64,000 nt of DNA from an uncultured Bacteroides sp. (GTDB taxonomy: Bacteria > Bacteroidota > Bacteroidia > Bacteroidales > Bacteroidaceae): NCBI GenBank assembly GCA_902388495.1, contig CABMPP010000012.1:1-64000 (forward strand). The letters run 5' to 3'. The position numbers and the translations under genes were made by a program. The notes under the pieces are model-generated. The model saw only the letters and a list, made by a program, of their open reading frames with translations. It did not search any database and was not told where the DNA came from. Shown here one piece after another: positions 1 through 64,000 of the stretch (its first letter is position 1; the number at the start of each line of letters is the position of its first letter).

Positions 1-228
1 AATTTTATTAAATTTTTCCTTGCTTATATTTGCTAATGTCTGCACTAATTAATACTTTTGTCAGTGCTTTGTGCTGTCTCTTATATAGAGACGTTACTAA
101 TTCTTTTGTAGAATCAGCTGCTATTATTTCGATTATGAAAGGATAAATGAGCAAGATTTTTCAATTAAAAACCTCCGGTGTTTGAGTGTAGATGTGAAGG
201 CGATTTTTCTTTTTTCAGCTTTATTGAA

Positions 229-792
229 TTAATAGTATTTTCCAATTCCACCGAATCCTGTTATCATTTTATTTTCTTTTGTTTTATTGATAAAGTTGTT
301 CAATCGCTTTTCAAATTCTTCCGGTCGTTTTCTGGCAGCCTCAATGTATGCAATTCGGATGCGTTTATATGAGTCTGAGAAGTGTTGGTAATTTTCCCAT
401 ACAACTTTATCTTCTTTCAGTTTGTCGATTATATCATTTGGAAAAACAAAAGGAGCAGATAAAACATTTCGTATTTTATCCTCAAATTTAGGGTGTATCA
501 TTTTATTTTCCAATAACCATTTAAGTCTTTCTTTATTGGCTTGCGAGTATGTGCTTTTAGGATTTCTGGGCGTGAAATGCTGAATTTTATGTTCTTTGTC
601 AAGCGACTTTATTGTGCTGTCAATCCACTCGAAACAAAGGGCTTCTTCAACAGCATCATTGTATGCAATACCTTTCTTGCCCGAAGATTTATTGGGAAAT
701 ACAAACCAAACTTCATTAGCAGTTTCAAAGTTTTCAATCAGCCATTTTCGCCAATCTTTTCTGTTTTCAAAATACTTGATTTCTATCGTCAT
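229..792 (-). CDS. YdeI/OmpD-associated (OmdA-type) family protein
   Basis: This 187-aa cytoplasmic protein has no signal peptide or membrane segment. The N-terminal half carries the pattern WRKWLIEN and the family-typical ALCFEWIDS stretch (residues about 50-58). The C-terminal third is lysine- and arginine-rich around AYIEAARKRPEEFEKRL, as in the OmdA domain. The length fits the family. Relatives are annotated as bacteriocin-protection or YdeI-like proteins, and Salmonella YdeI has been linked to cationic-peptide resistance; the biochemical role is unknown. It is transcribed divergently from the MATE gene, with about 90 bp between the two starts. The family call rests on motif memory rather than a search. 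Confidence 0.75.
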   Translation of the reverse strand: MTIEIKYFENRKDWRKWLIENFETANEVWFVFPNKSSGKKGIAYNDAVEEALCFEWIDSTIKSLDKEHKIQHFTPRNPKSTYSQANKERLKWLLENKMIHPKFEDKIRNVLSAPFVFPNDIIDKLKEDKVVWENYQHFSDSYKRIRIAYIEAARKRPEEFEKRLNNFINKTKENKMITGFGGIGKYY

Positions 793-831
793 AACAAATA
801 AATGAATTTTTATAATAGACTGTAATAGCTA

Positions 832-839
832 CAAATATA
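832..839 (-). promoter_or_regulatory. candidate -7 box for the YdeI-like gene
   Basis: The minus strand reads TATATTTG, which matches the Bacteroides -7 consensus TAnnTTTG, about 40 bp upstream of the start at 792. I see no good -33 TTTG at the expected spacing, so this is tentative. Confidence 0.35.
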
Positions 840-854
840 AGAAGATTTTTTGTT

Positions 855-862
855 TATCTTTG
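855..862 (+). promoter_or_regulatory. candidate -7 box for the MATE gene
   Basis: TATCTTTG lies 22 bp upstream of the MATE start at 885 and matches TAnnTTTG. No clear -33 TTTG sits 19-21 bp upstream. It overlaps the presumed -33 zone of the divergent minus-strand promoter. Confidence 0.5.
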
Positions 863-884
863 TAACCTGAAAAAATAACTCCCC

Positions 885-2264
885 ATGATGCATCATTCAG
901 CAAAAGACAATTATGTCCATCTGACTACGACACCGGTTCCGCGGTTAATCATCTCGTTGGCTATACCGACTATCATCAGTATGCTGGTGACCTCGTTCTA
1001 CAATATGGCAGATACCTATTTTGTGGGTAAAATAGATACTCAGTCTACGGCAGCGGTAGGTATTGTGTTTTCGGTGATGTCCATTATTCAGGCAGTGGGA
1101 TTCTTCTTCGGACATGGTTCGGGAAACTATATCTCCCGTAAACTTGGAGCGCAGGAGACGGAGAATGCGGAGAAGATGGCGGCTACCGGATTCTTCTACG
1201 CATTATTTATCGGAGCATTCCTGGCAGTGCTGGGATTGCTGTTTCTCACCCCTCTGTCTTTGGCATTAGGTTCTACGCCGACCATTCTTCCTTATACGGA
1301 ACGCTATTTGGGCATCATCCTCATTGGCGCCCCCTTTATGACAGCATCTTTGGTGCTGAACAACCAGATACGTTTTCAGGGAAATGCAGCTTACGCTATG
1401 GTGGGAATTGTGACGGGAGCGGTTATCAATGTGGTGTTGGATCCGATATTGATCTTTGTTTGCAACATGGGTGTGTCCGGAGCGGCGCTGGCTACGGTTA
1501 TCAGCCAGTTTTGCAGTTTCTCCCTGTTACTGTATATGGGGCGCAAGGGCGGAAATATCCGAATCCGCTATAAAAACTTCACGCCGACACGGGCTTTTAT
1601 AAAAGAAATTATCGGTGGAGGTACGCCTTCGCTTGCCCGTCAGGGATTGGCGAGTGTGGCAACCATTCTTTTGAATGTGGCTGCCGGTGCATACGGTGAT
1701 GCCGCCATTGCAGGTATGTCCATCGTGACGCGCATCTCCATGTTCATCAATTCGTTCCTGATAGGTTTCGGGCAAGGCTTTCAGCCGGTATGCGGATTCA
1801 ATTATGGGGCGGGACTGTATGCCCGCGTGCGTCAGGGCTTCTGGTTCTGTGTGAAAGTAGGTTTCTTCTTCCTGCTGATTTGTGCAGTGGCGGGCATGGG
1901 TTATGCCGAGGAGATTGTTTCCGTTTTCCGTAAGGGCGACCCTGCGGTAATAGCTACCGGTGCGGCCGCTCTGCGCTGGCAGTTCATCACTTTTCCGTTG
2001 GGTGCCTGGATTGTGGTCAGCAACATGATGTTGCAGACAATCCGCAAGCCGGTGCGGGCCACGATATTATCTTCGGCGCGACAGGGGCTGTTCTTTATTC
2101 CGCTGATATTTATTCTGCCCGGCTTCCTGGGGTTACAGGGGGTGGAGATGTGCCAGGCCGTTGCCGATATGCTTACCTTCTTCCTCGCCATTCCGCTGAC
2201 GTGCGGGGTGCTGGCGGAGATGAAGAGGAAAGAAGCCCTTACCAGAAGCGATATCCCAGCGTAA
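885..2264 (+). CDS. MATE family multidrug/Na+ antiporter
   Basis: This 459-aa inner-membrane protein has about 12 hydrophobic segments in two halves, as expected for a MATE exporter that expels cationic drugs or metabolites in exchange for Na+ or H+. The N-terminus TPVPRLIISLAIPTII followed by YNMADTYFVG is the classic first-helix signature, and the repeat of it in the second half (FGQGFQPVCGFNYGAG) is also typical. Its length matches the family. ATG 885 is the first start after the -7 box; an adjacent second ATG makes the exact start uncertain by one codon. The 3' end overlaps the convergent beta-barrel gene by 26 bp. The substrate cannot be told. Confidence 0.9.
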   Translation: MMHHSAKDNYVHLTTTPVPRLIISLAIPTIISMLVTSFYNMADTYFVGKIDTQSTAAVGIVFSVMSIIQAVGFFFGHGSGNYISRKLGAQETENAEKMAATGFFYALFIGAFLAVLGLLFLTPLSLALGSTPTILPYTERYLGIILIGAPFMTASLVLNNQIRFQGNAAYAMVGIVTGAVINVVLDPILIFVCNMGVSGAALATVISQFCSFSLLLYMGRKGGNIRIRYKNFTPTRAFIKEIIGGGTPSLARQGLASVATILLNVAAGAYGDAAIAGMSIVTRISMFINSFLIGFGQGFQPVCGFNYGAGLYARVRQGFWFCVKVGFFFLLICAVAGMGYAEEIVSVFRKGDPAVIATGAAALRWQFITFPLGAWIVVSNMMLQTIRKPVRATILSSARQGLFFIPLIFILPGFLGLQGVEMCQAVADMLTFFLAIPLTCGVLAEMKRKEALTRSDIPA

Positions 2265-2916
2265 AGAATGAAGCGAAGTTTTTGGGCAGGTATTTATCAT
2301 ATCCTCCGTATTCTTCCTGTATCATTTGATTGAGTTGCTTGTTGACTGTGACAAATCCAACTTGTACTTCGGCACCGATGATGAACCGGCGGTAGTCGAA
2401 CGTAAGCCCGATGGCAAGACCTGCATCGAAGCGGTTGTTACCCATCTTGCCATCTATCATACTGCCGAAGGTGTCTATCTTGAAACGGTAGGATGATGAC
2501 ATGCTGCTACTTGCATAGTCGTTTATCTCGCCGGATGATTTGCCGCCTACACCTATGGCTACATAGGGGCCTGCACTCAACGAAGCATGATAATCCTTGC
2601 CCAGGTTGAGACGGGCGGCTATCATAATGGGGAGTTGGATGTACAGCTCGTTTATGTCCGCTTTGCCCATGTACTCTATTTCTTTCTTGCCGCCGATAGA
2701 TACGAATTCCAGTGCTGATTGCAGAGACCAGGTTCTGTTAAGTATATACTCTGCACCGACTCCGGCCTTATAGGCAATCTTGGTTTCCCTGCCCGTATAT
2801 TTACCGTGGAAGTAGGATGTTCCGATGCCGGCCTTGGCATGAAAAGAGAGCGGATTTTGTGCCGTTCCGCTCAGTGCGGCCAGCGCGAGGCAGAGGGTGA
2901 TGATAATTTTTCTCAT
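2239..2916 (-). CDS. PorT-like outer-membrane beta-barrel protein
   Basis: This 225-aa protein has a signal peptide (MRKIIITLCLALAALSGTAQ) and then alternating amphipathic strands, ending in FFTLGYRFW with a terminal aromatic residue, as in small outer-membrane barrels of the porin-like/PorT group. Its ATG overlaps the stop of the upstream cbiJ-cbiD fusion as ATGA (2913-2916), so it is the last, translationally coupled gene of the corrin-ring operon. That placement hints at a link to corrinoid or cobalt traffic, but nothing in the protein shows a ligand. The 3' end overlaps the convergent MATE gene by 26 bp. Confidence 0.75.
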   Translation of the reverse strand: MRKIIITLCLALAALSGTAQNPLSFHAKAGIGTSYFHGKYTGRETKIAYKAGVGAEYILNRTWSLQSALEFVSIGGKKEIEYMGKADINELYIQLPIMIAARLNLGKDYHASLSAGPYVAIGVGGKSSGEINDYASSSMSSSYRFKIDTFGSMIDGKMGNNRFDAGLAIGLTFDYRRFIIGAEVQVGFVTVNKQLNQMIQEEYGGYDKYLPKNFASFFTLGYRFW

Positions 2917-4820
2917 ACGTATATTTCTCCGTTTTCAGTGATTAATAATATGGTTAGTTCGCCATCCGGCAGTAAGGGGGCACAGTGCCGGTGGCAGCAT
3001 TCTATCAGTATTTTGCAGAAGCTCTCCAGATGGTCGGAGGGGATAAGGTCCCACAACTCACGGGCGAGGTTCATGGACTCGATGGCGGCAGCAGTCTGAT
3101 CCGGGCAACCGGCTTGGCGGGCAAGGTCCAGGATAAAGGCCTTGTTCATGGTTACTTTTTTGCTGTGCGTGTCCAGATTGCCTTCGGCCAGTTTCACAGC
3201 TTTACCTATCATCACGCCGAGGGTGAGACGGGGCAGACCGAGTTCGGCTGCCAGTTTTATTGTTTCGCCGATAAAGTTACCGTAGTGCACAAAGGCTTGC
3301 GCAGGCAGGTCGGGATAATAGGCTTTGATGTACTTTTCGCTTTTGGCACCGGAGCTGATGACGATGCGCGGACTTCCGGTGGCACGCGCCACTTCCATGG
3401 ACTTGCGGATGGAGTTGATAAATGCTTCGGACGAGAAAGGCTTGATGATGCCCGACGTTCCGATGATGGAGATGCCTCCCTCGATGCCCAGGCGCGGATT
3501 GAAAGTGCGCTGTGCTATTTCTTCGCCACCGGGAACGGAGATGGTGACTACGAACGGGTTTGCCACTCGGGGGATATGGAGTTTGCGGAGGCAGCGCTTC
3601 ACATTGTCTTCGATCATACGGCGGGGAGTAGCGTTGATGGCTGCTTCGCCGAGCGGTATTCCCAGACCGGGCATGGTGATCATTCCCACACCTTCGCCGC
3701 CGCAAACAATTACGGTGTAATCCTCTTGGAGGACTTCCGGGCTGGGCGAGGGCTCGTCCATGCGGAAGGGGACGGCAACGTTGACTTTGATTTCCATGCC
3801 GTCGGTGATGTCGGGGTCATCGCCGCTGTGTTTGATGACGCTGGCGTTGGCCTCCATCATCCAGTCATCATTGAAAAAGTCGGATTTAGGAAGAGCGGGG
3901 CTGGGCTGTACGGGTACGAGGATGGTTTCGCCGTCGGGCAGGATGACGGGAAACTCTGTAGGGCGGGACTGGAATTGGACATTGAAGAGATCCCAGGTGG
4001 CAGCCACGGCGGCAGCAGTGGCACAAGTACCGGTAGTCAGTCCGCTGTGCAAGGGGTAGAAGTCGGGCAGAAGCTTCTCTACCATGCGGCGCAGGCCGTG
4101 GGGGCCATCTACGGTCAGGAAGCCTTCGGGCGTCTCGGGACGGCAGAGGGCGAAGATACGGATGCCCAGTTCGCGGGCTGCTTTTACTTTCTGTACAAAA
4201 CCGCCGGACGTGCCGCTCTCTTTGATAAGGATGGCTTCGGGATGGAGCTGTTGCATCAGGAGACGTTCGTCTTCTCCCGCGTGGTAGTAATAGAGGTGTT
4301 GTTCGGAGAAGCCTTGCTCACGTGCCAACTGTCGGGAGCTTTCGCGGTCGAGGATGCGGAAGTGGCAGCAACAGCAGGCTTTATCGCCCTGCCACAACGG
4401 TTTTAAGGAACCGATGCTTTGTACGCCGGTAAGGGCGAGCAGGGTAAAGATGTTTTCGTCTTTTATCCGGCGGATGGCGTCGTCATAGCCTTGGCACCAG
4501 GTGATATGTTCCTGGTCGCGCTCGGGATAAATGCGCTCGAAGCGGATGACGGGGATATCGGTGCGGCGTGCCACTTGGGCTACGGTTTCGTGCAGTTGTT
4601 GGGCAAAGGGGTGAGCGGCGTCTATCAGCAGGCGGATGCCGTGATGGAGGCAACATCTTTCCAGCGTAATGGTGTCCATGGCACCTTGCAGGCGGATGCC
4701 GTTGTGCAACGTCACTTCTTGTTCGTCGCCTTTGGTAGAGTAGTAGAAGGGTTTCCCGGCTTCTTCGAGGGTTTGTGCGGCGACGCGACCTTCGGTAGTG
4801 CCGCCTAGAATCAGTATCAT
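2913..4820 (-). CDS. cbiJD: fused precorrin-6A reductase (CbiJ) / cobalt-precorrin-5B C1-methyltransferase (CbiD)
   Basis: This 635-aa cytosolic protein joins two steps of anaerobic corrin-ring synthesis. Residues 1 to about 255 are CbiJ-like: nucleotide-binding start MILILGGTTEGR, then DAAHPFAQQLHETV and a C-terminal DGPHGLRRMVEKL. CbiD begins near residue 262 with HSGLTTGTCATAAAVAATW and continues with GGEGVGMITMPGLGIP and INATPRRMIEDN. CbiD performs SAM-dependent C1 methylation; CbiJ reduces the macrocycle with a pyridine nucleotide. I chose ATG 4820 because it begins at the Rossmann-like strand and leaves 10 bp after the upstream stop; an upstream in-frame ATG at 4913 would overlap the previous gene by 83 bp. 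The stop overlaps the start of the barrel gene. Confidence 0.9.
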   Translation of the reverse strand: MILILGGTTEGRVAAQTLEEAGKPFYYSTKGDEQEVTLHNGIRLQGAMDTITLERCCLHHGIRLLIDAAHPFAQQLHETVAQVARRTDIPVIRFERIYPERDQEHITWCQGYDDAIRRIKDENIFTLLALTGVQSIGSLKPLWQGDKACCCCHFRILDRESSRQLAREQGFSEQHLYYYHAGEDERLLMQQLHPEAILIKESGTSGGFVQKVKAARELGIRIFALCRPETPEGFLTVDGPHGLRRMVEKLLPDFYPLHSGLTTGTCATAAAVAATWDLFNVQFQSRPTEFPVILPDGETILVPVQPSPALPKSDFFNDDWMMEANASVIKHSGDDPDITDGMEIKVNVAVPFRMDEPSPSPEVLQEDYTVIVCGGEGVGMITMPGLGIPLGEAAINATPRRMIEDNVKRCLRKLHIPRVANPFVVTISVPGGEEIAQRTFNPRLGIEGGISIIGTSGIIKPFSSEAFINSIRKSMEVARATGSPRIVISSGAKSEKYIKAYYPDLPAQAFVHYGNFIGETIKLAAELGLPRLTLGVMIGKAVKLAEGNLDTHSKKVTMNKAFILDLARQAGCPDQTAAAIESMNLARELWDLIPSDHLESFCKILIECCHRHCAPLLPDGELTILLITENGEIYV

Positions 4821-4830
4821 ATTGTTTGGG

Positions 4831-6684
4831 TTATTTACGAAATAAATGTTTGAATTCGTGTGCGTATAGTCTCGACAACCCTTCGCGGTTGCCGATGGCT
4901 TCGCCAACAACAATCATGGTGGTCAGTGTCAGTTTGTTTTCTTCCACAATCCGGGCAAGGTCTTTCAGTTCACCACGGAAGATGCGTTCGTCCGGCCACG
5001 TCAGGTGGTAGCAGACGGCCACGGGAGTGGTCTCCGGGTATTCCTGCAGCAGTTCTTCCTGCACTTGCCGGGCAATGCCTGCACTGAGGAAGATGCACAT
5101 GGTGCTTTGCGAGCGTGCCATGAGGTGCAGCTTCTCGCGTTCGGGCATGGGGGTACGGCCTTCGCCGCGGGTCAGGATGATGCTCTGTACCTTCTCCGGG
5201 ATGGTGAATTGCGATTTCAGGGCAGCGGCGGCAGCCTGGAACGAGGAAATGCCCGGCGTGATGTGATAACTCATGCCGTACTGGTCGAAGTAGTTCATCT
5301 GCTCCTGGATGGCGCCGTAGATACACGGGTCGCCTGTGTGCAGGCGCACTACGAACTTGCCCCGGTCGTAAAATTCCTTCATCAGGGTGAATTGTTCTTC
5401 CAGATCCATCGAGGCGGAACTGCGTACGGTGGCGCCGGGCTTGGCGCAGAGCGTCAGTTCGCGGGGCACGAGGCTACCGGCGTAGAGTATGAGGTCGGCT
5501 TTTTGCAGCATCTGCCGTCCACGTACGGAGATCAGATCCGGGTCACCCGGTCCGGCGCCCACTATTTCGATGTGTCCCCGGCGCACCACACTGATGTCCA
5601 GTGCTGCGGCCAGGGTATAGTTCTCACCTTTCTTTTTGGGCATCAGCAGTTCGGTGTTCTCGGCCGTGAGCAGTGCTGCTGCTTCGCTCACGCTGGGGGT
5701 GCCCATGTGTTTCATCACTGTTTTGCTGGGATGGGGTACCTCTACCTGTGCCAGTTCCTGGGCGGTGTAGAAGTGTACGGGATATTGCTTGTTGAGCGCC
5801 CTCACCACGGGTTCGCCGCTCTTTGCGTCGATGGTGGAGATGGAGGCGATGGCAGGCAGGATGATGCCGTATTGCCGCAAAGTTTCTTGAATGTCGTCCT
5901 GTATCTTGCGGGTGGGACCTGCCTGGCGTGCCAGACCGATACCGAGGTGTACGGCGCGGGGCACGTAGCATATCATCGGCATCTCATTGAAATTGGGCAC
6001 TTGGGCCGATACGCACAGTATCAGTTTGAAGCGTGCCGGTTTGAGGTCTTTCAGGCGATAGAACACCTTGACATGGGGCGGCAGATGTGCTTCCAGCCAG
6101 TCGGTGCCCTCGTCGCGGATGTTGAGCAGCAGGGCGGTGGGTTTGCCGGAGACGAAGAGGCTGATGTGTTCGTTCATGCATGCACGCATTTTCTCTTCGG
6201 GTGTTTTGGCAAGTTCTGCCATCAGCAGGGTGGCTGGTTCGGCGTTGATGATGGGAAACCAGCCGAAACGCTTCGGGAAGGTGTCGAGTCCCCACAGACC
6301 GGTAAGGTCGCTTTGGGTGGTTACTACCGGTTCGGCGCCCAGTATGCCCGCTACCTGATCGGTCAGCTCGTTGGCTCCGCCGATGTGGCCGGAGAGGACA
6401 GAGATGGCGTAGCGACCAGTGGTGTCTACGCAAACCACGGCCGGGTCGGTGTATTTATTCTTTATGCATGGCGCAATGGAGCGGACGCAGATGCCCATGG
6501 CACCGATAAAGACAAAGGCATCGTAATGGTTGAAGTTTTCGGCGGTGAATTTGCCGGTCGATTCGATATGTGTGCACCCCTCTTCGTGCCTGGGGGTGAA
6601 GATTTCAGATTCGGCGAGCTCGTTGAGCAATGATTGCGCAATGTCCAGGCCGGCTTCGGAGATGAGGATAATAGCTGTTTTCAT
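4831..6684 (-). CDS. cbiGF: fused CbiG (cobalt-precorrin-5A hydrolase) / CbiF-CobM (precorrin-4 C11-methyltransferase)
   Basis: This 617-aa cytosolic fusion has CbiG in roughly the first 345 residues: FIGAMGICVRSIAP, the typical LSGHIGGANELT, and a C-terminal lobe with VHLGIGLARQAGPT. After a linker, from about residue 368, comes a tetrapyrrole methylase domain that starts IEIVGAGPGDPDLISVRG and includes RLHTGDPCIYGAI and YHITPGISSFQAAAA, the CbiF/CobM pattern. CbiF methylates C11 and CbiG opens the lactone with loss of acetaldehyde, so the two are consecutive steps on the anaerobic route. It lies 15 bp after cbiET and 10 bp before cbiJD, so it is within one operon. Confidence 0.92.
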   Translation of the reverse strand: MKTAIILISEAGLDIAQSLLNELAESEIFTPRHEEGCTHIESTGKFTAENFNHYDAFVFIGAMGICVRSIAPCIKNKYTDPAVVCVDTTGRYAISVLSGHIGGANELTDQVAGILGAEPVVTTQSDLTGLWGLDTFPKRFGWFPIINAEPATLLMAELAKTPEEKMRACMNEHISLFVSGKPTALLLNIRDEGTDWLEAHLPPHVKVFYRLKDLKPARFKLILCVSAQVPNFNEMPMICYVPRAVHLGIGLARQAGPTRKIQDDIQETLRQYGIILPAIASISTIDAKSGEPVVRALNKQYPVHFYTAQELAQVEVPHPSKTVMKHMGTPSVSEAAALLTAENTELLMPKKKGENYTLAAALDISVVRRGHIEIVGAGPGDPDLISVRGRQMLQKADLILYAGSLVPRELTLCAKPGATVRSSASMDLEEQFTLMKEFYDRGKFVVRLHTGDPCIYGAIQEQMNYFDQYGMSYHITPGISSFQAAAAALKSQFTIPEKVQSIILTRGEGRTPMPEREKLHLMARSQSTMCIFLSAGIARQVQEELLQEYPETTPVAVCYHLTWPDERIFRGELKDLARIVEENKLTLTTMIVVGEAIGNREGLSRLYAHEFKHLFRK

Positions 6685-6699
6685 AATCGGTGTGTATGT

Positions 6700-7899
6700 T
6701 TAAGAAAGCGTAGCTTTCATAATTTCAATAGGGTTATAGTCGTTCAGGGCGATGCGCACGGAGGGTTGCAACACCATTCCGATGGCTTCGGTGCCATGGA
6801 CGAATGCCTCTTTGCTCTCGGCGGATACGGAGTTGAAGACGATGCAGCCTCCGGGAAGGAGGACTTCTTTTACCTTTTCCAGCATTTCACCCAAGTGTCC
6901 GCCATGGCCGCCGATGAAGACGGCATCGGGACGGGGCAGGGGGCTGATGTCTGTTTGGAGGAAGTCGCCGATCACTGCCGTGATGCCCGGTGCGCCGAAG
7001 CGGTGACTGTTGATGTCCATCAGTTCCCGGCCCTCGGGGCGGATTTCGAAGGAGACTACCGTAAGGTGGGGAAACTGTAACCGTGCTTCGATAGAGACGG
7101 AGCCGGTACAGAAACCTACGTCCCAAAACACGCGGCGGCGGTTCAGTTCCAGCGCTTGCAGGGTGAGCAGGCGAATGGGGGCTTTGGTGATCATGCGGGC
7201 GCGTCCGTCAAGGAGGGCGAATTCTCCGTCGGGGATACCGAAAGGACGGGCAGGGATAGTGCCTGCGCAGAGCAGCAAGTTGTTGGGGTGCTCAAATTCT
7301 CCTTTCACCGCCTCTTCGAGCGACATGTGGCGGATGCGTTCCTTGTCGGGATTGCCGAGGTGCTCGCCTACATACATTGTATAATAGGTGTAACCGTATT
7401 CTAGCATGCGGGCAGCAATGGTTGCCGGGGTATGTTCGCGGTCGGTCAGGACGCCGATCTTCGGAGCGCCTTCTATCAGGGCACGGTCGAATTCCTGCCA
7501 CGGGCGGCCGGTAAGAGAGACGGTGCGCATGTCGTCGTAAGGCATCACGAGGCGGTGTACCAGCGTCTGCAATGAGTTGAAGGCGGGGTAGAGGCGGATG
7601 CCCGCATCGGGAAGCTTCCGCCTGATGGTATTGGCGAAGCCGAAGAACAACGGATCACCGGAAGCAAAGACGATAATGGTTTGGCCTGTCCGTACTTCTG
7701 CGTATCTGGAAAATACATTCTCTAAAGGTACGGTAATGGAAATCCATTCGGCATGTTCCGGCAATAGCCCTTTGACTATCTCCTTGTGCCGCACGCCGCC
7801 CGAGAACACCTTTCCCTGCCGGATGTGTGCCAGCACTTCAGGCGGGAAGAAAGGTTCCCGGCTATCGTCCATTCCTATGATGATAAAATTTCGTTCCAT
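6700..7899 (-). CDS. cbiET: fused CbiE/CbiT (CobL-type) precorrin-6B/7 methyltransferase-decarboxylase
   Basis: This 399-aa protein has an N-terminal CbiE tetrapyrrole methylase (about residues 1-200, with VFASGDPLFFGFANTI) and a C-terminal CbiT Rossmann methyltransferase (about 205-399, with FWDVGFCTGSVSIEARL and PDAVFIGGHGGHLGEML). Together they methylate C5 and C15 and decarboxylate the C12 acetate side chain. The layout matches CobL. In the SAM-binding loop the usual GAGTG-like stretch reads GFCTG, a minor variant. The start codon is immediately next to the stop of the upstream cbiHC gene (7899/7900), which implies tight translational coupling. Confidence 0.93.
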   Translation of the reverse strand: MERNFIIIGMDDSREPFFPPEVLAHIRQGKVFSGGVRHKEIVKGLLPEHAEWISITVPLENVFSRYAEVRTGQTIIVFASGDPLFFGFANTIRRKLPDAGIRLYPAFNSLQTLVHRLVMPYDDMRTVSLTGRPWQEFDRALIEGAPKIGVLTDREHTPATIAARMLEYGYTYYTMYVGEHLGNPDKERIRHMSLEEAVKGEFEHPNNLLLCAGTIPARPFGIPDGEFALLDGRARMITKAPIRLLTLQALELNRRRVFWDVGFCTGSVSIEARLQFPHLTVVSFEIRPEGRELMDINSHRFGAPGITAVIGDFLQTDISPLPRPDAVFIGGHGGHLGEMLEKVKEVLLPGGCIVFNSVSAESKEAFVHGTEAIGMVLQPSVRIALNDYNPIEIMKATLS

Positions 7900-9309
7900 T
7901 TATACATCCCTTCCCGGTCGTAATTGCTCCGCGTCATTATAGCATAGCACGGCATTCACCAGCGTTGCTGCCAGGTTGCTGCCGCCTTTGCGTCCTTCTA
8001 CAATAATCTTCGGTATCTCTATGAACGGCTTCACCATGTGCTTCGATTCCTGCACATGCACAAAGCCTACGGGGGCGGCAACAATGCCTGCCGGCCGGGC
8101 TTTGCCTTTCCGCGTCAGGTCGCAAAGTTCCATCAGCGCCGTGGGTGCATTGCCGAACACAAACAGTGCATCGGGATGTTCCTCTACTGCCAGCCGAATA
8201 CCTGCTTGGGTGCGGGTGATGCCTTTCTCTGCTGCCATCCCTGCTGTACGCGGGTCGCCGAGGTAACATTTCACCTCCACGCCGAGACGCTGCAAAGCCC
8301 CTTTGCGTATGCCGCTGGCAGCCATCGTCACATCAGTAATGATAGTCTTGATTTTTCCGGCTTCAATCTCCCGGTATAGCGATGCCACGGCACCTTCGTC
8401 CGTATGCAGCAGATTTTCCATTTCAAAATCCGCCGTCGTATGTATGGCGTGTAGCAATGCCCATTTGTGGTCGAGGGGAATATCCTTATTCTTCAACTCT
8501 TCTTCAATAGTACGGAAACTGCGTATCATAATATCCTGCCCGATGCCCTTGGCTTCCGTATTTGTTTCGCGATAATAGCCTCGGGGAGTAATGAACGCCC
8601 CGTTCCATTCGTAAGACTGCGAATTCCCTATCAGTACCACAGTAAACATATCCACTTCTTCGGGATTGAAATCCTGTAAAGTCGTGATGTGCACCTCTTG
8701 CTCCGGCCGTCCTGCCTGGCGCACATATCCCACGGGTGTTTCCGGTGCACGTCCTTCCTGCAGGAAGAGTTCTTTCAGCCGATAGAGTTGCCAGTAGCGT
8801 CCTTCGCTCTTCGGATTGTAGACGGCGGTTACAAAATCGGCCGTAGCGGCGGCGATGATGCGCTTTTCAATACGTTCCCAAGGTGTCATCAGGTCCGAAA
8901 GGGAGATAACACAGAAGTCATGCCCTACGGGGGCGCCGAGCAATGATGCCGCTTTTTGGAAGGCACTGATGCCGGGCAGGGAAACGATCTCTACATTGCT
9001 CTGTCGTTCGCGCTTCATTTCGTAGATAAGGGGCGTCATGCCGTAGATGCCTGCATCTCCGGAACTGATGACGCAGACTGTCTTTCCCTGTTCCGCCAGT
9101 TCAAAAGCTTGTTTGGCACGGGTGCGTTCGCGTTTCATCCCGGTATCTATGCATTCTGTTTTGGGGCGGAGGTGGGGAATTACAAACCGGAAATAGTATT
9201 TATATCCTACCACCACATCTGATTCTTGCAATGCGGCAATGACGGCAGGAGTAATGTCTAGTTCGTTGCCCGGTCCGATGCCGGCAACTATTATCTTGGG
9301 TTGCTTCAT
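7900..9309 (-). CDS. cbiHC: fused CbiH/CobJ (precorrin-3B C17-methyltransferase) / CbiC (cobalt-precorrin-8 methylmutase)
   Basis: This 469-aa fusion starts with a tetrapyrrole methylase, CbiH/CobJ (IIVAGIGPGNELDITPA, VISSGDAGIYGMTPLIYE, LPGISAFQKAASLLGAP), over about residues 1-245. From about 260 it continues as CbiC, with the conserved AIHTTADFEMENLL containing the catalytic histidine, ITDVTMAASGI, and VGFVHVQESK. CbiH contracts the ring at C17; CbiC moves the C11 methyl to C12 to give cobyrinate, so the fusion joins an early and a late step. ATG 9309 was chosen because it starts the first strand of the methylase and lies about 25 bp after a -7 box; the longer upstream extension would cross that promoter. 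Confidence 0.92.
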   Translation of the reverse strand: MKQPKIIVAGIGPGNELDITPAVIAALQESDVVVGYKYYFRFVIPHLRPKTECIDTGMKRERTRAKQAFELAEQGKTVCVISSGDAGIYGMTPLIYEMKRERQSNVEIVSLPGISAFQKAASLLGAPVGHDFCVISLSDLMTPWERIEKRIIAAATADFVTAVYNPKSEGRYWQLYRLKELFLQEGRAPETPVGYVRQAGRPEQEVHITTLQDFNPEEVDMFTVVLIGNSQSYEWNGAFITPRGYYRETNTEAKGIGQDIMIRSFRTIEEELKNKDIPLDHKWALLHAIHTTADFEMENLLHTDEGAVASLYREIEAGKIKTIITDVTMAASGIRKGALQRLGVEVKCYLGDPRTAGMAAEKGITRTQAGIRLAVEEHPDALFVFGNAPTALMELCDLTRKGKARPAGIVAAPVGFVHVQESKHMVKPFIEIPKIIVEGRKGGSNLAATLVNAVLCYNDAEQLRPGRDV

Positions 9310-9331
9310 ATCTGTATACTCTATTGGAGTA

Positions 9332-9364
9332 CAAAGATAGGACTTAAATCTGATGTAACCGAAA
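9332..9364 (-). promoter_or_regulatory. promoter of the corrin-ring operon
   Basis: The minus strand carries TATCTTTG (9339-9332), a good -7 box, about 23 bp upstream of the start at 9309. A T-rich stretch with TTTCG (around 9360-9364) sits near the -33 position. With the terminator just upstream, this makes cbiHC-cbiET-cbiGF-cbiJD-barrel a separate transcription unit. Confidence 0.55.
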
Positions 9365-9381
9365 AAATAGGATAACAATCT

Positions 9382-9410
9382 GCCGTAAAAGGCCTACCCC
9401 CTTTTACGGC
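9382..9410 (-). terminator. hairpin between exported CbiK and the corrin-ring operon
   Basis: There is a perfect 11-bp stem (9382-9392 with 9400-9410) and a 7-base loop, 10 bp after the CbiK stop. The flanking T run on the minus strand is modest (TTGTTAT), so termination may be partial and allow read-through into the next operon. Confidence 0.65.
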
Positions 9411-9419
9411 TATTGTTTG

Positions 9420-10241
9420 TCATTCTTTTAGCATAGCTTTGATGTGGTCGATGTATATCCGGCGGATGGTAATATTTTCACCCAGACCTTGCATACGTAC
9501 ATTTACCCGGTAGCCTTGTTTTTCGAGTTCTGTCTTCCACACACCGGCAATGTCTTCTTTGGTATGATTGCCGCAGACCAACAGCAACGGGACCAATGTT
9601 ATGTTTTTAGGTCGTGTCTCTTTCAGTTGTAGCAAGGTAGCGTCCAACGTAGGATAACCTTCGATGGTGCTGACATGGAAATTCTTCAATCCATGTGCTT
9701 TCATCATAAAGTCGAGCATGGCATAAGTTGCCGTGCTGGGTAGCTGGTTGCCGTGCCCCACGTAGACCACATCTTCTTTCTTGTCCGGTTGTTCGGCCGT
9801 CAATATACCGATTACCTTTTCGCAGTCTTCTACGGAGTACAGCAGGGGATTGCCGACTTTTATCTCCTTGAAGAACGGGCGCACCTTGTCTGCGTCTCTG
9901 CGGACGGATGTCATCTCGCTGCCCTCAATCAGAGTAGTGCTTTGTACGTAGACTTTTTGATAGCCGTCGGCGCGAAGTTTTAGCAGGGCATCCGTCGGAC
10001 TGTCTTTGTCGACGCCTTCCTTGGCAAGTTTTCTTCGCACAATCGGGGAGATGTATGCTTCGCGCACCTCGAATTGCGGGAAGGCTTCTTTGGCTTCACG
10101 GGTAATGACGTCAAGGGTCAGTTCGCGCGTTTGCGGGTCCGAACTGCCGTAATGGGTGATAAGCAAAGCCGCCTTCTCCTCTTGTGCGGAGGAGAAGAGG
10201 CTGGTGCCGAGTAAACAGAGAGTAATGAAAAAATGCTTCAT
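9420..10241 (-). CDS. cbiK: exported CbiK-type sirohydrochlorin cobaltochelatase, copy 2
   Basis: This 273-aa protein starts with a signal peptide (MKHFFITLCLLGTSLFSSAQ), so the mature enzyme should be periplasmic. The body is the type II chelatase fold: ALLITHYGSSDPQTRELT, then VVYVGHGNQLPSTATYAMLD and LVPLLLVCGNHTKEDIAG. The two histidines (VGHG and GNH) align with the metal-binding pair of Salmonella CbiK. The family inserts Co2+ (or Fe2+) into sirohydrochlorin without ATP. ATG 10241 places the signal peptide at the N-terminus; the longer reading would extend back into the receptor gene. It lies 22 bp after the TonB receptor and is clearly paralogous to copy 1 (17959-18906). A periplasmic location is odd for a step whose product is used in the cytosol. 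Confidence 0.87.
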   Translation of the reverse strand: MKHFFITLCLLGTSLFSSAQEEKAALLITHYGSSDPQTRELTLDVITREAKEAFPQFEVREAYISPIVRRKLAKEGVDKDSPTDALLKLRADGYQKVYVQSTTLIEGSEMTSVRRDADKVRPFFKEIKVGNPLLYSVEDCEKVIGILTAEQPDKKEDVVYVGHGNQLPSTATYAMLDFMMKAHGLKNFHVSTIEGYPTLDATLLQLKETRPKNITLVPLLLVCGNHTKEDIAGVWKTELEKQGYRVNVRMQGLGENITIRRIYIDHIKAMLKE

Positions 10242-10263
10242 ATCTTTAATGTTTAGAAAGAGA

Positions 10264-12333
10264 TTATTTAAGTCTGAGTGCCAGGCTGAACATGATCGAA
10301 CGTCCCGGAGAATAGAGGGCAAAGTTCTTGTTCAGCGGGCGGTTGTCCTTTTTGTTGAATATATTGTCGATGCCGATACCCGGCTCTACTACGAAGTTGC
10401 GGAAACCGTCGAAGGTATGGCGAGTATTGAGGCTCCAGATGCCGTAACCCGGAGCATTTCCGTCTGCATCTCCCGGATAGTAGACCTTGCTTTGAATACG
10501 ACCGTTCAGGTTGATGTTCAGGGTGTAGTCGCTCCAACTGTGTATGTAGTTTCCGGTGATGGTAGCTGTATGGCGCACACTGCGTTCGATGTTTTGCCAT
10601 TCGCCTCCTTCGTTCAGACCGCGTCCGTAGGCGTATGTGTAATTTCCGGCCAAGGTGAATCCGGAGAACAGATTGCCGTTGAGGTTTACTTCAAAACCTT
10701 TGACGGTGGCTTTGTCGAAGTTGAAGTAGTTCTTCACACTCAAGTTCTTGGTGGACGAGAGATCGCCAATTTCGGGAAACTCCTTGCGCAACTGGTTTTG
10801 CTCGGCTTCGGGCAAATCGTCGAATTTGGTGGACTTGGAAGTTACCATGCTTTTTACATAATTCAGATAACCGGTAACGGAAGCGCTGAAACGGTTGGTA
10901 CGATATTCCATGTTTATGGAGTAGTAGTTGCTGTGTTCGGGGTCCAGGTCTTTGTCTCCCAATGAGATGGTAGATCTGGTACCCATCGTCTGCTTGAACA
11001 TGTGGTAATAGAGTTCGTCGATTCCCGGGGCACGGAAGCCGGCTGCATACGTGGCGCGTACGTTGAAGTTGCCAACGTTGTACATGGCTGCCACTTTCGG
11101 GGTGAAGCGGCCACCGGTTTGTTCGTGGTGGTCATAGCGCACTCCCACAACGCCGGTGAGGTGCTCCCATAGCTTTACTTCATGTTGTCCGTAGGCCGAT
11201 GCGGTGTAGACGCCTTTGTCCAGGTCGGAGTCGGGGCGGTGCAGCACTTCACGACGATAATCCACACCAAATACGGTGGTGCTGTTGGCGGTGAAGCCAA
11301 AAATACCTTTCAACTCGGCATCGTGGAATTTCTGGAGTTTGGTGAGTGCGTATTGTCCGGGCAGGTAACCGCTGTTCTCAATCATGTATTTATAGCGCGA
11401 AGCATAGTTATTGCCCGAGTAGTCGAACTGGAGGACGTTGCGCTTGCTGAGCTTATATTTGGCTCCCGCTCCCCAGTTATACCCCTCATAAGTGGTGTTG
11501 TACTTGCTGCCGCCAGTTATATCTTCCTGTTCTACGGGACGTTCCAGACCACGGTTGTAATATCCGCCATTGGCATAGAAAGAGAGCCGGTCCGTGGCAT
11601 CGTAAGTAAACTTCTGCGAGAGATTGTTGGAACTATATCCTATGGACAATGGGGCAATAGTTTCAATCAGCTCCTCGCCGTCTTCCGTCAGGCAGTTGTT
11701 CTGCCAGCCGTCGGAATGGTCGTATTTATAAGAAGTATAAGAACTTATTTTTCCTTGGGAAATGTCCAGGTTCAGTCCTTGTGAGAACTGGTTCTTCCGG
11801 GTGTAGCTGCTGTTGCTGCTGAAAGCTACCACATCTTTCGGTTCGTTGGTGATGATATTGATTACACCTCCGATGGCGTCTGAACCATAGAGCGAGGAAG
11901 CAGCTCCGTTCAGTACCTCGATACGCTTTATGCGGGTCATGTCTATCTGGTTGAGATCGATGTTACCGGTGATGTCTCCCGTTACTTTACGTCCGTTCAC
12001 CAGTATCAGTACGTGCTTGTTGGAGAGGCCGTTCATCATCAGGTACGATCCCATGGCGTTGGGACGGAAAGAGATGGATGGCACCATCCTGGTCAGAGCT
12101 TCCTGAAAGTCGGTGATGCCGGCACGTTTTATTTCGTTGGCAGTGATGACCGACACCGGAGCCGGTGTATTCTTCAGTCGCTGGTGTGTACCTGTACCTG
12201 TAACAACAACCGGATTCAACTCATAAGTCTTTTTTGTCATGTCCTCGCTTTCGCCTTTTTCGGCTTGTGCATAAGCACCGGTAGCGATGAATCCGCCCAT
12301 CAAGAGGGCAATCAGAAATCTTTGTTTTACCAT
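10264..12333 (-). CDS. TonB-dependent outer-membrane receptor, BtuB-like
   Basis: This 689-aa receptor has a signal peptide (MVKQRFLIALLMGGFIATGAYAQ), then a plug domain (about 35-160: TYELNPVVVTGTGTHQRLKN, VLVNGRKVTGD, GAASSLYGSDAIGGVINI) and a 22-strand-type barrel ending in SLALRLK. It has no N-terminal carboxypeptidase-like domain and no SusD partner, so it is a metal or cofactor receptor of the BtuB/HmuR class rather than a SusC. The neighbouring chelatases suggest a corrinoid, cobalt chelate or tetrapyrrole ligand, but this is inference. It follows the DUF2149 gene after a 114-bp gap that holds its own candidate promoter. Confidence 0.87.
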   Translation of the reverse strand: MVKQRFLIALLMGGFIATGAYAQAEKGESEDMTKKTYELNPVVVTGTGTHQRLKNTPAPVSVITANEIKRAGITDFQEALTRMVPSISFRPNAMGSYLMMNGLSNKHVLILVNGRKVTGDITGNIDLNQIDMTRIKRIEVLNGAASSLYGSDAIGGVINIITNEPKDVVAFSSNSSYTRKNQFSQGLNLDISQGKISSYTSYKYDHSDGWQNNCLTEDGEELIETIAPLSIGYSSNNLSQKFTYDATDRLSFYANGGYYNRGLERPVEQEDITGGSKYNTTYEGYNWGAGAKYKLSKRNVLQFDYSGNNYASRYKYMIENSGYLPGQYALTKLQKFHDAELKGIFGFTANSTTVFGVDYRREVLHRPDSDLDKGVYTASAYGQHEVKLWEHLTGVVGVRYDHHEQTGGRFTPKVAAMYNVGNFNVRATYAAGFRAPGIDELYYHMFKQTMGTRSTISLGDKDLDPEHSNYYSINMEYRTNRFSASVTGYLNYVKSMVTSKSTKFDDLPEAEQNQLRKEFPEIGDLSSTKNLSVKNYFNFDKATVKGFEVNLNGNLFSGFTLAGNYTYAYGRGLNEGGEWQNIERSVRHTATITGNYIHSWSDYTLNINLNGRIQSKVYYPGDADGNAPGYGIWSLNTRHTFDGFRNFVVEPGIGIDNIFNKKDNRPLNKNFALYSPGRSIMFSLALRLK

Positions 12334-12359
12334 ATATTATTTTATTTTATATAACGCAG

Positions 12360-12390
12360 CAAAGGTAGGCATCATTTTGAGGCTCTGAAA
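12360..12390 (-). promoter_or_regulatory. candidate promoter of the second TonB receptor
   Basis: The minus strand reads TACCTTTG (12367-12360), a match to TAnnTTTG, 26 bp upstream of the receptor start, with an approximate TTTC at the -33 position (about 12386-12390). The gap is too short for a second cobalamin riboswitch. Confidence 0.45.
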
Positions 12391-12447
12391 TACTTAAAAC
12401 TTGTCATAATAGAGGTGCGGAATAACTATATGTAGGTAGTGAATTCT

Positions 12448-12774
12448 CTATTCCGGCACGTAGATGATTTCTCCATTTTCCAGCTGATAGGCAACGCCTA
12501 CCTTTTTACCCCGCTTGCCGGAGGGCTGCTGTTCTTCGCTGGGGGTATATTTTTTTATTTCCTGCCCTTCTTTGGTAATGATTTCCATATTTTCCTTTCC
12601 GGGATTCTTCACCATGGTGAAGTCTTCTTTCGAGAACATTTCTGTCATGTTAAAGCGGGAGACGAGTGCTACCATCAAGGCCACGGCAAAGACCATGGCC
12701 ACGTCGAAAAGATTGGCTACCGTACCCATCGGGTCGGAGTCCGTGTTGTTGTGGAGGAGTCGGTTTCGTTTCAT
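12448..12774 (-). CDS. DUF2149 (ExbD/HmuV-like) membrane protein
   Basis: This 108-aa protein has a short cytoplasmic N-terminus, one transmembrane helix (about 19-40, TVANLFDVAMVFAVALMVAL) with an Asp near its start (FDVAMVF), and a soluble domain ending GVAYQLENGEIIYVPE. The single helix with a buried acid and a periplasmic domain is the topology of ExbD/TolR. DUF2149 proteins sit with an ExbB-like protein and a CobN-like protein in hmu-type loci. Its ATG overlaps the stop of the ExbB-like gene as ATGA (12771-12774), so the two are probably made in a fixed ratio. It probably couples the proton gradient to the CobN-like protein or a receptor. Confidence 0.8.
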   Translation of the reverse strand: MKRNRLLHNNTDSDPMGTVANLFDVAMVFAVALMVALVSRFNMTEMFSKEDFTMVKNPGKENMEIITKEGQEIKKYTPSEEQQPSGKRGKKVGVAYQLENGEIIYVPE

Positions 12775-13394
12775 TGGATGGGGGATATGGGGTTAGAAGC
12801 AATTACCGGAGTACTGAGTACCTTGTACAGATATTCCAGGTCGTTCATCTCGCGGGCGTACCAGCGTTGTTTCACTTGCAGGGTGACCACCCCGATGGCT
12901 GCAATGACCATGCCTACCACAGTGGTGGCAAAGGCTACTTGCATGTTGTAGGCCATGGAAGAGATATCTCCGGCGGCAAGTCCTACTAGAGCGGGACCCA
13001 TCGGGATCAGTGTTCCCATAAGTCCCAGCATAGGACCCAGTTTGATGAAGGTGCGCGAACGGCCCAGTTCCTTTCCGGCATCCACCTCGTAGTTGGCCAG
13101 CAGACGTTCGCAGTAATCTGCATTGTCGCGTCGTTCGGACAACTTCTTCAGGCAGCGGAGAAGAGGGGAGTTGCCTGCCGGAGGAAGCTGTTGCAACCGT
13201 TCGTCCCTATTTTCGCTGTTGATGTCTTCCAGTATATCAGTAAATTGTTTTTGTAATTTTATCCGTTGGTAAAATTCACCGAAGAAACCTCCTGCGAGAA
13301 TAATGGCACGGAGGAAAAACAAGAGCAGCAGGACTACGACCGGAACCAGTAATCCGTTGGAGATCCAGAAAAGAGTATTTGAAATTGTTTCCAT
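12771..13394 (-). CDS. MotA/TolQ/ExbB-family proton channel (HmuU-like)
   Basis: This 207-aa inner-membrane protein has a first helix at about residues 12-33, a cytoplasmic loop with helical charged segments (CLKKLSERRDNADYCERLL), and two more helices around LMGTLIPMGPALVGLAAG and VAFATTVVGMVIAAIGVVTLQV. The GLMGTLIPMGPAL and ATTVVGMVIA stretches are the conserved MotA/TolQ/ExbB core. With the DUF2149 partner it should form a proton-driven motor. General ExbBD for TonB is normally elsewhere in Bacteroides, so this pair looks dedicated to the locus. It overlaps the DUF2149 gene by 4 bp and follows the 185-aa membrane protein by 33 bp. Confidence 0.87.
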   Translation of the reverse strand: METISNTLFWISNGLLVPVVVLLLLFFLRAIILAGGFFGEFYQRIKLQKQFTDILEDINSENRDERLQQLPPAGNSPLLRCLKKLSERRDNADYCERLLANYEVDAGKELGRSRTFIKLGPMLGLMGTLIPMGPALVGLAAGDISSMAYNMQVAFATTVVGMVIAAIGVVTLQVKQRWYAREMNDLEYLYKVLSTPVIASNPISPIQ

Positions 13395-13427
13395 GATGAT
13401 GGTATGATTTATAGTTTATATTTCTTT

Positions 13428-13985
13428 TTAATAGCCGGTGGCGATGATGCTTAGAATGACAATGAAGATGTTGACTATGAACAAAACCTCAAGACGAAGT
13501 GATTTGTCACCGAGAAGCAGGTGGAGTAGCGGACTACCAAGGCAGACCGTCAGGAAAGCAGCGAGTGCCGCTATCCATGAGAGGTTGACAAAATCTATGC
13601 CCGGATAGGAGAATAGCAGTAATGCCAGTGCATAACAGATTACGCCGCCCACTAATACGCCCGGGTAGAGTTTCAGAAAGAACGTTACTGCCTGTTTGAA
13701 GACTGTATTGCGCGTACGTATCTCTGCAAAGCAGTCGAAGCAGAAGGCAATCATCAATACCGCTTCCAGCGTGACGCAAACAGAGAGGTTCAGCATTTGC
13801 GCACGCGATGTAAAAAAGGCGCTCATCACCGTTTTAGATTGCTCCGTCATCCAGGGAGTGACCAGCCAGGCGAACAGGGCACAACCAGTCGCTGCCGCCA
13901 ATATCCCCCAGCGGGAGTAGAACCCGACTTTCAGCAGGAAACTGGCGGTAACGAAAACAGCCAGAAGGTGTATCACGTACTCCAT
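13428..13985 (-). CDS. small polytopic membrane protein of the chelatase locus (HmuT-like position)
   Basis: This 185-aa protein is almost wholly hydrophobic, with five or six transmembrane helices (for example VIHLLAVFVTASFLLKV, LNLSVCVTLEAVLMIAFCF, LYPGVLVGGVICYALALLLF and VLFIVNIFIVILSIIA). No catalytic motif is visible. It lies between the CobN-like gene (8 bp) and the ExbB-like gene (33 bp), the place held by hmuT in the Porphyromonas hmu operon and by DUF2162-type proteins in archaeal CobN clusters. A role as a membrane subunit of that complex is inferred from position only; I cannot confirm its family. Confidence 0.6.
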   Translation of the reverse strand: MEYVIHLLAVFVTASFLLKVGFYSRWGILAAATGCALFAWLVTPWMTEQSKTVMSAFFTSRAQMLNLSVCVTLEAVLMIAFCFDCFAEIRTRNTVFKQAVTFFLKLYPGVLVGGVICYALALLLFSYPGIDFVNLSWIAALAAFLTVCLGSPLLHLLLGDKSLRLEVLFIVNIFIVILSIIATGY

Positions 13986-13993
13986 ACTTTAGA

Positions 13994-16900
13994 TTATTCC
14001 TTCTTCCTTTTTTTCAGTAACACCACCAGACCAATGAAAGCCGCGATTACTATGGCCCCGATAATAACACCATTAATTTTATGCTTGCGTGTCACTTGCT
14101 CCGGAGTCAGTTTCTGTTCTTTCAGAACAACGTCCTTTCCTTTGGTAGTGGCGGCTTCGTGCACGCTTTTCATATTTTGGTTGTAGGTTTGTTTATCTTT
14201 ACTGTCCAGCTGGTCGGCAACAAATGCTTGCAGTTTGACATTGTCGCAGACAAACTCGGTACAGGCCGCACCTTTATCACGGGTGGTCTGTGCATGCAGG
14301 GCGGCGGTAGTTTTCAGTTGTTCTTCGGATGCTTTCCAATATCCTTTGCGGGCACTCTCCAACATTACGGCTGTGATGGCCTGGAAGGCAGCCGGATTGA
14401 CGCGAAGAAAATACTCGTGGATACCCAGTTTGTTCTCATCCTGTATATACATCTTATACAGGTCGTTGAAAAGTTCCTTGTCCATAGCTGAGGGACGCAT
14501 GACGTGCCAACCGAAGATGTTGCGGAAAATCTCGCCGAACATTTGCGCCGTACCTTCACCGCCTTTCATCCTTTCTTGTATGTAAGTAGGATTTAGGACA
14601 GTGGCACGCGTCTCTACGGCGATGGCTTCTTTGGCATCCTGCATACGGCGGTTGGTGCGGTTGCGGTAGTCGGCCATGTAGGCATCCGGTTCCTTGCCGG
14701 TTACGGTCTTGACGGTAAGAGACAAGCCTCCCGTAAATTCGTAGACATGATCCAGCGAAATGGGTCCCCATGTATTGCTTTGGCGAGGCTGGATGACGAC
14801 ATCCGTTTCGGACAGGGCAGAGGCAAACAATCCCTCCTGTACATCTCCCCAATTACTATCGTCGCCATAAGTGGCTCCCATATTATTAAGATAGCCTGCC
14901 GCTATTTCCTTTTCATCTTCCCACGAACCGCTATGCTCGGTATATGCCATTATGCCGGTACTGTAACCACTGTTTACCGGGCCGAATACACGCATTACGG
15001 ACATTTCGCGGGCGCGTTTGGGAGAGGCCCCTTTCTCTACCAGCAGTTTTTCCTGTAGCAGTGTTCCCGATGCTACATAGTTGGGGTAGACTTCATCTTT
15101 GGCTTCCGATGCCAGGCGCACGGCGTCGGTCAGCAGTTTCAAGCGAGAACCGGCTATGTCGCGAAGCTGTCCGGAAACTTGAACCAGGACATTGATACGT
15201 GGGCGTCCCAACTCTTCACTTGGCACCAGTTTCAAGTCTACTACCCGCCCTTGTCCGTCGCGTATGGGTTCTATACCGAGCATCCAGAATACTTGTGCTA
15301 ATGTAGCACCTTCGGTATTGATGAATTCGCCAGCCCAGAATGTATAACTTACTTTCCGGGGATATTCGCCGTGCTTGCTGATGTACTGTTTCAGTGTGGC
15401 TTCTGCCAAGCGCTTTCCGTCTTCCCAAGCACGGGGATTCGGTGTGTTTTCAGCATTGATGCTGTACATGTTGCGACCGGTAGGAAGTACGTTCGGATTC
15501 AGTACCGGATCACCACCCGGAGCGGGAAAGACGGTGCCACCACCCAGTGCACGTACCATGGCATTCAACTCGTTTGTGGTCGATGCTATCAGTTGCTTAC
15601 GATAGAGTAGGGCAGGGCGGAGTTCCGGTGCTACGGAAGCCGTGTCTTTGGGCGGATTTTGCAGCAGGGCTGTCAGCCGTTTTCTGGCACCGGGCAGGTA
15701 ATGGTGGGCTATGTAGGTGAAGTCCTGTAACTGCTCCGTGGTAATCTTTCTCTTATCCCGGTCTTTGCGGGCGGTTTCGTAAGCCAGAGGGTCGGCGGCA
15801 ACGGCCAGAGTTGTTGTCAGCAGGTCGCGTTCGGAGTAAGGTTCGTCCATGGTGTAATAGGCACCCTGCATCTTTTCATTGGCTATCTCTTCGGTGAAGG
15901 CATCCAGGCGTTCCAGTTCTTCGGTCGTATAGGGTTTGTCGGGTATAGAGTCCAGGTCGAGGTCGCGATGCAGGCCCAGGCGCATTGCTTCTTTCTTGAT
16001 ACGTATTCCCAGCATTTGGTATTTTTCCGTGCCTTCGTCCAGGACTTTATGGATATCTTCCAGCAGGGAGGAGTAGCGTTGGCGCATGCCACTTTCCGCA
16101 TAAGGCGGAGTGAGGTAGGTCACCAGCACGGCATGTGTGCGACGTTTGGCAATGATGCCTTCGCCTATGTTCCCGGTTGTATAAAAATAGAAATGCGGAA
16201 GATTGCCCACTAATACGTCCGACCAGTCTGATTGTGACTGAGCTACGTTTTTTCCGGGTGTGTATTCCAGATTGCCATGCGTACCGAAGTGGATGAGTGC
16301 ATCTGCCTTGAACCCTTTTTGCATATATAGGTAAGAGGCAAGGTAGCTGTGCGGAGGAGCTACCGGCATGCCATGCACCAGTTTGAATTCATCGTCTCCC
16401 AATGCCGGACGGGGCTGGGGGAACAACAGTACGTTTCCGAATTGCAGGCAGGCAACGGCAATGCTGTCTTGGGTAGCCAAGAGGTTACCCGGAGCATCTC
16501 CATATCGGTCGGTTACTTCTTTGTATTTTTCCGGGAGAAGAACTTCGTGTGCCCATTGCTCATATTGTCCGGCAGATAACCATACGGGATGTGCTGTCTT
16601 TAGGAACTGCTCTTGTGCACCTTTGGCGTATGACCCCATGACGGAACCGTCGCGATGAATCTGTTTGCCGAACTCCTCCACTGTGGCAGGCAGTCCGCTA
16701 ACGTCATATCCTTCGTTACGCAGGCGCTTCAGAAAATTATAGAGTGAAGGAATCACCTCCATGCCGCTTGCCAGCAGGGCATCTTTTCCGGGTGTCTTGA
16801 AGTAACAGATGGCGACGCGTTTATCCTGGTTCGGCATATCTTGCAAGGACATGTACTTGCTGATGTGATCGACGAGTGCATTGATTCGTTCCATTTCGGC

Positions 16901-17905
16901 GGTGTACATGTAATAGCCTTTTTCGTTCTCGTTTTGTGTGGCAATGCAGAGGGGAGCCATGCCACCGTCTATTTCCGGCACTACTACGCGGGCTGTCAGT
17001 GTGCCTCCACTGACCGGAGTATTTCTATCCAACCATTCTTCGTGAGACTGTATCAGGGGAAAAGGCATAAAGAGAGGAATATTTTCCTGGTGCAGCCAGT
17101 TGATGAGTGAATCGTTGCCCAGCCGTCCCATCGGAAGATAAACAAGCCCGTCGGGATGGAGCGAGCGTATCATGTTTGCCCTTTCTTCGCCACCTGCGGT
17201 GAATGGATAGACGTTGAAGCCTGCTTCTGTCAAGCGGGATATAAGGGTGTCTACATGGGCACGGTTACCTTCCATCGGGAAGTTGAGTCCCGAAATAAAG
17301 GCGAGGTTGCAACCGCTCTCGTGATAAAGATTCTTTTGTTTCAGGTAGTCGGTTACTTCTTGCGGAGTCTTGAAGTAGCGCCCGTATTCCCGGTGATAGA
17401 ACATATTCTCCAGCAGAGGGATCGGAGCTTCGTAATCTTGATAACCCCATCGTTGAGGAGTGGCAAGATGGCGCAGGTAGCGCAGGGCGTTCCGATAGTT
17501 ATGCTTGCTGGCATTTTTGAAGTATTCGCGCAAAGTAGCTTGATCTTCATCGGTAATATTGTGGTTGACGGAATAGCTGAAGTTCCGCAAGGTGTTTGTA
17601 AATATAGGCACACCTTTGGCTGCTACCCTTTCCAGTTCGGCTATTTGTGTTTCGTCAAGGAATAAGCCTCTGCTGTACATCATGATGGCATCGTAGCCGG
17701 AAAGGTCTTTCACGTCTTCTTTCTTGATGCAGGTCACGTCTATCCGGTCGCAATCGTTGTTCAGTGCAATGTCTGCTGCTTGTGCAAGCGTGGGGTTGAT
17801 GATGAGGATGCGGGTAGGTGCCCACCAGTATTGGTAGGCTGCAAAGCAAGCTGCTATCAGTATGGCTATGCTGCAAAGGATTATTCCTAAACTTTTTCTA
17901 TTCAT
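13994..17905 (-). CDS. membrane-anchored CobN/HmuS-like chelatase large subunit
   Basis: This 1303-aa protein has a CobN/magnesium-chelatase H core: HFGTHGNLEYTPGK (around residue 545), YFYTTGNIGEGIIAKRRTHA, and VSYTFWAGEFINTEGATLAQ further on. Cytosolic CobN is of similar length, but this protein has a transmembrane helix at each end (about residues 7-24 and 1273-1295, the last followed by KKRKKE), so the catalytic body is predicted to be periplasmic. No CobS/CobT or ChlI/ChlD AAA+ partners occur nearby. Anchored CobN homologues of this type are HmuS proteins, reported to remove iron from haem. Its position under a B12 riboswitch and beside two exported CbiK proteins suggests a cobalt or corrinoid substrate instead; that part is inference. 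Confidence 0.85.
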   Translation of the reverse strand: MNRKSLGIILCSIAILIAACFAAYQYWWAPTRILIINPTLAQAADIALNNDCDRIDVTCIKKEDVKDLSGYDAIMMYSRGLFLDETQIAELERVAAKGVPIFTNTLRNFSYSVNHNITDEDQATLREYFKNASKHNYRNALRYLRHLATPQRWGYQDYEAPIPLLENMFYHREYGRYFKTPQEVTDYLKQKNLYHESGCNLAFISGLNFPMEGNRAHVDTLISRLTEAGFNVYPFTAGGEERANMIRSLHPDGLVYLPMGRLGNDSLINWLHQENIPLFMPFPLIQSHEEWLDRNTPVSGGTLTARVVVPEIDGGMAPLCIATQNENEKGYYMYTAEMERINALVDHISKYMSLQDMPNQDKRVAICYFKTPGKDALLASGMEVIPSLYNFLKRLRNEGYDVSGLPATVEEFGKQIHRDGSVMGSYAKGAQEQFLKTAHPVWLSAGQYEQWAHEVLLPEKYKEVTDRYGDAPGNLLATQDSIAVACLQFGNVLLFPQPRPALGDDEFKLVHGMPVAPPHSYLASYLYMQKGFKADALIHFGTHGNLEYTPGKNVAQSQSDWSDVLVGNLPHFYFYTTGNIGEGIIAKRRTHAVLVTYLTPPYAESGMRQRYSSLLEDIHKVLDEGTEKYQMLGIRIKKEAMRLGLHRDLDLDSIPDKPYTTEELERLDAFTEEIANEKMQGAYYTMDEPYSERDLLTTTLAVAADPLAYETARKDRDKRKITTEQLQDFTYIAHHYLPGARKRLTALLQNPPKDTASVAPELRPALLYRKQLIASTTNELNAMVRALGGGTVFPAPGGDPVLNPNVLPTGRNMYSINAENTPNPRAWEDGKRLAEATLKQYISKHGEYPRKVSYTFWAGEFINTEGATLAQVFWMLGIEPIRDGQGRVVDLKLVPSEELGRPRINVLVQVSGQLRDIAGSRLKLLTDAVRLASEAKDEVYPNYVASGTLLQEKLLVEKGASPKRAREMSVMRVFGPVNSGYSTGIMAYTEHSGSWEDEKEIAAGYLNNMGATYGDDSNWGDVQEGLFASALSETDVVIQPRQSNTWGPISLDHVYEFTGGLSLTVKTVTGKEPDAYMADYRNRTNRRMQDAKEAIAVETRATVLNPTYIQERMKGGEGTAQMFGEIFRNIFGWHVMRPSAMDKELFNDLYKMYIQDENKLGIHEYFLRVNPAAFQAITAVMLESARKGYWKASEEQLKTTAALHAQTTRDKGAACTEFVCDNVKLQAFVADQLDSKDKQTYNQNMKSVHEAATTKGKDVVLKEQKLTPEQVTRKHKINGVIIGAIVIAAFIGLVVLLKKRKKE

Positions 17906-17958
17906 AAAGAAGACATTTTAAATAGTGGGGGAATTAAGCAAGAAATAGGACTATATAT

Positions 17959-18906
17959 TTATTCCGGGTCTTTTCCGGCAGCATAAGCGGCTTTCTTGGT
18001 CATAATGTCCAGCATCCGGTGTTTCAGCCCGAAACGGATGTGTTCGATGAATATATCCTGTATTTCGGGTACTTGTCCCAAGCCTTCAAGACGTGCATTG
18101 ACCGTGAAGTCTTCTTTTTCGAGTGCTTCCTTCCATTCACCGGCAATGTCGTTCTTAGCATGGTCGCCGGCAACGAACATAAAGGGGACAAGCGTTACTT
18201 TCTTAGCTTTCGCAGCTTTGAGTTGTGCCAGCATTGTCTCGAAAGTAGGATAGCCTTCGATGGTACCTACATGGAAGTTCGTCCGTCCGGCAGCTTTCAG
18301 CATATAGTCCATCTGGCTGTAGATGGCGGTGCTGGGCGTATAAGTGCCATGACCTACGAGGACGAAGTTTTCCTTCGCAGTTTTCTTTCCCTGTGCAGGT
18401 GCATCGAGACGTTTCCCAAGTATCTCAACAACTTTTTCCGCATCTTCCGTGGAGTAGAGCAGGGGAGTGCCTACGCGGATTTCCTTGAAGAAAGGCAACA
18501 CGCTTTCTACATCGCGGCGGAGGGATTCCATTTCTACACCATCTATAATATTAGTGCTCTGCACGATGACATGTGTGTAACCCTCGCCACGCAGGCGCAG
18601 CAGAGCCTCGAGTGGAGTAATTTTATCAATGCCGCGCTGTTTCAGTCGGCGGATAATGATGCGTGAGGTATAAGCCTCTTGGAATTTCAGTTCGGGGAAG
18701 GCGGCTTGTGCCTTGGCATTGATGGCATCGATGGTCAACGCGCGGGTATCGTCGTGCGTCGTACCGAAGTGTACCATGAGCAGGGCGGCTTTGTCGCCGG
18801 GTTTCATATTTGCCAGCATATCGCTGTGTTCATGATTACCTCCCTCGTGCGCACGGCAGAGGAGGGAGATAGTCAGTATCATTAGGAGAGAGAATACTTT
18901 TTTCAT
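17959..18906 (-). CDS. cbiK: exported CbiK-type sirohydrochlorin cobaltochelatase, copy 1
   Basis: This 315-aa protein has a signal peptide (MKKVFSLLMILTISLLCRA) followed by a histidine-rich mature start (HEGGNHEHSDM) that could bind metal. The chelatase body has LLMVHFGTTHDDTRALT, FVLVGHGTYTPSTAIYSQMD and LVPFMFVAGDHAKNDIAG; VGHG and GDH carry the likely metal-binding histidines. The family inserts cobalt into sirohydrochlorin; Desulfovibrio has a periplasmic form of uncertain role. ATG 18906 gives the signal peptide and starts 11 bp after the DUF4374 stop; the longer reading would overlap that gene by more than 100 bp. It lacks close DNA identity to copy 2, so the two are old paralogues. 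Confidence 0.87.
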   Translation of the reverse strand: MKKVFSLLMILTISLLCRAHEGGNHEHSDMLANMKPGDKAALLMVHFGTTHDDTRALTIDAINAKAQAAFPELKFQEAYTSRIIIRRLKQRGIDKITPLEALLRLRGEGYTHVIVQSTNIIDGVEMESLRRDVESVLPFFKEIRVGTPLLYSTEDAEKVVEILGKRLDAPAQGKKTAKENFVLVGHGTYTPSTAIYSQMDYMLKAAGRTNFHVGTIEGYPTFETMLAQLKAAKAKKVTLVPFMFVAGDHAKNDIAGEWKEALEKEDFTVNARLEGLGQVPEIQDIFIEHIRFGLKHRMLDIMTKKAAYAAGKDPE

Positions 18907-18917
18907 GAATCGGCTTA

Positions 18918-20231
18918 TTATTTGTCGTTTTCTATCACTCTGAGGATGTCGAAGTAATAGCCTTCTGCAATTTCCACGCCTTTCTCTACCTTGCCGGTTG
19001 CAATGTCGTAGATGTAAATGCAAGGATTGGCATCTTTCGTATTTACACCGATATATGCTTTTCCGTCAACGACTACAGTGCGTTGCGCAAAACGTCCGCC
19101 ACTGTATGCTATTTCTTTACCGTCGTAGCTTAAGCGTGTTCTGCTTCCGGTAGTAAGGTCTACGATTGAGTAGTAGTGGCTGTAATCATCAATAGCAGTT
19201 CCGGCAGCATCGTTACGGGCATATACCAATGCCTTTCCATTGCCCAGGTACTGAACGGTAAGCAACTTACCGTCAGCGTCGGGATAGCCTTCATAAGTGG
19301 TATCGAAGTCTACTTCTCCCTTTTTGATGCGGATCAGGTGTCCTTGCTCCATATCATTGGCATCGGTATATGCAGCCAGGTAGAGGTTGCCTTCTTCGTC
19401 GTACATCACGCAGTTCTGTAACAGTTCTCCGTAGGCACTGCCTGCCATTTCGGCGGCAAGAGTGTTGACGTTGATGGTCTCTATCTCCATAGTAGAAGGA
19501 TTGATGGTAGCCGTCAGAAAGTTGGACGTTGCTTTGCCGCCTCTACCGGATGTGGTTTTGCCAAAGTAGAAGTAGAAGAGCTTACCTGCTTTTTCATTGT
19601 AAGTAAGGATGCCTGAAGTCGTAAATGCTTTGGCACCTTCGGGAAGAGGAAGGTCCAGAGTACCCTCGTCGAGGATTCTCAAATCATCGGCATTGAGCTT
19701 GGTCCACAGAATCTTGTCCACGTCGCCATTGGCTGCCATGATGATAAGGGTATTGTCGTCGGTCCAGGCGTGTGTATAGGAACGTACTTTATAGGTATTC
19801 TTTACGAAAGGTTGTTCCTGCTTAACTACAACTGAGTTTCCTATGATCTGCAACTTGGTGAAGCGTTCGCCGGAGTTAGGTACCTGATAATAATATTTTC
19901 CTTTGACGATGTTCTCTATGGAGTATACGTTGTTACCCTCCTTGTTGTTGAATTCAACACCGTCGTTCTTGATGTCGATCATGGTTTGGTCGGCAGTAAG
20001 GGCATCTACGCTCTTTACGATGGTACCGTTACCCTGGTTCATGCCACCATGCTTGTCTATACTCATGAAGATATCGAAGTGGTAATTGGATTTCTCCGGG
20101 GTGGGGTCGGGATCCGGATCGGGTGTCGGTTCTTCTTTTTTTGCAGGATCGTCATCATCGGAACATGCACTGAACGATACGGTCATAGCCATGACCATAA
20201 GGAAACTGAATAGCAAATGTAACTTTTTCAT
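18918..20231 (-). CDS. DUF4374 surface lipoprotein, partner of the TonB receptor
   Basis: This 437-aa lipoprotein has a signal peptide and lipobox (SFSACSDDDD, Cys about 23), then an acidic run of Asp and a Pro-Asp repeat linker (EEPTPDPDPDPTPEKS), as in surface-exposed Bacteroides lipoproteins. The rest is repeated beta strands of a DUF4374 propeller-like fold (TSGILTYNEKAGKLFYFYF, NCVMYDEEGNLYLAAYTD, AQRTVVVDGKAYIGVN). DUF4374 proteins such as XusB of B. thetaiotaomicron capture siderophore ligands for a paired receptor. This one lies 14 bp after a TonB receptor and under a B12 riboswitch, so it may capture a corrinoid or cobalt complex, playing the part BtuG plays elsewhere. The ligand is not evident from the sequence. 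Confidence 0.83.
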   Translation of the reverse strand: MKKLHLLFSFLMVMAMTVSFSACSDDDDPAKKEEPTPDPDPDPTPEKSNYHFDIFMSIDKHGGMNQGNGTIVKSVDALTADQTMIDIKNDGVEFNNKEGNNVYSIENIVKGKYYYQVPNSGERFTKLQIIGNSVVVKQEQPFVKNTYKVRSYTHAWTDDNTLIIMAANGDVDKILWTKLNADDLRILDEGTLDLPLPEGAKAFTTSGILTYNEKAGKLFYFYFGKTTSGRGGKATSNFLTATINPSTMEIETINVNTLAAEMAGSAYGELLQNCVMYDEEGNLYLAAYTDANDMEQGHLIRIKKGEVDFDTTYEGYPDADGKLLTVQYLGNGKALVYARNDAAGTAIDDYSHYYSIVDLTTGSRTRLSYDGKEIAYSGGRFAQRTVVVDGKAYIGVNTKDANPCIYIYDIATGKVEKGVEIAEGYYFDILRVIENDK

Positions 20232-20245
20232 TTGAATAAAATTTA

Positions 20246-22648
20246 TTAGTTAATAAATAATCTGAATTTAGCGAAGAAGGAGCGGCCCGGCTTCTGTAAC
20301 TTGTAGTTGTCGTAGGCCAACTTATCTAATATATTTACGCATTCCAGTGAGATGTTATATTGTCCCCGTTTCCATGAATAAGTCATATCGGCGTTGTAGA
20401 TGTGCTGTGCCGGGATGCGGGCTTTACTATCGCGTGAACCGTAGGCTTCCCAAGTCAGGAAGAACCAATGCACCCATTGATAGGTGCATCCCAGGCGTAA
20501 CTTGCTTTCGGGCAGCACTACGTTGCGGAATACATAGCTTGCTTCGGCACTGCCGAAGAGCCACGGACGGTTGGGTACGCGGTTATTGTAAGTGGCCGAT
20601 GGCTTGCCGTCGGTCTTATATCTCTTTTGGTCGCGGGCTTCCTGGAAACTGACGTTGGTGGCCAGTTGCAGTTTGCTTTGCCAGTCGTAGCGCACTTCTC
20701 CCTCTATGCCTTTGATGTTGACTGCCGGAACGTTTTCGTATTGCATCATGCCTTCCTTTTCCGATACGGTGGCTTGAATATAGTCGTCCACATAGCGGAG
20801 GAATCCGTTTGCTTCGTAGTAGATGGTGTGTCCCGATGCCGGATGCCACGTCCCGAAGACTCCCAGGTTGACGTTGTCACTGCTCTCGGGATTCAATGCT
20901 ACGTTGGCATAAATGGTGGTACCGTTGCCCAGCAATTCGCGGGCAAGGGGCAGACGGACACTATGTTCATAGGAGAGTTTTATGGAGAAAGGTTCTACAA
21001 GTGTGAAACGTGACCCGGCACCATATCCGTAGTACTCTTTGGTTACGGCACCGCTTATGTTCTTTGAACCTGTGATGCTGGGTAAATCTGTTTGCCGGAT
21101 GTTCAGGTGGTTGATGTACTCCTTGGCAAAGAAGGTGTTGTTCATTTTTCCATTGAAGAAGGACTGGTTATAGGAGAAACCGAGCACATGCTTTGCCAGG
21201 ACGTCGTTGGCGGCTTCAAAGTCAACGTCTACTTCATCGTAGCGGTTGTTTCCCGTACGACTCAGCAGGTAATTCAGGTTGAGGCTGTGATGGTGATTCA
21301 GCTGATAATTCAGATTGGCGCGGGCAATGGTCAACGGACGCTTGTAGTGACGCATGGAGCGTCCGCGTCCCGTTATTTCATTGCGTGAACTTACAATATA
21401 ATCGCCATTCCAGTCGTACTTGCGGTATGCGGTGTCCGTAGTCAGCGAGTGATCCCAGGTGTGAGACAGGAAAGCATTCAGTTGCATATTCTTCAAAATG
21501 AAGTTATGCTTCTGATAGCGTGCCGAAACGTTCCAGGCATCCGATTCCCTTTCCGCCATGCCGTAGACCTTGCTTTGAACGGAACCGGTCTGCAACTCTT
21601 TATTGACTTTGGAGTAGGATCCCGAAACAAAAAAAGCATCTGCCCATGATTTGTTGGCAAAGCCTACTTCTACTTGTCCCAGGAACGAGAAGTAATCATC
21701 GTGGAAACGTCTGCGGTTGGTCAGGACGTATTTGCGTACGTCTTCGTCCCAAACTTCAACGTCTTTCATCATATAGTCGTTCTTGGAGTAGTTTACTCCG
21801 ATGGTGGGCTTGATGATCAATCCCGTCTTAGGCTCCACAAACTGTGTGTTCAAGTCCGCTTTGTGTGTATGGAAAGAGCCGATGCCGTAGGACACGTCCA
21901 GGTAGTTTTTCTTTTCCTGCTTGGTGATGATATTGATTGCACCGCCTAAGGCATCTGTACCCAGACTGGCGGGGACTACTCCTTTATAAATCTCTATCCG
22001 GTCTATGATGTTTACCGGCAGGTTTGCCAATGAAACTTCGCTTCCTTTTGTATCCAAGGGTACTCCGTCCAGAAAGTAGCGGATTGAGTTGCCCGACATT
22101 CCGTTGATGGAGAGGTCGAAGTCCGAACCTACCCCGCCTTCCTCTCTTACCTTGATGCCGGTGGTGCGGTTCACCAGGCTGTTCAGGTTGTTCAGTGAGT
22201 TTATGATCGGTTTGATGTCGAGTGCATTGACAGCGAAAGCGCCTTCTTTCACCCGCTGTGTTTGTGTTTTGCCGTACACCTCGACCGAGTTGAGGGTGAC
22301 GGAACTTTCTTCGAGGGTGAAGTCCGCTTTCTTGTTTTGCTGAATGTTGAGGGAGGTCTTCAGGGTTTGGTAGCCCACGTATGATACGACCAGTGTGTAC
22401 TTGCCGGGCGTGATGGGTAAGGAATACCTGCCATTGTCATCGGTATATGTGCCGGAGGTTGTATTTTCCACTGCAATCGTTACCTGTGGCAGAGGGGTGC
22501 CATGCTTGTCGGTAACAGTTCCTGATAGAACAACCTTGTTTTGTGCTATTACACCTACCTTCTCGTCTTTATCTTTCAGAATACTCTGTGCGGTAGCTGT
22601 TTGTGCTGCACATAACAATACTACCCCAAGCCAATACTTGTATTTCAT
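20246..22648 (-). CDS. TonB-dependent receptor with carboxypeptidase-like domain, first gene under the B12 riboswitch
   Basis: This 800-aa receptor has a signal peptide (MKYKYWLGVVLLCAAQTATA), a carboxypeptidase-like regulatory domain at about 40-120 (LSGTVTDKHGTPLPQVTIAV, then GRYSLPITPGKYTLVVSYVG), a plug (RYFLDGVPLDTKGSEVSLAN, GTDALGGAINIITKQEKKN) and a barrel ending FFAKFRLFIN. No SusD follows; the partner is a DUF4374 lipoprotein 14 bp downstream, as in xenosiderophore systems. ATG 22648 begins the signal peptide; an upstream in-frame ATG at 22699 adds 17 residues that do not fit. The cobalamin riboswitch begins about 140 bp upstream, so B12 should repress it. A corrinoid or cobalt chelate is the likely cargo. 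Confidence 0.88.
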   Translation of the reverse strand: MKYKYWLGVVLLCAAQTATAQSILKDKDEKVGVIAQNKVVLSGTVTDKHGTPLPQVTIAVENTTSGTYTDDNGRYSLPITPGKYTLVVSYVGYQTLKTSLNIQQNKKADFTLEESSVTLNSVEVYGKTQTQRVKEGAFAVNALDIKPIINSLNNLNSLVNRTTGIKVREEGGVGSDFDLSINGMSGNSIRYFLDGVPLDTKGSEVSLANLPVNIIDRIEIYKGVVPASLGTDALGGAINIITKQEKKNYLDVSYGIGSFHTHKADLNTQFVEPKTGLIIKPTIGVNYSKNDYMMKDVEVWDEDVRKYVLTNRRRFHDDYFSFLGQVEVGFANKSWADAFFVSGSYSKVNKELQTGSVQSKVYGMAERESDAWNVSARYQKHNFILKNMQLNAFLSHTWDHSLTTDTAYRKYDWNGDYIVSSRNEITGRGRSMRHYKRPLTIARANLNYQLNHHHSLNLNYLLSRTGNNRYDEVDVDFEAANDVLAKHVLGFSYNQSFFNGKMNNTFFAKEYINHLNIRQTDLPSITGSKNISGAVTKEYYGYGAGSRFTLVEPFSIKLSYEHSVRLPLARELLGNGTTIYANVALNPESSDNVNLGVFGTWHPASGHTIYYEANGFLRYVDDYIQATVSEKEGMMQYENVPAVNIKGIEGEVRYDWQSKLQLATNVSFQEARDQKRYKTDGKPSATYNNRVPNRPWLFGSAEASYVFRNVVLPESKLRLGCTYQWVHWFFLTWEAYGSRDSKARIPAQHIYNADMTYSWKRGQYNISLECVNILDKLAYDNYKLQKPGRSFFAKFRLFIN

Positions 22649-22789
22649 CGTCAGCCGATTTTTTTTGAATAAATAAAACGGCACGTTGCTTCTATGCATG
22701 AATGGTAATGACCCGAAAGAATAAAATAGGCTACCTATTATTATTATATGGGGACATCGCTTCTAACCCTGGAAGCTACGTACTCAAGT

Positions 22790-22975
22790 TATGGAAGTTG
22801 GTAGGTATTCTGGCTCTCCTCTGCCTGTACTGCCTTCCCATTGCGCCGTCGCAACAGTGGCTTTTGTAGTTACAGGCATCTTTCTGTGAGGATTACAGCT
22901 GCAGGTACAGCTCCGGTTTTGCACCGGATTCCCTTGCATCGGTAGGCAGGTTTGTCTTCCCGATTGCCAATTCCG
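22790..22975 (-). promoter_or_regulatory. cobalamin riboswitch
   Basis: Read on the minus strand, this leader has the conserved core GGTGCAAAACCGGAGCTG (22925-22908), the AGCTGTAATCCTCACAGAAA stretch, and the B12-box region beginning GCCACTG (22861-22855) followed by GGCGCAATGGGAAGGC. These are the standard cobalamin aptamer elements in the right order. Downstream, before the receptor start, are a GCTTC...GAAGC hairpin and a short AATAGG/CCTATT hairpin followed by TTATTC (about 22730-22744), a possible expression platform. It should repress the receptor gene and probably the whole series down to the DUF2149 gene when adenosylcobalamin is abundant. Confidence 0.95.
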
Positions 22976-22978
22976 ACG

Positions 22979-22986
22979 CAAAGATA
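22979..22986 (-). promoter_or_regulatory. -7 box of the riboswitch transcript
   Basis: The minus strand reads TATCTTTG just upstream of the aptamer, so transcription would start almost at its 5' edge. No convincing TTTG lies at the -33 spacing. Confidence 0.5.
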
Positions 22987-23116
22987 AGGACAATTTTATA
23001 TTATTTCATGTTTTGTGTTCAAAAAATGTAAAATTATGCATGTATTACTCCAGGTCAGCTATTATATGATACGTTCTGTTCTACGACATCTTCTGTATTT
23101 ATTGCTTTCTTTAGAA

Positions 23117-24514
23117 CTATATTTTTTTAAAATATCCTCCGTTTTTCGGTGCACCTCTAAACTCTATTAAGTCTTTATCTTGTAAAGTCTTGATGTATCG
23201 CATTGTTGTTCTCAAACTCTTATTTAAATGTTTGCTGATTTCAGATGCATTTGAGCCAGGAGTTGTCGCCAATAAATTGATAATGGCTTGTTCATTCTCA
23301 TTTACTATGCCATTTACTATGTCATTTACTATGTCATGGTTGGCAGAGTTAGCATTTTGTCGTTTGAACACTACTGTAAACATCCCGTCCGTATGAAATT
23401 CAGGTTCAGGAAGATTAGCTTCCTTCATGGCTTCCTGCATACGGGGTATGCCGGATGCCACCCTTTCGACCAAATGCATACGGGTAAACAATCCAAAGAT
23501 TAATGGATTACGTGTCATGCTTTTATGCCCGAAATTTTTGGCTACGATAGGTAAAAGTCCTCCGGGATTGGAAACCTCTACTCGGTCATCAAACATTTCT
23601 ATAGTAATGGTTGCTCCCTGTTCGTAATAGTCACGATGGGAGAGGGCGTTAATAATGGCTTCTTTAAATACTGTAAGAGGAATTTCCCAAATCTCTTCTC
23701 TCGGTCCTGCTCCCTCAATTTTATAAGCTACTTGCAGTTTACTTTTCAGCCATGCCATAGCCTGCAAATATTGCTGGTACAGCGGACCACCAAAGCTTTT
23801 ATCATCTATGATATATACCTTAGTAGTTCCTTTGAAAAGAACGCATCTTGTTACTGCGTGTGGAAATTTTCGTTCAGGTTGTTTTCCAAAAAACATGGCT
23901 GCACCATTCTTGGCTATTCCTTTATCCGTAAATAGTTCCAAATTCTCAAATATCTGTTTGTCAGCAGTCAATGGACTTAGCTTTGCTTCCGTGCGAAAGT
24001 CTTTTATCGCTTGTTCGTCTGCATCTGTGTAGATGTTGAACCACGAACAAGGGATAGTATCAAAAAATATTTTGTTGCATTCCTGAAAGAAACTACGCAT
24101 TTCTTCGACAGTACGAAGCTTCTGTGAGTTTGTTCCCTCACGCACAAAAATAGAACCAGAAAATATATAAGGCTTATCTTTGCCTGACGGAACATCAATT
24201 ACCCAAACTGTCTTATCTTCGATACTTACCGCATACATATTACAATGAAGAGCCGGAGATATTTCACTGATAGAACCTTGAATGGCTGAACGTTTGTCAT
24301 TCTCTAAATCTGTGCCAATAATCCGTCCGTTATCATCTATACCAATGAATAAATATCCTCCGTCTGCATTAGCGAAAGCGCAAATTTCCTCTGTTAGTTC
24401 ACGAACTTTTGAGGGTACACGGACTTTGAACTCTACATTATAACCTTCTCCGCTATTAATGAGTGATTGTATGGTTTCTGTATTCAGCATAAGTTTCTTT
24501 TTAGTATGCATCAT
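23117..24514 (-). CDS. Schlafen/AlbA_2-domain ATP-binding regulator with C-terminal winged helix
   Basis: This protein of about 465 aa starts with an AlbA_2 (Schlafen-like) domain: EGYNVEFKVRVPSKVRELTE, then CAFANADGGYLFIGIDDNG and FIFSGSIFVREGTNSQ-type strands. The middle has the ATP-binding-like stretch FKEAIINALSHRDYYEQGA and VSNPGGLL. The C-terminus is a winged helix (INLLATTPGSNASEISKHLN) likely to bind DNA. A DIVNDIVNGIVNENEQ repeat links the parts. Relatives are annotated as AAA-4 or 'putative DNA-binding' regulators of unknown target. Start 24514 is about 25 bp from a good -7 box; ATGs at 24511 and 24490 are alternatives. It stands alone between the riboswitch leader and the DUF4373 gene. 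Confidence 0.82.
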   Translation of the reverse strand: MMHTKKKLMLNTETIQSLINSGEGYNVEFKVRVPSKVRELTEEICAFANADGGYLFIGIDDNGRIIGTDLENDKRSAIQGSISEISPALHCNMYAVSIEDKTVWVIDVPSGKDKPYIFSGSIFVREGTNSQKLRTVEEMRSFFQECNKIFFDTIPCSWFNIYTDADEQAIKDFRTEAKLSPLTADKQIFENLELFTDKGIAKNGAAMFFGKQPERKFPHAVTRCVLFKGTTKVYIIDDKSFGGPLYQQYLQAMAWLKSKLQVAYKIEGAGPREEIWEIPLTVFKEAIINALSHRDYYEQGATITIEMFDDRVEVSNPGGLLPIVAKNFGHKSMTRNPLIFGLFTRMHLVERVASGIPRMQEAMKEANLPEPEFHTDGMFTVVFKRQNANSANHDIVNDIVNGIVNENEQAIINLLATTPGSNASEISKHLNKSLRTTMRYIKTLQDKDLIEFRGAPKNGGYFKKI

Positions 24515-24538
24515 GCTAATATTTATACATACTTGACG

Positions 24539-24570
24539 CAAAGATAGCAAATATTTAACTTTGTAAACAA
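24539..24570 (-). promoter_or_regulatory. promoter of the Schlafen-type regulator
   Basis: TATCTTTG on the minus strand (24546-24539) is a good -7 box, with TTGTTTAC about 19 bp upstream as a fair -33 box. The transcript would have a leader of only about 20 bases. Confidence 0.6.
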
Positions 24571-24632
24571 TATTAAAAGCATAAAAATGAAAACCCAAAA
24601 AGTATTACTTCTTATAGACCTCCAAATAGGAG

Positions 24633-24735
24633 ATTAATATCGTGTCAACAGGAAATTAATTTCCTGCCGACACGATATTTGTTTCTTGTATGACACGATA
24701 TTAATACTTTGGGCGACACGAAGTTAATTTGTTCC
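24633..24735. repeat. cluster of GACACGATATTAAT palindromes
   Basis: An inverted pair of ATATCGTGTC arms (24637-24646 and 24669-24678) encloses a second perfect palindrome, CAGGAAATTAATTTCCTG (24649-24666). Two more copies of the arm follow in the same orientation: GACACGATATTAAT and the diverged GACACGAAGTTAAT. The cluster lies at the 3' end of the DUF4373 gene and runs just into its stop. It could fold as a stable RNA hairpin (terminator-like) or be a protein-binding array. Confidence 0.7.
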
Positions 24736-25602
24736 CTTGATGTTTCTTTTCTCTTTGGCGAGGGCTGCGATGAGGTACTTTCCTTTGGTGTTTACTACGC
24801 TCCATCGTGTATCGTGGATGATTCTCCATACGGGATGCCCCAGTCTGCCGTAGTCTGACAGTCGCAGGATGGTTTTCTGTTCGTCCGGATTGTTGATGTG
24901 CAGTTGCTCCATGTCCAGCAGCAGGCATTCCAGGTTATGGGTCTGCTTGTTGTAGGCATATCCCGGAATTTCTATCGCAGAATTACCCGTCAGATTTCCT
25001 CCGTTCTCCCCCGGGGGAGTCAGAGGGGGAAGTGCTTTACTTTCGTTTGCTCTACTTTCATTTGCTTTGCTTTCTTTGCTTTGTTGTGGATTGCATGCAT
25101 TTTCGGAGGAATTGTCTGCATGTTGCGTGCAATTTCCCTGTTCTTGCGTACAATTACCGTTTTCGTTGCCTGTATCGCCTTTATTATCTTTGTCATCTTT
25201 TTCGCTTCCCTCTGCTTTAACCAGCATGTAGGGTAGGGATGGTAAGTCCCTTTTTCTCCGCTTGGTGGCTTCGAGCCATACTTTCTGTATTTCAATGGAA
25301 GTCAGTACCTGCTGTTCCCGGTATGTTTTCAGGTCGAAGAATCCCTTTTCCACCAGAATATCCACAATGCCCTGCATCTCTTGCTCGTTGATGTCCTTTC
25401 CCGCCTTATTGGTGAAGAGCAGGCATTGCTCTTCATCCCACTTCAGGTAATATCCGTTTTCTTTGTGTATCTTGCACAGCAGCTTCATAATTGCTGCTGT
25501 GCTTTTCAATCCGAATTTAGCTTCTGCCAATTCTATCGGTACTTCGTCCATGAAGCTTACTTTAAACGGGAAATATAGCATTCCCCCATACGTCATTGCC
25601 AT
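24724..25602 (-). CDS. DUF4373 (Lin1244/Lin1753-like) domain protein
   Basis: This 292-aa protein starts with a DUF4373-type domain (about 10-110: YFPFKVSFMDEVPIELAEAK, AAIMKLLCKIHKENGYYLKW, MQGIVDILVEKGFFD), a winged-helix-like fold common in phage and mobile-element replication proteins. A low-complexity linker rich in Asn, Ser, Glu and Lys follows (about 135-215), then a C-terminal helical region with HPVWRIIHDTRWSVVNTKGK. Such proteins often resemble replication initiators or helicase loaders in Bacteroides. No helicase or integrase is nearby, so it may be a relic or a chromosomal homologue. The linker is AC-rich and repetitive (NCTQEQGNCTQ). Confidence 0.75.
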   Translation of the reverse strand: MAMTYGGMLYFPFKVSFMDEVPIELAEAKFGLKSTAAIMKLLCKIHKENGYYLKWDEEQCLLFTNKAGKDINEQEMQGIVDILVEKGFFDLKTYREQQVLTSIEIQKVWLEATKRRKRDLPSLPYMLVKAEGSEKDDKDNKGDTGNENGNCTQEQGNCTQHADNSSENACNPQQSKESKANESRANESKALPPLTPPGENGGNLTGNSAIEIPGYAYNKQTHNLECLLLDMEQLHINNPDEQKTILRLSDYGRLGHPVWRIIHDTRWSVVNTKGKYLIAALAKEKRNIKGTN

Positions 25603-25649
25603 TTCTTCTAATTTTTAATTTTTCACTTTTAATTTTTCACTTTTCGTTC

Positions 25650-26006
25650 TCAATTAATCGGTCTCCATTCCAGGAAGTTTTCCATTTGGAAGCTTCTCCA
25701 TGCTTGCAGCTCCACGTCCCAATAGACGATGGTACTTGTCACTTTGGTGATGTTATACTCTCTTTGGAAGCTTGTTTCGTAGAACCGAAGGGTTGCTTTT
25801 ACCAGCTTGAATGTCCCGTCCTGTTTGTGATAGGCAATGAGCGCGTAGCCGTATTGCATGTGGTCGATAAGACTTTCGATTCTTTCTGCCATCCAAGAGG
25901 CACACGTTTCCGTGTACCCCTTTTCAAGCATGATACGTATTTTCCATAGATTTCTGAGTGCTTCGTGAAGTGAAGCGGGCTTTTTCATTTTCTTCATTTT
26001 GTTCAA
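25650..26006 (-). CDS. SH3 beta-barrel-fold (DUF2693-like) small protein
   Basis: This 118-aa protein has a helical N-terminus (LHEALRNLWKIRIMLEKGY) and a beta-rich C-terminus (YALIAYHKQDGTFKLVKATL, then TIVYWDVELQAWRSFQMENF) that resembles the small 'SH3 beta-barrel fold-containing' proteins common next to DUF4373 genes in Bacteroides. It lies 47 bp before the DUF4373 gene, on the same strand. The function is unknown. The gap between the two contains an imperfect repeat of AATTTTTCACTTTT. Confidence 0.5.
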   Translation of the reverse strand: MNKMKKMKKPASLHEALRNLWKIRIMLEKGYTETCASWMAERIESLIDHMQYGYALIAYHKQDGTFKLVKATLRFYETSFQREYNITKVTSTIVYWDVELQAWRSFQMENFLEWRPIN

Positions 26007-26058
26007 TTTGAATTAATAAATTTGTTGTTTATTCAGCAGATAATCAGGTATAAAAAGA

Positions 26059-26090
26059 AAGATGCCGTTTTCTTGAGGAAGCGGCATCTT
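26059..26090 (-). terminator. hairpin downstream of the frameshifted ORF
   Basis: AAGATGCCG (26059-26067) pairs perfectly with CGGCATCTT (26082-26090), with a 14-base loop. On the minus strand it is followed by TCTTTTTAT, a good terminator tail. Confidence 0.7.
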
Positions 26091-26199
26091 TTCAGTTGTG
26101 GCTTGATCTTTGCTAAAGTGGCGTCAAAGATAAAGCTAAATCTTTATACGTTGTTAATTTTTAAATATTGTCCGATATTCTTCTCTTACTTATCCATTA

Positions 26200-26552
26200 T
26201 TATATAACTCTGTTTTTCTTCATCTCTCTCCATATTTCTCCAAATTCTTGCGTTATTGTGTTCTCTGACAGTGGTTTATTGTTGTAGCCTATGAAGGTTA
26301 TACTTGTATAAGCCCAATGTGCCAAAGCTTTTATGCTTGTTGGATTTTCTTCTATAAAGAAGTTCCTATAATGTGCTATGATGATTAGCTTGATGACCTT
26401 TTTTCTGCATTCCGGTCGTATTCCTATAACCGTTCCACTTATTGGCCTTCCTACATTCCCTTTTACATCTGATACATTGTTCTTTACGTTGTTCTCAAAC
26501 GAAGTGACTTTCGTTTTTTTCCTTTACTTTCTAATGCTTTTTTTGCATCCAT
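26200..26552 (-). pseudogene. small gene split by a -1 frameshift at a run of seven A
   Basis: On the minus strand, ATG at 26552 opens MDAKKALESKGKK and soon hits a stop. The -1 frame is then open for about 105 codons to the stop at 26200 and reads as protein: VGRPISGTVIGIRPECRKKV, HYRNFFIEENPTSIKALAHW, SENTITQEFGEIWREM. The two frames meet at GGAAAAAAACG (seven A at 26514-26520). The joined product would be about 117 aa. The long frame has no ATG of its own near its start, so either one A is lost or gained (mutation or assembly error), or the A-run acts as a slippery site. I do not recognise the family. A terminator follows, which supports a real gene. Confidence 0.6.
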
Positions 26553-27092
26553 TTGTACTTCTTTTTTGGTTAATAATTAAAATTATTCTAAAATGTAAAA
26601 TAAATGCAAAGGTATATTTCTTTTTTATTTCTTGAAAGTGATGTGGGTGCAAAACTTAATTTCTAATCTAATAATAGAGGATAATATTCTGATATTCAGA
26701 TATTATTAAAGGTGATGAGAAAATGATTTTTAAACGTTCGTTTAATGGACGCAAAGATAATGTAGTTTTTTATATCTGCAAAATGTTTAATAAAAATATT
26801 TCGTAGTGCTCTTTTGCTTATTATATAATATGTTGATATTTAGTATAATACCATTTGCTTTTTATAATTTAAATTTCCGTTCTCTTTTATTAAACTTCGA
26901 TACTTCTGTTTTTCTAAATATTGACGTCCAAAAAACGAACGTTTTTTGGACACTTTAAGCCTTCTATGTGTATAATAATCAGAAAGATAAGCGACTAAAA
27001 GTGTACCAAACGTCAAAATAGCCGTTTAAAATGTAAAACATTGATTTACAAACGTTCCATCCCCCTTCTTACAAAGAATCGGAACGGAAAGC
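26553..27092. other. AT-rich intergenic region without a gene
   Basis: These 540 bases hold no ORF with coding character. They contain a 26-bp palindrome (26926-26951) and several AAACGTTCG/ACAAACGTT-like pieces (around 26733 and 27049). The AT content is much higher than that of the flanking genes. It forms the upstream region of the Rrf2-like gene and the fimbrial cluster. Confidence 0.6.
26926..26951. repeat. 26-bp palindrome upstream of the fimbrial cluster
   Basis: GTCCAAAAAACG and CGTTTTTTGGAC are perfect inverted 12-bp arms with an AA centre. It lies about 140 bp upstream of the Rrf2-like gene and could be an operator or a hairpin. Confidence 0.6.
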
Positions 27093-27494
27093 ATGTACAA
27101 AACATATAGAATCAACCTTATGATAACACCAATGACACAAGTCGCAATTGCGATGCTGAATGACATTTATATGGACGCAGACCATTTCCAGATCAAGGAA
27201 TATGCTTTGAGTGAAGATGCACAATGCATCCTTCTACAAAAACTTGCGAATGCAGGACTTATATGCTGCACTGACAAGGCAAAACCGCATTTACCCGCTT
27301 CTTATCGCCTTTTACGTAAATCGAGTGAAATCTCCTTGCTCGATATTCTCGAAGCGACCGGGGAACATCTGAACTGTAACCATCCCACTACCGAACAGTT
27401 CTACATGCGCTACGGACGGGCGGCACAAAAGCTCGGTGTGGTGAACCAAATGACACGACTCTATCTGAAGGACATTAAGTTATTCGACCTTTAA
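27093..27494 (+). CDS. Rrf2-like winged-helix regulator
   Basis: This 133-aa cytoplasmic protein resembles Rrf2 regulators: an N-terminal helix (MTQVAIAMLNDIYM), a recognition segment (CILLQKLANAGLICC), the wing (HLPASYRLLRKSSEI) and the typical SLLDILEATGEHLNCNHPT. Rrf2 proteins bind DNA as dimers and often sense Fe-S clusters or redox state through three cysteines; here only scattered cysteines (AQCIL, ICC, NCN) are seen. It lies 48 bp upstream of the first fimbrial gene, in the same direction, so it may control the cluster. Internal ATGs at 27120 and 27132 are possible starts. Confidence 0.6.
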   Translation: MYKTYRINLMITPMTQVAIAMLNDIYMDADHFQIKEYALSEDAQCILLQKLANAGLICCTDKAKPHLPASYRLLRKSSEISLLDILEATGEHLNCNHPTTEQFYMRYGRAAQKLGVVNQMTRLYLKDIKLFDL

Positions 27495-27542
27495 TCGGAA
27501 TTCAAAAATATTCTATTTATTAACAAATAAAACAGTTGAATT

Positions 27543-28712
27543 ATGAGCAACAAACAAATCATGCAGACTATGTTTGCATTGTGCACTGCCGCGTTACTGA
27601 CGGCAGGATGCAGCAATGAGGCACCGGATGGTGACTATGGTAACAGCAAAGATGCTTCCGTAGTGTTCAATTTGGGCCTTCCGCAGGGAGACGAAGTACA
27701 ATTTACGCGCGCAGACGCCCCTCTCATGCAAGATGAATCCGAACGTACCGTCAACTCCTTGAAAGTGTACGACTTTAAAAAGAATGATGCCAATGTGATG
27801 GTACTGGCAAATGTCTATACGCTGAAACAAGCGGAAGCGACCGACCAGTTGGCTTCGGGTAGTTATGCCCCCACTGCTACCACTGCGCAATATCAGGTAC
27901 GCATTTCCATCCCCGGTTCCATAGGTGAAGTGCATCAATTTGCATTTTTGGCGAATGACGGCTGTACGGCCTTTGAGGATGCCATGGTGGTGGGTACCAC
28001 TACTCTCAATACCTTTCGCAGAAGCGTAGCGGACAAAATGATGTCCAACAATAGCACCACAGCCGACTTCCTCGGCACTGTGAATGGACTTGCCATGACA
28101 GGTATTACAGATGAAATAACACTTAAAGCAGGCGAAAACACGCAACAAAATGCGATCTCTCTGACCCGCCTTGTGGCACGCTTCGACGCAGAAGTGTACG
28201 TAAGTGAGCAACGCAACTTCGAGCTAATCTCACTGCAGCTGAAAAATGCTGCCCTTAATGGCTATTTGTTTGATAAGGACATGGACGGCGGTAGGACGGC
28301 CAGCATTTGGGATTATGTTACTCCCGCCCCTCTGACGTTGGGCCAGAATCCGGTATTCACCACAACGGGATACAATTCGACGCTGCCGGATGCCAACAGA
28401 GCCACCATCAGCGACAACGGACGTCCCGGAGTATGGTACAAGAAAGTGTTCTATGCTTACGAATACTTGGCTACCCGAGGAGGAACTTCCACTCCGTCTC
28501 CCTCCCTGCTTGTCGGCTATAAACTGAATGGAGCGCCCAATACCGTAGAAATAAAATTGGTGGACGGCACCAACAACAAGCGTTTTGATATTCTTCGCAA
28601 TTATATCTACACCCTTCAGATAGGTGACACTAAGGAGCAAGGCCAGGAATTAGCATTCAGCATCAAGGTGAGCGACTGGGAATACAATGAAATCAATTCT
28701 AATCTTGAATAA
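27543..28712 (+). CDS. FimA/Mfa1-type fimbrillin lipoprotein
   Basis: This 389-aa protein has a signal peptide with lipobox (LLTAGCSNEA, Cys about 23), the fimbrillin N-domain pattern (VNSLKVYDF, HQFAFLANDG) and a C-domain with the conserved NYIYTLQIGD near the end (about 350). In Bacteroidales, lipidated precursors of this fold are cleaved on the surface by an Arg-gingipain-like protease and polymerise by donor-strand exchange. The PQGDEVQFTRAD segment contains an Arg (about 60) that may be the cleavage site. It is the first structural gene of the cluster and is paralogous to the gene at 33152. It could be stalk subunit or adapter. Confidence 0.8.
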   Translation: MSNKQIMQTMFALCTAALLTAGCSNEAPDGDYGNSKDASVVFNLGLPQGDEVQFTRADAPLMQDESERTVNSLKVYDFKKNDANVMVLANVYTLKQAEATDQLASGSYAPTATTAQYQVRISIPGSIGEVHQFAFLANDGCTAFEDAMVVGTTTLNTFRRSVADKMMSNNSTTADFLGTVNGLAMTGITDEITLKAGENTQQNAISLTRLVARFDAEVYVSEQRNFELISLQLKNAALNGYLFDKDMDGGRTASIWDYVTPAPLTLGQNPVFTTTGYNSTLPDANRATISDNGRPGVWYKKVFYAYEYLATRGGTSTPSPSLLVGYKLNGAPNTVEIKLVDGTNNKRFDILRNYIYTLQIGDTKEQGQELAFSIKVSDWEYNEINSNLE

Positions 28713-28744
28713 ATTTGTTTGAAACATAAAAAAATGAGTAAAGT

Positions 28745-30667
28745 ATGAAAACGAACATAATGACATTGAAACGCATCGGCATGGCACTGATGAGCGGCAT
28801 GATGCTTTGCACCGCTACTCTACTGAGCGGATGCAGCAACGAAGAAGATCTGGCATCCGGTATACCGGACGCCACCCGGAAAGCCGGTACTTTTACATTC
28901 AATCTGGGTGGAGCGGCAGCCGGCACAACCACTACACGTGCCACGTCGGAAGCTAAAGACAAGGAGAAAAATGTAGAGTCACTCTACATTGCCCTGTTCA
29001 CTGAGGACGGGAGCCTGTACAAGCTATTCAGTACGGAAAGCGAAACAACAGACCAGCCCGGAACGGTGGATTATGACAAGATAACTAAAGGTGATGATGG
29101 CAACTACACCTTCCAGCCCTATTATGCAGGCGATTATACCGCTTACTTTATAGCCAATCCGGACGCAGACCTGGTGACTGCCATGAAGACTCTGACGCCT
29201 GTAACGGCTACGCTTACCGATTTCGAGGCATTGGAAACAACAGCTGCCGCAGATCAATCCAAAAGTGGAACCGGAGAAGCAGGCTCTTTCTTGATGTCCA
29301 GCGGGCGAAAGAACATCACCATTGCATCTGATACGCCCACCAGCAGCGGTACCATTCTGTTGACACGTCTGGCGGTACGCTTCGATATTGTGAATTCACA
29401 ACCGGGGGACGGAACGGCTACTGAAGGACAAGGAGCTAAAATAAACAGCGTGCAGTTGCTGAAAGCGCCTGCGAAATCGGGCATAGTTACGCCTACTACG
29501 ATGGATAAGGATGACATTAATAATTCGGAAGCAGTGGCATGGAACACAGAGAGCGGAGGCAATGTGGTTACTGACCCAACAACTCAGGCAGAAACATTAA
29601 CTTTGTATAGCTACGAAAACATCAATACCGGAACCGAGAATGACGGTGCCACCGCTGTCAAGGTGAGCTACAAACTGGGTGGTACGGACAATAAAGAGAT
29701 GATCATCTATCTGAAAGCAGAAGATGTAAGTCTTGCCGCCAAGCGCAACACTCTTTTCCGTATCAATCTGAACTGCACGTATGGAACTTATACGCTGGAA
29801 GTAATAGACTGGACTACAGGTGAAAGAGTAAATATACATAATAGTGAACTCGACATTGAGTATAAAGAAGGAAATGCTAACTTCTTAGGGAAGATTGGTG
29901 ACTATGTATATTATACCGAAGGCGAAGATGACGTAACTTTCAGTGATGGAGGATTGCGGAAAATGAAGTTCAACGGGCGATTGGAATGGGCTGCTACCAA
30001 ACCGGGACCCGATGCCACCAGAAACTGCATTGGCATCATATTCTCGAATATGCCGAGCCAAAAAGATAAAGATGCCGGATTTACGAGAGGATATATTGTT
30101 GCATTGAAAAATATAACTACTGCTACTAATACCCAATGGAAAAGCACAGAAGGACTATCGACTTATGTGCCGACATATACTACAATGCAGGATGCCATAA
30201 ATGACTTAGACGGGTACACTAATTGCAAGAACATAAAAGACAACAACAAACTGAACGAATACCCGGTTTTCGAATATGCTATGAATTATTCTGTAAAAGT
30301 ACCCACTTCAAAAACAAGTGGTTGGTATCTTCCCGCTCTCGGACAAATAGTAGCTATTGCCCGTAATTTTACTTATGCTAATGTTTCAAGCACAACAACC
30401 CTCAACACAGGCCAAGCAACAAATGAATATTACGGAGCAGAGAATGTCTCCCAGAATATAAAACGATTATTCGGAGGATTGCAAGATAGTCAATATGATG
30501 CAATGCCTTTATCAGGGACTGATTGGCTATACACCACCACTCAAGGTCCTATATACGCTGCAAGAGGATTCTGGAATGGCAACAAAAATCAATTTGCAGC
30601 CCATTTTAATGTTGGCTTAAATGAGAAATATACGGTTGGTTTTATTCGCCCAGTATTAGCCTTTTAG
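28745..30667 (+). CDS. large fimbrillin-like lipoprotein with C-terminal lectin-like domain
   Basis: This 640-aa lipoprotein has a lipobox (LLSGCSNEED, Cys about 30) and a fimbrillin-type N-terminal part (SLYIALFTEDGSLYKLFS, LTRLAVRFDI, NTLFRINLNC to about residue 345). It is extended by about 250 residues that end in GWYLPALGQIVAIARNF and VGFIRPVLAF. That ending resembles DUF1566 or C-type-lectin-like domains found at the tips of Bacteroides fimbriae. It is much longer than a stalk fimbrillin, so a tip adhesin is the best reading. It follows the first fimbrillin gene by 32 bp. Confidence 0.72.
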   Translation: MKTNIMTLKRIGMALMSGMMLCTATLLSGCSNEEDLASGIPDATRKAGTFTFNLGGAAAGTTTTRATSEAKDKEKNVESLYIALFTEDGSLYKLFSTESETTDQPGTVDYDKITKGDDGNYTFQPYYAGDYTAYFIANPDADLVTAMKTLTPVTATLTDFEALETTAAADQSKSGTGEAGSFLMSSGRKNITIASDTPTSSGTILLTRLAVRFDIVNSQPGDGTATEGQGAKINSVQLLKAPAKSGIVTPTTMDKDDINNSEAVAWNTESGGNVVTDPTTQAETLTLYSYENINTGTENDGATAVKVSYKLGGTDNKEMIIYLKAEDVSLAAKRNTLFRINLNCTYGTYTLEVIDWTTGERVNIHNSELDIEYKEGNANFLGKIGDYVYYTEGEDDVTFSDGGLRKMKFNGRLEWAATKPGPDATRNCIGIIFSNMPSQKDKDAGFTRGYIVALKNITTATNTQWKSTEGLSTYVPTYTTMQDAINDLDGYTNCKNIKDNNKLNEYPVFEYAMNYSVKVPTSKTSGWYLPALGQIVAIARNFTYANVSSTTTLNTGQATNEYYGAENVSQNIKRLFGGLQDSQYDAMPLSGTDWLYTTTQGPIYAARGFWNGNKNQFAAHFNVGLNEKYTVGFIRPVLAF

Positions 30668-30825
30668 AGCAATCTTCAAGCGCATATATAACGGACAAAT
30701 ACGTTTTCTCCATAGAGAGCCCGTGTTTGTCCGTTTCATTCCGCGTAGTTCGCGTAATCCGGTCGTGGAGTCGGAAAAGAAAAAGAACGGTCTTTGAAAT
30801 GTTGGGGAAAGAAAAAGAGAGAAGG

Positions 30826-30859
30826 TTTGTTGTATATTGAAGAGAAAGCTGTATCTTTG
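30826..30859 (+). promoter_or_regulatory. promoter of the 59-aa ORF
   Basis: TTTG at 30826-30829 and TATCTTTG at 30852-30859 are spaced by 22 bp, close to the Bacteroides consensus, and the start codon is 21 bp downstream. Confidence 0.6.
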
Positions 30860-30880
30860 TTACAATAAAGACAGACAAGT

Positions 30881-31060
30881 ATGGATAATACATTAAAATT
30901 AACCGATACCTACTGGGAAATGCTAAAATCGCTGAATGATGACATTAAATTGCGATTGGCCACCCGACTCACTGCTTCTGTTGTTGCTAACAAAAACGTC
31001 CGCAAAGAGAAAACAGAAGAGATGATAGAAAAACATCTCGGCAAGTGGAAAGATGAGTAA
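30881..31060 (+). CDS. small antitoxin-like protein (59 aa)
   Basis: This short ORF encodes MDNTLKLTDTYWEMLKSL followed by NDDIKLRLATRLTASVV. It lines up with the N-terminus of the antitoxin at 36216 (MDTSINLPDNYLEKLLSL, then SDDMKLRIINKLSESLL), so it belongs to the same small DNA-binding antitoxin-like family. No intact PIN toxin follows; instead there is a short ORF that shares a 34-bp repeat with another one 930 bp away. It has its own promoter. It may be an orphan antitoxin or the remnant of a toxin-antitoxin pair inserted in the fimbrial cluster. Confidence 0.6.
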   Translation: MDNTLKLTDTYWEMLKSLNDDIKLRLATRLTASVVANKNVRKEKTEEMIEKHLGKWKDE

Positions 31061-31077
31061 GAGTATGAAAACAAAAG

Positions 31078-31185
31078 ATGACATTTATAACTAAGCATGG
31101 TATTATCTATCATGCTTATTTTATTGACTTTTCGAACTATCATTCTTCATTTTCAGAGGTATATACTTTTAAAAATGATTTCTAG
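31078..31185 (+). pseudogene. 35-codon fragment sharing FITKHGIIYHA with the ORF at 31954
   Basis: The fragment reads MTFITKHGIIYHAYF and ends FKNDF. Bases 31082-31115 are identical to 32012-32045, and the two reading frames match. It looks like a broken copy of a small gene next to the antitoxin-like ORF. No function can be assigned. Confidence 0.4.
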
Positions 31186-31251
31186 GATCAGTCGCAAAAC
31201 CTGGTGGTTTTAGCTACTACTGGCTGACATTTTCTTCATTTCGGACAGGAT

Positions 31252-31430
31252 ATGAGCAAGAGTATCTCAAACTCCTCCGCCTGAAAGGGGAGGTGCCCGT
31301 AGGGCGGAGGGGTTTTACATCCGAAGGGACTTATCTATTGCAAAGTTACTCTCTGCTTATGTAAGACCCCCTCCCCCCTACGGGGTACTCCCCCTTTCAG
31401 GCGGGAGAGTTTGAGATACTCATGTTTATC
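31252..31430. repeat. palindromic interspersed element, copy 1
   Basis: This 180-bp element has long imperfect inverted ends: AGTATCTCAAACTC (from 31261) and GAGTTTGAGATACT (to 31420), extended inward by CCGCCTGAAAGGGG-type arms with a matching CGTAGGG core. A second copy lies at 43847-44100 in the exporter region. It has no ORF, so it behaves like a non-autonomous MITE-like or extragenic palindromic repeat. Confidence 0.8.
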
Positions 31431-31477
31431 ATTTCATTCATTTCTTTCGCATTATGAGTTAAATGAGAAAGGAATTA

Positions 31478-31568
31478 TTTTTAGGCAGAAGAACAAAAGA
31501 ACAAATTTTCTATGCAGATTATCTGATTTATGTCTCTTCTTTTGTTCTTTTGTTCTTCTGTCTAAAAA
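31478..31568. repeat. 90-bp inverted repeat
   Basis: Two 28-bp arms (31478-31505 and 31541-31568), beginning TTTTTAGGCAGAAG and ending CTTCTGTCTAAAAA, are complementary with one mismatch around a 35-base loop. It would form a stable hairpin. No gene lies within it. Confidence 0.75.
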
Positions 31569-31689
31569 TATATAACTCCTGTCAGTCCCGCTATGAATAA
31601 TAGTAAGCATCACATAACTCATAGAAAGATATCTACCAGGTTTTATGACTGATCCGATTTCTATCCTTACAGGTACAATTAAAATCAAC

Positions 31690-31777
31690 TTGCTTGTGAT
31701 TTGCAACAAAATCAAGCGAATTTTGCTTGTGATTTGGAACAAAAAAGAGTTGATTTTGCTTGTGATTTGAAACAAAA
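31690..31777. repeat. 33-bp tandem repeat, three copies
   Basis: TTGCTTGTGATTTG recurs at 31690, 31723 and 31756, always followed by an A-rich stretch (CAACAAAATC, GAACAAAAAA, AAACAAAACA). The last unit is partial. It lies between the fimbrial genes and the next small ORF and has no coding sense. Confidence 0.75.
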
Positions 31778-31835
31778 CATTTCTCTTTGAAGTAATAAAT
31801 GTGTGTTTTTTTATAAAATTAGAGAACCTTCTTTT

Positions 31836-31982
31836 ATGGGCAAAAATGCAGAACATAAGTTTACGTCAATCTTCCAAAAAATATTGGAGGATAAACGTGC
31901 TATACGTAAATGTATTCAAAAAGGAGATGATATAAAACAAACGGCAAAAGAACGTGGAATCAAATTTGCAACTCCTTTATGA
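31836..31982 (+). CDS. conserved small basic protein (48 aa)
   Basis: The ORF encodes MGKNAEHKFTSIFQKILEDK, then RAIRKCIQKGDDIKQTAKER and GIKFATPL. It is short, basic and predicted helical. Similar 'AEHKF...IRKCI...KERGIKF' peptides occur in other Bacteroides genomes as unnamed small proteins, as far as I recall. It overlaps by 29 bp the start of the fragment at 31954 in another frame. Its function is unknown. Confidence 0.5.
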   Translation: MGKNAEHKFTSIFQKILEDKRAIRKCIQKGDDIKQTAKERGIKFATPL

Positions 31983-32094
31983 AATAATTGAAGATAATAA
32001 TTGGAATAACTCATTTATAACTAAGCATGGTATTATCTATCATGCATCGGCTTTCTATGATTTAGTAAAGAACGATTTCTATCCTATTGAATAA
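31954..32094 (+). pseudogene. 46-codon ORF or fragment with a GTG start
   Basis: The frame begins GTG GAA TCA within the 48-aa ORF and reads LQLLYEIIEDNNWNNSFITK, HGIIYHASAFYDLVKNDF. Its middle matches the fragment at 31078. It may be a real small gene translationally coupled to the 48-aa ORF, or a truncated relic; the repeat elsewhere favours a relic of a duplicated gene. Confidence 0.4.
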
Positions 32095-32171
32095 ATAGAA
32101 AGTTTTTTTCTCTCCCCAACCTTTCAACCGCTTTCTTTTCAAACTAATTGCAGTTACAAAAGAAATGAACG

Positions 32172-33119
32172 ATGTTGAAGCCATTCAGATATGATATTTT
32201 TATAGTTGCCTTTTTCTGCCTTTTCTTCGTTGCCTGCGATGTAGGTGACGAACGGGACTTGTGCTGCGATCACGTCGTTATGGAATATATCTATCTGACA
32301 GACGGAAAAGAGCTGTTTAAGCAGAACATACGCTCCATGCGGCATTTCCTCTTCGATGACTCCGAACGCTTCGTGCGTGAAGTGCCATCGGAAGGGAACC
32401 TGCAACTGCAATATCTGGATGATATGGAGGCGGGAACCTACACCATGATAACTGTAGGTAATGCCGGACAGTCTACTTTAATAGAAACGCCCGAACAAGG
32501 CAGCCATGCGGAAGACTTCTTACTGCATATAGCTGGTACAAAAGGAGAGAATGCCGATCCGCTATACTACGGAATAAAGCGCTTCACCTTAAACATGAAA
32601 AGCGACAGCAGGGAGCAGCACTTCGTCACCCACATGGCAAACGTGCACTGTAAACTGCGGATAAAGGTAGTCTGGAAAAACCTGCCTCCGCTGATGAGCA
32701 ACGAGCCTTGCTACCGGATCTCACTCAGTGGATGTGCCACCACGTACGAGCTGGACGGGAAACAAGGGTATCCGTTGGGAGAAAAGCATATACCGTATGC
32801 CTCGGACTGGACAGGGGAGCATCATCTGGATTGTGCTTTGGAGAGTCTGGAACTAAAGGCGAACTTCATCACCCTGCGATGTACGAATGATAACGCCCCT
32901 CTGCTGAATGTGTGGTGCCGGAAAGAGGAAGGATACGTCCCCGTTACACCGGAGATAGATTTAAAAAGAGCATTTGCAGCATGGGGATACCGGCTTTCTA
33001 CAGTAGAAAGACAGGAATACGGAATCATCGTTACCGTATATCTGGACGGACATGTGGGCGTGAAACTGGAAGCGGAGGTAGGTGTGCAGGATTGGATGGA
33101 CGGAGGAAGCTTTGGATGA
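32172..33119 (+). CDS. FimB/Mfa2-family fimbrial anchor lipoprotein
   Basis: This 315-aa lipoprotein has a short signal peptide with lipobox (FFVACDVGDE, Cys about 22) and FimB/Mfa2-type strands (YIYLTDGKELFKQNIR, RHFLFDDSERFVREVPSEG, GTYTMITVGN, FTLNMKSDSREQHFVTHMAN). FimB/Mfa2 proteins anchor the fimbria to the outer membrane and limit its length. It is preceded by about 1.1 kb of small ORFs and repeats that separate it from the first two fimbrial genes, so it may have lost or gained its own expression signals. No gingipain-type cleavage site is obvious, as expected for an anchor. Confidence 0.82.
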   Translation: MLKPFRYDIFIVAFFCLFFVACDVGDERDLCCDHVVMEYIYLTDGKELFKQNIRSMRHFLFDDSERFVREVPSEGNLQLQYLDDMEAGTYTMITVGNAGQSTLIETPEQGSHAEDFLLHIAGTKGENADPLYYGIKRFTLNMKSDSREQHFVTHMANVHCKLRIKVVWKNLPPLMSNEPCYRISLSGCATTYELDGKQGYPLGEKHIPYASDWTGEHHLDCALESLELKANFITLRCTNDNAPLLNVWCRKEEGYVPVTPEIDLKRAFAAWGYRLSTVERQEYGIIVTVYLDGHVGVKLEAEVGVQDWMDGGSFG

Positions 33120-33151
33120 GTTGAGAATCGAGAATTATAAAAACGGGAAGG

Positions 33152-34168
33152 ATGGGAAGATTTATATTTTGGATGATTGGCGGCGGGATGCTGTGGCTGA
33201 TGGCGGCATGCAGCGAAGAGGTGACGACTGATGATGTACAGACCGGAAACGAAGCGGTTATCACTTTCAGACTGGGCGTTCCGCCGGGTGACGAGATAGA
33301 GTACACGCGGGGCAACCAGGAGGCATCGGAGTGGGAGATAAACAGGCTGAAGGTATACGACTTCGTGATAGATGTGGATACAGTACTGGTAGGCATGCAG
33401 AGCCTTGTGAAAAGCGATGTGCCCGGTATGCCGGACGTGGGGAGCTTCACCAGTAACAGCGGAGGCGGTACTGCCAGGCTCTCATTACCCGTCGACGTAA
33501 CGGGAAAAAAACATGCCTTTGCATTCGTTGCCAACGAAACGGGGCTCACGCACTTCGACTCCATCATGCAGATAAAGGTAAGCCGGATAGATGAACTGAG
33601 AAAGTGTCCCTCGAACCGCCGTCTGAAAGATGGTGAAAGTTGCTATGCACTGATGGAAAACGGTCCTGTGATGACAGGGGTGACGATAGAAAGTATCACG
33701 GGGGATTTGGATTGCAAAGTATCTCTGCAACGAATTATGGCACGGCTGGATGTGGAAAACAATGTACCGGAAAGCAGGAATTTCCGCTTGAAGAATATAT
33801 GGATAGAGAATTGTGCACCGGTGGGCTATCTATTTGGCCGGGATAGCAAGCAGCAGCTCACTGCCAAGCAATGGGACTACAAGAAACCTGTATCGCAGAA
33901 ACAAAATTCGCAGGTGGATATGGAAAACGGAGACTTGAAGAAGGTGCTGTATCTGTATGAATATTTGGCGACGAGCGCGAAAAATATTCCTACTCTCTAC
34001 TTGCGCTACACGCTGAACGGTGCGGAAAACACGTTGAGCATACCGATGGTAACTGATGGAGGGGCAAAGTTCGATATCCGGAGGAATTATCTGTTTACGT
34101 TAGTGATAGGTGATGTGTCTGCGGCGTCTGCACGATTGGAATGTAGTTTGAAAGAAAAAGGGAAATAA
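33152..34168 (+). CDS. second fimbrillin lipoprotein, paralogue of 27543
   Basis: This 338-aa lipoprotein has a lipobox (LMAACSEEVT, Cys about 20). It shares the pattern of the 27543 product: PPGDEIEYTRGNQEASEWE, INRLKVYDFVI, HAFAFVANETG, VSLQRIMARLDVEN, VGYLFGRD, NYLFTLVIGD. That makes it a stalk or accessory fimbrillin. It lies 32 bp after the FimB-like gene and 6 bp before the next gene, so it is in one operon. Confidence 0.8.
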   Translation: MGRFIFWMIGGGMLWLMAACSEEVTTDDVQTGNEAVITFRLGVPPGDEIEYTRGNQEASEWEINRLKVYDFVIDVDTVLVGMQSLVKSDVPGMPDVGSFTSNSGGGTARLSLPVDVTGKKHAFAFVANETGLTHFDSIMQIKVSRIDELRKCPSNRRLKDGESCYALMENGPVMTGVTIESITGDLDCKVSLQRIMARLDVENNVPESRNFRLKNIWIENCAPVGYLFGRDSKQQLTAKQWDYKKPVSQKQNSQVDMENGDLKKVLYLYEYLATSAKNIPTLYLRYTLNGAENTLSIPMVTDGGAKFDIRRNYLFTLVIGDVSAASARLECSLKEKGK

Positions 34169-34174
34169 AATAGG

Positions 34175-34645
34175 ATGAAAAAAGAAATAAGGTATATAAG
34201 TTTGGCAATAAGCCTGGTGTGTCTATGGAATGCGGGGATACAGGCACAGGACATGACCGTTAAGGCAAAAGCCGGTACAGTGGAGCACACGTTTCTGAAA
34301 GTGGATTTGCGGATAAAGCTGGATAGTGTAAAGGTAGGGAAGAGAGAGTTCCGGCTCTTCACCCCCATATTGAGCGACGGGGTAAACCGGCAGGTATTGC
34401 GTCCCATCATGGTGAACGGAAAGTGGCGACATCTGATGTATCTGCGTGAGTTGAACGGGAAAGAAGGTGATATGGTAGCTGTGCGTTGCGGAAAACGGGG
34501 TGCAGGTATGGTGGAATATACGGATTCATGTATATATCAACCGTGGATGCAGCATGCAAAGCTATGGCTGACAGAAAACCTGTACGGATGTGGATGTGAA
34601 CTGATGGAACGAAATGGGATTGACAAAATGATAGAACTGCAATGA
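34175..34645 (+). CDS. DUF3868-like secreted protein of the fimbrial cluster
   Basis: This 156-aa protein has a signal peptide (ISLAISLVCLWNAGIQA) and a domain with VKAKAGTVEHTFLKVDLRIK, FRLFTPILSDGVNRQVLRP and GCGCELMERNGIDKMIEL. This resembles DUF3868, the N-terminal domain of OmpA-like proteins found in fimbrial loci. The usual C-terminal OmpA domain is absent here; the following gene encodes a beta-barrel instead. Its stop overlaps the next start by 4 bp (34642-34645), which implies coupling. Confidence 0.65.
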   Translation: MKKEIRYISLAISLVCLWNAGIQAQDMTVKAKAGTVEHTFLKVDLRIKLDSVKVGKREFRLFTPILSDGVNRQVLRPIMVNGKWRHLMYLRELNGKEGDMVAVRCGKRGAGMVEYTDSCIYQPWMQHAKLWLTENLYGCGCELMERNGIDKMIELQ

Positions 34646-35223
34646 AACGATTCTCTTTATTGGTATTAGCCGGATTACTGACCTTATCGCTATGGGGACA
34701 GGATGTAGAGCTGAAGACAAATCTGCTGTATCTTGCCACCAGCACCCCGAACATCGGTGTGGAGTGGAAGATGAACAGGCATTATACTGCTTCCCTGATG
34801 GCTGCTTATAATCCTTTCCGATTTGCACAATATGCGGATGCAAACGGAAATACAGTCAATCCGAAACTGCACCATTGGCTGGCATCGGCAGAGACAAGGT
34901 ATTGGTTCTGCGAATCTTTTCTGGGTTGGAATGTAGGAATCAATGTATTCGGTGGTGAATACAACGCAGGAGGCATCCGGTTTATACCAGCCTTGAAAGA
35001 GAGAAGATACAAAGGCTGGGCTGCCGGTGCCGGATTGACGGTAGGTTATCAGTTTCCATTATCCATGAGATGGAGTCTGGACTTTTCTGCAGGATTAGGG
35101 TACCTCTATACCCGCTACAACCGGTATAGTTGCTATGCCTGCGGCGACCGGCAAGGACAGTACAAAAGGAATTACCTGGGACCGACAAAAGCGGCTATTT
35201 CGCTGGTGTATTCTTTAAAGTGA
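34642..35223 (+). CDS. DUF3575 outer-membrane barrel of the fimbrial cluster
   Basis: This 193-aa protein has a signal peptide (MKRFSLLVLAGLLTLSLWGQ), then VELKTNLLYLATSTPNIGVE and GWAAGAGLTVGYQFPLSMRW strands and a C-terminal KAAISLVYSLK. This is the DUF3575 pattern, a small outer-membrane barrel found with fimbrial and DUF3868 genes. Together with the previous protein it may fill the place of a single OmpA-like fimbrial factor. The gene overlaps the upstream stop by 4 bp; a terminator lies 67 bp downstream. Confidence 0.8.
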   Translation: MKRFSLLVLAGLLTLSLWGQDVELKTNLLYLATSTPNIGVEWKMNRHYTASLMAAYNPFRFAQYADANGNTVNPKLHHWLASAETRYWFCESFLGWNVGINVFGGEYNAGGIRFIPALKERRYKGWAAGAGLTVGYQFPLSMRWSLDFSAGLGYLYTRYNRYSCYACGDRQGQYKRNYLGPTKAAISLVYSLK

Positions 35224-35289
35224 TTCATTCTCGTATATTTTGTAGTGTATATAAGGGTATATGAATCAGTACTTTATAAACTTATTTTG

Positions 35290-35324
35290 GGAAACAGTTC
35301 CCGCGGGGCTGTTTCCTTTGTTTT
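35290..35324 (+). terminator. terminator of the fimbrial cluster
   Basis: GGAAACAG (35290-35297) pairs with CTGTTTCC (35309-35316) across an 11-base GC-rich loop, followed by TTTGTTTT. Confidence 0.7.
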
Positions 35325-35348
35325 AGAGCGTATATATCCTCACCTTTG
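35317..35348 (+). promoter_or_regulatory. promoter of the HU-family gene
   Basis: TTTG at 35317-35320 and CACCTTTG at 35341-35348 have 20-bp spacing. The -7 box lacks the initial TA but is otherwise good. The -33 box overlaps the terminator tail. Confidence 0.5.
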
Positions 35349-35412
35349 CATCGTTGATCAACGAAATGAAAATTAAAACAATGTTGAATTTAAATGTAAA
35401 AGGAGAAAGATT

Positions 35413-35928
35413 ATGCCTTTATTTTATTATGCAAGACAGTCGTCTTTGGCGACAAAAGAGGGTGCCAAGTTGTGGCATTTAAGTTTGAAGAAAGTGAGAA
35501 GAGCTGTGGATGCTCAACAGCTGGCTGAGGTAATTGCCGAGAAGTCTTCGTTGACGCCGGGTGATGTACACAATGTGATCAGAAACCTGATGACGGTGAT
35601 GCGCAGTCAGTTGCTGAATAGCCGTACGGTGCGGCTGGATGGTTTGGGTACATTTACGATGAAAGTGCGTACACGCGGGAAGGGGGTAGCGAAGGCTGAA
35701 GATGTGAATCCCAATCAGGTGACTGCTTTGCGTTGCCAGTTTACTCCTGAATATACCCGCCCGGCGGCTATCGGTACTACACGTGCCCTGATTCAAGGTG
35801 TGGAGTTCGAGAAATGGACCGGTACGGTTGCGGATGGCAAGGATGATACCGGTGATGGTGGTAATTCCGGTGGTGGAAACTCCGGTGGAGGTTCTGATGG
35901 TGACCAGGGGGAGAATCCACTGGGATAA
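35413..35928 (+). CDS. HU-family DNA-binding protein with Gly-rich tail, copy 1
   Basis: This 171-aa protein has an HU/IHF-like core (QLAEVIAEKSSLTPGDVHNV, IRNLMTVMRSQLLNSRTVRL, DGLGTFTMKVRTRGKG) at about 40-110 and a Gly/Ser/Asp tail (GDGGNSGGGNSGGGSDG, ending ENPLG). These HUi-type proteins are common in Bacteroides, usually several per genome and next to smalltalk peptides and amidases. The tail may bind other proteins or remain disordered. A near relative with a tail ending SENPLG lies at 47384. The smalltalk gene follows after 39 bp. Confidence 0.85.
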   Translation: MPLFYYARQSSLATKEGAKLWHLSLKKVRRAVDAQQLAEVIAEKSSLTPGDVHNVIRNLMTVMRSQLLNSRTVRLDGLGTFTMKVRTRGKGVAKAEDVNPNQVTALRCQFTPEYTRPAAIGTTRALIQGVEFEKWTGTVADGKDDTGDGGNSGGGNSGGGSDGDQGENPLG

Positions 35929-35967
35929 AAAGCCAACCGAATTTATAACGTCTAAAAAATAACTCTT

Positions 35968-36063
35968 ATGAAGAAAACGGTTTGGGATAAGATTTTGAAA
36001 GTGGTGATTGCTGTAGCTTCGGCAATCCTGGGAGCTTTAGGGGCCAATGCGATGAATTTGTAG
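35968..36063 (+). CDS. smalltalk-type peptide (31 aa)
   Basis: The ORF encodes MKKTVWDKILKVVIAVASA followed by ILGALGANAMNL, which matches the 'smalltalk protein' family of very short Bacteroides peptides with one hydrophobic helix. It follows the HU gene by 39 bp and precedes a strong terminator, as is usual. Its role is unknown; a membrane or phage-holin-like function has been suggested by its hydrophobic helix but not shown. Confidence 0.87.
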   Translation: MKKTVWDKILKVVIAVASAILGALGANAMNL

Positions 36064-36085
36064 TTTGATGCCATAGTTTGGAAAG

Positions 36086-36124
36086 AAGGCGGTGAGGAAG
36101 TAAGATTCTTCACCGCCTTTTTTA
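36086..36124 (+). terminator. terminator of the HU-smalltalk unit
   Basis: AAGGCGGTGA (36086-36095) pairs with TCACCGCCTT (36110-36119) and is followed by a run of T. Confidence 0.85.
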
Positions 36125-36186
36125 GTGTAGGAAAATCTGATTGAAAAATAAAATTCATGTTCTCTTGAGGATTGAAGATTTAGTAG

Positions 36187-36194
36187 TATCTTTG
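36187..36194 (+). promoter_or_regulatory. -7 box of the toxin-antitoxin pair
   Basis: TATCTTTG lies 22 bp upstream of the ATG at 36216. The leader also contains AAAGGAG, a Shine-Dalgarno-like element at good spacing, which is unusual for Bacteroides and supports ATG 36216 over the TTG at 36198. Confidence 0.6.
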
Positions 36195-36215
36195 TGATTG
36201 AAAGGAGAAATTAAT

Positions 36216-36473
36216 ATGGATACTTCTATAAATTTGCCGGATAACTATTTAGAAAAGTTATTATCACTGAGTGATGATATGAAGTTACGTATCATAAATA
36301 AATTATCAGAAAGTTTGTTGAATAGTGAAAATAGGCATCATGTACATACACGAAAGTCTAAAATTGTAAAAGATAAGACTGCATTACCCGAGGATATACA
36401 GAGTTTAATAGGTATTGTTTCGGATGTGAATGATCCTGAAGATGAACGTCTCAATTACCTATTAAGAAAATGA
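36216..36473 (+). CDS. antitoxin of a PIN toxin-antitoxin pair
   Basis: This 85-aa protein has an N-terminal DNA-binding-like segment (MDTSINLPDNYLEKLLSLSD) and a charged C-terminal tail (SLIGIVSDVNDPEDERLNYL) that could wrap the toxin. It directly precedes a PIN-domain gene with overlapping stop and start. Its N-terminus resembles the orphan 59-aa protein at 30881. Type II antitoxins of this kind neutralise the toxin and repress the operon. Confidence 0.75.
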   Translation: MDTSINLPDNYLEKLLSLSDDMKLRIINKLSESLLNSENRHHVHTRKSKIVKDKTALPEDIQSLIGIVSDVNDPEDERLNYLLRK

Positions 36474-36883
36474 TGAAAGTTTTTATTGATACGAATGTGT
36501 TGATTGATCTATTGTTAAAGAGGGAAGGCTATCAAGAAGCTGCAAGTATATTGTTATGTCAAAAAGAGCGAAAATGTTCTTTATGGTTATCATCATTGAC
36601 AATGGCAAATGTTGCTTATATCCTTCGGAAAAAGATCAAGGGGGAGGAACTCTATAATGCATTAGATAAATTGAAAATATTTTTTAATATAGTTGATTTG
36701 ACTGCGGGCAATGTTGAATCTGCGTTGAAACTGCGAGCGAATGATTTTGAAGATGCATTGCAATATTTTTCTGCCAATAATGTGCAAGCAGATGTTATCG
36801 TGACAAGAAACGAAAAGGATTTCTGCTTTTCAGCAATAAAGGTTGTTTCACCAAAATATTTTCTTGAAGAGTATATCAAGTGA
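36470..36883 (+). CDS. PIN-domain (VapC-like) toxin
   Basis: This 137-aa protein has the PIN fold. FIDTNVLIDLLLKREGY starts with the first catalytic Asp (about residue 7), an internal Asp lies in NDFEDALQYFSANN, and VIVTRNEKDFCFSA provides the last acidic residue. The family cleaves RNA with Mg2+. The gene overlaps the antitoxin stop (ATGATG at 36470). It is probably an addiction or stress module; its acidic residues look intact. Confidence 0.85.
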   Translation: MMKVFIDTNVLIDLLLKREGYQEAASILLCQKERKCSLWLSSLTMANVAYILRKKIKGEELYNALDKLKIFFNIVDLTAGNVESALKLRANDFEDALQYFSANNVQADVIVTRNEKDFCFSAIKVVSPKYFLEEYIK

Positions 36884-36900
36884 CATTAATTGTATTTAAA

Positions 36901-37656
36901 TCAATAGTTTATATTTTGTTCTGATAGATACCTTCCCGCCTTTTCCAGCGTTTCGGGTTTCCCTATATCGAACCATTGAAACCCTTGTAGCGGATAACCT
37001 TGTATCCGTACCTTTTGGCAGGCCGAGAGATAGAACGGAATGATAGAGAATTTTCCCATCCACTGTTCTTCCTCCATGAGGGGGAATAGGGAGGGGGAAA
37101 TGACATGCATGCCGCCAAAAGCCAGTTCTTGATAATCATTACCTTCCCGATAGACGAATCCTTCGGGTTTCACTTCTCCGGTAGACTTGTTGATCCATCC
37201 ATGTAGGGCATAGTTGCTGTCGAACAAGAGATATCGGGCTGTTTTCCGTTCGCTGACGAGCAAGGTTGCTTCGGCACCGCTTTCCAGATGATGGCGATGG
37301 AAAGCGGCAAGGTCGATATCGGAGAGGATATCGGCATTATGAACCAGGAAGGGTTCGTTGCCATCCAGGAAGGGACGGGCTTTCTTGATGCCTCCGCCGG
37401 TATCGAGCAGCATATCCCGTTCGTCGCTGAGGTGGATGTCGGCACCGAAGTTGTTGTTGGCATGCAGGAAGTCGATAATCTGCTGGCCGAAGTGGTGGAT
37501 GTTGATGGTGATGTCGTTGAATCCGGCTTCTTTCAGCCGCAGTATCACTCGTTCCAGCATAGGCTTTCCGGCTACAGGAACGAGTGCTTTGGGCATATTA
37601 TCCGTCAGCGGACGCAGGCGGGTGCCGAGCCCGGCAGCGAAGATCATTGCTTTCAT
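36901..37656 (-). CDS. murU: sugar-1-phosphate nucleotidyltransferase (MurU-like)
   Basis: This 251-aa enzyme starts MKAMIFAAGLGTRLRPLTD, the nucleotide-binding motif of sugar-phosphate nucleotidyltransferases. It continues with KALVPVAGKPMLERVI, LLDTGGGIKKARPFL and FLVHNADILSDIDL, where the Asp of NADI binds Mg2+. The adjacent AmgK-like kinase (gap of 0 bp, 37656/37657) points to MurU, which makes UDP-MurNAc from MurNAc-1-phosphate in cell-wall recycling. A mannose- or glucose-1-phosphate substrate cannot be ruled out from the sequence alone. Confidence 0.82.
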   Translation of the reverse strand: MKAMIFAAGLGTRLRPLTDNMPKALVPVAGKPMLERVILRLKEAGFNDITINIHHFGQQIIDFLHANNNFGADIHLSDERDMLLDTGGGIKKARPFLDGNEPFLVHNADILSDIDLAAFHRHHLESGAEATLLVSERKTARYLLFDSNYALHGWINKSTGEVKPEGFVYREGNDYQELAFGGMHVISPSLFPLMEEEQWMGKFSIIPFYLSACQKVRIQGYPLQGFQWFDIGKPETLEKAGRYLSEQNINY

Positions 37657-39087
37657 TTAGTTCTTTGCTTTGAAGGTCTGTTCAATATTCTGCTCTCTGT
37701 GCATCAGGTTCACTTGTACGCCGAATTTCTGGTTGAGATGTTCGGCCAGATGTTGTGCCGAGTATACGGAACGGTGTTGCCCGCCCGTACAGCCGAAGCA
37801 GATGGAGAGATTGGTAAAGCCTCGCTCCATGTAGCGCTTCACGGAAGCATCGATCAGAGCGTAGGCATGCTCCAGGAAGACGGCTATTTCGCCATCCTCT
37901 TCGAGGAAGCGGATGACGGGTTCGTCCAGTCCGGTGAAAGGTTTGTAGCGCTCGTATTTACCGGGATTGTTTACGGCACGGCAGTCGAACACGAAACCGC
38001 CACCATTACCCGAGGTATCTTCGGGGATGCCTTTCTTGTAGGCGAAGCTGGTGACTTTGACCACGAGGCGGCGTTTCTGCATGTCGTCGGTGAATTGCTT
38101 CAGTTCGGTGAGTTCGCGCAGTATCTTGCAGAGGTAAGGGTATTCGGGATAAGGTTCGTGCAGCAGTTGGCGCAGGTTTTCGATGGCGAAGGGGACGCTT
38201 TGGATGAAGTGGGGCTTCTTCTCGAAATAACCGCGGAAGCCGTAGGCACCCAGTACCTGCATGGTGCGGAACAGCACGAAGTGGCGGAGTTGGGCGTAGA
38301 AGTAGGCCTCGTCTACGGGTTGGTACTTGCGCAAGGCGTCGATGTATTCTACCAGGAGCTCCCGGCGCAGGCTGTCGGGATAGTTGGCTTTGGCTTGCCA
38401 CAGGAAGGAAGCTACGTCGTAGTATACCGGGCCTTTGCGTCCGCCCTGGAAATCGATGAGCCAGGGTTCGCCGTCTTTCACCATGACGTTGCGGCTTTGG
38501 AAGTCGCGATACATGAAGGTGGCGGAACTGCTGCGTAGCAACACATCGGCCATCTTCTGGAAGTCGTCTTCCAGGCGGTCTTCCTGGAAATCCATACCGG
38601 TGGCTTTGAGGAAGCAGTATTTAAAGTAGTTCAAGTCCCAAAGGATGGAGCGGCTGTTGAATTCTGCCTGCGGATAGCAGTAGGAGAAGTCCATGCCGTC
38701 GGCTCCGGCAAACTGCACGGCGGGCAGCAGACGGATGGTCTTGCGCAGCAGTTGCTTCTCGTCTTCGCCGAAAACGCTGGTCTTGCGGCCTTTCTCGATG
38801 GCATTGAAGAGGAGGGCGTCGCCCAGGTCTTCCTGCAAGTAGTAGATGTCGTCTTCGGAACGGATGAATACTTGCGGTACGGGCAGGCCTTTCTGACGGA
38901 AATGGTCGGCCATATAGAGGAAGGCACGGTTTTCTTCAACAGACTCGCCGCTGACACCAATCAGTGTGGGGCGGCCGGTAAGGCGGAAGTAGCGGCGGTT
39001 GGAGCCGGAGGAGGGGAGTTCGTCAATCAGTTCCGGTTCGTGTCCGGTATGTGCGATGTAGAGTTTCTTTAGTTCTTCGGTAATCAT
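37657..39087 (-). CDS. AmgK-like sugar kinase fused to a RapZ C-terminal domain
   Basis: This 476-aa protein has an aminoglycoside-phosphotransferase-type kinase at about 1-330: SGSNRRYFRLTGRPTLIGVS, FMYRDFQSRNVMVKDGEPWL with the catalytic Asp, and LIDFQGGRKGPVYYDVASFL with the Mg2+-binding Asp. From about 345 it continues with a RapZ C-terminal domain: VKVTSFAYKKGIPEDTSGNG, FVFDCRAVNNPGKYERYKPF, ICFGCTGGQHRSVYSA. RapZ senses GlcN6P in enterobacteria through this half. A fusion with AmgK suggests direct feedback on MurNAc/GlcNAc recycling. It lies directly before murU on the same strand. Confidence 0.85.
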   Translation of the reverse strand: MITEELKKLYIAHTGHEPELIDELPSSGSNRRYFRLTGRPTLIGVSGESVEENRAFLYMADHFRQKGLPVPQVFIRSEDDIYYLQEDLGDALLFNAIEKGRKTSVFGEDEKQLLRKTIRLLPAVQFAGADGMDFSYCYPQAEFNSRSILWDLNYFKYCFLKATGMDFQEDRLEDDFQKMADVLLRSSSATFMYRDFQSRNVMVKDGEPWLIDFQGGRKGPVYYDVASFLWQAKANYPDSLRRELLVEYIDALRKYQPVDEAYFYAQLRHFVLFRTMQVLGAYGFRGYFEKKPHFIQSVPFAIENLRQLLHEPYPEYPYLCKILRELTELKQFTDDMQKRRLVVKVTSFAYKKGIPEDTSGNGGGFVFDCRAVNNPGKYERYKPFTGLDEPVIRFLEEDGEIAVFLEHAYALIDASVKRYMERGFTNLSICFGCTGGQHRSVYSAQHLAEHLNQKFGVQVNLMHREQNIEQTFKAKN

Positions 39088-39139
39088 AACAGATGTTTTA
39101 TTTTGGCAGCTAAGATAAAGCTTTTGTCGGAGATATGCT

Positions 39140-39147
39140 TACCTTTG
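39140..39147 (+). promoter_or_regulatory. -7 box of the cbiA-adenosyltransferase unit
   Basis: TACCTTTG lies 57 bp upstream of the cbiA start. A TTTG at 39123 is too close (13 bp) for the canonical spacing, so the -33 box is uncertain. The leader holds three direct copies of ATAACT(C/T)ATAAC-type repeats. Confidence 0.5.
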
Positions 39148-39203
39148 CGGCAGGAAAATGCTCCCCCGAAGAATAACTCATAACTTATAACTCATAACTC
39201 AAC

Positions 39204-40550
39204 ATGCGTTCCATTCCTCAATTCTTAATTGCAGCTCCTACATCGGGCAGCGGTAAAACTACCGTCAGCCGCGGCTTAATGGCATTGCTGGCAATGAAAG
39301 GCCTGACGGTACAACCTTTCAAATGCGGTCCCGATTATATCGACACTAAATATCATACGGCTGTTTGCGGGCGTCCGTCCATCAATCTCGACACTTTTAT
39401 GGCATCGAAGGAGCATGTACGCGAGCTTTATGCGCGCCACTCGGCCGATGCGGATGCCGTCATTGCGGAGGGTATGATGGGGATGTTCGACGGTTACGAC
39501 CGTGACCTGGGTTCGTCGGCCGGAATAGCGCAGTTGCTGGATATTCCTGTGGTGCTGGTGGTGGATGCCAAGTCTGCCGCATATTCCATGGCAGCTTTAC
39601 TGTCGGGCTTTATCCATTTCCGCCCGGAGGTACGGGTGGCAGGGGTTATCTTCAACCGTGTGGGCTCGCCGCGGCATTATGAGATGTTGCAGGAGGTTTG
39701 TGCGGACTTGAATATTGCTTGCTTCGGCTACTTGCCCAAACAGAAAAGTCTGGAGCAGGAATCGCGCCATCTGGGGCTTGACTTCAGCCAATCGAAGGTG
39801 ACGGATGCATTGGAACAGCTTACGGAACTGCTGGAACAGTATGTAGACTGGGAACTGCTGCTGGAGAAGACGACACTTCCTTTGCCGGAAGCCTTGCCGC
39901 CCGCCGCCTTGCCGGAAGAGCCTCGGGAGCCGGGGACGCTACGCATCCTGGTGGCCCGCAATGCAGAGTCGTTCTCGTTCATTTACGAAGAGCATCTGGA
40001 GATTCTGCGCCGGCTGGGGACTGTCTCTTTTTTTGATCCTGAGCACAATCGTCCCATTTCCAGGGAGACCGATTTGCTGTATCTGCCGGGGGGATATCCG
40101 GAGAACAGGCTGAGGGAGCTGGCCGAGGCTCGGCGTGCCCGATCTTCCATTTGCGAATATATTGAAGCCGGCGGCAAGGTGCTGGCCGAGTGTGGCGGAA
40201 TGATGTACCTTTCCCGTGGCATCGGCTGCGATACTTGGGAGTCTCAAGATCCGTGCAGTGAAATGATGGTGGGCATCTTCCCTTTCTCCGTCTCGAACAG
40301 AACGTGCGATCGGAAGCTGTCGCTGGGTTATCGGCAGTTCGACTATAACGGCCAGCATCTGCGGGGACACGAGTTCCATTACACGCAGTTCGACCGTCAT
40401 GGCGAGGGAACGGTTCCGCCCTCCGTGGTGCAGGTGTACAATGCCAAGGGGCAGCCGGTGGACACGCCCGTCTTCCGCTACAAAAATACGATTGCCAGCT
40501 ATACCCATCTGTATTGGGGCGAGATTGATGTAATGTCTTTATTTAAGTAG
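39204..40550 (+). CDS. cbiA: cobyrinate a,c-diamide synthase (CbiA/CobB)
   Basis: This 448-aa glutamine-dependent amidase converts cobyrinate to its a,c-diamide using ATP. The P-loop is APTSGSGKTTVSRGLMALLA, followed by FKCGPDYIDTKYHTAVCGR and GMMGMFDGYD. The C-terminal class I glutaminase-like domain has LAECGGMMYLSRG (catalytic Cys) and HEFHYTQF (His). The length is typical. It is transcribed with a PduO-type adenosyltransferase 8 bp downstream and lies apart from the corrin-ring operon. It uses the anaerobic route's substrate. Confidence 0.95.
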   Translation: MRSIPQFLIAAPTSGSGKTTVSRGLMALLAMKGLTVQPFKCGPDYIDTKYHTAVCGRPSINLDTFMASKEHVRELYARHSADADAVIAEGMMGMFDGYDRDLGSSAGIAQLLDIPVVLVVDAKSAAYSMAALLSGFIHFRPEVRVAGVIFNRVGSPRHYEMLQEVCADLNIACFGYLPKQKSLEQESRHLGLDFSQSKVTDALEQLTELLEQYVDWELLLEKTTLPLPEALPPAALPEEPREPGTLRILVARNAESFSFIYEEHLEILRRLGTVSFFDPEHNRPISRETDLLYLPGGYPENRLRELAEARRARSSICEYIEAGGKVLAECGGMMYLSRGIGCDTWESQDPCSEMMVGIFPFSVSNRTCDRKLSLGYRQFDYNGQHLRGHEFHYTQFDRHGEGTVPPSVVQVYNAKGQPVDTPVFRYKNTIASYTHLYWGEIDVMSLFK

Positions 40551-40558
40551 TTATCAGT

Positions 40559-41125
40559 ATGAAAAGAGTCTATACAAGAACAGGAGATAAGGGTACGACG
40601 GGTATTCATGGCGGTACGCGCGTAGCCAAGGATGATATCCGCATCGAGGCGAACGGTTGTCTGGATGAACTGAATGCGGTTATCGGCATTGTGCGTTCCC
40701 TGCTTCCGGCAGACGATGCGTGGCAGGAACTGCTGCATGCCATCCAGCGGGAACTGATGGTGGTGATGAGCCATGTGGCAACTCCTTCGGGGGTAGTGAA
40801 TCCCAATCCGCTCTTGGCCGGAGCGCTCACGCTGCGTTGCGAACAGGAGATGGACTCGATGACTGCTGAGCTGCAAGATCACGGCTATTTCCTTTTGCCC
40901 GGCGGTACACCCGTTTCGGCCCAACTCCAATTTGCCCGCACCGTGGCCCGTCGCGCCGAGCGCCGTTTGTGGACGCTCCATCGGCAGGATGCGGTTGACG
41001 AGCAGATCTTGTGCTTCGTCAACCGCCTTTCCGATCTGTTCTTTGTCATGGCGCGTATGGAGATGCAGCGGCAGGACTGGCCGGAAGAGAAGTGGCAGGC
41101 ATTCGCTTATAAAAGGAAGAAATAG
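40559..41125 (+). CDS. PduO-type cob(I)alamin adenosyltransferase
   Basis: This 188-aa enzyme attaches adenosine to cob(I)alamin or cobyrinate diamide. It has TGDKGTTGIHGGTRVAKDD (ATP-binding), RIEANGCLDELNAVIG, QLQFARTVARRAERRLW and FVNRLSDLFFVMARMEMQ. That is the PduO family, unrelated to CobA. It follows cbiA by 8 bp, consistent with stepwise use in the adenosylation step. Its last 80 bp overlap the 3' end of the convergent ABC permease gene. Confidence 0.93.
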   Translation: MKRVYTRTGDKGTTGIHGGTRVAKDDIRIEANGCLDELNAVIGIVRSLLPADDAWQELLHAIQRELMVVMSHVATPSGVVNPNPLLAGALTLRCEQEMDSMTAELQDHGYFLLPGGTPVSAQLQFARTVARRAERRLWTLHRQDAVDEQILCFVNRLSDLFFVMARMEMQRQDWPEEKWQAFAYKRKK

Positions 41126-43805
41126 CCAAGGCTCCGTATACGACGACCTGTATCCACATCACCAGCATTTGCGGCCAGACGTCGGCCAGGGTTCCACCCA
41201 TTGAGTTCAGCTTTACAAAGGCCAGTACGGCGGGGGCTGCCGGGAAGATGTAGTGCGCAGCCTGCCAGTACCACGGCATCAGTTCCAGCGGATAGGAGAC
41301 GCCGGAAAGGAAGATGAAGCCGACGGAGAAGAAGGCTATCATCAGTAGCGGCGCTTCGGAGTCGGTGAACCAGCGAGAGACGGCGAGGCCGAAGAAACTG
41401 GTGGCTATGAGATAAGGTATCATCATGGTGAAGATGTCCCATCCGCAGCCGATGTTGGGAATGCTGAAGACGTGCGGCAGCAGTCCCAGCAGGAAGAGGG
41501 AGAAGATGGCGTAGAGCAGGACGTACACAAATGTTCTACCGGCAATGTCTCTTAACGCCGCTTTCCAATGCTTCTCCTTCGGGGAAGAGGGATGCCCGCA
41601 AAAGGCGGCAGATAAGCCTCCGTTCCTTCTCTTTTCCGCCTCCGCCCCCGTCAGCATCCCAATCACCATCAGCATTGTCTGGAAGATAATGATTATCATC
41701 ACGGCAGGAATCAGGTAAGAGCCATACCCCTCGGTATAGTTATAGAGGGCTGTGCCCGACACCTGGATGGGAGCAGCCGATGCCACCGCCAGCAACCCTT
41801 GCGGAGGCAGAAAGACGATGCCCTCCATGCGGTGGGCGTCGTTCAGGGCCAGCATCACGCGGGAACTGGATTCCTGCAATCCTTTGAAGTCGAGAAAAGC
41901 ATCCGTAGCGGCGTATAGCAGGAATACGGACGTCTCGCCCCGTGCCACCCGTGCTTCGAAGTCGGCAGGCAGGTAGAGGATGCCGTCTACCCGGCCTTGC
42001 TCCATCCAGCGGCGGGCTTCGAGGATGTTGGGCGTTTGGGCGTAGACCGAGGTTTGCGGAGTGGCGTCCAGCAGGCGGGTGTACTCGCGGCTGAGGGCGG
42101 AGTGGGAGAGGTCGACTACGGCAACGGGGGCTTTACGCACCACGTTGGGGGCGTACATATAGTTGTAGAGCAATCCGTAGAGGAAGATGCCGCCTGCCAG
42201 CACCAGGAGTATGGCCGGATTGGTGGCGATGGCGCGCCATTCGCGGCGGATGACGGCGGGGAGAGTTGACGAGGGGGCAAGGGGACAAGTTGATGAGGGG
42301 ACAAGGGGACAAGGAGTTGACAAGGAACTGCGCAGCCCCTCGTCTCTTTGTTTCCTCGTCAACTTGTCAACTTCCTCCCCCCTTGTCAACTCCTTGTCTG
42401 CTTCGTGCCCCGTTGCCATTTTCTGCATCCACCACTTCAACAGCGGAAGCATCAGCAGCGCCCCCAGCAGGAAGAGGAAAAGCACAGCCACCGACTGCCA
42501 ATATGCCCAGAACCCTGCATTGAAGTAAATCATCGCCTGCGCCGCCTCCGTGAAGTGGCGCACGGGGAAGAGGTAAGAAGCCGCATGCACCACTCCGTAC
42601 ATCGCCGTGACGGGGAACGTTACTCCGGACAGCGTCGCCCCCAGTGAGCCTATCATCGACACTACGCTGATGGTGTAGGCTATCCTCGGGAAGATGGAGA
42701 AGATGAACACCGCCAGCGCCTGGGTGGCGATGATGAACAGCACCGTCACGGCATTCATCATCCAGAGACTGCCCGCAAAGGGGATGTGCAGCGGACCGAA
42801 CAGTACATAGTTGGCCAGGATGCCGATGAGCGAGAAGATGACGGTGTAGGGCAGTAGCTTTCCGGCGACGGCCGTGAGGATATTGCCCCGCGCCATGGCC
42901 ATCCACTCCGCCGCCGTGCCGAACTTCAGTTCGCTGCCGATGGCATAGACGGTGACCAGCAGGACGAGTATCTGGAAGAGCACGAAGAAGAACGGTTGGC
43001 TGAGGTAGATGGAGTAGTCCATGTCCGGGTTATAGAGCGGATGGGTGCTGGCTTCTACGGGCAGGAGGAAGGTCTGCATCTGCTCCCCGTCCACGCCCAG
43101 CGCTTGGGCCTGCACCATGATGGGCGAGAGGGCCACGGGTGCAAGGGCGCTTTCGAAGGCGGCCATCAGTTCGCTGCCCACGGAGAGGAGGGCGTAGTGG
43201 TAATAGTACGTCAGCGTGGCGGCTCCGGGGGCATGGGTGCCGAGGGGGCTGGGGGCACCGGTGCCGACTGCTCCGCCGGGGCCGCCCGTTACGGCTTTCT
43301 GCTCGAAGCGGGGCGGGATGGAGAGGTAGCCGTAAATCTCTTTGCGCTGCACGGCCTGGCGGGCGGCGGCTTCGTCGGTGAAGTGGCGGGCGACGCTGAA
43401 GGTGGGGACGGCGGAGATGCGGCGGACGATGTTGCGCGAGGTGGCCGTGTTGTCCTGGTCCACGATGCCGATGGGGATGCGCTCCATCTGCCCGTTGCCG
43501 AAGATGGTGGCCATGAAGAGGAGGCAGAACAGGGGCAGCACGAGGCAGACGCCGAAATAAAGACGGCGGGAGGTGAGGCGGCGGAGCTCGCGGCGGACGA
43601 CGCGGAGGAGGGGGGCGGGGCGCAGGGCGAGGCGGAGGAGGGCATTGCGCTTGGCGATGCGGAGGAGAGCATTGCGTTTGGCGATGTGGAGGAGGGCATT
43701 GCGTTTGGCGATGCGGAGGAAAGCATTGCGTTTGGCGATGCGGAGGAAAGCATTGCGTTTGGCGATGCGGAGGGTGCTGTATGGGCAAAGATTCTTCTGT
43801 TTCAT
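41046..43805 (-). CDS. double ABC-2-type permease with repeat-derived N-terminus and linker
   Basis: This 919-aa protein is two ABC-2 permeases in one chain. The first (about 75-460) has RLYFGVCLVLPLFCLLFMAT and QPFFFVLFQILVLLVTVYAI; the second (about 520-905) has FLYGLLYNYMYAPNVVRKAP and SYLIPAVMIIIIFQTMLMVI. Each has a large extracytoplasmic loop and several helices, like YbhR/YbhS. Residues 12-56 are five 9-residue repeats (RIAKRNAFL type) encoded by a 27-bp minisatellite, and the linker (470-514) is made of an intergenic-type repeat. No ATP-binding subunit lies nearby. The exporter partners are HlyD and TolC upstream on the same strand. The overlap with the adenosyltransferase gene is 80 bp; ATG 43805 is the only ATG before the first helix. 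Confidence 0.85.
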   Translation of the reverse strand: MKQKNLCPYSTLRIAKRNAFLRIAKRNAFLRIAKRNALLHIAKRNALLRIAKRNALLRLALRPAPLLRVVRRELRRLTSRRLYFGVCLVLPLFCLLFMATIFGNGQMERIPIGIVDQDNTATSRNIVRRISAVPTFSVARHFTDEAAARQAVQRKEIYGYLSIPPRFEQKAVTGGPGGAVGTGAPSPLGTHAPGAATLTYYYHYALLSVGSELMAAFESALAPVALSPIMVQAQALGVDGEQMQTFLLPVEASTHPLYNPDMDYSIYLSQPFFFVLFQILVLLVTVYAIGSELKFGTAAEWMAMARGNILTAVAGKLLPYTVIFSLIGILANYVLFGPLHIPFAGSLWMMNAVTVLFIIATQALAVFIFSIFPRIAYTISVVSMIGSLGATLSGVTFPVTAMYGVVHAASYLFPVRHFTEAAQAMIYFNAGFWAYWQSVAVLFLFLLGALLMLPLLKWWMQKMATGHEADKELTRGEEVDKLTRKQRDEGLRSSLSTPCPLVPSSTCPLAPSSTLPAVIRREWRAIATNPAILLVLAGGIFLYGLLYNYMYAPNVVRKAPVAVVDLSHSALSREYTRLLDATPQTSVYAQTPNILEARRWMEQGRVDGILYLPADFEARVARGETSVFLLYAATDAFLDFKGLQESSSRVMLALNDAHRMEGIVFLPPQGLLAVASAAPIQVSGTALYNYTEGYGSYLIPAVMIIIIFQTMLMVIGMLTGAEAEKRRNGGLSAAFCGHPSSPKEKHWKAALRDIAGRTFVYVLLYAIFSLFLLGLLPHVFSIPNIGCGWDIFTMMIPYLIATSFFGLAVSRWFTDSEAPLLMIAFFSVGFIFLSGVSYPLELMPWYWQAAHYIFPAAPAVLAFVKLNSMGGTLADVWPQMLVMWIQVVVYGALAISSFYKRMPATSLPASPAAASPYAP
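42263..42398. repeat. palindromic repeat forming the linker of the permease
   Basis: Between the two permease halves lies DNA with GTTGACGAGGGGG, GGGGACAAGG repeats and the reverse arms CCTCGTCAACTTGTCAAC and CCTTGTCAACTCC. This looks like a common intergenic Bacteroides repeat that is open in frame and encodes a low-complexity Ser/Pro/Cys-rich linker (LVPSSTCPLAPSST). Confidence 0.65.
43638..43772. repeat. 27-bp minisatellite in the 5' end of the permease gene
   Basis: Five tandem 27-bp units (GCATTGCGTTTGGCGATG core) encode five copies of a 9-residue RIAKRNAFL-like repeat. The units differ by a few bases. The length is a multiple of 3, so changes in copy number keep the frame. Confidence 0.85.
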
Positions 43806-43846
43806 ATTTTTTTAGTTTAAAATGAGCGAGAGTATCTCAAGTTTAA

Positions 43847-44100
43847 AATGAGCAAGAGTATCTCAAACTCCTCCGCCTGAAAGGGGAGGTGCCCGTAGGG
43901 CGGAGGGGTCTTACATCCGCAAGGGTCTCACATCCGCAGGGGGCACATCCGCAGGGGTCTTACATCCGCAGGGGCAGATCCGCAGGGGGTTCACAATACA
44001 GAGTTACTCTTCGCTGATGCCAGACCCCCTCCCCCCTACGGGGTACTCCCCCTTTCAGGCGGGAGAGTTTAAGATACCCATGCTTATCATTTGCTTCATT
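43847..44100. repeat. palindromic interspersed element, copy 2
   Basis: This is the same element as 31252-31430: AGCAAGAGTATCTCAAACTC at the left, the CCGCCTGAAAGGGGAGG and CGTAGGGCGGAGGGG arms, and CAGGCGGGAGAGTTTAAG at the right. Its centre holds extra tandem ACATCCGCAGGGG units (about 43914-43990). A partial duplicate of its left edge (AATGAGCGAGAGTATCTCAA) precedes it at 43830. Confidence 0.8.
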
Positions 44101-44125
44101 TCTATCAGCGCAAAGGCCGAAATAA

Positions 44126-44565
44126 GGCTCCGTAGCCCTACAGAGAGATGAAACGCAAGCGTTTTGAGCCTCCGTAGCCCTACAAAGTGATGAAACGCAG
44201 GCGTTTTAAGCCTCCGTAGCCCTACAGAGGAATGAAACGCAAGCGTTTTAAGCCTCCGGGGGCCTACAGAGAGATGAAACGCAAGCGTTTTGAGTCTCCG
44301 TAGCCCTACAGAGAGATGAAACGCAAGCGTTTTAAGCCTCCGTAGCCCTACAGAGAGATGAAACGCTCGCGTTTTGAGCCTCAGCCTTGCGGCAGAGTGA
44401 TGAAACGCTCGCGTTTTGAGTCTCAGCCTTGCGGCGGAGTGATGAAACGCTCGCGTTTTGAGTCTCAGCCTTGCGGCAGAGAGATGAAACGCCTGCGTTT
44501 TGAGTCTCAGCCTTGCGGCGGAGAGATGAAACGCCTGCGTTTTGAGTCTCAGCCTTGCGGCGGAG
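44126..44565. repeat. 42-bp minisatellite, ten units plus a partial one
   Basis: Ten full 42-bp units and a 20-bp remnant occupy the region between HlyD and the permease, and the HlyD stop codon lies inside the last unit. Each unit contains the palindrome AAACGCNNGCGTTT, with the central dinucleotide varying (AA, AG, TC, CT). Units 1-6 carry CCGTAGCCCTACA-type flanks and units 7-10 carry CAGCCTTGCGGC-type flanks. Because 42 is a multiple of 3, several frames stay open, which explains spurious ORFs here. Confidence 0.9.
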
Positions 44566-45568
44566 CCTCTCGTCCTCTGCTCCCGGGAAGGCTGAGCAGC
44601 ACCGACATCCCCGGCCGCAACCCCTCGACCGCCTGTGTAGGCCGTGCATGTATCTCGAACGTCTGCATATCGTAACTGCCCGTCTGCTTCGTCGACTTCC
44701 AAGTGGCGAAACTGCCCAGCGGACTGATATAATAGATGCGGAACTCTATATCCTTGCCCCCAATGCCCGGCACATCGGCCCGGAACGTACCGCCCATCTT
44801 GAACTGCGGCATCAGGTCTTCGCGCACATTGAGCACCACGTGCGCGTCGCTCATCACCACCAGACTCATGAGGGGCGTGCCCGGTGCCACCAGCTCGCCA
44901 CGTTTCGGAAAGATGGTAGCTATCTGCCCGTCTTCGGGAGCCGTGAGGCGGGAGTCGACGAGGAGGGCGGAGACCTCATCCACCGTGCTGCGGGCAGCGT
45001 CTACCAGGCTGCGGGCGGAGGCGCGGTCTTCGCTCTGCGCACCGTCCAGGGCCATCTGATACTGCTCGTAGGCGGCACGTTCGGCTGCCTGGGCTGCCTG
45101 GTACATGGCCTTAACTTCATCCCGCCGCTGCGAGGTGACCACGCTGTCGCGGTACAGCGTCGCGATGCGCTCGTAGGTAGTCCGGGCCAGGGTGAGGTCG
45201 CTTTGCGTCTTGTTCCATAGTTGCCGGGCGGTGGCCACGATCTGACGTCGGGTACCGGCATCTATCTTCTTGTTCTGTTCCTGGGCCACCTGCTCCAGGG
45301 CATTCACCTGGCGATACTTGGCTTCGATGGTGGGGCTGTTGATGACGACGAGCGTGTCGCCTGCCTTCACCCAGTCGCCCTCGCGGACGAGGAACGAGTC
45401 TACACGTCCCGGCAGCTTGCCGCTGATACGGATTTCGGTAGCTTCTACCTGGCCTTGCAGCACAAGGGGCTGCCGGCTCATGAGCGCCATCCCTGCCACG
45501 GACACGATGACCGTTGCTGCCAGGACGATGACGAATGCAATGCTGATGCTTCTGTTACTGATTCTCAT
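44549..45568 (-). CDS. HlyD-family membrane fusion protein
   Basis: This 339-aa periplasmic adaptor has one N-terminal transmembrane helix (IAFVIVLAATVIVSVAGMAL), then a lipoyl-like half (GKLPGRVDSFLVREGDWVKA) and a helical hairpin (EQVAQEQNKKIDAGTRRQI), and a second lipoyl half (APEDGQIATIFPKRGELVAP). It links an inner-membrane ABC-2 exporter to a TolC channel. The gene lies between tolC and the permease. Its 3' end has been captured by the 42-bp minisatellite: the final residues (EAPPQG) are encoded by a repeat unit. Confidence 0.9.
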   Translation of the reverse strand: MRISNRSISIAFVIVLAATVIVSVAGMALMSRQPLVLQGQVEATEIRISGKLPGRVDSFLVREGDWVKAGDTLVVINSPTIEAKYRQVNALEQVAQEQNKKIDAGTRRQIVATARQLWNKTQSDLTLARTTYERIATLYRDSVVTSQRRDEVKAMYQAAQAAERAAYEQYQMALDGAQSEDRASARSLVDAARSTVDEVSALLVDSRLTAPEDGQIATIFPKRGELVAPGTPLMSLVVMSDAHVVLNVREDLMPQFKMGGTFRADVPGIGGKDIEFRIYYISPLGSFATWKSTKQTGSYDMQTFEIHARPTQAVEGLRPGMSVLLSLPGSRGREAPPQG

Positions 45569-45632
45569 ATTGGTTAGGGTTTTAGATTATTCTACTTTTT
45601 TATTGATGGGGCTTAGTACGTAGCAGTGCTAT

Positions 45633-45668
45633 CTTCATTCCCCTCCTCCCGGGAGGAGGGGAATGAAG
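45633..45668. repeat. perfect 36-bp palindrome
   Basis: CTTCATTCCCCTCCTCCC is followed immediately by its exact reverse complement. It lies in the 134-bp gap between tolC and hlyD and could act as a hairpin or a terminator-like attenuator within the operon. Confidence 0.85.
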
Positions 45669-45702
45669 TTACTTTAGTAGGCATATTCATGTTGTTAAAT
45701 TC

Positions 45703-47169
45703 TCATTCAACGAAGTACTGTTCGAACCGTTCCGGTGTGCCGCACAGCGCCAGCAGGTTCATCAGCGCCACATCGTATTCGTAGTAGGCTGCCAGACGCG
45801 CCACCCGCACGGTGGCCAGCATCGTCTCGGCATCTACGACCTCGGTGCTGGTGGCCATGCCTTCGGCGAATGATTTCTGCCGGATGCGCACCAGCTCTTC
45901 GCTCAGACTGATGGTGGTGTTCAGGGCGCTGACGTTGTCCTGCGCCTTTTGCAGTTGCGTGTAGAGCTTGTCGATGCCTACACTCAGGTCCGCCTTTGCC
46001 TTCTCTTGTCCCAGGGCCAGCGTCTGCTGGGCTATCTTCGACTGGCGGATGCGCTTTTCGCGTGCCAGGCCGTCGAACAGATTCCAGGTGAAGCCGATGC
46101 CTACTATGGTGCGGGGCACGAGGTTGCTCTGTATGCCGTGGGCGTAGAGCGTCTGCTTGCCGAAGAGGGCGATGTCCGGCAGGTAGCCGCTTTGGTCGAT
46201 GCGGAGCTGCTGGCGGGCGATGTGCTGCTGCAGGCCGAGTTGCTGCACGGTGTAGTTCTCCACCTGCATGGCCTGCACGAACTCTTCTTTGGCGGGCAGC
46301 CGGTCGTTGATGAAGAGCGGGGAGGTGGGGTGGATGCTGCATGTGTCCTCCAGGTTGAGCAGGGTGCGCAGGGCGCTTTGCACCACGCTGACTTCCTTCC
46401 GGGCCGCCTCCAGTGCCCGCTGCGCCTCGTCCATGTTCACTTGTGCCAGCAGGCGTCCGGCTTTGTCTATCATTCCGGCGGCTTCCAGTTTCAGGGCATT
46501 CTGGTAGTGGCGCGTCAGGCTGTTGTAAGTCTCCTGCCGCACGCGGACTACTTCCCGGGCTAGCTGCAGTCCGAAGTAGCTTTCGGCGAGCAGGGTGCGC
46601 TGCGTGGCATCGGTCTGCTCGCGGTTCTCGCGGGCCAGGTCTATCATAGTGTTGCCTATCCGGGAGGCGCGGATGCGCTTGCCGCCGGAGAAGACGATCC
46701 ATTCGGCGGTCAGGCCTACGGTGGTCAGGTTGCGGGGGGCGAGGGGGAAGGCAAGGGTGTGGGCGCCTATCTGGTCGAGGATACCGCTGATGAACCGGTC
46801 GTCCGGCAGGACGGTGTGTACAAAATCCTTGGCCGGGTCGGTGAACTGTGAGAGGGGTTGCTTTACTTCTATCTTCTCGGAGAGGTGGACGTAGGTGCCG
46901 GCGCCTTGCAGCGAGGGGTACCAAAGGGCGTTCAGTTTGTCGCGCTCGGCGCGGGCGGATTCTACGGCGCGGTCGGCTATCTTCAGGCTGCGGTTGCCGG
47001 TGTGCAGTTGCCGCAGGGCGTCGCCGAAGCTCAGGGGGAGGGCGGCGGAGCTCAGGGGCTGGGCGGCGTCGGAGGCAAGGGGCCGGGCGTCTTGTGCCGT
47101 TATCCCGTTGCTGGCCAATAGCATGGCGGCCAGGGCCGGAAGCAGTTTCCGGCATGATAGATTATTCAT
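45703..47169 (-). CDS. TolC-family outer-membrane efflux protein
   Basis: This 488-aa protein has a signal peptide (KLLPALAAMLLASNGITAQ) and two repeats of long coiled helices typical of TolC (RAERDKLNALWYPSLQGAG, then LEAAGMIDKAGRLLAQVNMD and QLGLQQHIARQQLRIDQSGY). It forms the outer channel for the HlyD/ABC-2 exporter downstream. ATG 47169 starts the signal peptide; an upstream in-frame ATG at 47292 would add a Pro/Ser-rich stretch. The DNA here is high in GC compared with flanking regions. Confidence 0.88.
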   Translation of the reverse strand: MNNLSCRKLLPALAAMLLASNGITAQDARPLASDAAQPLSSAALPLSFGDALRQLHTGNRSLKIADRAVESARAERDKLNALWYPSLQGAGTYVHLSEKIEVKQPLSQFTDPAKDFVHTVLPDDRFISGILDQIGAHTLAFPLAPRNLTTVGLTAEWIVFSGGKRIRASRIGNTMIDLARENREQTDATQRTLLAESYFGLQLAREVVRVRQETYNSLTRHYQNALKLEAAGMIDKAGRLLAQVNMDEAQRALEAARKEVSVVQSALRTLLNLEDTCSIHPTSPLFINDRLPAKEEFVQAMQVENYTVQQLGLQQHIARQQLRIDQSGYLPDIALFGKQTLYAHGIQSNLVPRTIVGIGFTWNLFDGLAREKRIRQSKIAQQTLALGQEKAKADLSVGIDKLYTQLQKAQDNVSALNTTISLSEELVRIRQKSFAEGMATSTEVVDAETMLATVRVARLAAYYEYDVALMNLLALCGTPERFEQYFVE

Positions 47170-47282
47170 AAGTTCGTTCGGTTTAGGGGTTCTTGCTCCT
47201 TGTAACAAGGGAGAAGGAGAATTGTTCGGGAGAGGGGAAGGAGGATACCGAGGTCTGATATGAGTGCTTACCGATGATATGA

Positions 47283-47362
47283 TTTCAGGCACGGATTACA
47301 CGGAATTCACGGTTTTAGTATTATGCAAAGCAACCGTGAATTCCCTGTAATCCGTGCCTGAA
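47283..47362. repeat. 31-bp inverted repeat
   Basis: TTCAGGCACGGATTACACGG begins the first arm (47283-47313) and its near-perfect complement ends at 47362, separated by 18 bases; there is one mismatch. It lies between the HU gene and tolC, 21 bp beyond the HU stop, and could act as a terminator for either. Similar ATCCGTG repeats are frequent between genes in Bacteroides, as far as I recall. Confidence 0.75.
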
Positions 47363-47383
47363 GAATGTTCTTGTGCAATCGGC

Positions 47384-47926
47384 TTATCCCAGCGGATTTT
47401 CGCTTTGGTCGCCGTCGCTGCCGCCACTACCTTCACCGGAGCCGCCTTGCTGACCGTCACCGCCTTGTCCGGGCTTGCGGGCTGCCACTTTGTATTCCTG
47501 GTAGGCCTTGAGCGAGGGGTAGGAGAAGCCTTCTTCCACGATGCCGACGTTCTCGAAGGAGAGTCCGTTCTTGACGGCGGACAGCAGTTCCTTGCTGGGG
47601 GTAAAGATGACTTTGACGTTCTTCATCATGGTGGCGGCGTCGAAAAGTTCGGGAGAGCTGACACCGGCGCTGCCGAAGCTGAGGCGGAGGGTGCCGAGTT
47701 CGCCCAGGCGGACGCTGTTGCCCTGCTGTAGCTCGTGGGGGATGCCGTCGCATACGAGGTTGAAGGCCGATTCCAGTTCCGTGGGGGCGGTAGTGGTGTT
47801 GCGGGTCACGACCTTGCATACGGCGCGGGTGTCCATACGGTTCACTACGGAGGGGTTGGCGTACCATTTGCCTGGTTCGTCTTTCTTCATGGGGTTCTTC
47901 TTGAATGCCAATTTGTATTTAGCCAT
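47384..47926 (-). CDS. HU-family DNA-binding protein with Gly-rich tail, copy 2
   Basis: This 180-aa protein has an HU-like N-terminus (KYKLAFKKNPMKKDEPGKWY, a DNA-binding helix region) and core (FNLVCDGIPHELQQGNSVRL, GELGTLRLSFGSAGVS), then a tail ending in GSGGSDGDQSENPLG. It shares the tail motif with copy 1 at 35413 but differs in the core. No smalltalk gene follows. The gap upstream of its start is filled by GAGATATCTC palindromes, a possible autoregulatory array. Confidence 0.8.
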   Translation of the reverse strand: MAKYKLAFKKNPMKKDEPGKWYANPSVVNRMDTRAVCKVVTRNTTTAPTELESAFNLVCDGIPHELQQGNSVRLGELGTLRLSFGSAGVSSPELFDAATMMKNVKVIFTPSKELLSAVKNGLSFENVGIVEEGFSYPSLKAYQEYKVAARKPGQGGDGQQGGSGEGSGGSDGDQSENPLG

Positions 47927-48054
47927 AATTATAAATATATTGTGAAGCTTTCCGTCGGTGTCTTGTCACACGGTGATGTGGCTGTAGTTTCGTCTGCCGG
48001 CTTCCGGTTTCGGGTTAATAAAATATTCGAGATAGATATGAATTATATTTTTTA

Positions 48055-48165
48055 GAAAACGGAGATATCTCCCGTTGAAAATGCGCATATCTCCATTTTT
48101 AACGCCAGATATCTCCCGTGAAAAATGCGTATATCTCTATTTTTAACGGGAGATATCTCCGTTTT
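48055..48165. repeat. GAGATATCTC palindrome array upstream of HU copy 2
   Basis: GAAAACGGAGATATCTCCCG (48055 on) and its reverse complement ending at 48160 enclose two 45-bp direct units that carry CAGATATCTCCCG and GCATATCTCC or GTATATCTC with TTTTTAACG. The six-base GATATC core recurs three times and ATATCT more often. It begins about 130 bp upstream of the HU start, on the HU-promoter side. Confidence 0.8.
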
Positions 48166-48175
48166 CAGCGCCGTG

Positions 48176-48208
48176 CGCCTCCCGTTTTTCCGTGTCGGGC
48201 GGGAGGCG
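48176..48208 (-). terminator. hairpin downstream of GLUG lipoprotein A
   Basis: CGCCTCCC (48176-48183) pairs with GGGAGGCG (48201-48208). The loop holds GTTTTTCCGTGTCGGGC. A homologous hairpin follows copy B (50763-50791). No T-run follows on the minus strand, so it may stabilise the 3' end rather than terminate. Confidence 0.5.
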
Positions 48209-48219
48209 GCGGGTAGGAG

Positions 48220-50208
48220 CTATGGGGCTTGATGCTGGTCCTCGCAATCGGGGGTGCTGCCATAGTTGTTTCCAATTGCCGGATTCCCCGGGGTCGGTGT
48301 GCCGTCGGCTTCGAGCACGGTGCCGGCATGGGTGTTGCAGGAGTAGATGGTGCCGATATTCCTTCCGGTAAGTCCTCCGGCATTTGCCCAGGAGCTTGTT
48401 GTTGCTTTCTTTATAGTTCCCACGTTCAGGCAGGTGTGCATGGTGCGATTGTTGGACATATTTCCAATGATTCCTCCCAGGTAGAAACCATTTTCGGTGT
48501 TGGGGCTTGTCACTTCCCCGTAGTTGGTGCAGCCGGACAAATTGTAGCTGGATCCTGCAATGCCTCCGGTGTTGGGGTAGTTATCGGTTGATATACCTGC
48601 CGTAATCTTGCCGTCGTTCACGCAGTTTGTGATGATGTATTTGCTGCTAGAACTGCCTCCTGCAATGCCTCCGGTATCGCAAGAGGATGCTCCCGTGCCT
48701 CCCGTCACTTCTCCATGATTGCTGCAATCGGTGATGGCTGTACAACTACCTGTGATGCCTCCGGTCCAGGATGTTTGGGCAACTGATTTGCCTCCGGTCA
48801 CCTTGCCGTAGTTGTGGCAGTTCTTCACTTCTGTGTTTGAACCATTCCCACTCCCTACAATGCTGCCGGTGCAATAATAGTTACCACTTGTTGTTCCTCC
48901 TGTTACTTCCGCATTCATGTTCAGGTTCTGTACGGTGGCATCATTTATATAACCGAAGAAGCCAAAATGTATTTCACCGCTTTGCTCTGCCGTAGTTGCA
49001 TGCAGCTTTCCATAAATGGTGTGCCTGGCGCCGTCAAAGTTTCCTTTGAAAGGTATATAATAACTTGTTCCTATTGGTGTCCACTCGTCCGCCGTCACAT
49101 AGATATCGGTGGTCAGCTTGATGTATTTGCCGGAATAGTCTGTTCCTCCGGCGGATGTTCCTTTGTTCACCTGCTCCACGAAGTACTTCAGTTCGGCGGC
49201 ATTGGTGATGAGGTAGGGGGTGGCTTCGCTGTCTCCGTCACCGCTGCCCGTGCCGAAGCCTTGGGCTGGTTGCATATCATTGCTGAAAGTCTTGTCATCG
49301 ATCTTGTCCCAATCGTCCTTGCCGATGGTGGCGGTATAGCGCTTCCCTTTTTGATAGATGTCTTGGATGAGATTCCTTGTAAAGCTATATATTGTTCCGT
49401 TGGCTGTAGTGAGGGTGATCTGCATTTTATCTCCGTTCTCCATGTCATTTGAGGTAAGCATATAAGCCTTTAGCTTGCGGTCGGCCTGTATGTCGATATT
49501 TTGCAATCCTAACGAGACTATACCAATTGCTTCTGATGCTCCACCACCGAATCCCCCCGTACCGAAGTTTCCTTTTATATCCAGTCTTATCGGGCTTCCG
49601 TCTGTTCCTATATTATATGTTGTGGGAAGCGTAAGGTCGAAGGTCAATAACGTGAGATAGGTACCGAAAGTAACCTTGCTTTCCAGATTCAGCACTTGGG
49701 CAGCAATAAAATTATTGTCAGATAGATGCTTCATGTCTCCATTTCCATTCTGTACCTGCTCCAGTATAGAGAGCGGAGAGTGGTTGGGATCATATATCTT
49801 CGGCATCCTGCTGGCGGGATATGCAATCATATATCCCGCAGCCTGGCCTTCCGGCAGTCTCCCTTCAAAGGTTCCGTCGTCTGTTCCTGCGCCTTGTGTC
49901 AAGGTGAAAGTGTAGCCCTGAAAAGAAGATTGGGATCCTGATTCTACGATATAAACCATGATGGCGTCTCCTTCGCTCCAGGTGGTCTTTACTCCTTCCG
50001 TGCCGTTGTCCGTGAAGTCCATGCGCGTCTGCACACCGCTTTGGGGCAGATTGGCGCGTAAGGTTACTTTCTTTCCTTCGTTTCCGGAGGGGGTGTTGGC
50101 GGATGTTTCCAACTCGTTGGTGCAGGCGGTTGCCAGCATCAGCGTCAGACTCAGGGCGAAGAGGATGCCTGCGCCCGTCTGTTGTATTCTTTTCTTCAGT
50201 GTCTTCAT
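48220..50208 (-). CDS. fimbrillin-like/GLUG-repeat lipoprotein, copy A
   Basis: This 662-aa surface lipoprotein has a signal peptide and lipobox (LMLATACTNELE, Cys about 29). A fimbrillin-like region follows, to about 320 (KVTLRANLPQSGVQTRMDFT, MVYIVESGSQSSFQGYTF, GKRYTATIGKDDWDKI). The C-terminal half (about 345-640) is made of GLUG-type repeats with GGI-AGS-type cores (SWTGGITGSCTAITDCSNHG, CTNYGEVTSPNTENGF, TGRNIGTIYSCNTHAG). GLUG domains occur in adhesins and IgA-protease-like proteins. It is the downstream part of a duplicated module; its start overlaps the 84-aa gene stop as ATGA. An adhesin is the most likely role; the ligand is unknown. Confidence 0.8.
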   Translation of the reverse strand: MKTLKKRIQQTGAGILFALSLTLMLATACTNELETSANTPSGNEGKKVTLRANLPQSGVQTRMDFTDNGTEGVKTTWSEGDAIMVYIVESGSQSSFQGYTFTLTQGAGTDDGTFEGRLPEGQAAGYMIAYPASRMPKIYDPNHSPLSILEQVQNGNGDMKHLSDNNFIAAQVLNLESKVTFGTYLTLLTFDLTLPTTYNIGTDGSPIRLDIKGNFGTGGFGGGASEAIGIVSLGLQNIDIQADRKLKAYMLTSNDMENGDKMQITLTTANGTIYSFTRNLIQDIYQKGKRYTATIGKDDWDKIDDKTFSNDMQPAQGFGTGSGDGDSEATPYLITNAAELKYFVEQVNKGTSAGGTDYSGKYIKLTTDIYVTADEWTPIGTSYYIPFKGNFDGARHTIYGKLHATTAEQSGEIHFGFFGYINDATVQNLNMNAEVTGGTTSGNYYCTGSIVGSGNGSNTEVKNCHNYGKVTGGKSVAQTSWTGGITGSCTAITDCSNHGEVTGGTGASSCDTGGIAGGSSSSKYIITNCVNDGKITAGISTDNYPNTGGIAGSSYNLSGCTNYGEVTSPNTENGFYLGGIIGNMSNNRTMHTCLNVGTIKKATTSSWANAGGLTGRNIGTIYSCNTHAGTVLEADGTPTPGNPAIGNNYGSTPDCEDQHQAP

Positions 50209-50459
50209 TGTTCTATGGTAAGAATGTCGTTAATCAAGTCTTCAATATCGCTGGCAGTGCCTGCGCTGTAGGAGTTGGCTCTTTTCGCCGGTGCGGAGCC
50301 GAACATGCTCTCGCCATCTTCGTAGCCGGGTGATGTGGCACTTCCGTTGGCGCTGCCCGTCATTACGCTGCCTTCTACGGCCATTTCAATCACTTCGATG
50401 CAAGGGGGAAGGTATGCCGCCCGCTTCATCTGCTGGTTTGTTGTTCTTTCTTTTTTCAT
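50205..50459 (-). CDS. 84-aa coupled small protein, copy A
   Basis: This protein has no signal peptide. It begins with a basic stretch (MKKERTTNQQMKRAAYLPPC), followed by IEVIEMAVEGSVMTGSANG, a Gly/Ser/Ala middle (SATSPGYEDGESMFGSAPA) and an acidic end (SDIEDLINDILTIEQ). It overlaps the GLUG gene by 4 bp (50205-50208), so its translation is coupled to it. Copy B differs by few residues. I know similar YxPPxIEVI small proteins only as unnamed Bacteroides genes. It could be an RNA-level regulator, a chaperone or a secretion partner; no evidence decides. Confidence 0.6.
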   Translation of the reverse strand: MKKERTTNQQMKRAAYLPPCIEVIEMAVEGSVMTGSANGSATSPGYEDGESMFGSAPAKRANSYSAGTASDIEDLINDILTIEQ

Positions 50460-50742
50460 AACTTTATCGGATTAATTTGATGTATAGATGCAAAGCGGGC
50501 ATCGGTCGGCAGCACGCAGTGAAAGTGCTGCAGGCAGATGCCCGCAAGGAGGTCCGGCTGCGCAAAATAGCCGGGTACTGTTCGTAAATGTTTACATTAA
50601 CGGGGGGGGGGGTAAAAGCCTTAAAACCGCTTGTAGAAGCGGATGCAGCGTGTGCGGCAGGTAGATTGGGCTTTCGAGGGTCATGTTTTATTTATTAATG
50701 TTTACAGCATGCAAAGTTACACATTCATTCGAGACGGTCAAG
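50460..50742 (-). promoter_or_regulatory. leader and promoter of module A with an 11-G tract
   Basis: TAACTTTG (50719-50712 on the minus strand) is a -7 box with CTTG near -33 (50742-50739). The transcript would carry a leader of about 245 bases with two hairpins (CCGCTT...AAGCGG near 50628, and a long stem ending GCGGGCATC/GATGCCCGC around 50496-50545) and a homopolymer of 11 G on the plus strand (50602-50612, C on the transcript). The same elements recur in module B. Confidence 0.65.
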
Positions 50743-50762
50743 GAATATGTGGTGTTTTTTCT

Positions 50763-50791
50763 TCCCCCCCGTTTTTCTGTATCGGGGGGGA
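50763..50791 (-). terminator. hairpin downstream of GLUG lipoprotein B
   Basis: TCCCCCCCG (50763-50771) pairs with CGGGGGGGA (50783-50791). It is homologous to the hairpin after copy A but with C/G runs of seven. No T tract follows on the minus strand. Confidence 0.45.
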
Positions 50792-50813
50792 GAGAGATTT
50801 GTTTGGGGAGGGG

Positions 50814-52784
50814 CTAACGGGGTTTGTGTGTCTTGTCTTCGCAAGTGGGGGTGCTGCCATAGTTTATTCCGATTGCCGGATTACCCGGGGTCGGTGCGCC
50901 GTCAGCTTCGAGCACGGTGCCGGCATGGGTATTGCAGGAATAGATGGTGCCGGAATTGAATCCGGCAAGTCCTCCGGCATTTGCCCAAGAGCTTGCTGTT
51001 GTTTTCTTTATCGTTCCCACGTTCAGGCAGGTGTGCATGGTGCGATTGCTGCTCAGATTTCCGATGATTCCTCCCAAGGAGAAGCTATTTTCGGTGTCGG
51101 GGCTTGTCACTTCTCCGTAGTTGGTGCAGCCGACCAAATTGTAGCTGGATCCTGCAATGCCTCCGGTGTAGGTGTAGCTACTGCCGGTGGTTAAGCCTGC
51201 CGTAATCTTGCCGGTGTTCATGCAGTTTGTGATGGTGTAGTTGCTGCTAGAGCAGCCTCCTACAATACCTCCGGTATCACTGGTGTTTTTTCCCGTACCT
51301 CCTGTCACTTCTCCATGATTGCTGCAATTGGCGATGGTTGTACAACTGCCTGCGATGCCTCCGGTCCAGGATGTTTGGGCAGTTGATTTGCCTCCGGTCA
51401 CCTTGCCGTAGTTATGGCAGTTCTTCACTTCTGAGCTTGAGCTATCATACCCTGCAATACTGCCGGTACAATAATAGTTATCACTTGTTGCTCCTCCTAT
51501 TACTTCTGCATTCATGTTCAAGTTTTGTATGGTGGCACCTTTTATATAGCCGAAGAAACCGAAGTATATTTCATGGTTTTGCTCTGCTTTGGCTGCGTGC
51601 AGCTTTCCATAGATAGTGTGCCCGTCACCGTCAAAGTTTCCTGCGAAATATATGGAACTACTTGTTCCTATCGGTGTCCACTCGTCCGCCGTCACATAGA
51701 TGTCGGTGGTCAGCTTGATGTATTCGCCGGAATACTTCGTTCCTCCGTTCACCTGCTTCACGAAGTACATCAGTTCGGCGGCATTGGTGATGAGGTAGGG
51801 GTTGGCTTCGCTGCCGTCACCAGGGTTGCCTTGGGCGTTCGTGCCGAAGCCTGAGGCTTCTGTAGTTTTGTTGTCGAAAGTTTTGAGGGAGATATTGTCC
51901 CAATCGTCCTCACCGATGGTGGCGGTATAGCGCACCCCTCCTTGCTTAATGTCTTTGGCGAGATTCTTTGTGAAGCTATATATTGTTCCGTTGTCTGTAG
52001 TGAGGGTGATTTGCATTTCATCTCCGCTATCCATTTCAATAGAGGTCAGCATATAAGCCTTCAGCTTGCGGTCGGTCTGTATGCTGATGTTCTGTAATCC
52101 CAACGAAAGCATCTTAATTGATTCTGACTCACCGAATCCCCCCGTACCGAAGTATCCTTTTATATCCAGCCTTATCGGGCTTCCGTCTTCTACGGCATTG
52201 TATGTTGTGGGAAGCGTGAGGTCGAAGGTCAATAACGTGAGACCGGTAATGAAAGTAACCTTGCTTTTCAGATCCTCCACTTGGGTAAAAATAAAATTAT
52301 AGTCAGAGAGATGCCTCATGTCTCCATTTCCATCCTGTACGTTCCCCAGGATGGAGAGTGGAGAGTGTTCTGTGAATACCTCCGGCATCTTGCTGGCCGG
52401 ATATCCAATCAAATATCCCATTGCTTCGTCTTCCGGCAGTATCCCTTCAAAGGTTCCGTCGATTGTTCCTTCGCCCTCTGTCAAGGTGAAAGTGTAGCCC
52501 TGAAAAGAAGATTGTGACTCTGATTCCATGACATATACCATAATGGCATCTCCTTCGCTCCAGGTGGTCTTTACTCCTTCTTCGCCTTCGTCCGTGAAGT
52601 TCATGCGCGTCTGTGCACCGCTCTGGGGCAGATTGGCATGTAAGGTTACTTTCTTTCCTTCGTTTTCGGAGGTGGTGGCGGTGTTTTCCAACTCATTGGT
52701 GCAGGCGGTTGCCAGCAGCGTCAGACCCAGGGCGAAGGACATGCCTGCACCCGTCTGTTGTATTCTTTTCTTCAGTGTCTTCAT
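50814..52784 (-). CDS. fimbrillin-like/GLUG-repeat lipoprotein, copy B
   Basis: This 656-aa lipoprotein is the paralogue of copy A: lipobox LTLLATACTNEL, the fimbrillin-like half (VTLHANLPQSGAQTRMNFTD, MVYVMESESQSSFQGYTFTL, GVRYTATIGEDDWDNI) and GLUG repeats (QTSWTGGIAGSCTTIANCSN, GCTNYGEVTSPDTENSF, GGLAGFNSGTIYSCNTHAG). The duplication is close enough that most of the sequence lines up without large gaps; the main differences are in the linker around residues 300-340. Its start overlaps the 84-aa gene as ATGA (52781-52784). A surface adhesin role is likely, with two variants kept side by side. Confidence 0.8.
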   Translation of the reverse strand: MKTLKKRIQQTGAGMSFALGLTLLATACTNELENTATTSENEGKKVTLHANLPQSGAQTRMNFTDEGEEGVKTTWSEGDAIMVYVMESESQSSFQGYTFTLTEGEGTIDGTFEGILPEDEAMGYLIGYPASKMPEVFTEHSPLSILGNVQDGNGDMRHLSDYNFIFTQVEDLKSKVTFITGLTLLTFDLTLPTTYNAVEDGSPIRLDIKGYFGTGGFGESESIKMLSLGLQNISIQTDRKLKAYMLTSIEMDSGDEMQITLTTDNGTIYSFTKNLAKDIKQGGVRYTATIGEDDWDNISLKTFDNKTTEASGFGTNAQGNPGDGSEANPYLITNAAELMYFVKQVNGGTKYSGEYIKLTTDIYVTADEWTPIGTSSSIYFAGNFDGDGHTIYGKLHAAKAEQNHEIYFGFFGYIKGATIQNLNMNAEVIGGATSDNYYCTGSIAGYDSSSSEVKNCHNYGKVTGGKSTAQTSWTGGIAGSCTTIANCSNHGEVTGGTGKNTSDTGGIVGGCSSSNYTITNCMNTGKITAGLTTGSSYTYTGGIAGSSYNLVGCTNYGEVTSPDTENSFSLGGIIGNLSSNRTMHTCLNVGTIKKTTASSWANAGGLAGFNSGTIYSCNTHAGTVLEADGAPTPGNPAIGINYGSTPTCEDKTHKPR

Positions 52785-53035
52785 TGCTCTATGGTAAGGA
52801 TATCGTTAATTAAGTCTTCAATATCGCTTGCAATGCCGGCGCTGTAGGAGTTGGACCTTTTCGCTGGTGCGGAGCCGAATATGCTTCCGCCTTCGCTGTA
52901 GCCTGGTGCTGTGGCACTTCCGCTGACGCTGCCTACCATTACACTGCCTTCTACGGCCATTTCAATCACTTCGATGCAAGGGGGAAGGTACGTCGCCCGC
53001 TTCATCTGTTTCTTTGTGGTTTTTTCTTTTTTCAT
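52781..53035 (-). CDS. 84-aa coupled small protein, copy B
   Basis: This is the paralogue of 50205-50459: MKKEKTTKKQMKRATYLPPC, IEVIEMAVEGSVMVGSVSG, and the same end (SDIEDLINDILTIEQ). Most changes fall in the Gly/Ser middle (SATAPGYSEGGSIFGSAPAK). Conservation of both ends and of the 4-bp overlap suggests selection on both the protein and the coupling. Function unknown. Confidence 0.6.
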   Translation of the reverse strand: MKKEKTTKKQMKRATYLPPCIEVIEMAVEGSVMVGSVSGSATAPGYSEGGSIFGSAPAKRSNSYSAGIASDIEDLINDILTIEQ

Positions 53036-53319
53036 AACTTTGTTTGATTAGTTGGATATGTAAATGCAAAGCGGGCATCTGTCGGCAGCACGCAGTGAAG
53101 GTGCTGCAGGCAGATGCCCGCAAGGAAGTCCGGTTGTGCAAGACGACCGGTGTGTATTCGTAAATGTTTACATTGACGGGGGGGGGGTAAAAGCCTTTAA
53201 ACCCGCTTGTCGAAGCGGATGCAGCGTGTGCGGCAGGCGGCTTTGGCTTTTGAGGATCATGCTTTGTTTAGTTAGTATTTGTAGCTCACAAAGTTACAGA
53301 TTCATTTGAAACAACCAAA
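53036..53319 (-). promoter_or_regulatory. leader and promoter of module B with a 10-G tract
   Basis: TAACTTTG (53296-53289) and TTTG (53319-53316) are spaced 19 bp apart, a textbook Bacteroides promoter. The leader of about 250 bases keeps the hairpins of module A (CCGCTT GTCG AAGCGG near 53201-53216, and the GCGGGCATC/GATGCCCGC stem near 53071-53120) and a run of 10 G (53178-53187). The tract differs from module A by one base. Confidence 0.75.
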
Positions 53320-53352
53320 GAATATAGGATGTTTTTTCTTTCATCCCTCCCA

Positions 53353-53384
53353 GTTGCTATTCTGCATGAAGTTTTGTACCTTTG
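53353..53384 (+). promoter_or_regulatory. promoter of cbiP
   Basis: TACCTTTG (53377-53384) lies 22 bp upstream of the ATG at 53407, with a GTTG at about 53353 as a weak -33 box. It faces away from the module B promoter. Confidence 0.6.
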
Positions 53385-53406
53385 CAGGCGTAAGCTTGAA
53401 TGAAAT

Positions 53407-54903
53407 ATGAAGAAACTTCATCCCCTCATGCTGGCCGGTACGGGCAGCGACGTAGGTAAGAGTATCATTGCCGCCGCCTTCTGCCGCATCTTCCGCCAGG
53501 ACGGCTACCGGCCCGCCCCCTTCAAGGCGCAGAATATGGCGCTCAACTCCTACGCCACCCCCGAAGGCCTCGAGATAGGCCGCGCCCAAGCCGTGCAGGC
53601 CGAAGCGGCCGGTGTGCCTTGTCATACGGATATGAATCCGCTACTGCTGAAACCCTCTTCCGACCACACCTCACAAGTCGTCCTCAACGGGCGTCCTATT
53701 GGTAACCGCGACGCTTACGACTATTTCCGCAAGGAAGGACGCGAAGAACTGCGCCGCGAAGTCTGTGCTGCCTACGATCGCCTTGCCGCCCGCTATAATC
53801 CTGTCGTGCTGGAAGGCGCCGGCAGCATCTCCGAAATCAATCTGCGCGACACCGACCTCGTCAACCTGCCCATGGCCCTGCATGCCGGCGCCGACGTCAT
53901 CCTCGTGGGCGACATCGATCGTGGCGGCGTCTTTGCCAGCGTCTACGGCTCGCTGCAGCTGCTCCGTCCCCATGAGCGGGAGCGCATCAAGGGCATTCTT
54001 ATCAATAAGTTCCGTGGCGACATCCGCTTGTTTGAGTCCGGCATCACGATGCTCGAAGAGCTGTGCGGCATCCCCGTGGTAGGCGTAGTGCCTTACTACC
54101 GTGATATCTATATCGAAGAAGAAGACAGCGTGGCGCTGGCCACCAAGTCCGTGCGTGCCGAGCAGGGCAAAGTGAACATCTCCGTCGTCCTGCTGCGCCA
54201 CCTCAGCAACTTTACCGACTTCAACGTGCTGGAGCGCGACCCGCGCGTGCACCTCTTCTATACCAACAACGTAGACGAATTGGCCAAAGCCGACATCATC
54301 CTGCTGCCCGGCTCCAAAAGCACCCTCGACGACCTCTGCGAACTGCGCCGCAACGGCGTAGCCGCAGCCATCATCCGCGCCCATCGCGAAGGCGCCACGG
54401 TGATGGGCATCTGCGGCGGCTATCAGATGATGGGGCAGGAGGTCTGCGACCCTGACCGCGTGGAGGGGGACATCGAACGCCTGCCCGGACTGGGGCTGCT
54501 GCCCGTCAGCACCCGCATGACGGGGGAGAAGGTGACGCAGCAGGTACGCTTTCAATTGACAACTGCCAATTGTCAATTGTTAGAGGGGTACGAGATTCAC
54601 ATGGGCGAAACCCTCCCCGTAGAAGGTGCTCCTGCCTCCCCTCTGAATCTGCTGGAAGACGGCAGCGCCGACGGCTATTTCGTAGACCACAGCTGTATGG
54701 GAACTTACATCCACGGCATTCTGGACAACCCGGCATTCATCGACTTCCTGCTCCGCCCCTTTGCCGACAAGCTGTCCGAAACAGCAGATACTTTCGATTA
54801 CCACCGATTCAAAGAAGAACAATACGATAAGCTTGCCGACCACGTGCGCCGCCACGTCAACCTGCCGCTCGTCTACCAAATACTGACAAAAAACCATGAT
54901 TGA
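53407..54903 (+). CDS. cbiP: cobyric acid synthase (CbiP/CobQ)
   Basis: This 498-aa enzyme amidates side chains b, d, e and g of adenosylcobyrinate diamide using glutamine and ATP. It has GTGSDVGKSIIAAAFCRIFR (P-loop), FKAQNMALNSYATPEGLEIG, VILVGDIDRGGVFASVYGSL, and a glutaminase-type domain with GICGGYQMMGQEV (catalytic Cys) and GYEIHMGET (His). A short stretch (QLTTANCQLLEG, about residues 383-394) is encoded by an AATTG repeat (54550-54580) that looks like an intergenic palindrome taken into the gene. It overlaps cobD by 8 bp. Confidence 0.95.
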   Translation: MKKLHPLMLAGTGSDVGKSIIAAAFCRIFRQDGYRPAPFKAQNMALNSYATPEGLEIGRAQAVQAEAAGVPCHTDMNPLLLKPSSDHTSQVVLNGRPIGNRDAYDYFRKEGREELRREVCAAYDRLAARYNPVVLEGAGSISEINLRDTDLVNLPMALHAGADVILVGDIDRGGVFASVYGSLQLLRPHERERIKGILINKFRGDIRLFESGITMLEELCGIPVVGVVPYYRDIYIEEEDSVALATKSVRAEQGKVNISVVLLRHLSNFTDFNVLERDPRVHLFYTNNVDELAKADIILLPGSKSTLDDLCELRRNGVAAAIIRAHREGATVMGICGGYQMMGQEVCDPDRVEGDIERLPGLGLLPVSTRMTGEKVTQQVRFQLTTANCQLLEGYEIHMGETLPVEGAPASPLNLLEDGSADGYFVDHSCMGTYIHGILDNPAFIDFLLRPFADKLSETADTFDYHRFKEEQYDKLADHVRRHVNLPLVYQILTKNHD

Positions 54904-55990
54904 AGGACACGGAGACGACTCCTATAAATATCAGCGCCCCATAACGGCGAATTTCAGCTCGAACGTCTACAGCCGCGTAGACCTCTCTGCCCTGAAGGCG
55001 CATCTGTGCCGGTGCATCAACGGCGACGGGGCTTCTGACTTGCCGACGTCGGCTTTGTCGGCTTCTGCTTCGTCTGTCTCTTGCTCCCTTTCGTCCTATC
55101 CCGAGCCGGAGCCTTACACGCTCGAGTCCCGCCTTGCCCGCCGCCACCGTCTTCCTGCCGAAGCTGTATGCGTGACGAACGGTGCCACCGAAGCCATCTA
55201 TCTCACGGCACAAACCTTCCGCGGCACAAACAGCGCCATCCTTCAGCCTACCTTCAGCGAGTATGCCGATGCTTGCCGCATGCACGGACACCGGGTGACC
55301 TCGCTTTATCAACTCCCGTCGGTGCACGAGGGAGGACTTTTGCCGGAAGAAGTACGTATGCTTTGGCTTTGCAATCCCAATAATCCCACGGGCGCAGTGG
55401 TCGATAAGGACTATCTGACGGAGCTTATCGAACGCAACCCGCAAGTCTGTTTCGTTATCGACCAGTCATACGAATACTTCACCCTGCGTCCGCTCTTCTC
55501 TGCGGCCGAAGCGGCGGCTTTTCCCAATGTCCTGCTGCTGCACTCCATGACCAAGCGTTATGCCGTTCCCGGCCTGCGTCTGGGCTACGTTACCGGTGCG
55601 CCGAATTTGTTGCACCGCCTGCGTACCAACCGCATGCCCTGGTCGGTCAACCAGCTTGCCATTGAAGCGGGGCTTCATCTGTTGGAACACGATGTTCCCA
55701 ATCCGCTGGATGTGGAGTCCTACTTGCAAGAGGCTTCCTGCCTGCGCCTTGCGCTCGAAGCGCTGGGAGGACTGGAGGTATGGACCACCGAAACCCATTT
55801 CATGTTGGTGCGCCTTCGCGTTGGTAAGGCTTCTGCCTTGAAAGACTACCTTGCGCAGGAGCATGGCATCCTCATCCGTGATGCCTCCAATTTTGACGGA
55901 CTCGACGCCGGCTTCTTCCGCATAGCCACGCAGACGTGCGAGGAGAATGACCGGCTGGTGGAAGCAATAGGGCAGTGGCTTGAAGCTTAA
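54896..55990 (+). CDS. cobD: L-threonine-O-3-phosphate decarboxylase (CobD)
   Basis: This 364-aa PLP enzyme makes (R)-1-amino-2-propanol phosphate, the linker to the nucleotide loop. It has aminotransferase motifs: VTNGATEAIYLTAQTF, WLCNPNNPTGAVVDKD, VIDQSYEYF (Asp for the PLP ring), LHSMTKRYAVPGLRLGYV (PLP lysine in the SMTK segment) and the C-terminal ILIRDASNFDGL with the substrate-binding Arg. Length is typical. It starts 8 bp inside the cbiP gene. The histidinol-phosphate aminotransferase family is the nearest alternative, but the neighbours settle it. Confidence 0.9.
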   Translation: MIEGHGDDSYKYQRPITANFSSNVYSRVDLSALKAHLCRCINGDGASDLPTSALSASASSVSCSLSSYPEPEPYTLESRLARRHRLPAEAVCVTNGATEAIYLTAQTFRGTNSAILQPTFSEYADACRMHGHRVTSLYQLPSVHEGGLLPEEVRMLWLCNPNNPTGAVVDKDYLTELIERNPQVCFVIDQSYEYFTLRPLFSAAEAAAFPNVLLLHSMTKRYAVPGLRLGYVTGAPNLLHRLRTNRMPWSVNQLAIEAGLHLLEHDVPNPLDVESYLQEASCLRLALEALGGLEVWTTETHFMLVRLRVGKASALKDYLAQEHGILIRDASNFDGLDAGFFRIATQTCEENDRLVEAIGQWLEA

Positions 55991-56044
55991 TGTGACTGAA
56001 TGACAGACAGTACAGTTATATCGAATGCTAAATAAAACAATATA

Positions 56045-57010
56045 ATGGAACATCTTTCTCTCATTATAGGCTCTGCCTTCCTCCTAAACCTGCCGCTGCT
56101 GGCAGCCTGGCTGCTGGACCGCTGGCTGGGCGACCCCGTTCGCTTGCCGCATCCTGTCGTTGCCTTCGGTCGTGCCATCTCTTTCTTTGAGCATCGTCTG
56201 AACCACGGACGTGCCCGTTTCCTGAAGGGCGCTTTCACGACATTGCTCCTCGTGGCAGCCGTCTACTTTCTGTCTTCCTTGCTGCTCCGTTACGTTGCGC
56301 GCCTTTCTCCCGAAGTGCTTCTGGGATTGCAGATACTCCTTATCTTCTACTGCCTGGCCGGTACCACCCTTGTTCGTGAAGTTCGCATGGTCTTCGAGGC
56401 TGTGGACCGCTCACTGGACGAAGGCCGGAAGCAAGTAGCCCGTATCGTAGGCCGCGATACTTCCGAACTATCAGCCCAGGAAGTACGTACCGCCGCCCTC
56501 GAAACCCTTGCCGAGAATTTGAGCGACGGTGTCATTGCTCCTCTATTCTGGTATATTCTTCTCGGCGTCCCCGGCATGCTCGCCTACAAGATGGTGAATA
56601 CCCTCGACTCGATGATAGGTTATCGCAACGAACGTTATCGCCGCTTTGGCTGTTTTGCCGCCCGGCTGGACGATGTTGCCAATTACATCCCTGCCCGGCT
56701 CACCGCTTTCCTTATGGTCCTTGCCTCCGGGCGCTTTTCTCTACTCTCCTTTGTAGGCTGCTACGGACACCAGCATGCCAGCCCTAACTCCGGTTATCCT
56801 GAGGCTGCCCTTGCCGGTATTCTCAACTGTCGCTTCGGCGGTCCTCATAATTACTTCGGCAAGGAAGTTTGGAAACCTTACATCGGATATAACAATCGTC
56901 CTCTCTCCACAGGGGATATGCGTTTGGCCATCCGTATCAATCGCCGTGCAGAGACATTGATGATAGTAATAGCCCTGCTGATTGCCACTATCGTTTCTTT
57001 TTACTTTTAA
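56045..57010 (+). CDS. cbiB: adenosylcobinamide-phosphate synthase (CbiB)
   Basis: This 321-aa inner-membrane enzyme joins aminopropanol phosphate to cobyric acid. It has about five helices and family motifs: LLDRWLGDPVRLPHPVVAFG near the N-terminus, IVGRDTSELSAQEVRTAALE, ETLAENLSDGVIAPLFWY and HASPNSGYPEAALAGIL. It follows cobD by 54 bp. A promoter for the kinase genes comes after it. Confidence 0.93.
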   Translation: MEHLSLIIGSAFLLNLPLLAAWLLDRWLGDPVRLPHPVVAFGRAISFFEHRLNHGRARFLKGAFTTLLLVAAVYFLSSLLLRYVARLSPEVLLGLQILLIFYCLAGTTLVREVRMVFEAVDRSLDEGRKQVARIVGRDTSELSAQEVRTAALETLAENLSDGVIAPLFWYILLGVPGMLAYKMVNTLDSMIGYRNERYRRFGCFAARLDDVANYIPARLTAFLMVLASGRFSLLSFVGCYGHQHASPNSGYPEAALAGILNCRFGGPHNYFGKEVWKPYIGYNNRPLSTGDMRLAIRINRRAETLMIVIALLIATIVSFYF

Positions 57011-57033
57011 GACGTTGTTATTTTTACAGATTC

Positions 57034-57064
57034 TTTGCCCGTTGAAAAGTTTGTGATATATTTG
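57034..57064 (+). promoter_or_regulatory. promoter of the sensor-kinase pair
   Basis: TTTG at 57034-57037 and TATATTTG at 57057-57064 are 19 bp apart, a canonical Bacteroides promoter, with the start codon 62 bp downstream. Confidence 0.8.
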
Positions 57065-57125
57065 CAGAGGATGTTGCATCCGGGAGGCAAACCGGTACAC
57101 AAAACGAACAAACAAAATAACTCTC

Positions 57126-59012
57126 ATGAGTAGAATATTAAAATACACGCTTCTTCTTCTCTTTTGTACCGGCAGTACATTGCTTGCCTCAGCAGCCGAA
57201 ACTGACATTGAAGACTCTTTGGAAGAGAATGAGAACAGTGCAGCGTACGAAGTTATTTCTACTTTTCACAACAGCATTGGTTTCGATTACCTTACCAAGG
57301 AAGAAATTGACTCGCTGAATGCCGATAGCCTCTTGGCCGATTTGGATGAGTCGAGGCGTTATCATGCCTATTTTGACTTTGGCCGGATATTGACCAAATC
57401 CTACCTCTTTCGTGGGGAAGTTCGTCTTGCCATCGCTTTGAGCGACCAGATGTATTCCAAAGCCCGCGCCCTTTCCTATCCCTTCGGGAATGCTCTTGCT
57501 TTGAATGCCATGGGGGAGGTCTACACTTATACGGATCGGCTCCTGGAAGCCGGTATTGCCTACGAAAAAGCTCTCGAACTGCTGGATGACATGACGGGAG
57601 AGGATGTGCGTATCCGTCTGTTGTTGATTGAGTTGATAGATTATAATCTGCGCATTCAGAACCAGAGTGCCGCTTCGCATTACCTTGCCCGCCTGAACCA
57701 TTATCCCAAGGAAGAACTGTCTACCCAGGAAGTGGCCATGCGACACATTGCTAATACTTCTTATCAACTGTTCAAGGAAGATATAAAAACTGCCCGTCAG
57801 CATTTGGATCAGTTGGAGCTGCTTCAAGTGAGATTAATCCCCGGTATTCAGGAATATCTTTTGATTGTGAACGCCCGCTACCTGGAGGCTGCCGGAGATT
57901 ATGAAAAGGCGCTGGATGCGTATCGGAAGTTCTTGCAAACCGATTATGCCCGGATTAATCATACCCTCTACCAGGAAACACTTCAGGAAGAAGCTGATCT
58001 GCTGCTGAAGATGGGAAATAAAGAGGAAGCTTACAATCAGTATCGTGAAGCCTTCTCCTACATCAAGTCTTCCTTCGACAAGAATTATCCGAAGGAGATT
58101 GACCAACTCTCCACCCGCTTTCAGGCAGACCAACTGGCCTATCAGAACGAACACGACCGCATTGTCTCTATGCGTTTCTATCTGGCAGGTATCATTTTTT
58201 TTGTATTGCTTCTGATAGTTCTTCTTATTCTCGGCTGGAAAAAAATATTCCGCTTGAAGCGCTCCCAGCAGTGCCAGGAAGCAATGAAGCAGAGAGCGGA
58301 GCAAGCCATACAGCGCAAGAATCTTTTCCTTTCGAACATGAGCCATGAGGTACGTACTCCGCTGAATGCCATCGTCGGCTTCTCTGCCGTATTGACTGAC
58401 GATGACGAATCTTTTGATGATGAATCGCGCCGGGAGTTCTCCGAGATTATTAAAGTGAACTCTTTCCAACTGCTGAAACTGATTAATGATATATTGGACT
58501 TCTCTGACTTCGAGAACGACAACATCACGTTCAATATACAAGAACATGATGCCGTGAAGCTATGTCGCGAGGTAGTGGAGACTGTGGTCGCTTCCCGCAA
58601 GATGGAAGTAGAAATGCGTTTCGATACCGACTTGTCTGTCCTGATGCTCGATACGGATGACGCCCGCCTTCGCCAGGTGCTGATAAACCTGCTGGTCAAC
58701 GCTACCAAGTTTACAGAAGAAGGTTCCATTGTTTTAGAATTGAAAAAGACCGATGACAAAACAGCATTCTTCTCTGTCACCGATACCGGATGTGGTATTC
58801 CGCTGGAAAAGCAGCAATTGATTTTTGAGCGGTTCGAGAAACTGAATGATTATGTGCAAGGAAGCGGACTGGGACTTTCTATCTGCCAGCTCATCGTTAG
58901 ATATATGAACGGCAGGTTGTGGGTGGACAGTGAGTACACACAAGGTGCGCGTTTCTGCTTCACACATCCTTTGAAGTATAACCCTGCATCACACCAAGAA
59001 ACAGCACCATGA
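57126..59012 (+). CDS. TPR-containing sensor histidine kinase
   Basis: This 628-aa membrane kinase has a signal peptide (ILKYTLLLLFCTGSTLLASA), a periplasmic TPR-rich region (about 30-340: ALALNAMGEVYTYTDRLLEA, KALDAYRKFLQTDYARI), one transmembrane helix (FYLAGIIFFVLLLIVLLILG), then a dimerisation domain with MSHEVRTPLNAIVGFSAVL (phospho-His) and a canonical ATPase: LRQVLINLLVNATKFTEE (N box), DTGCGIPLEK (G1), GSGLGLSICQLI (G2). It has no receiver domain, so a separate response regulator is expected, but none is here. It overlaps the next kinase by 4 bp. Confidence 0.9.
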   Translation: MSRILKYTLLLLFCTGSTLLASAAETDIEDSLEENENSAAYEVISTFHNSIGFDYLTKEEIDSLNADSLLADLDESRRYHAYFDFGRILTKSYLFRGEVRLAIALSDQMYSKARALSYPFGNALALNAMGEVYTYTDRLLEAGIAYEKALELLDDMTGEDVRIRLLLIELIDYNLRIQNQSAASHYLARLNHYPKEELSTQEVAMRHIANTSYQLFKEDIKTARQHLDQLELLQVRLIPGIQEYLLIVNARYLEAAGDYEKALDAYRKFLQTDYARINHTLYQETLQEEADLLLKMGNKEEAYNQYREAFSYIKSSFDKNYPKEIDQLSTRFQADQLAYQNEHDRIVSMRFYLAGIIFFVLLLIVLLILGWKKIFRLKRSQQCQEAMKQRAEQAIQRKNLFLSNMSHEVRTPLNAIVGFSAVLTDDDESFDDESRREFSEIIKVNSFQLLKLINDILDFSDFENDNITFNIQEHDAVKLCREVVETVVASRKMEVEMRFDTDLSVLMLDTDDARLRQVLINLLVNATKFTEEGSIVLELKKTDDKTAFFSVTDTGCGIPLEKQQLIFERFEKLNDYVQGSGLGLSICQLIVRYMNGRLWVDSEYTQGARFCFTHPLKYNPASHQETAP

Positions 59013-60967
59013 AACGAATCCTACTTATCATATACAGCTTGCTTTGCGGATGGATCTGTCCTTTGATGGCCGAAGATGCCGATGCACTCCGCTATCAGGA
59101 CAGCATCTTGCAGGTGGCCGATGCTCTGCCTGCCACTCTGGCCCGTTTGACGTATCTTCGTGATATGACTTACCGACACCAGTATGCACCTTATAATATG
59201 ACGTTCTCTACCCGCCTTTATAAAGAAGCGAAACAACAGAAGAATGTGTTCTACGAAAATCTGGGAGCTTACTATCTGGCATCATGCTATGACAAGAAGC
59301 ACGATGCAGACAGTCTGGCCTATTGGGTGAATATCCTGAAAGAGTTTGTTCCTCAAGTCGGTACGTACGATTATTATCTGGAACAGAAGGCTGCCATCAG
59401 TCGTGCTTTGGCCTCCAAACGGCAGATAGAAAAAGCGGTGTATGTGGCCAAGGAAACGCTGGAAGAATCAGTGCAGCATCACAGCAATAACGGAAAGGTG
59501 GCGGCATGCAACAGTTTGGGATGTGCTTATGGCGTGTCCAGTCGCACCAAGGAAGCGCTGAATGTCTTTCTGGAAGCCTATAAAAGTTTCTCGCCTCAAA
59601 CAAAGGCAAGTTTGAAGATTGATATTCTGTCGCGTATAGCCCAAGTATACGGCAATTCCGGACATGACAGTTTGCGGCTTCCCTACCTTTTGGAGATGGA
59701 CAGCACTTTGCAGGAAGTCATTTCCAACGAACCGGAGACCCGGAAGAATTGGGCTAATTTTGAGATCGACTGCCAGATAAAGTATATTCTTCACTATTTT
59801 AGCGTGGACCTTGACAAGGCGCACGAACATATTGAAAAGGTGAAGCAACTGCTTGGCCCGCATGTCGATCCGGTATTCTGGCTGAATGTGCAGTTGATAC
59901 AGCTTCAATACTATAACAGAACCAACGAACCCGACAAGAGCATTGCTCTGATAGACGAGGTTACTTCTACGGTACTGAATAATTATGTATCCACTTTTGC
60001 CACACTGATAACATACAAAGCAAGTATACAGTACGAAAAAGGAGATATCGACGGTGCTATCGAAAGCTACCGCTATCTGATACATAAGCAAGATTCTCTG
60101 AATAACGCCTTTTCTGCCAATCAATTACAGCAGGTCAAGGAAATCTATCACATTGACGAACTGTTGTTGGAGAAGCAGAAGATTCAGGATACCAATTACC
60201 GCAGAGGATTTATGTTCCTGATAATTGTCCTGTTGCTGGCACTACTTTTTTATCTTTATACCCACTATCTTTCCACCAAGATTGCAGGCGTTGAGAAGCA
60301 GACTGCTGAGGCAGCCCTACAGGCCGAGACAGACAACATCGCAAAAGATCGTTTGAAGTCGGAGATCAGCCACGACATACGTACGCCGCTGAATGTGGTG
60401 GTAGGATTTGCCGAATTACTGACCGGAACGGAAGAGCTGGACAAAGAGACTAAAAAAGAATACGGACGAATCATTCAGACGAATGCAGAAAGCTTGCTGA
60501 GCTATGTCAACAGTATCTTGGAACTCTCCCGGTTGGAATCCGGTAAGACCCAATACGTGCAGGAGGAGTGCGATGTATTGCAGCTGTGCGAGAAGGCGAT
60601 GCGGTTCATCAATGAGCAGGAGAACTTATGTGTATTCGTTACTTTGCAGACAGATATAGACAGGCAAGAGGTACAGACTGACAAAAGATGGTTTGAAACC
60701 TTGCTTACCAGCATACTGACCCCATTGGAAAATGACGCGGAACATTACCAGGCCCTTGTCCGTATTAAGAAGGACAGGACCAAGTCTGTTCTTTGCTTCG
60801 ATGTGATAAATGCTCCGCTTGCCAAAATGCATTTTGAGAGTAAGACAAGCTTGATCCGCCATGAAATCAATGCACACTTCATTCACCACTTCGGAGGAAT
60901 CTACAAAGTGCAGGCCGAGGCGGCAGAAGGGCCGACCATCTCGTTTACTATTCCTTATCAGCGTTGA
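59009..60967 (+). CDS. TPR sensor histidine kinase with degenerate ATPase domain
   Basis: This 652-aa protein has the same layout as its neighbour: signal peptide (MKRILLIIYSLLCGWICPLM), periplasmic TPR-like helices (LGCAYGVSSRTKEALNVFLE), a transmembrane helix (FMFLIIVLLLALLFYLYTHY), and a dimerisation domain with SEISHDIRTPLNVVVGFAEL (His present). The ATPase half does not have the N box (TSILTPLENDAEHY stands in its place) or the G1/G2 glycine motifs, so it should not bind ATP normally. It may be phosphorylated by or regulate the canonical kinase through a heterodimer. The 4-bp overlap implies equal expression. Confidence 0.85.
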   Translation: MKRILLIIYSLLCGWICPLMAEDADALRYQDSILQVADALPATLARLTYLRDMTYRHQYAPYNMTFSTRLYKEAKQQKNVFYENLGAYYLASCYDKKHDADSLAYWVNILKEFVPQVGTYDYYLEQKAAISRALASKRQIEKAVYVAKETLEESVQHHSNNGKVAACNSLGCAYGVSSRTKEALNVFLEAYKSFSPQTKASLKIDILSRIAQVYGNSGHDSLRLPYLLEMDSTLQEVISNEPETRKNWANFEIDCQIKYILHYFSVDLDKAHEHIEKVKQLLGPHVDPVFWLNVQLIQLQYYNRTNEPDKSIALIDEVTSTVLNNYVSTFATLITYKASIQYEKGDIDGAIESYRYLIHKQDSLNNAFSANQLQQVKEIYHIDELLLEKQKIQDTNYRRGFMFLIIVLLLALLFYLYTHYLSTKIAGVEKQTAEAALQAETDNIAKDRLKSEISHDIRTPLNVVVGFAELLTGTEELDKETKKEYGRIIQTNAESLLSYVNSILELSRLESGKTQYVQEECDVLQLCEKAMRFINEQENLCVFVTLQTDIDRQEVQTDKRWFETLLTSILTPLENDAEHYQALVRIKKDRTKSVLCFDVINAPLAKMHFESKTSLIRHEINAHFIHHFGGIYKVQAEAAEGPTISFTIPYQR

Positions 60968-60988
60968 GCTGCTACTTGTCAGTAGTGG

Positions 60989-61528
60989 TTATTCTTTCCC
61001 GATGTGGATGCGGACAATGCCTCCATAAGGAGTCAGCGCTCCGAAGGCTTCTTCCCATTTCAGAGTGCTGGCATAGATTTGTGCACAAATCAATACGCCG
61101 CCATGGGCAAAGATTGCTACCCGTTCGTAAGGCATGTTTTTCAATTCATTCAGGAAACCACTGACGCGTTGGTATAGCATCATAAAGGACTCTCCGCCGG
61201 TAGCGGCTACATTCAGATAGTCGGCATACCACTCCTGTAGGCGCGGATCATCGTTGCCGTCAAATGGCTTCATTTCCCATTCACCAAAGTTTATTTCCAT
61301 AATCCGCTTATCTCGTTCGGCATCCGGATATCCGCAGTAAGTGGCAAGGCGCACGCAGCGGGTGAGGGGACTGGTATAAACATGATCGAAGGGAAGATAC
61401 GCTTTCAAGTTTTCTGCCGTAACGGCGGCTTCTTGTTCGAATGTGGGTTTCAAGGGGACGTCCGTCTGGCCGTAACATATTCCGGGTGCGACGTCTACTG
61501 AGGTGTGACGAATAAGGGTTACTTCCAT
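60989..61528 (-). CDS. cobC: alpha-ribazole phosphatase (CobC)
   Basis: This 179-aa histidine phosphatase starts MEVTLIRHTSVDVAPGICYG with the phospho-accepting RH. It includes VYTSPLTRCVRLATYCGYPD, EINFGEWEMKPFDG (acid) and VAIFAHGGVLICAQ with the second His. It removes phosphate from alpha-ribazole-5'-phosphate or adenosylcobalamin-5'-phosphate. It is the last gene of the cobU-cobT-cobS-cobC series and lies 1 bp after cobS. Its 3' end approaches the convergent kinase gene (22 bp). Confidence 0.9.
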   Translation of the reverse strand: MEVTLIRHTSVDVAPGICYGQTDVPLKPTFEQEAAVTAENLKAYLPFDHVYTSPLTRCVRLATYCGYPDAERDKRIMEINFGEWEMKPFDGNDDPRLQEWYADYLNVAATGGESFMMLYQRVSGFLNELKNMPYERVAIFAHGGVLICAQIYASTLKWEEAFGALTPYGGIVRIHIGKE

Positions 61529-61529
61529 A

Positions 61530-62273
61530 TTATATATAGTTTATTATTAGGCTTCCGATATAGAAAGATAGTTCGCAGAGCAGGAAAGTAGCTCCGCAGC
61601 AGTCGCCGGTGTATCCCTGTAAGCGTTGTTTCATCAGACGGCAGAGCAGGAAGAAGGTGAGTACCGGAAATAGGAGGGCAGGCCACATCTTCATTGGGAG
61701 AAACAAAACAAATGGCAATACTCCGCAAATAAGGGCGACTGTCCATTCTCCCTTGCTCATCCGGTTGTATACTACTTTAGCCTTGCTTTCTTCTTCTCTT
61801 CGGGCGTAGGGCAGAAAATTGACAATCTGCGATGCGCAGAACTTAGACCAGCAGTCTCCGCTGAAAACGAGGGCACAAAGAAGATTCAAGGGTAAATCAC
61901 GGAGCTGCAGTATCAGCAGGAAGTAGAATATCAGCCCGATGACACCATAACTTCCGATATGCGAATCCTTCATGATGGCAAGGGTTCGTTCCTTGGATGT
62001 CCCTCCGCCAAAGCCGTCGAAGAAATCTGCCAGGCCATCTTCGTGCAGGCATCCGGTGATGAGCAGCCGTGCAATGATGGCCATTATCCAGGCAAGCGAT
62101 ACGGGCAATATCTGTCCCGTCAGCCACAGAATACCGGCCATGATGCCTCCCGTCAGCCAACCCACCAACGACCAGTAGGGTACTACGTGCTTGAAGGCTT
62201 CTGCCGGCACCTCTTTTATCTTCCAGAAAGGCAGTCGTGTGAGGAATATAAATGCTGCCAGGATATTGTTCAT
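61530..62273 (-). CDS. cobS: cobalamin-5'-phosphate synthase (CobS)
   Basis: This 247-aa inner-membrane enzyme joins adenosylcobinamide-GDP to alpha-ribazole (phosphate). It has AAFIFLTRLPFWKIKEVPAE at the N-terminus, the conserved LLITGCLHEDGLADFFDGFG with Asp residues, GGTSKERTLAIMKDSHIGSY, and several membrane helices. ATG 62273 starts the family N-terminus; the longer reading (62351) would overlap cobT by 32 bp. It is one base from cobC and 46 bp after cobT. Confidence 0.93.
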   Translation of the reverse strand: MNNILAAFIFLTRLPFWKIKEVPAEAFKHVVPYWSLVGWLTGGIMAGILWLTGQILPVSLAWIMAIIARLLITGCLHEDGLADFFDGFGGGTSKERTLAIMKDSHIGSYGVIGLIFYFLLILQLRDLPLNLLCALVFSGDCWSKFCASQIVNFLPYARREEESKAKVVYNRMSKGEWTVALICGVLPFVLFLPMKMWPALLFPVLTFFLLCRLMKQRLQGYTGDCCGATFLLCELSFYIGSLIINYI

Positions 62274-62319
62274 AATTAACTGTTTAAAATCTGTAGAACG
62301 TTGTGTCTCCGTAATGAAT

Positions 62320-63357
62320 TTAAAAGTATTTGGTAATGGAAGCATGTGCAAAATTATCCATTTCGTTCATCATCCGCACGGCAGAGTCAACAATAGGATA
62401 TGCACAAATAGCTCCCGTTCCTTCTCCCAACCGCAGACCTAAGTTTAATAACGGTTTGGCATGCAGGGCATCGAGCACCAGTTTATGGCCGGCTTCATCG
62501 CCGCAATGCCCGAAGATAGCATAATCCAATACTTCGGGATATAGTTTGCTGGCAGCCAGGATGCAGTTGGTCATGATGAATCCGTCTACCAGAATAATCA
62601 TTTTCAGTTCGGCGGCTTTCAGCATGGCGCCTATTGCCATTACCATTTCCAGCCCGCCAAAGTAACGGATAATGTCCCGGGGGGAACCGTCTCCTTTATA
62701 ATTCCCCAGCGATTGTTTTAGTACTTTATATTTATGGCGGACACCTGCATTATTCAGTCCGCTCCCTGCACCTACGCACTGCTCCAAAGGAATGCCGGTG
62801 AAGCAAGTCATCCATAAGGACGATGACGACGTATTTCCGATACCCATCTCGCCGAAACTAAGTACATTACTGCCTTCTTCGTGACAGCGGCACACCACTT
62901 CGGCACCCCGTTCCAGGCAAAGCTCCATTTCCTCTTCTGTCATGGCTGCTTCGTGTAGATAGTTGCGGGTACTTCTGCGCACTTTCATATCGATGATGCC
63001 TTTATCATAAGGCAGGTCGTAGTCTACACCTGCATCTACTATCTTTAAAGTGAATCCATGTTGCCGGCAGAGAAAATTAACGCCTGCACCTCCATGGAGG
63101 AAGTTGCTGATTTGTTGCCAGGTTATTTCTTTGGGAGAGAGGCTGACACCTTCGTCCACGATGCCATGGTCGGCTGCAAAGATAACATTTTGAGGATGTT
63201 CCAGGGTGGGGGATAATGTTTGTTGGATGAGGCCGATTTGAAGAGCCAGTTCTTCCAGCGTACCCAGCGAGCCTTTCGGCTTGGTCAGATTGTTGATCTT
63301 ATCAATTAAAGCCGGACGTATGGCTTCGTCCGGGCGGGTGATATGAAATGTTTTCAT
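62320..63357 (-). CDS. cobT: nicotinate-nucleotide:dimethylbenzimidazole phosphoribosyltransferase (CobT)
   Basis: This 345-aa enzyme forms alpha-ribazole-phosphate from a lower-ligand base. It has [18 protein letters not shown] (N-terminal motif), [53 protein letters not shown] and [20 protein letters not shown], which ends in the catalytic Glu-type segment. No bluB or bza gene is in the window, so the source of the lower ligand is unknown. It lies 20 bp after cobU and 46 bp before cobS. Confidence 0.95.
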
Positions 63358-63377
63358 CAGTCTTATGATTTTAATTC

Positions 63378-63890
63378 TTATTCTTTGATTTTCACAGGAA
63401 TGCCGGATACCATCAATATCACTTCGTCTGCACGGGCGGCAATGTATTGGTTCATCCAGCCTTGCATATCCGTGAACTTTCGTTGCAGTTCGTTATCGGA
63501 AGTGGCACCCATACCTATCTCGTTGGTCACGAAGATAAAGGTGGCATCTTGCGCGGTGAAACGGTCGAATTCTTCTTTAGCGGCAGTGAGTGCACCGTCT
63601 ATATCGGATTTCAGGTCAAAGAAGAAATTGGTACACCATAAGGTTACACAGTCTATCAGGATAACCCGACCTTCCAACCGGTGCCGGCTGAGTTCTTTTT
63701 CTTCTTCAATGTTTGTCCATTCCGGTCCGCGCCGTTCCTGGTGCCTGATGACCCGTTGGCGGAACTCTTCGTCCCAGATGCGTGCTGTGGCAAGGTAAAC
63801 GGGGTTGGGAGAGAGGCTGAGCGCCAATTCCTCGGCATGTGTGCTTTTGCCGGAACGGGCTCCTCCGGTGATTAATATGATTCGTTTCAT
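63378..63890 (-). CDS. cobU: adenosylcobinamide kinase/guanylyltransferase (CobU)
   Basis: This 170-aa bifunctional enzyme phosphorylates adenosylcobinamide and transfers GMP. The P-loop is [17 protein letters not shown], followed by [20 protein letters not shown] (with the guanylylated His region), [17 protein letters not shown] and [17 protein letters not shown] 63890 begins the P-loop strand and lies 25 bp after a promoter. It heads the cobU-cobT-cobS-cobC series. Confidence 0.95.
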
Positions 63891-63914
63891 GTGATACCTT
63901 GATTTTACGGGAAG

Positions 63915-63946
63915 CAAATGTACATGATTTCCGTGGCAGTGGCAAG
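63915..63946 (-). promoter_or_regulatory. promoter of the cobU-cobT-cobS-cobC operon
   Basis: TACATTTG (63922-63915) and CTTG (63946-63943) are 20 bp apart on the minus strand, 25 bp upstream of the cobU start. No riboswitch lies between them and the gene. Confidence 0.6.
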
Positions 63947-64000
63947 GATTGACATTAAAAAGAAAGAGGGATGCGTTAAGAAATATAGATAAAGGGGCAA

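Follow-up and report, generated by a model that had tools for sequence, protein, structure and literature searches.

Why should a locus that shares its gene order with a haem-iron system lie behind a vitamin B12 riboswitch and carry two genes for putatively exported proteins of a cobaltochelatase family? The 64,000-nucleotide stretch of Bacteroides DNA analysed here (the window) contains such a locus, which an earlier note had read as a periplasmic chelatase site in a corrinoid rather than a haem-iron context; our analysis supports that reading. The locus type is not new. It is in print as btuS1 of B. fragilis (BF638R_2501-2512; PMC6460266, which cites Rodionov 2003 for the BtuS family), by its description an operon that likewise joins cbiK to a CobN-like, exported, membrane-anchored protein. 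The hmu-like operon of B. fragilis NCTC 9343 (Mesle 2023, PMC10100974) is organised along similar lines; it has a B12 riboswitch and two copies of HmuR but lacks HmuY, and was described there as perhaps serving cobalamin metabolism. In their available portions these two papers interpret the locus in terms of haem-iron acquisition, cobalamin metabolism or the salvage of metalloporphyrins; neither links exported CbiK to missing HemB and HemC.

Gene order and B12 control

Rfam finds a single match in the whole window, a cobalamin riboswitch aptamer at 22986-22783 on the minus strand, whose 79.4 bits compare with a gathering score of 31.5 bits. One B12 aptamer thus heads the gene set as the earlier note had it, and B12 control is supported; all of the genes are on the minus strand, in the order riboswitch, TonB1, lipoprotein, CbiK1, BtuS, small membrane protein, MotA/TolQ/ExbB protein, DUF2149 protein, TonB2 and CbiK2. 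Genes for corrin-ring synthesis, overlooked in that note, continue on the same strand past CbiK2 to position 2913; an inverted repeat of 11 pairs at 9410-9382 may mark a transcript end between CbiK2 and CbiHC. The features are as follows.

22783..22986, minus strand: cobalamin riboswitch aptamer (RF00174; E 6.6e-18, full model)
20246..22699, minus strand: TonB1, outer-membrane receptor, XusA-like (PF00593/PF07715; PDB 9gbc, 406 bits)
18918..20231, minus strand: LipoB, lipoprotein with a predicted beta-rich fold, XusB-like (profile match to 9hqe; invariant Cys23)
17959..18906, minus strand: CbiK1, putatively exported, sirohydrochlorin-cobaltochelatase family (PF06180, 261 bits; signal-peptide-like N-terminus)
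13994..17905, minus strand: BtuS (BtuS1 type), membrane-anchored CobN-like protein, 1303 amino acids (PF02514, 947 bits; HmuS 9d26, 1207 bits)
13428..13985, minus strand: HmuT-like small membrane protein (named from its position between BtuS and the HmuU-like gene; no Pfam family)
12771..13394, minus strand: HmuU-like MotA/TolQ/ExbB protein (PF01618, 45 bits)
12448..12774, minus strand: HmuV-like DUF2149 protein (PF09919, 121 bits)
10264..12333, minus strand: TonB2, second outer-membrane receptor (PF00593/PF07715; nearest models are B12 and haemin receptors)
9420..10241, minus strand: CbiK2, second putatively exported CbiK family protein (PF06180, 231 bits; signal-peptide-like N-terminus)
7900..9309, minus strand: CbiH-CbiC fusion (PF00590, PF02570 and TIGR01466 above cut-off)
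6700..7899, minus strand: CbiE-type methylase, CbiET (PF00590, 41 bits)
4831..6684, minus strand: CbiG-CbiF fusion (PF11760/PF11761/PF01890 and PF00590)
2913..4820, minus strand: CbiJ-CbiD fusion (PF02571 and PF01888)

The name CbiET we infer from length and place, the CbiT half having no match. The gene set is not a chance association, since it recurs: among relatives with at least 5 kb of sequence upstream, CbiK precedes BtuS1 at 43 of 49 loci and the lipoprotein at 42 of 49, and CbiK is upstream at none of 12 HmuS loci. Where at least 8 kb of downstream sequence is available, at 44 BtuS1 loci, corrin genes are present at 23 and an importer made up of a substrate-binding protein (SBP), a FecCD-type permease and an ABC protein at 20, as against none of 11 HmuS loci in either case. 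No FecCD-type importer is visible within the window; the best NCBIfam match of the importer permease in one relative (G012) is BtuC, at 197 bits and below the cut-off of 334. A cobalamin riboswitch was found by Rfam at all six BtuS1 loci examined and at one of 12 HmuS loci (L059, where it stands roughly 10 kb ahead of HmuS), and 54 of the 56 CbiK genes in 35 BtuS1 genomes have RF00174 on the same strand within 12 kb upstream. The co-occurrence of CbiK and the riboswitch with this CobN clade, which the earlier note proposed to check, therefore holds locus by locus, but is less strict genome-wide, since three HmuS genomes (G102, G105, G118) carry CbiK on other contigs.

The outermost components suggest kinship with a siderophore system. 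TonB1 is related to XusA in 9GBC, the XusAB complex of B. theta (PMC13142918), and a profile built from 25 LipoB relatives, in whose alignment Cys23 is invariant, matches XusB (PDB 9hqe) at 9.4e-8; the AlphaFold2 model of LipoB is nearly all strands (mean pLDDT 84.4). The earlier label of DUF4374 is right in kind, because XusB is a DUF4374 protein (PMC13142918), although Pfam gives LipoB no match to that family even at E 10. An XusC-like PepSY membrane protein lies between CbiK1 and BtuS in three relatives (L001, L007, L043), a further likeness to the XusABC xenosiderophore system, from which the window differs in its B12 riboswitch and chelatase operon. TonB2 matches TIGR01779 and TIGR01785 at 143 and 141 bits, both far under cut-off. 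The suggestion that the machine is proton-driven does not apply generally, because five loci in four genomes (L040, L041, L052, L076, L079) have BtuS without HmuU or HmuV matches nearby.

BtuS is a sister of HmuS

The window protein has the CobN domain, an upstream B12 riboswitch, and hydrophobic segments at both its N- and C-terminus that align with the ends of HmuS, which bears out the two membrane anchors described earlier. It is not the aerobic cytosolic CobN, having these membrane segments and scoring 580.5 bits against the NCBIfam CobN equivalog cut-off of 1248. Like B. theta HmuS (PDB 9d26) of hmuYRSTUV (PMC12583661), it stands in an HmuSTUV-type gene order, and it shares with that protein the CobN-type domain, the central histidine pair and the HFGTHG and SLDHxxEF motifs. 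Of the fuller HmuS signatures, HFG(T/A)HG is intact, and LSLDHxxEFMGG is present in altered form, as ISLDHVYEFTGG (Leu to Ile, Met to Thr).

Placement of the CobN-like protein among haem-active HmuS proteins was the outcome that the earlier note held would refute it. In a tree made by a quick method, in which two distant CobN-like sequences fall outside both groups, a branch with SH-aLRT 100 sets off the 62 BtuS1 sequences, and the 26 HmuS sequences stand apart (SH-aLRT 80). Twenty fixed differences separate BtuS1 from HmuS, both haem axial ligands among them, and the central His/His/Glu set is kept. HmuS ligands Met79 and His254 correspond to Arg79 and Met259 in the window; these columns hold Arg in 59 and Met in 58 of the 62 BtuS1 sequences, as against Met in 24 and His in all 26 of the HmuS sequences. 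Nor does the window protein have the methionine-rich domain IV insertion, there being no extra residues between residues 750 and 775. At this position 23 of 26 HmuS sequences have 46-284 residues; the insertion is not universal in HmuS, since three (L066, L067, L074) have 17-18 residues and several insertions contain no or one methionine. By sequence, the window protein falls outside the HmuS clade. Between its riboswitch and BtuS the window has no HmuY gene, and HmuY was identified among five of eight HmuS-locus proteins examined (a ninth protein in that search belonged to a locus with CbiK but no BtuS).

Putatively exported CbiK proteins and missing ring-precursor genes

Read from their likely starts at 18906 and 10241, respectively, CbiK1 and CbiK2 (47.8% identical) both begin with what a simple rule classes as a signal-peptide-like N-terminus, in agreement with the earlier claim that both are exported. 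Both retain the histidines that we take to be metal-binding, in the GHG and GDH motifs of CbiK1 (aligned to 1qgo) and the GHG and GNH motifs of CbiK2, GNH being the counterpart of GDH. Both miss the NCBIfam equivalog for this enzyme (NF047852, SiroCoChCbiK, cut-off 400 bits), with 195.1 and 182.3 bits. By the same simple rule, the N-termini of 99 CbiK genes comprise 60 of Sec type, 33 of lipoprotein type, three cytosolic and three unreadable, so that 93 look exported. Family members outside the cytoplasm have precedents. We take PDB 2xvx to be the periplasmic CbiK of Desulfovibrio vulgaris, an organism that presumably has a cytosolic CbiK as well, whereas none was recognised in the BtuS1 relatives searched. 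Another is IhtB/FetB (PDB 9b86), presumably the partner of IhtA in Porphyromonas gingivalis, which is named as haem-binding where the window locus is under B12 control; an arrangement of IhtB-like appearance, made up of a riboswitch, then a gap of 2.3-4.5 kb, then a weaker lipoprotein-type CbiK, is present in 16 of 44 genomes.

Co-occurrence was counted in relatives, 35 BtuS1 genomes and nine HmuS genomes of the same set, most of them MAGs of unstated completeness. CbiK, behind a B12 riboswitch, is present in all 35 and in none of the nine; CbiG is present in 33 of the 35 and again in none of the nine. HemB and HemC are absent from 34 of the 35, and also from eight of the nine, so their absence is general in these lineages, HmuS genomes included. 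All CbiX matches in BtuS1 genomes lie inside CbiK genes, with no stand-alone CbiX. In these genomes, therefore, a search covering CbiK and CbiX recognised no cytosolic form of either, and no known route leads to uroporphyrinogen III. HemB is absent from 43 of 45 genomes with exported CbiK only, and present in all six with cytosolic CbiK or CbiX (51 CbiK genomes); the CbiK tree holds just four independent pairs, of which three agree and none oppose (sign test, p 0.25). Going against this pattern are G017, perhaps a mixed bin, in which HemB and HemC each occur twice, and G067, whose CbiK start is ambiguous.

A proposed periplasmic route to cobalt, and its alternatives

The explanation that we consider somewhat better than an even bet is a B12-repressed route by which a scavenged tetrapyrrole exchanges its metal in the periplasm and enters the anaerobic (cobalt-first) corrin pathway. 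Judging from their families, TonB1, TonB2 and LipoB would import the tetrapyrrole, and perhaps a metal chelate too. BtuS, sister of a haem dechelatase, would strip the ring metal, for example the iron of siroheme. The exported CbiKs, to go by family, kept histidines and export, would load cobalt. A FecCD-type importer, in the operon of many relatives, would take the cobalt ring into the cytosol, where the products of the CbiH, C, G, F, E/T, J and D genes observed beside the locus could complete the corrin ring. The gene set, riboswitch, export-type N-termini and separate clade were computed, as was the lack of HemB, HemC and stand-alone CbiX in almost all of the BtuS1 genomes searched. That the substrate is siroheme or sirohydrochlorin is a guess. 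If it is sirohydrochlorin, C20 methylation is unexplained in 28 of the 33 CbiG-bearing BtuS1 genomes, because CbiL is absent there. We count these CbiL gaps against the scheme, along with the HemB/HemC loss in HmuS genomes, the impaired use of haem iron by a B. fragilis double mutant (PMC6460266, in its available part), a CobA-like methylase in two of the nine genomes without HemB in an order-wide sample (G152, G330), and genomes with exported CbiK but no BtuS. By sample membership, three genomes (G109, G137, G152) have exported CbiK without a BtuS or HmuS match, so BtuS1 is dispensable for the scheme.

It is improbable that BtuS1 is a second haem dechelatase whose riboswitch merely couples porphyrin supply to tetrapyrrole demand. 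Its sister relationship to HmuS and the shared His/His/Glu set are what one would expect of such an enzyme, and a B. fragilis btuS1 btuS2 mutant shows poor growth when haem is its source of iron; however, in the same available part of PMC6460266, loss of btuS1 by itself causes no significant defect, and haem still yields protoporphyrin in the double mutant, at about twice the amount released by its parent. The replaced ligands, the lack of HmuY, the near-absence of the riboswitch from HmuS loci, and the absence of CbiK, corrin genes and FecCD importer from all HmuS loci examined also argue against it. We similarly think it unlikely that the exported CbiKs are non-enzymatic shuttles of the FetB/IhtB kind, with an unrecognised cytosolic chelatase inserting cobalt, even though FetB matches CbiK2 at 119.6 and CbiK1 at 116.1 bits, the equivalog scores are low, and cytosolic ferrochelatase (HemH) and Met8p/SirC-type chelatases lay beyond the search. 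The motif histidines are retained (FetB retains them too), a B12 riboswitch ahead of nearly every CbiK gene would be odd for a haem carrier, and cytosolic CbiK or CbiX occurs in six genomes that have HemB.

Two further readings concern what is imported. The likeness of TonB1 and LipoB to the siderophore thief XusAB, and the PepSY protein of some relatives, would fit a locus devoted mainly to cobalt supply, in which cobalt would enter as a chelate through this pair, be held or released for uptake by CbiK and BtuS, and meet a ring of other origin; this we consider quite unlikely, as it leaves unexplained both the FecCD-type importer and the loss of HemB and HemC beside a retained corrin pathway. 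Salvage of finished or damaged corrinoids, with BtuS acting on their cobalt, accords with the riboswitch and with BtuC as best match of a relative's permease, but there would be no point in keeping CbiH to CbiD if the corrinoids arrived finished, and enzymatic removal of corrin-bound cobalt is not known; we give this reading very little credence.

The periplasmic metal-exchange route bears on an old puzzle. A paper of 2000 reportedly called the presence of corrin genes without ring-precursor genes in P. gingivalis an enigma. Later work, in its available portions, explains such gene sets solely as precursor auxotrophy: precorrin-2 auxotrophy was suggested for four Bacteroidales species that require B12 and have the complete set of genes for it (PMC6593275), and these and the tetrapyrrole precursor salvagers (PMC6461909) share corrin genes without early tetrapyrrole genes. 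Those accounts, as far as available, give no uptake or metallation machinery, for which the window offers a candidate. It is conceivable, though on balance doubtful, that Bacteroidales moved cobalt insertion outside the cytoplasm, with BtuS stripping a siroheme-like iron ring and CbiK reloading it before import as the start of the corrin pathway, and that this machinery underlies the long-noted corrin pathway in haem auxotrophs, P. gingivalis among them. If so, B12 could be made from the iron cofactor of another organism, an exchange of which we found no record. The link between exported cobaltochelatase, missing HemB and B12 riboswitch names a likely entry gate for the precursor. Cobalt-inserting enzymes that look exported, in an operon under B12 control, suggest that gut-type Bacteroides make their B12 from a ring taken from outside the cell, which receives its cobalt on the way in.

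Layout of the locus and its recurrence in relatives

The window carries a single cobalamin riboswitch, and the features on which the following discussion depends are these.

22986-22783, minus strand: cobalamin riboswitch
Downstream of it, minus strand, in this order: TonB1, the lipoprotein, CbiK1, the CobN-like protein, HmuT/U/V-like genes, TonB2 and CbiK2
9382-9410: inverted repeat of 11 pairs in the gap between CbiK2 and CbiHC
23117-33119, upstream of the riboswitch: Schlafen-type (PF04326), Lin1244-type (PF14297) and FimA/Mfa2-type fimbrial genes

Intergenic gaps from the riboswitch to CbiK2 measure -4 to 114 bases, and the corrin-ring genes CbiHC, CbiET, CbiGF and CbiJD continue the same run 110 bases past CbiK2. 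The earlier note described the locus accurately up to CbiK2 but closed it there, overlooking these four genes. The inverted repeat may be a terminator that splits the run into two transcripts; terminator-like sites number 25 in the region as against 23.3 in shuffled sequences. B. cellulosilyticus DSM 14838 (G001), whose BtuS is 83% identical and which served as stand-in for the window organism in the HemB, HemC and CbiL checks below, has another riboswitch and a CbiK lipoprotein upstream in place of the Schlafen, Lin1244 and fimbrial genes.

A BtuS homology search returned 665 proteins, the best 120 of which are 61–99% identical. GTDB species genomes were scanned with a 20-row alignment and the best 80 loci were used; identity sorts them into 63 BtuS1-like loci (51–83%), that is, of the same clade as the window's CobN-like protein, and 17 like the haem dechelatase HmuS (39–43%).

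Table. Gene content of BtuS1 and HmuS loci and genomes, among the best 80 loci (feature; BtuS1; HmuS)
CbiK upstream, loci with at least 5 kb upstream; 43/49; 0/12
Lipoprotein upstream, same loci; 42/49; 0/12
TonB1 (in HmuS loci, TonB1-like receptor) upstream, same loci; 42/49; 2/12
Corrin genes in locus, loci with at least 8 kb downstream; 23/44; 0/11
Relative of the G012 FecCD gene, same loci; 20/44; 0/11
CbiK in genome; 35/35; 0/9
CbiG in genome; 33/35; 0/9
HemB missing from genome; 34/35; 8/9
HemC missing from genome; 34/35; 8/9

Upstream cobalamin riboswitches (Rfam, gathering score) were found in 6/6 BtuS1 loci tested and in 1/12 HmuS loci, the sole positive of the latter (L059) having its riboswitch about 10 kb upstream at the locus edge. 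A home-made regular expression was too insensitive for this purpose (19/49 BtuS1 loci), and Infernal matches were used instead. Chance assembly of these genes is ruled out by the recurrence of the set in many loci; the system is real and recurs, its kind (btuS1) is already known, and the corrinoid direction proposed from the sequence alone was the right one. BtuS1 and the cbiK-bearing operon BF638R_2501-2512 have been studied for haem iron: the single btuS1 mutant is reported to have no significant defect, and the double mutant a defect on haem iron, although it still released protoporphyrin (PMC6460266). Mesle 2023 notes B12 riboswitches before hmu-like operons that lack HmuY and suggests a role in cobalamin metabolism (PMC10100974).

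Relationship of BtuS1 to HmuS

In a 90-row tree, made by a quick method and having 24 open forks and long branches for five rows (L195, L196, L194, L044 and L069), 62 BtuS1 rows lie on one side of a branch with SH-aLRT 100 and 26 HmuS rows group with SH-aLRT 80; two distant CobN-like proteins fall outside both groups. The authors of the HmuS structure define HmuS by a Met-rich insertion, Met79, His254 and body motifs (PMC12583661). With the divergent L069 and L194 set aside, the 24 remaining HmuS rows differ from the 62 BtuS1 rows at 20 positions that are fixed to 90% or more in each clade, and both haem ligands are among them; Fisher p values for this comparison ignore kinship and are given no weight. 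The Met79 column holds Arg in 59 of the 62 BtuS1 rows (Tyr in two, a gap in one), the His254 column Met in 58 and Val in four, and the Ser1014 column Ala in all 62. The insertion is missing from BtuS1, although it is short also in 3/26 HmuS rows, and in both clades every readable row retains the central His pair and Glu. Residues and tree together rule out plain membership of BtuS1 in HmuS. Because the haem ligands are replaced and the insertion is missing while the three central residues are retained, BtuS1 probably carries out similar chemistry on a different ring, as judged from sequence. The L195 row (G118:C3:32678-35815), 1280 aa long, is another CobN-like protein; it has about 32% identity with BtuS, and its gene shares a contig with the exported CbiK of G118.

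Predicted export of CbiK and the absence of early tetrapyrrole genes

Whole-genome content was searched in 44 genomes whose loci were picked from the best 80 for long contigs, 35 with BtuS1 and nine with HmuS. The BtuS1 genomes include B. cellulosilyticus and an isolate from the Muribaculaceae, G012; MAGs of unstated completeness make up most of the remainder. This BtuS1 sample is not unbiased, since a search of 121 order genomes with the BtuS/HmuS query P0001 gave no BtuS1 besides G001; its 11 matches were G001 and ten HmuS-like genomes. CbiK lies on another contig than HmuS in G102, G105 and G118, no CbiK was found in G045, G052 and G057, and the remaining four of the ten are not in the PF06180 listing. 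CbiK is thus not excluded from HmuS genomes, yet none was found beside HmuS. Nor is absence of HemB and HemC peculiar to BtuS1, because eight of the nine HmuS genomes also lack both; what is peculiar is the retention of corrin genes without them. G017, the one BtuS1 genome in which HemB and HemC were found, carries both genes in duplicate, perhaps because the bin is mixed.

All 44 genomes have a cobalamin riboswitch somewhere, and in the 35 BtuS1 genomes 54 of 56 CbiK genes (at least one per genome) have one upstream on their own strand, no more than 12 kb away. CbiX matches in the 44 genomes all fall inside CbiK genes. A second unit in 16/44 genomes (for example L111-L125) consists of a riboswitch followed 2.3–2.6 kb on (4.5 kb in G020) by a weaker lipoprotein-type CbiK in an open frame of 361–403 aa (531 in G017), which resembles IhtB.

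Export was predicted by a simple rule, not SignalP, requiring a hydrophobic stretch after Met and using a loose lipobox. By this rule the N-termini of 99 CbiK genes, mostly from BtuS1 loci, are 60 Sec-type, 33 lipoprotein-type, three cytosolic and three unreadable, the cytosolic ones coming from a sample of 295 order genomes. PF06180 exceeded its cut-off in 18 of these 295, and 16 were inspected, leaving out G001 (already counted) and G136 (only a short CbiX-like piece). Three have a cytosolic CbiK (G144, G294 and G105), three an exported CbiK and a separate 124-aa CbiX-like frame classed as cytosolic from size alone (G196, G102 and G328), and nine exported CbiK only (G109, G137, G152, G343, G118, G247, G330, G084 and G334); G067 is ambiguous, as its start may fall after the hydrophobic stretch. 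Among these CbiK-bearing genomes HemB is present in all six with a cytosolic enzyme (in G328 as a 67-aa end piece) and in G067, and was missing in 9/9 of the exported-only group, of which G137 is a single 4.3 Mb contig. Over 51 genomes, 43 are exported-only without HemB, six cytosolic with HemB and two (G017 and G067) exported-only with HemB. On the CbiK tree there are four independent pairs, three agreeing and none opposing, too few for significance. Precursor auxotrophy of bacteria with corrin genes, Bacteroidales included, was proposed earlier (PMC6593275; PMC6461909); we found no published link between exported CbiK and missing early tetrapyrrole genes in the accessible literature, most subscription journals lying outside the search.

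CbiL is missing in 28 of the 33 CbiG-bearing genomes among the 35 with BtuS1, whereas PF00590 gives candidates in all nine HemB-less exported-only order genomes. The five BtuS1 genomes with CbiL (G001, G005, G006, G026 and G029) match TIGR01467 at 133–165 bits, only G005 exceeding the curated cut-off of 163, and the next best match is the G017 fusion at 69 bits. In most BtuS1 genomes the CbiL HMM matched CbiH and CbiF, and these cross-matches were disregarded; the tetrapyrrole methylases besides CbiL are CbiH, CbiE and CbiF (told apart by length and fusion), RsmI-size proteins, a HemC-fused methylase in G017 and a weak extra in G041. Eight of the nine order candidates score 110–168 bits, over the cut-off only in G152, and the ninth, from G334, begins with the same sequence as the G109 protein. 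A CobA-like methylase occurs in 2/9: the G152 protein stays below cut-off at 161 bits, and the G330 protein reaches 315 bits to TIGR01469. The latter, L227 (G330:C16:24500-29500, minus strand), is a 411-aa frame with a signal-peptide-like N-terminus, possibly an exported SUMT (uroporphyrinogen-III methyltransferase) in a HemB-less genome; this would be odd because the methyl donor of SUMT is cytosolic.

The importer and the proposed site of cobalt insertion

The operon of G012 has its genes in this order.

First: TonB1, lipoprotein, CbiK1, BtuS, a 166-aa small protein, HmuU, HmuV
Next: substrate-binding protein (PF01497), FecCD permease, ATPase
Last: CbiHC, CbiET, CbiGF, CbiJD, CbiA, adenosyltransferase

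In NCBIfam the FecCD permease matches BtuC best, at 197 bits against a cut-off of 334. B. cellulosilyticus has such an importer directly past its MatE gene, with CbiL nearby; the window has a different gene at that position and ends 0.9 kb beyond MatE. Four genomes have between them five BtuS1 loci (L040, L041, L052, L076 and L079) in which the importer follows BtuS and no HmuU/V match was found near it. Unless these genomes encode HmuU/V in another place, BtuS does not strictly depend on HmuU/V as its motor. Some loci also hold a PepSY membrane protein, which by its family resembles XusC. It lies between CbiK1 and BtuS in L001, L007 and L043, upstream of CbiK1 in L052 and L079, and also in the L019 locus; it could reduce the metal before removal. 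The window has no PepSY gene at the locus, the gap between CbiK1 and BtuS being 53 bases.

No route to uroporphyrinogen III is known for a cell without HemB and HemC, so the ring that enters a retained corrin pathway must be imported, and metal would be exchanged on it in the periplasm. Periplasmic exchange is the simplest account because the recognised cobaltochelatases are exported by our rule, controlled by B12, and adjoin outer-membrane receptors, a dechelatase relative and an importer. In the anaerobic pathway CbiK or CbiX acts on sirohydrochlorin, followed by CbiL and then CbiH (PMC7242693), and sirohydrochlorin or siroheme as the candidate ring fits the CbiL-bearing genomes. The 28 CbiG-bearing BtuS1 genomes without CbiL, whose C20 methyl must come from another source or whose ring must enter later, are the main gap in a periplasmic-loading reading. 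Loading of cobalt in the periplasm is supported, if unproved, by the gene content of these bacteria.
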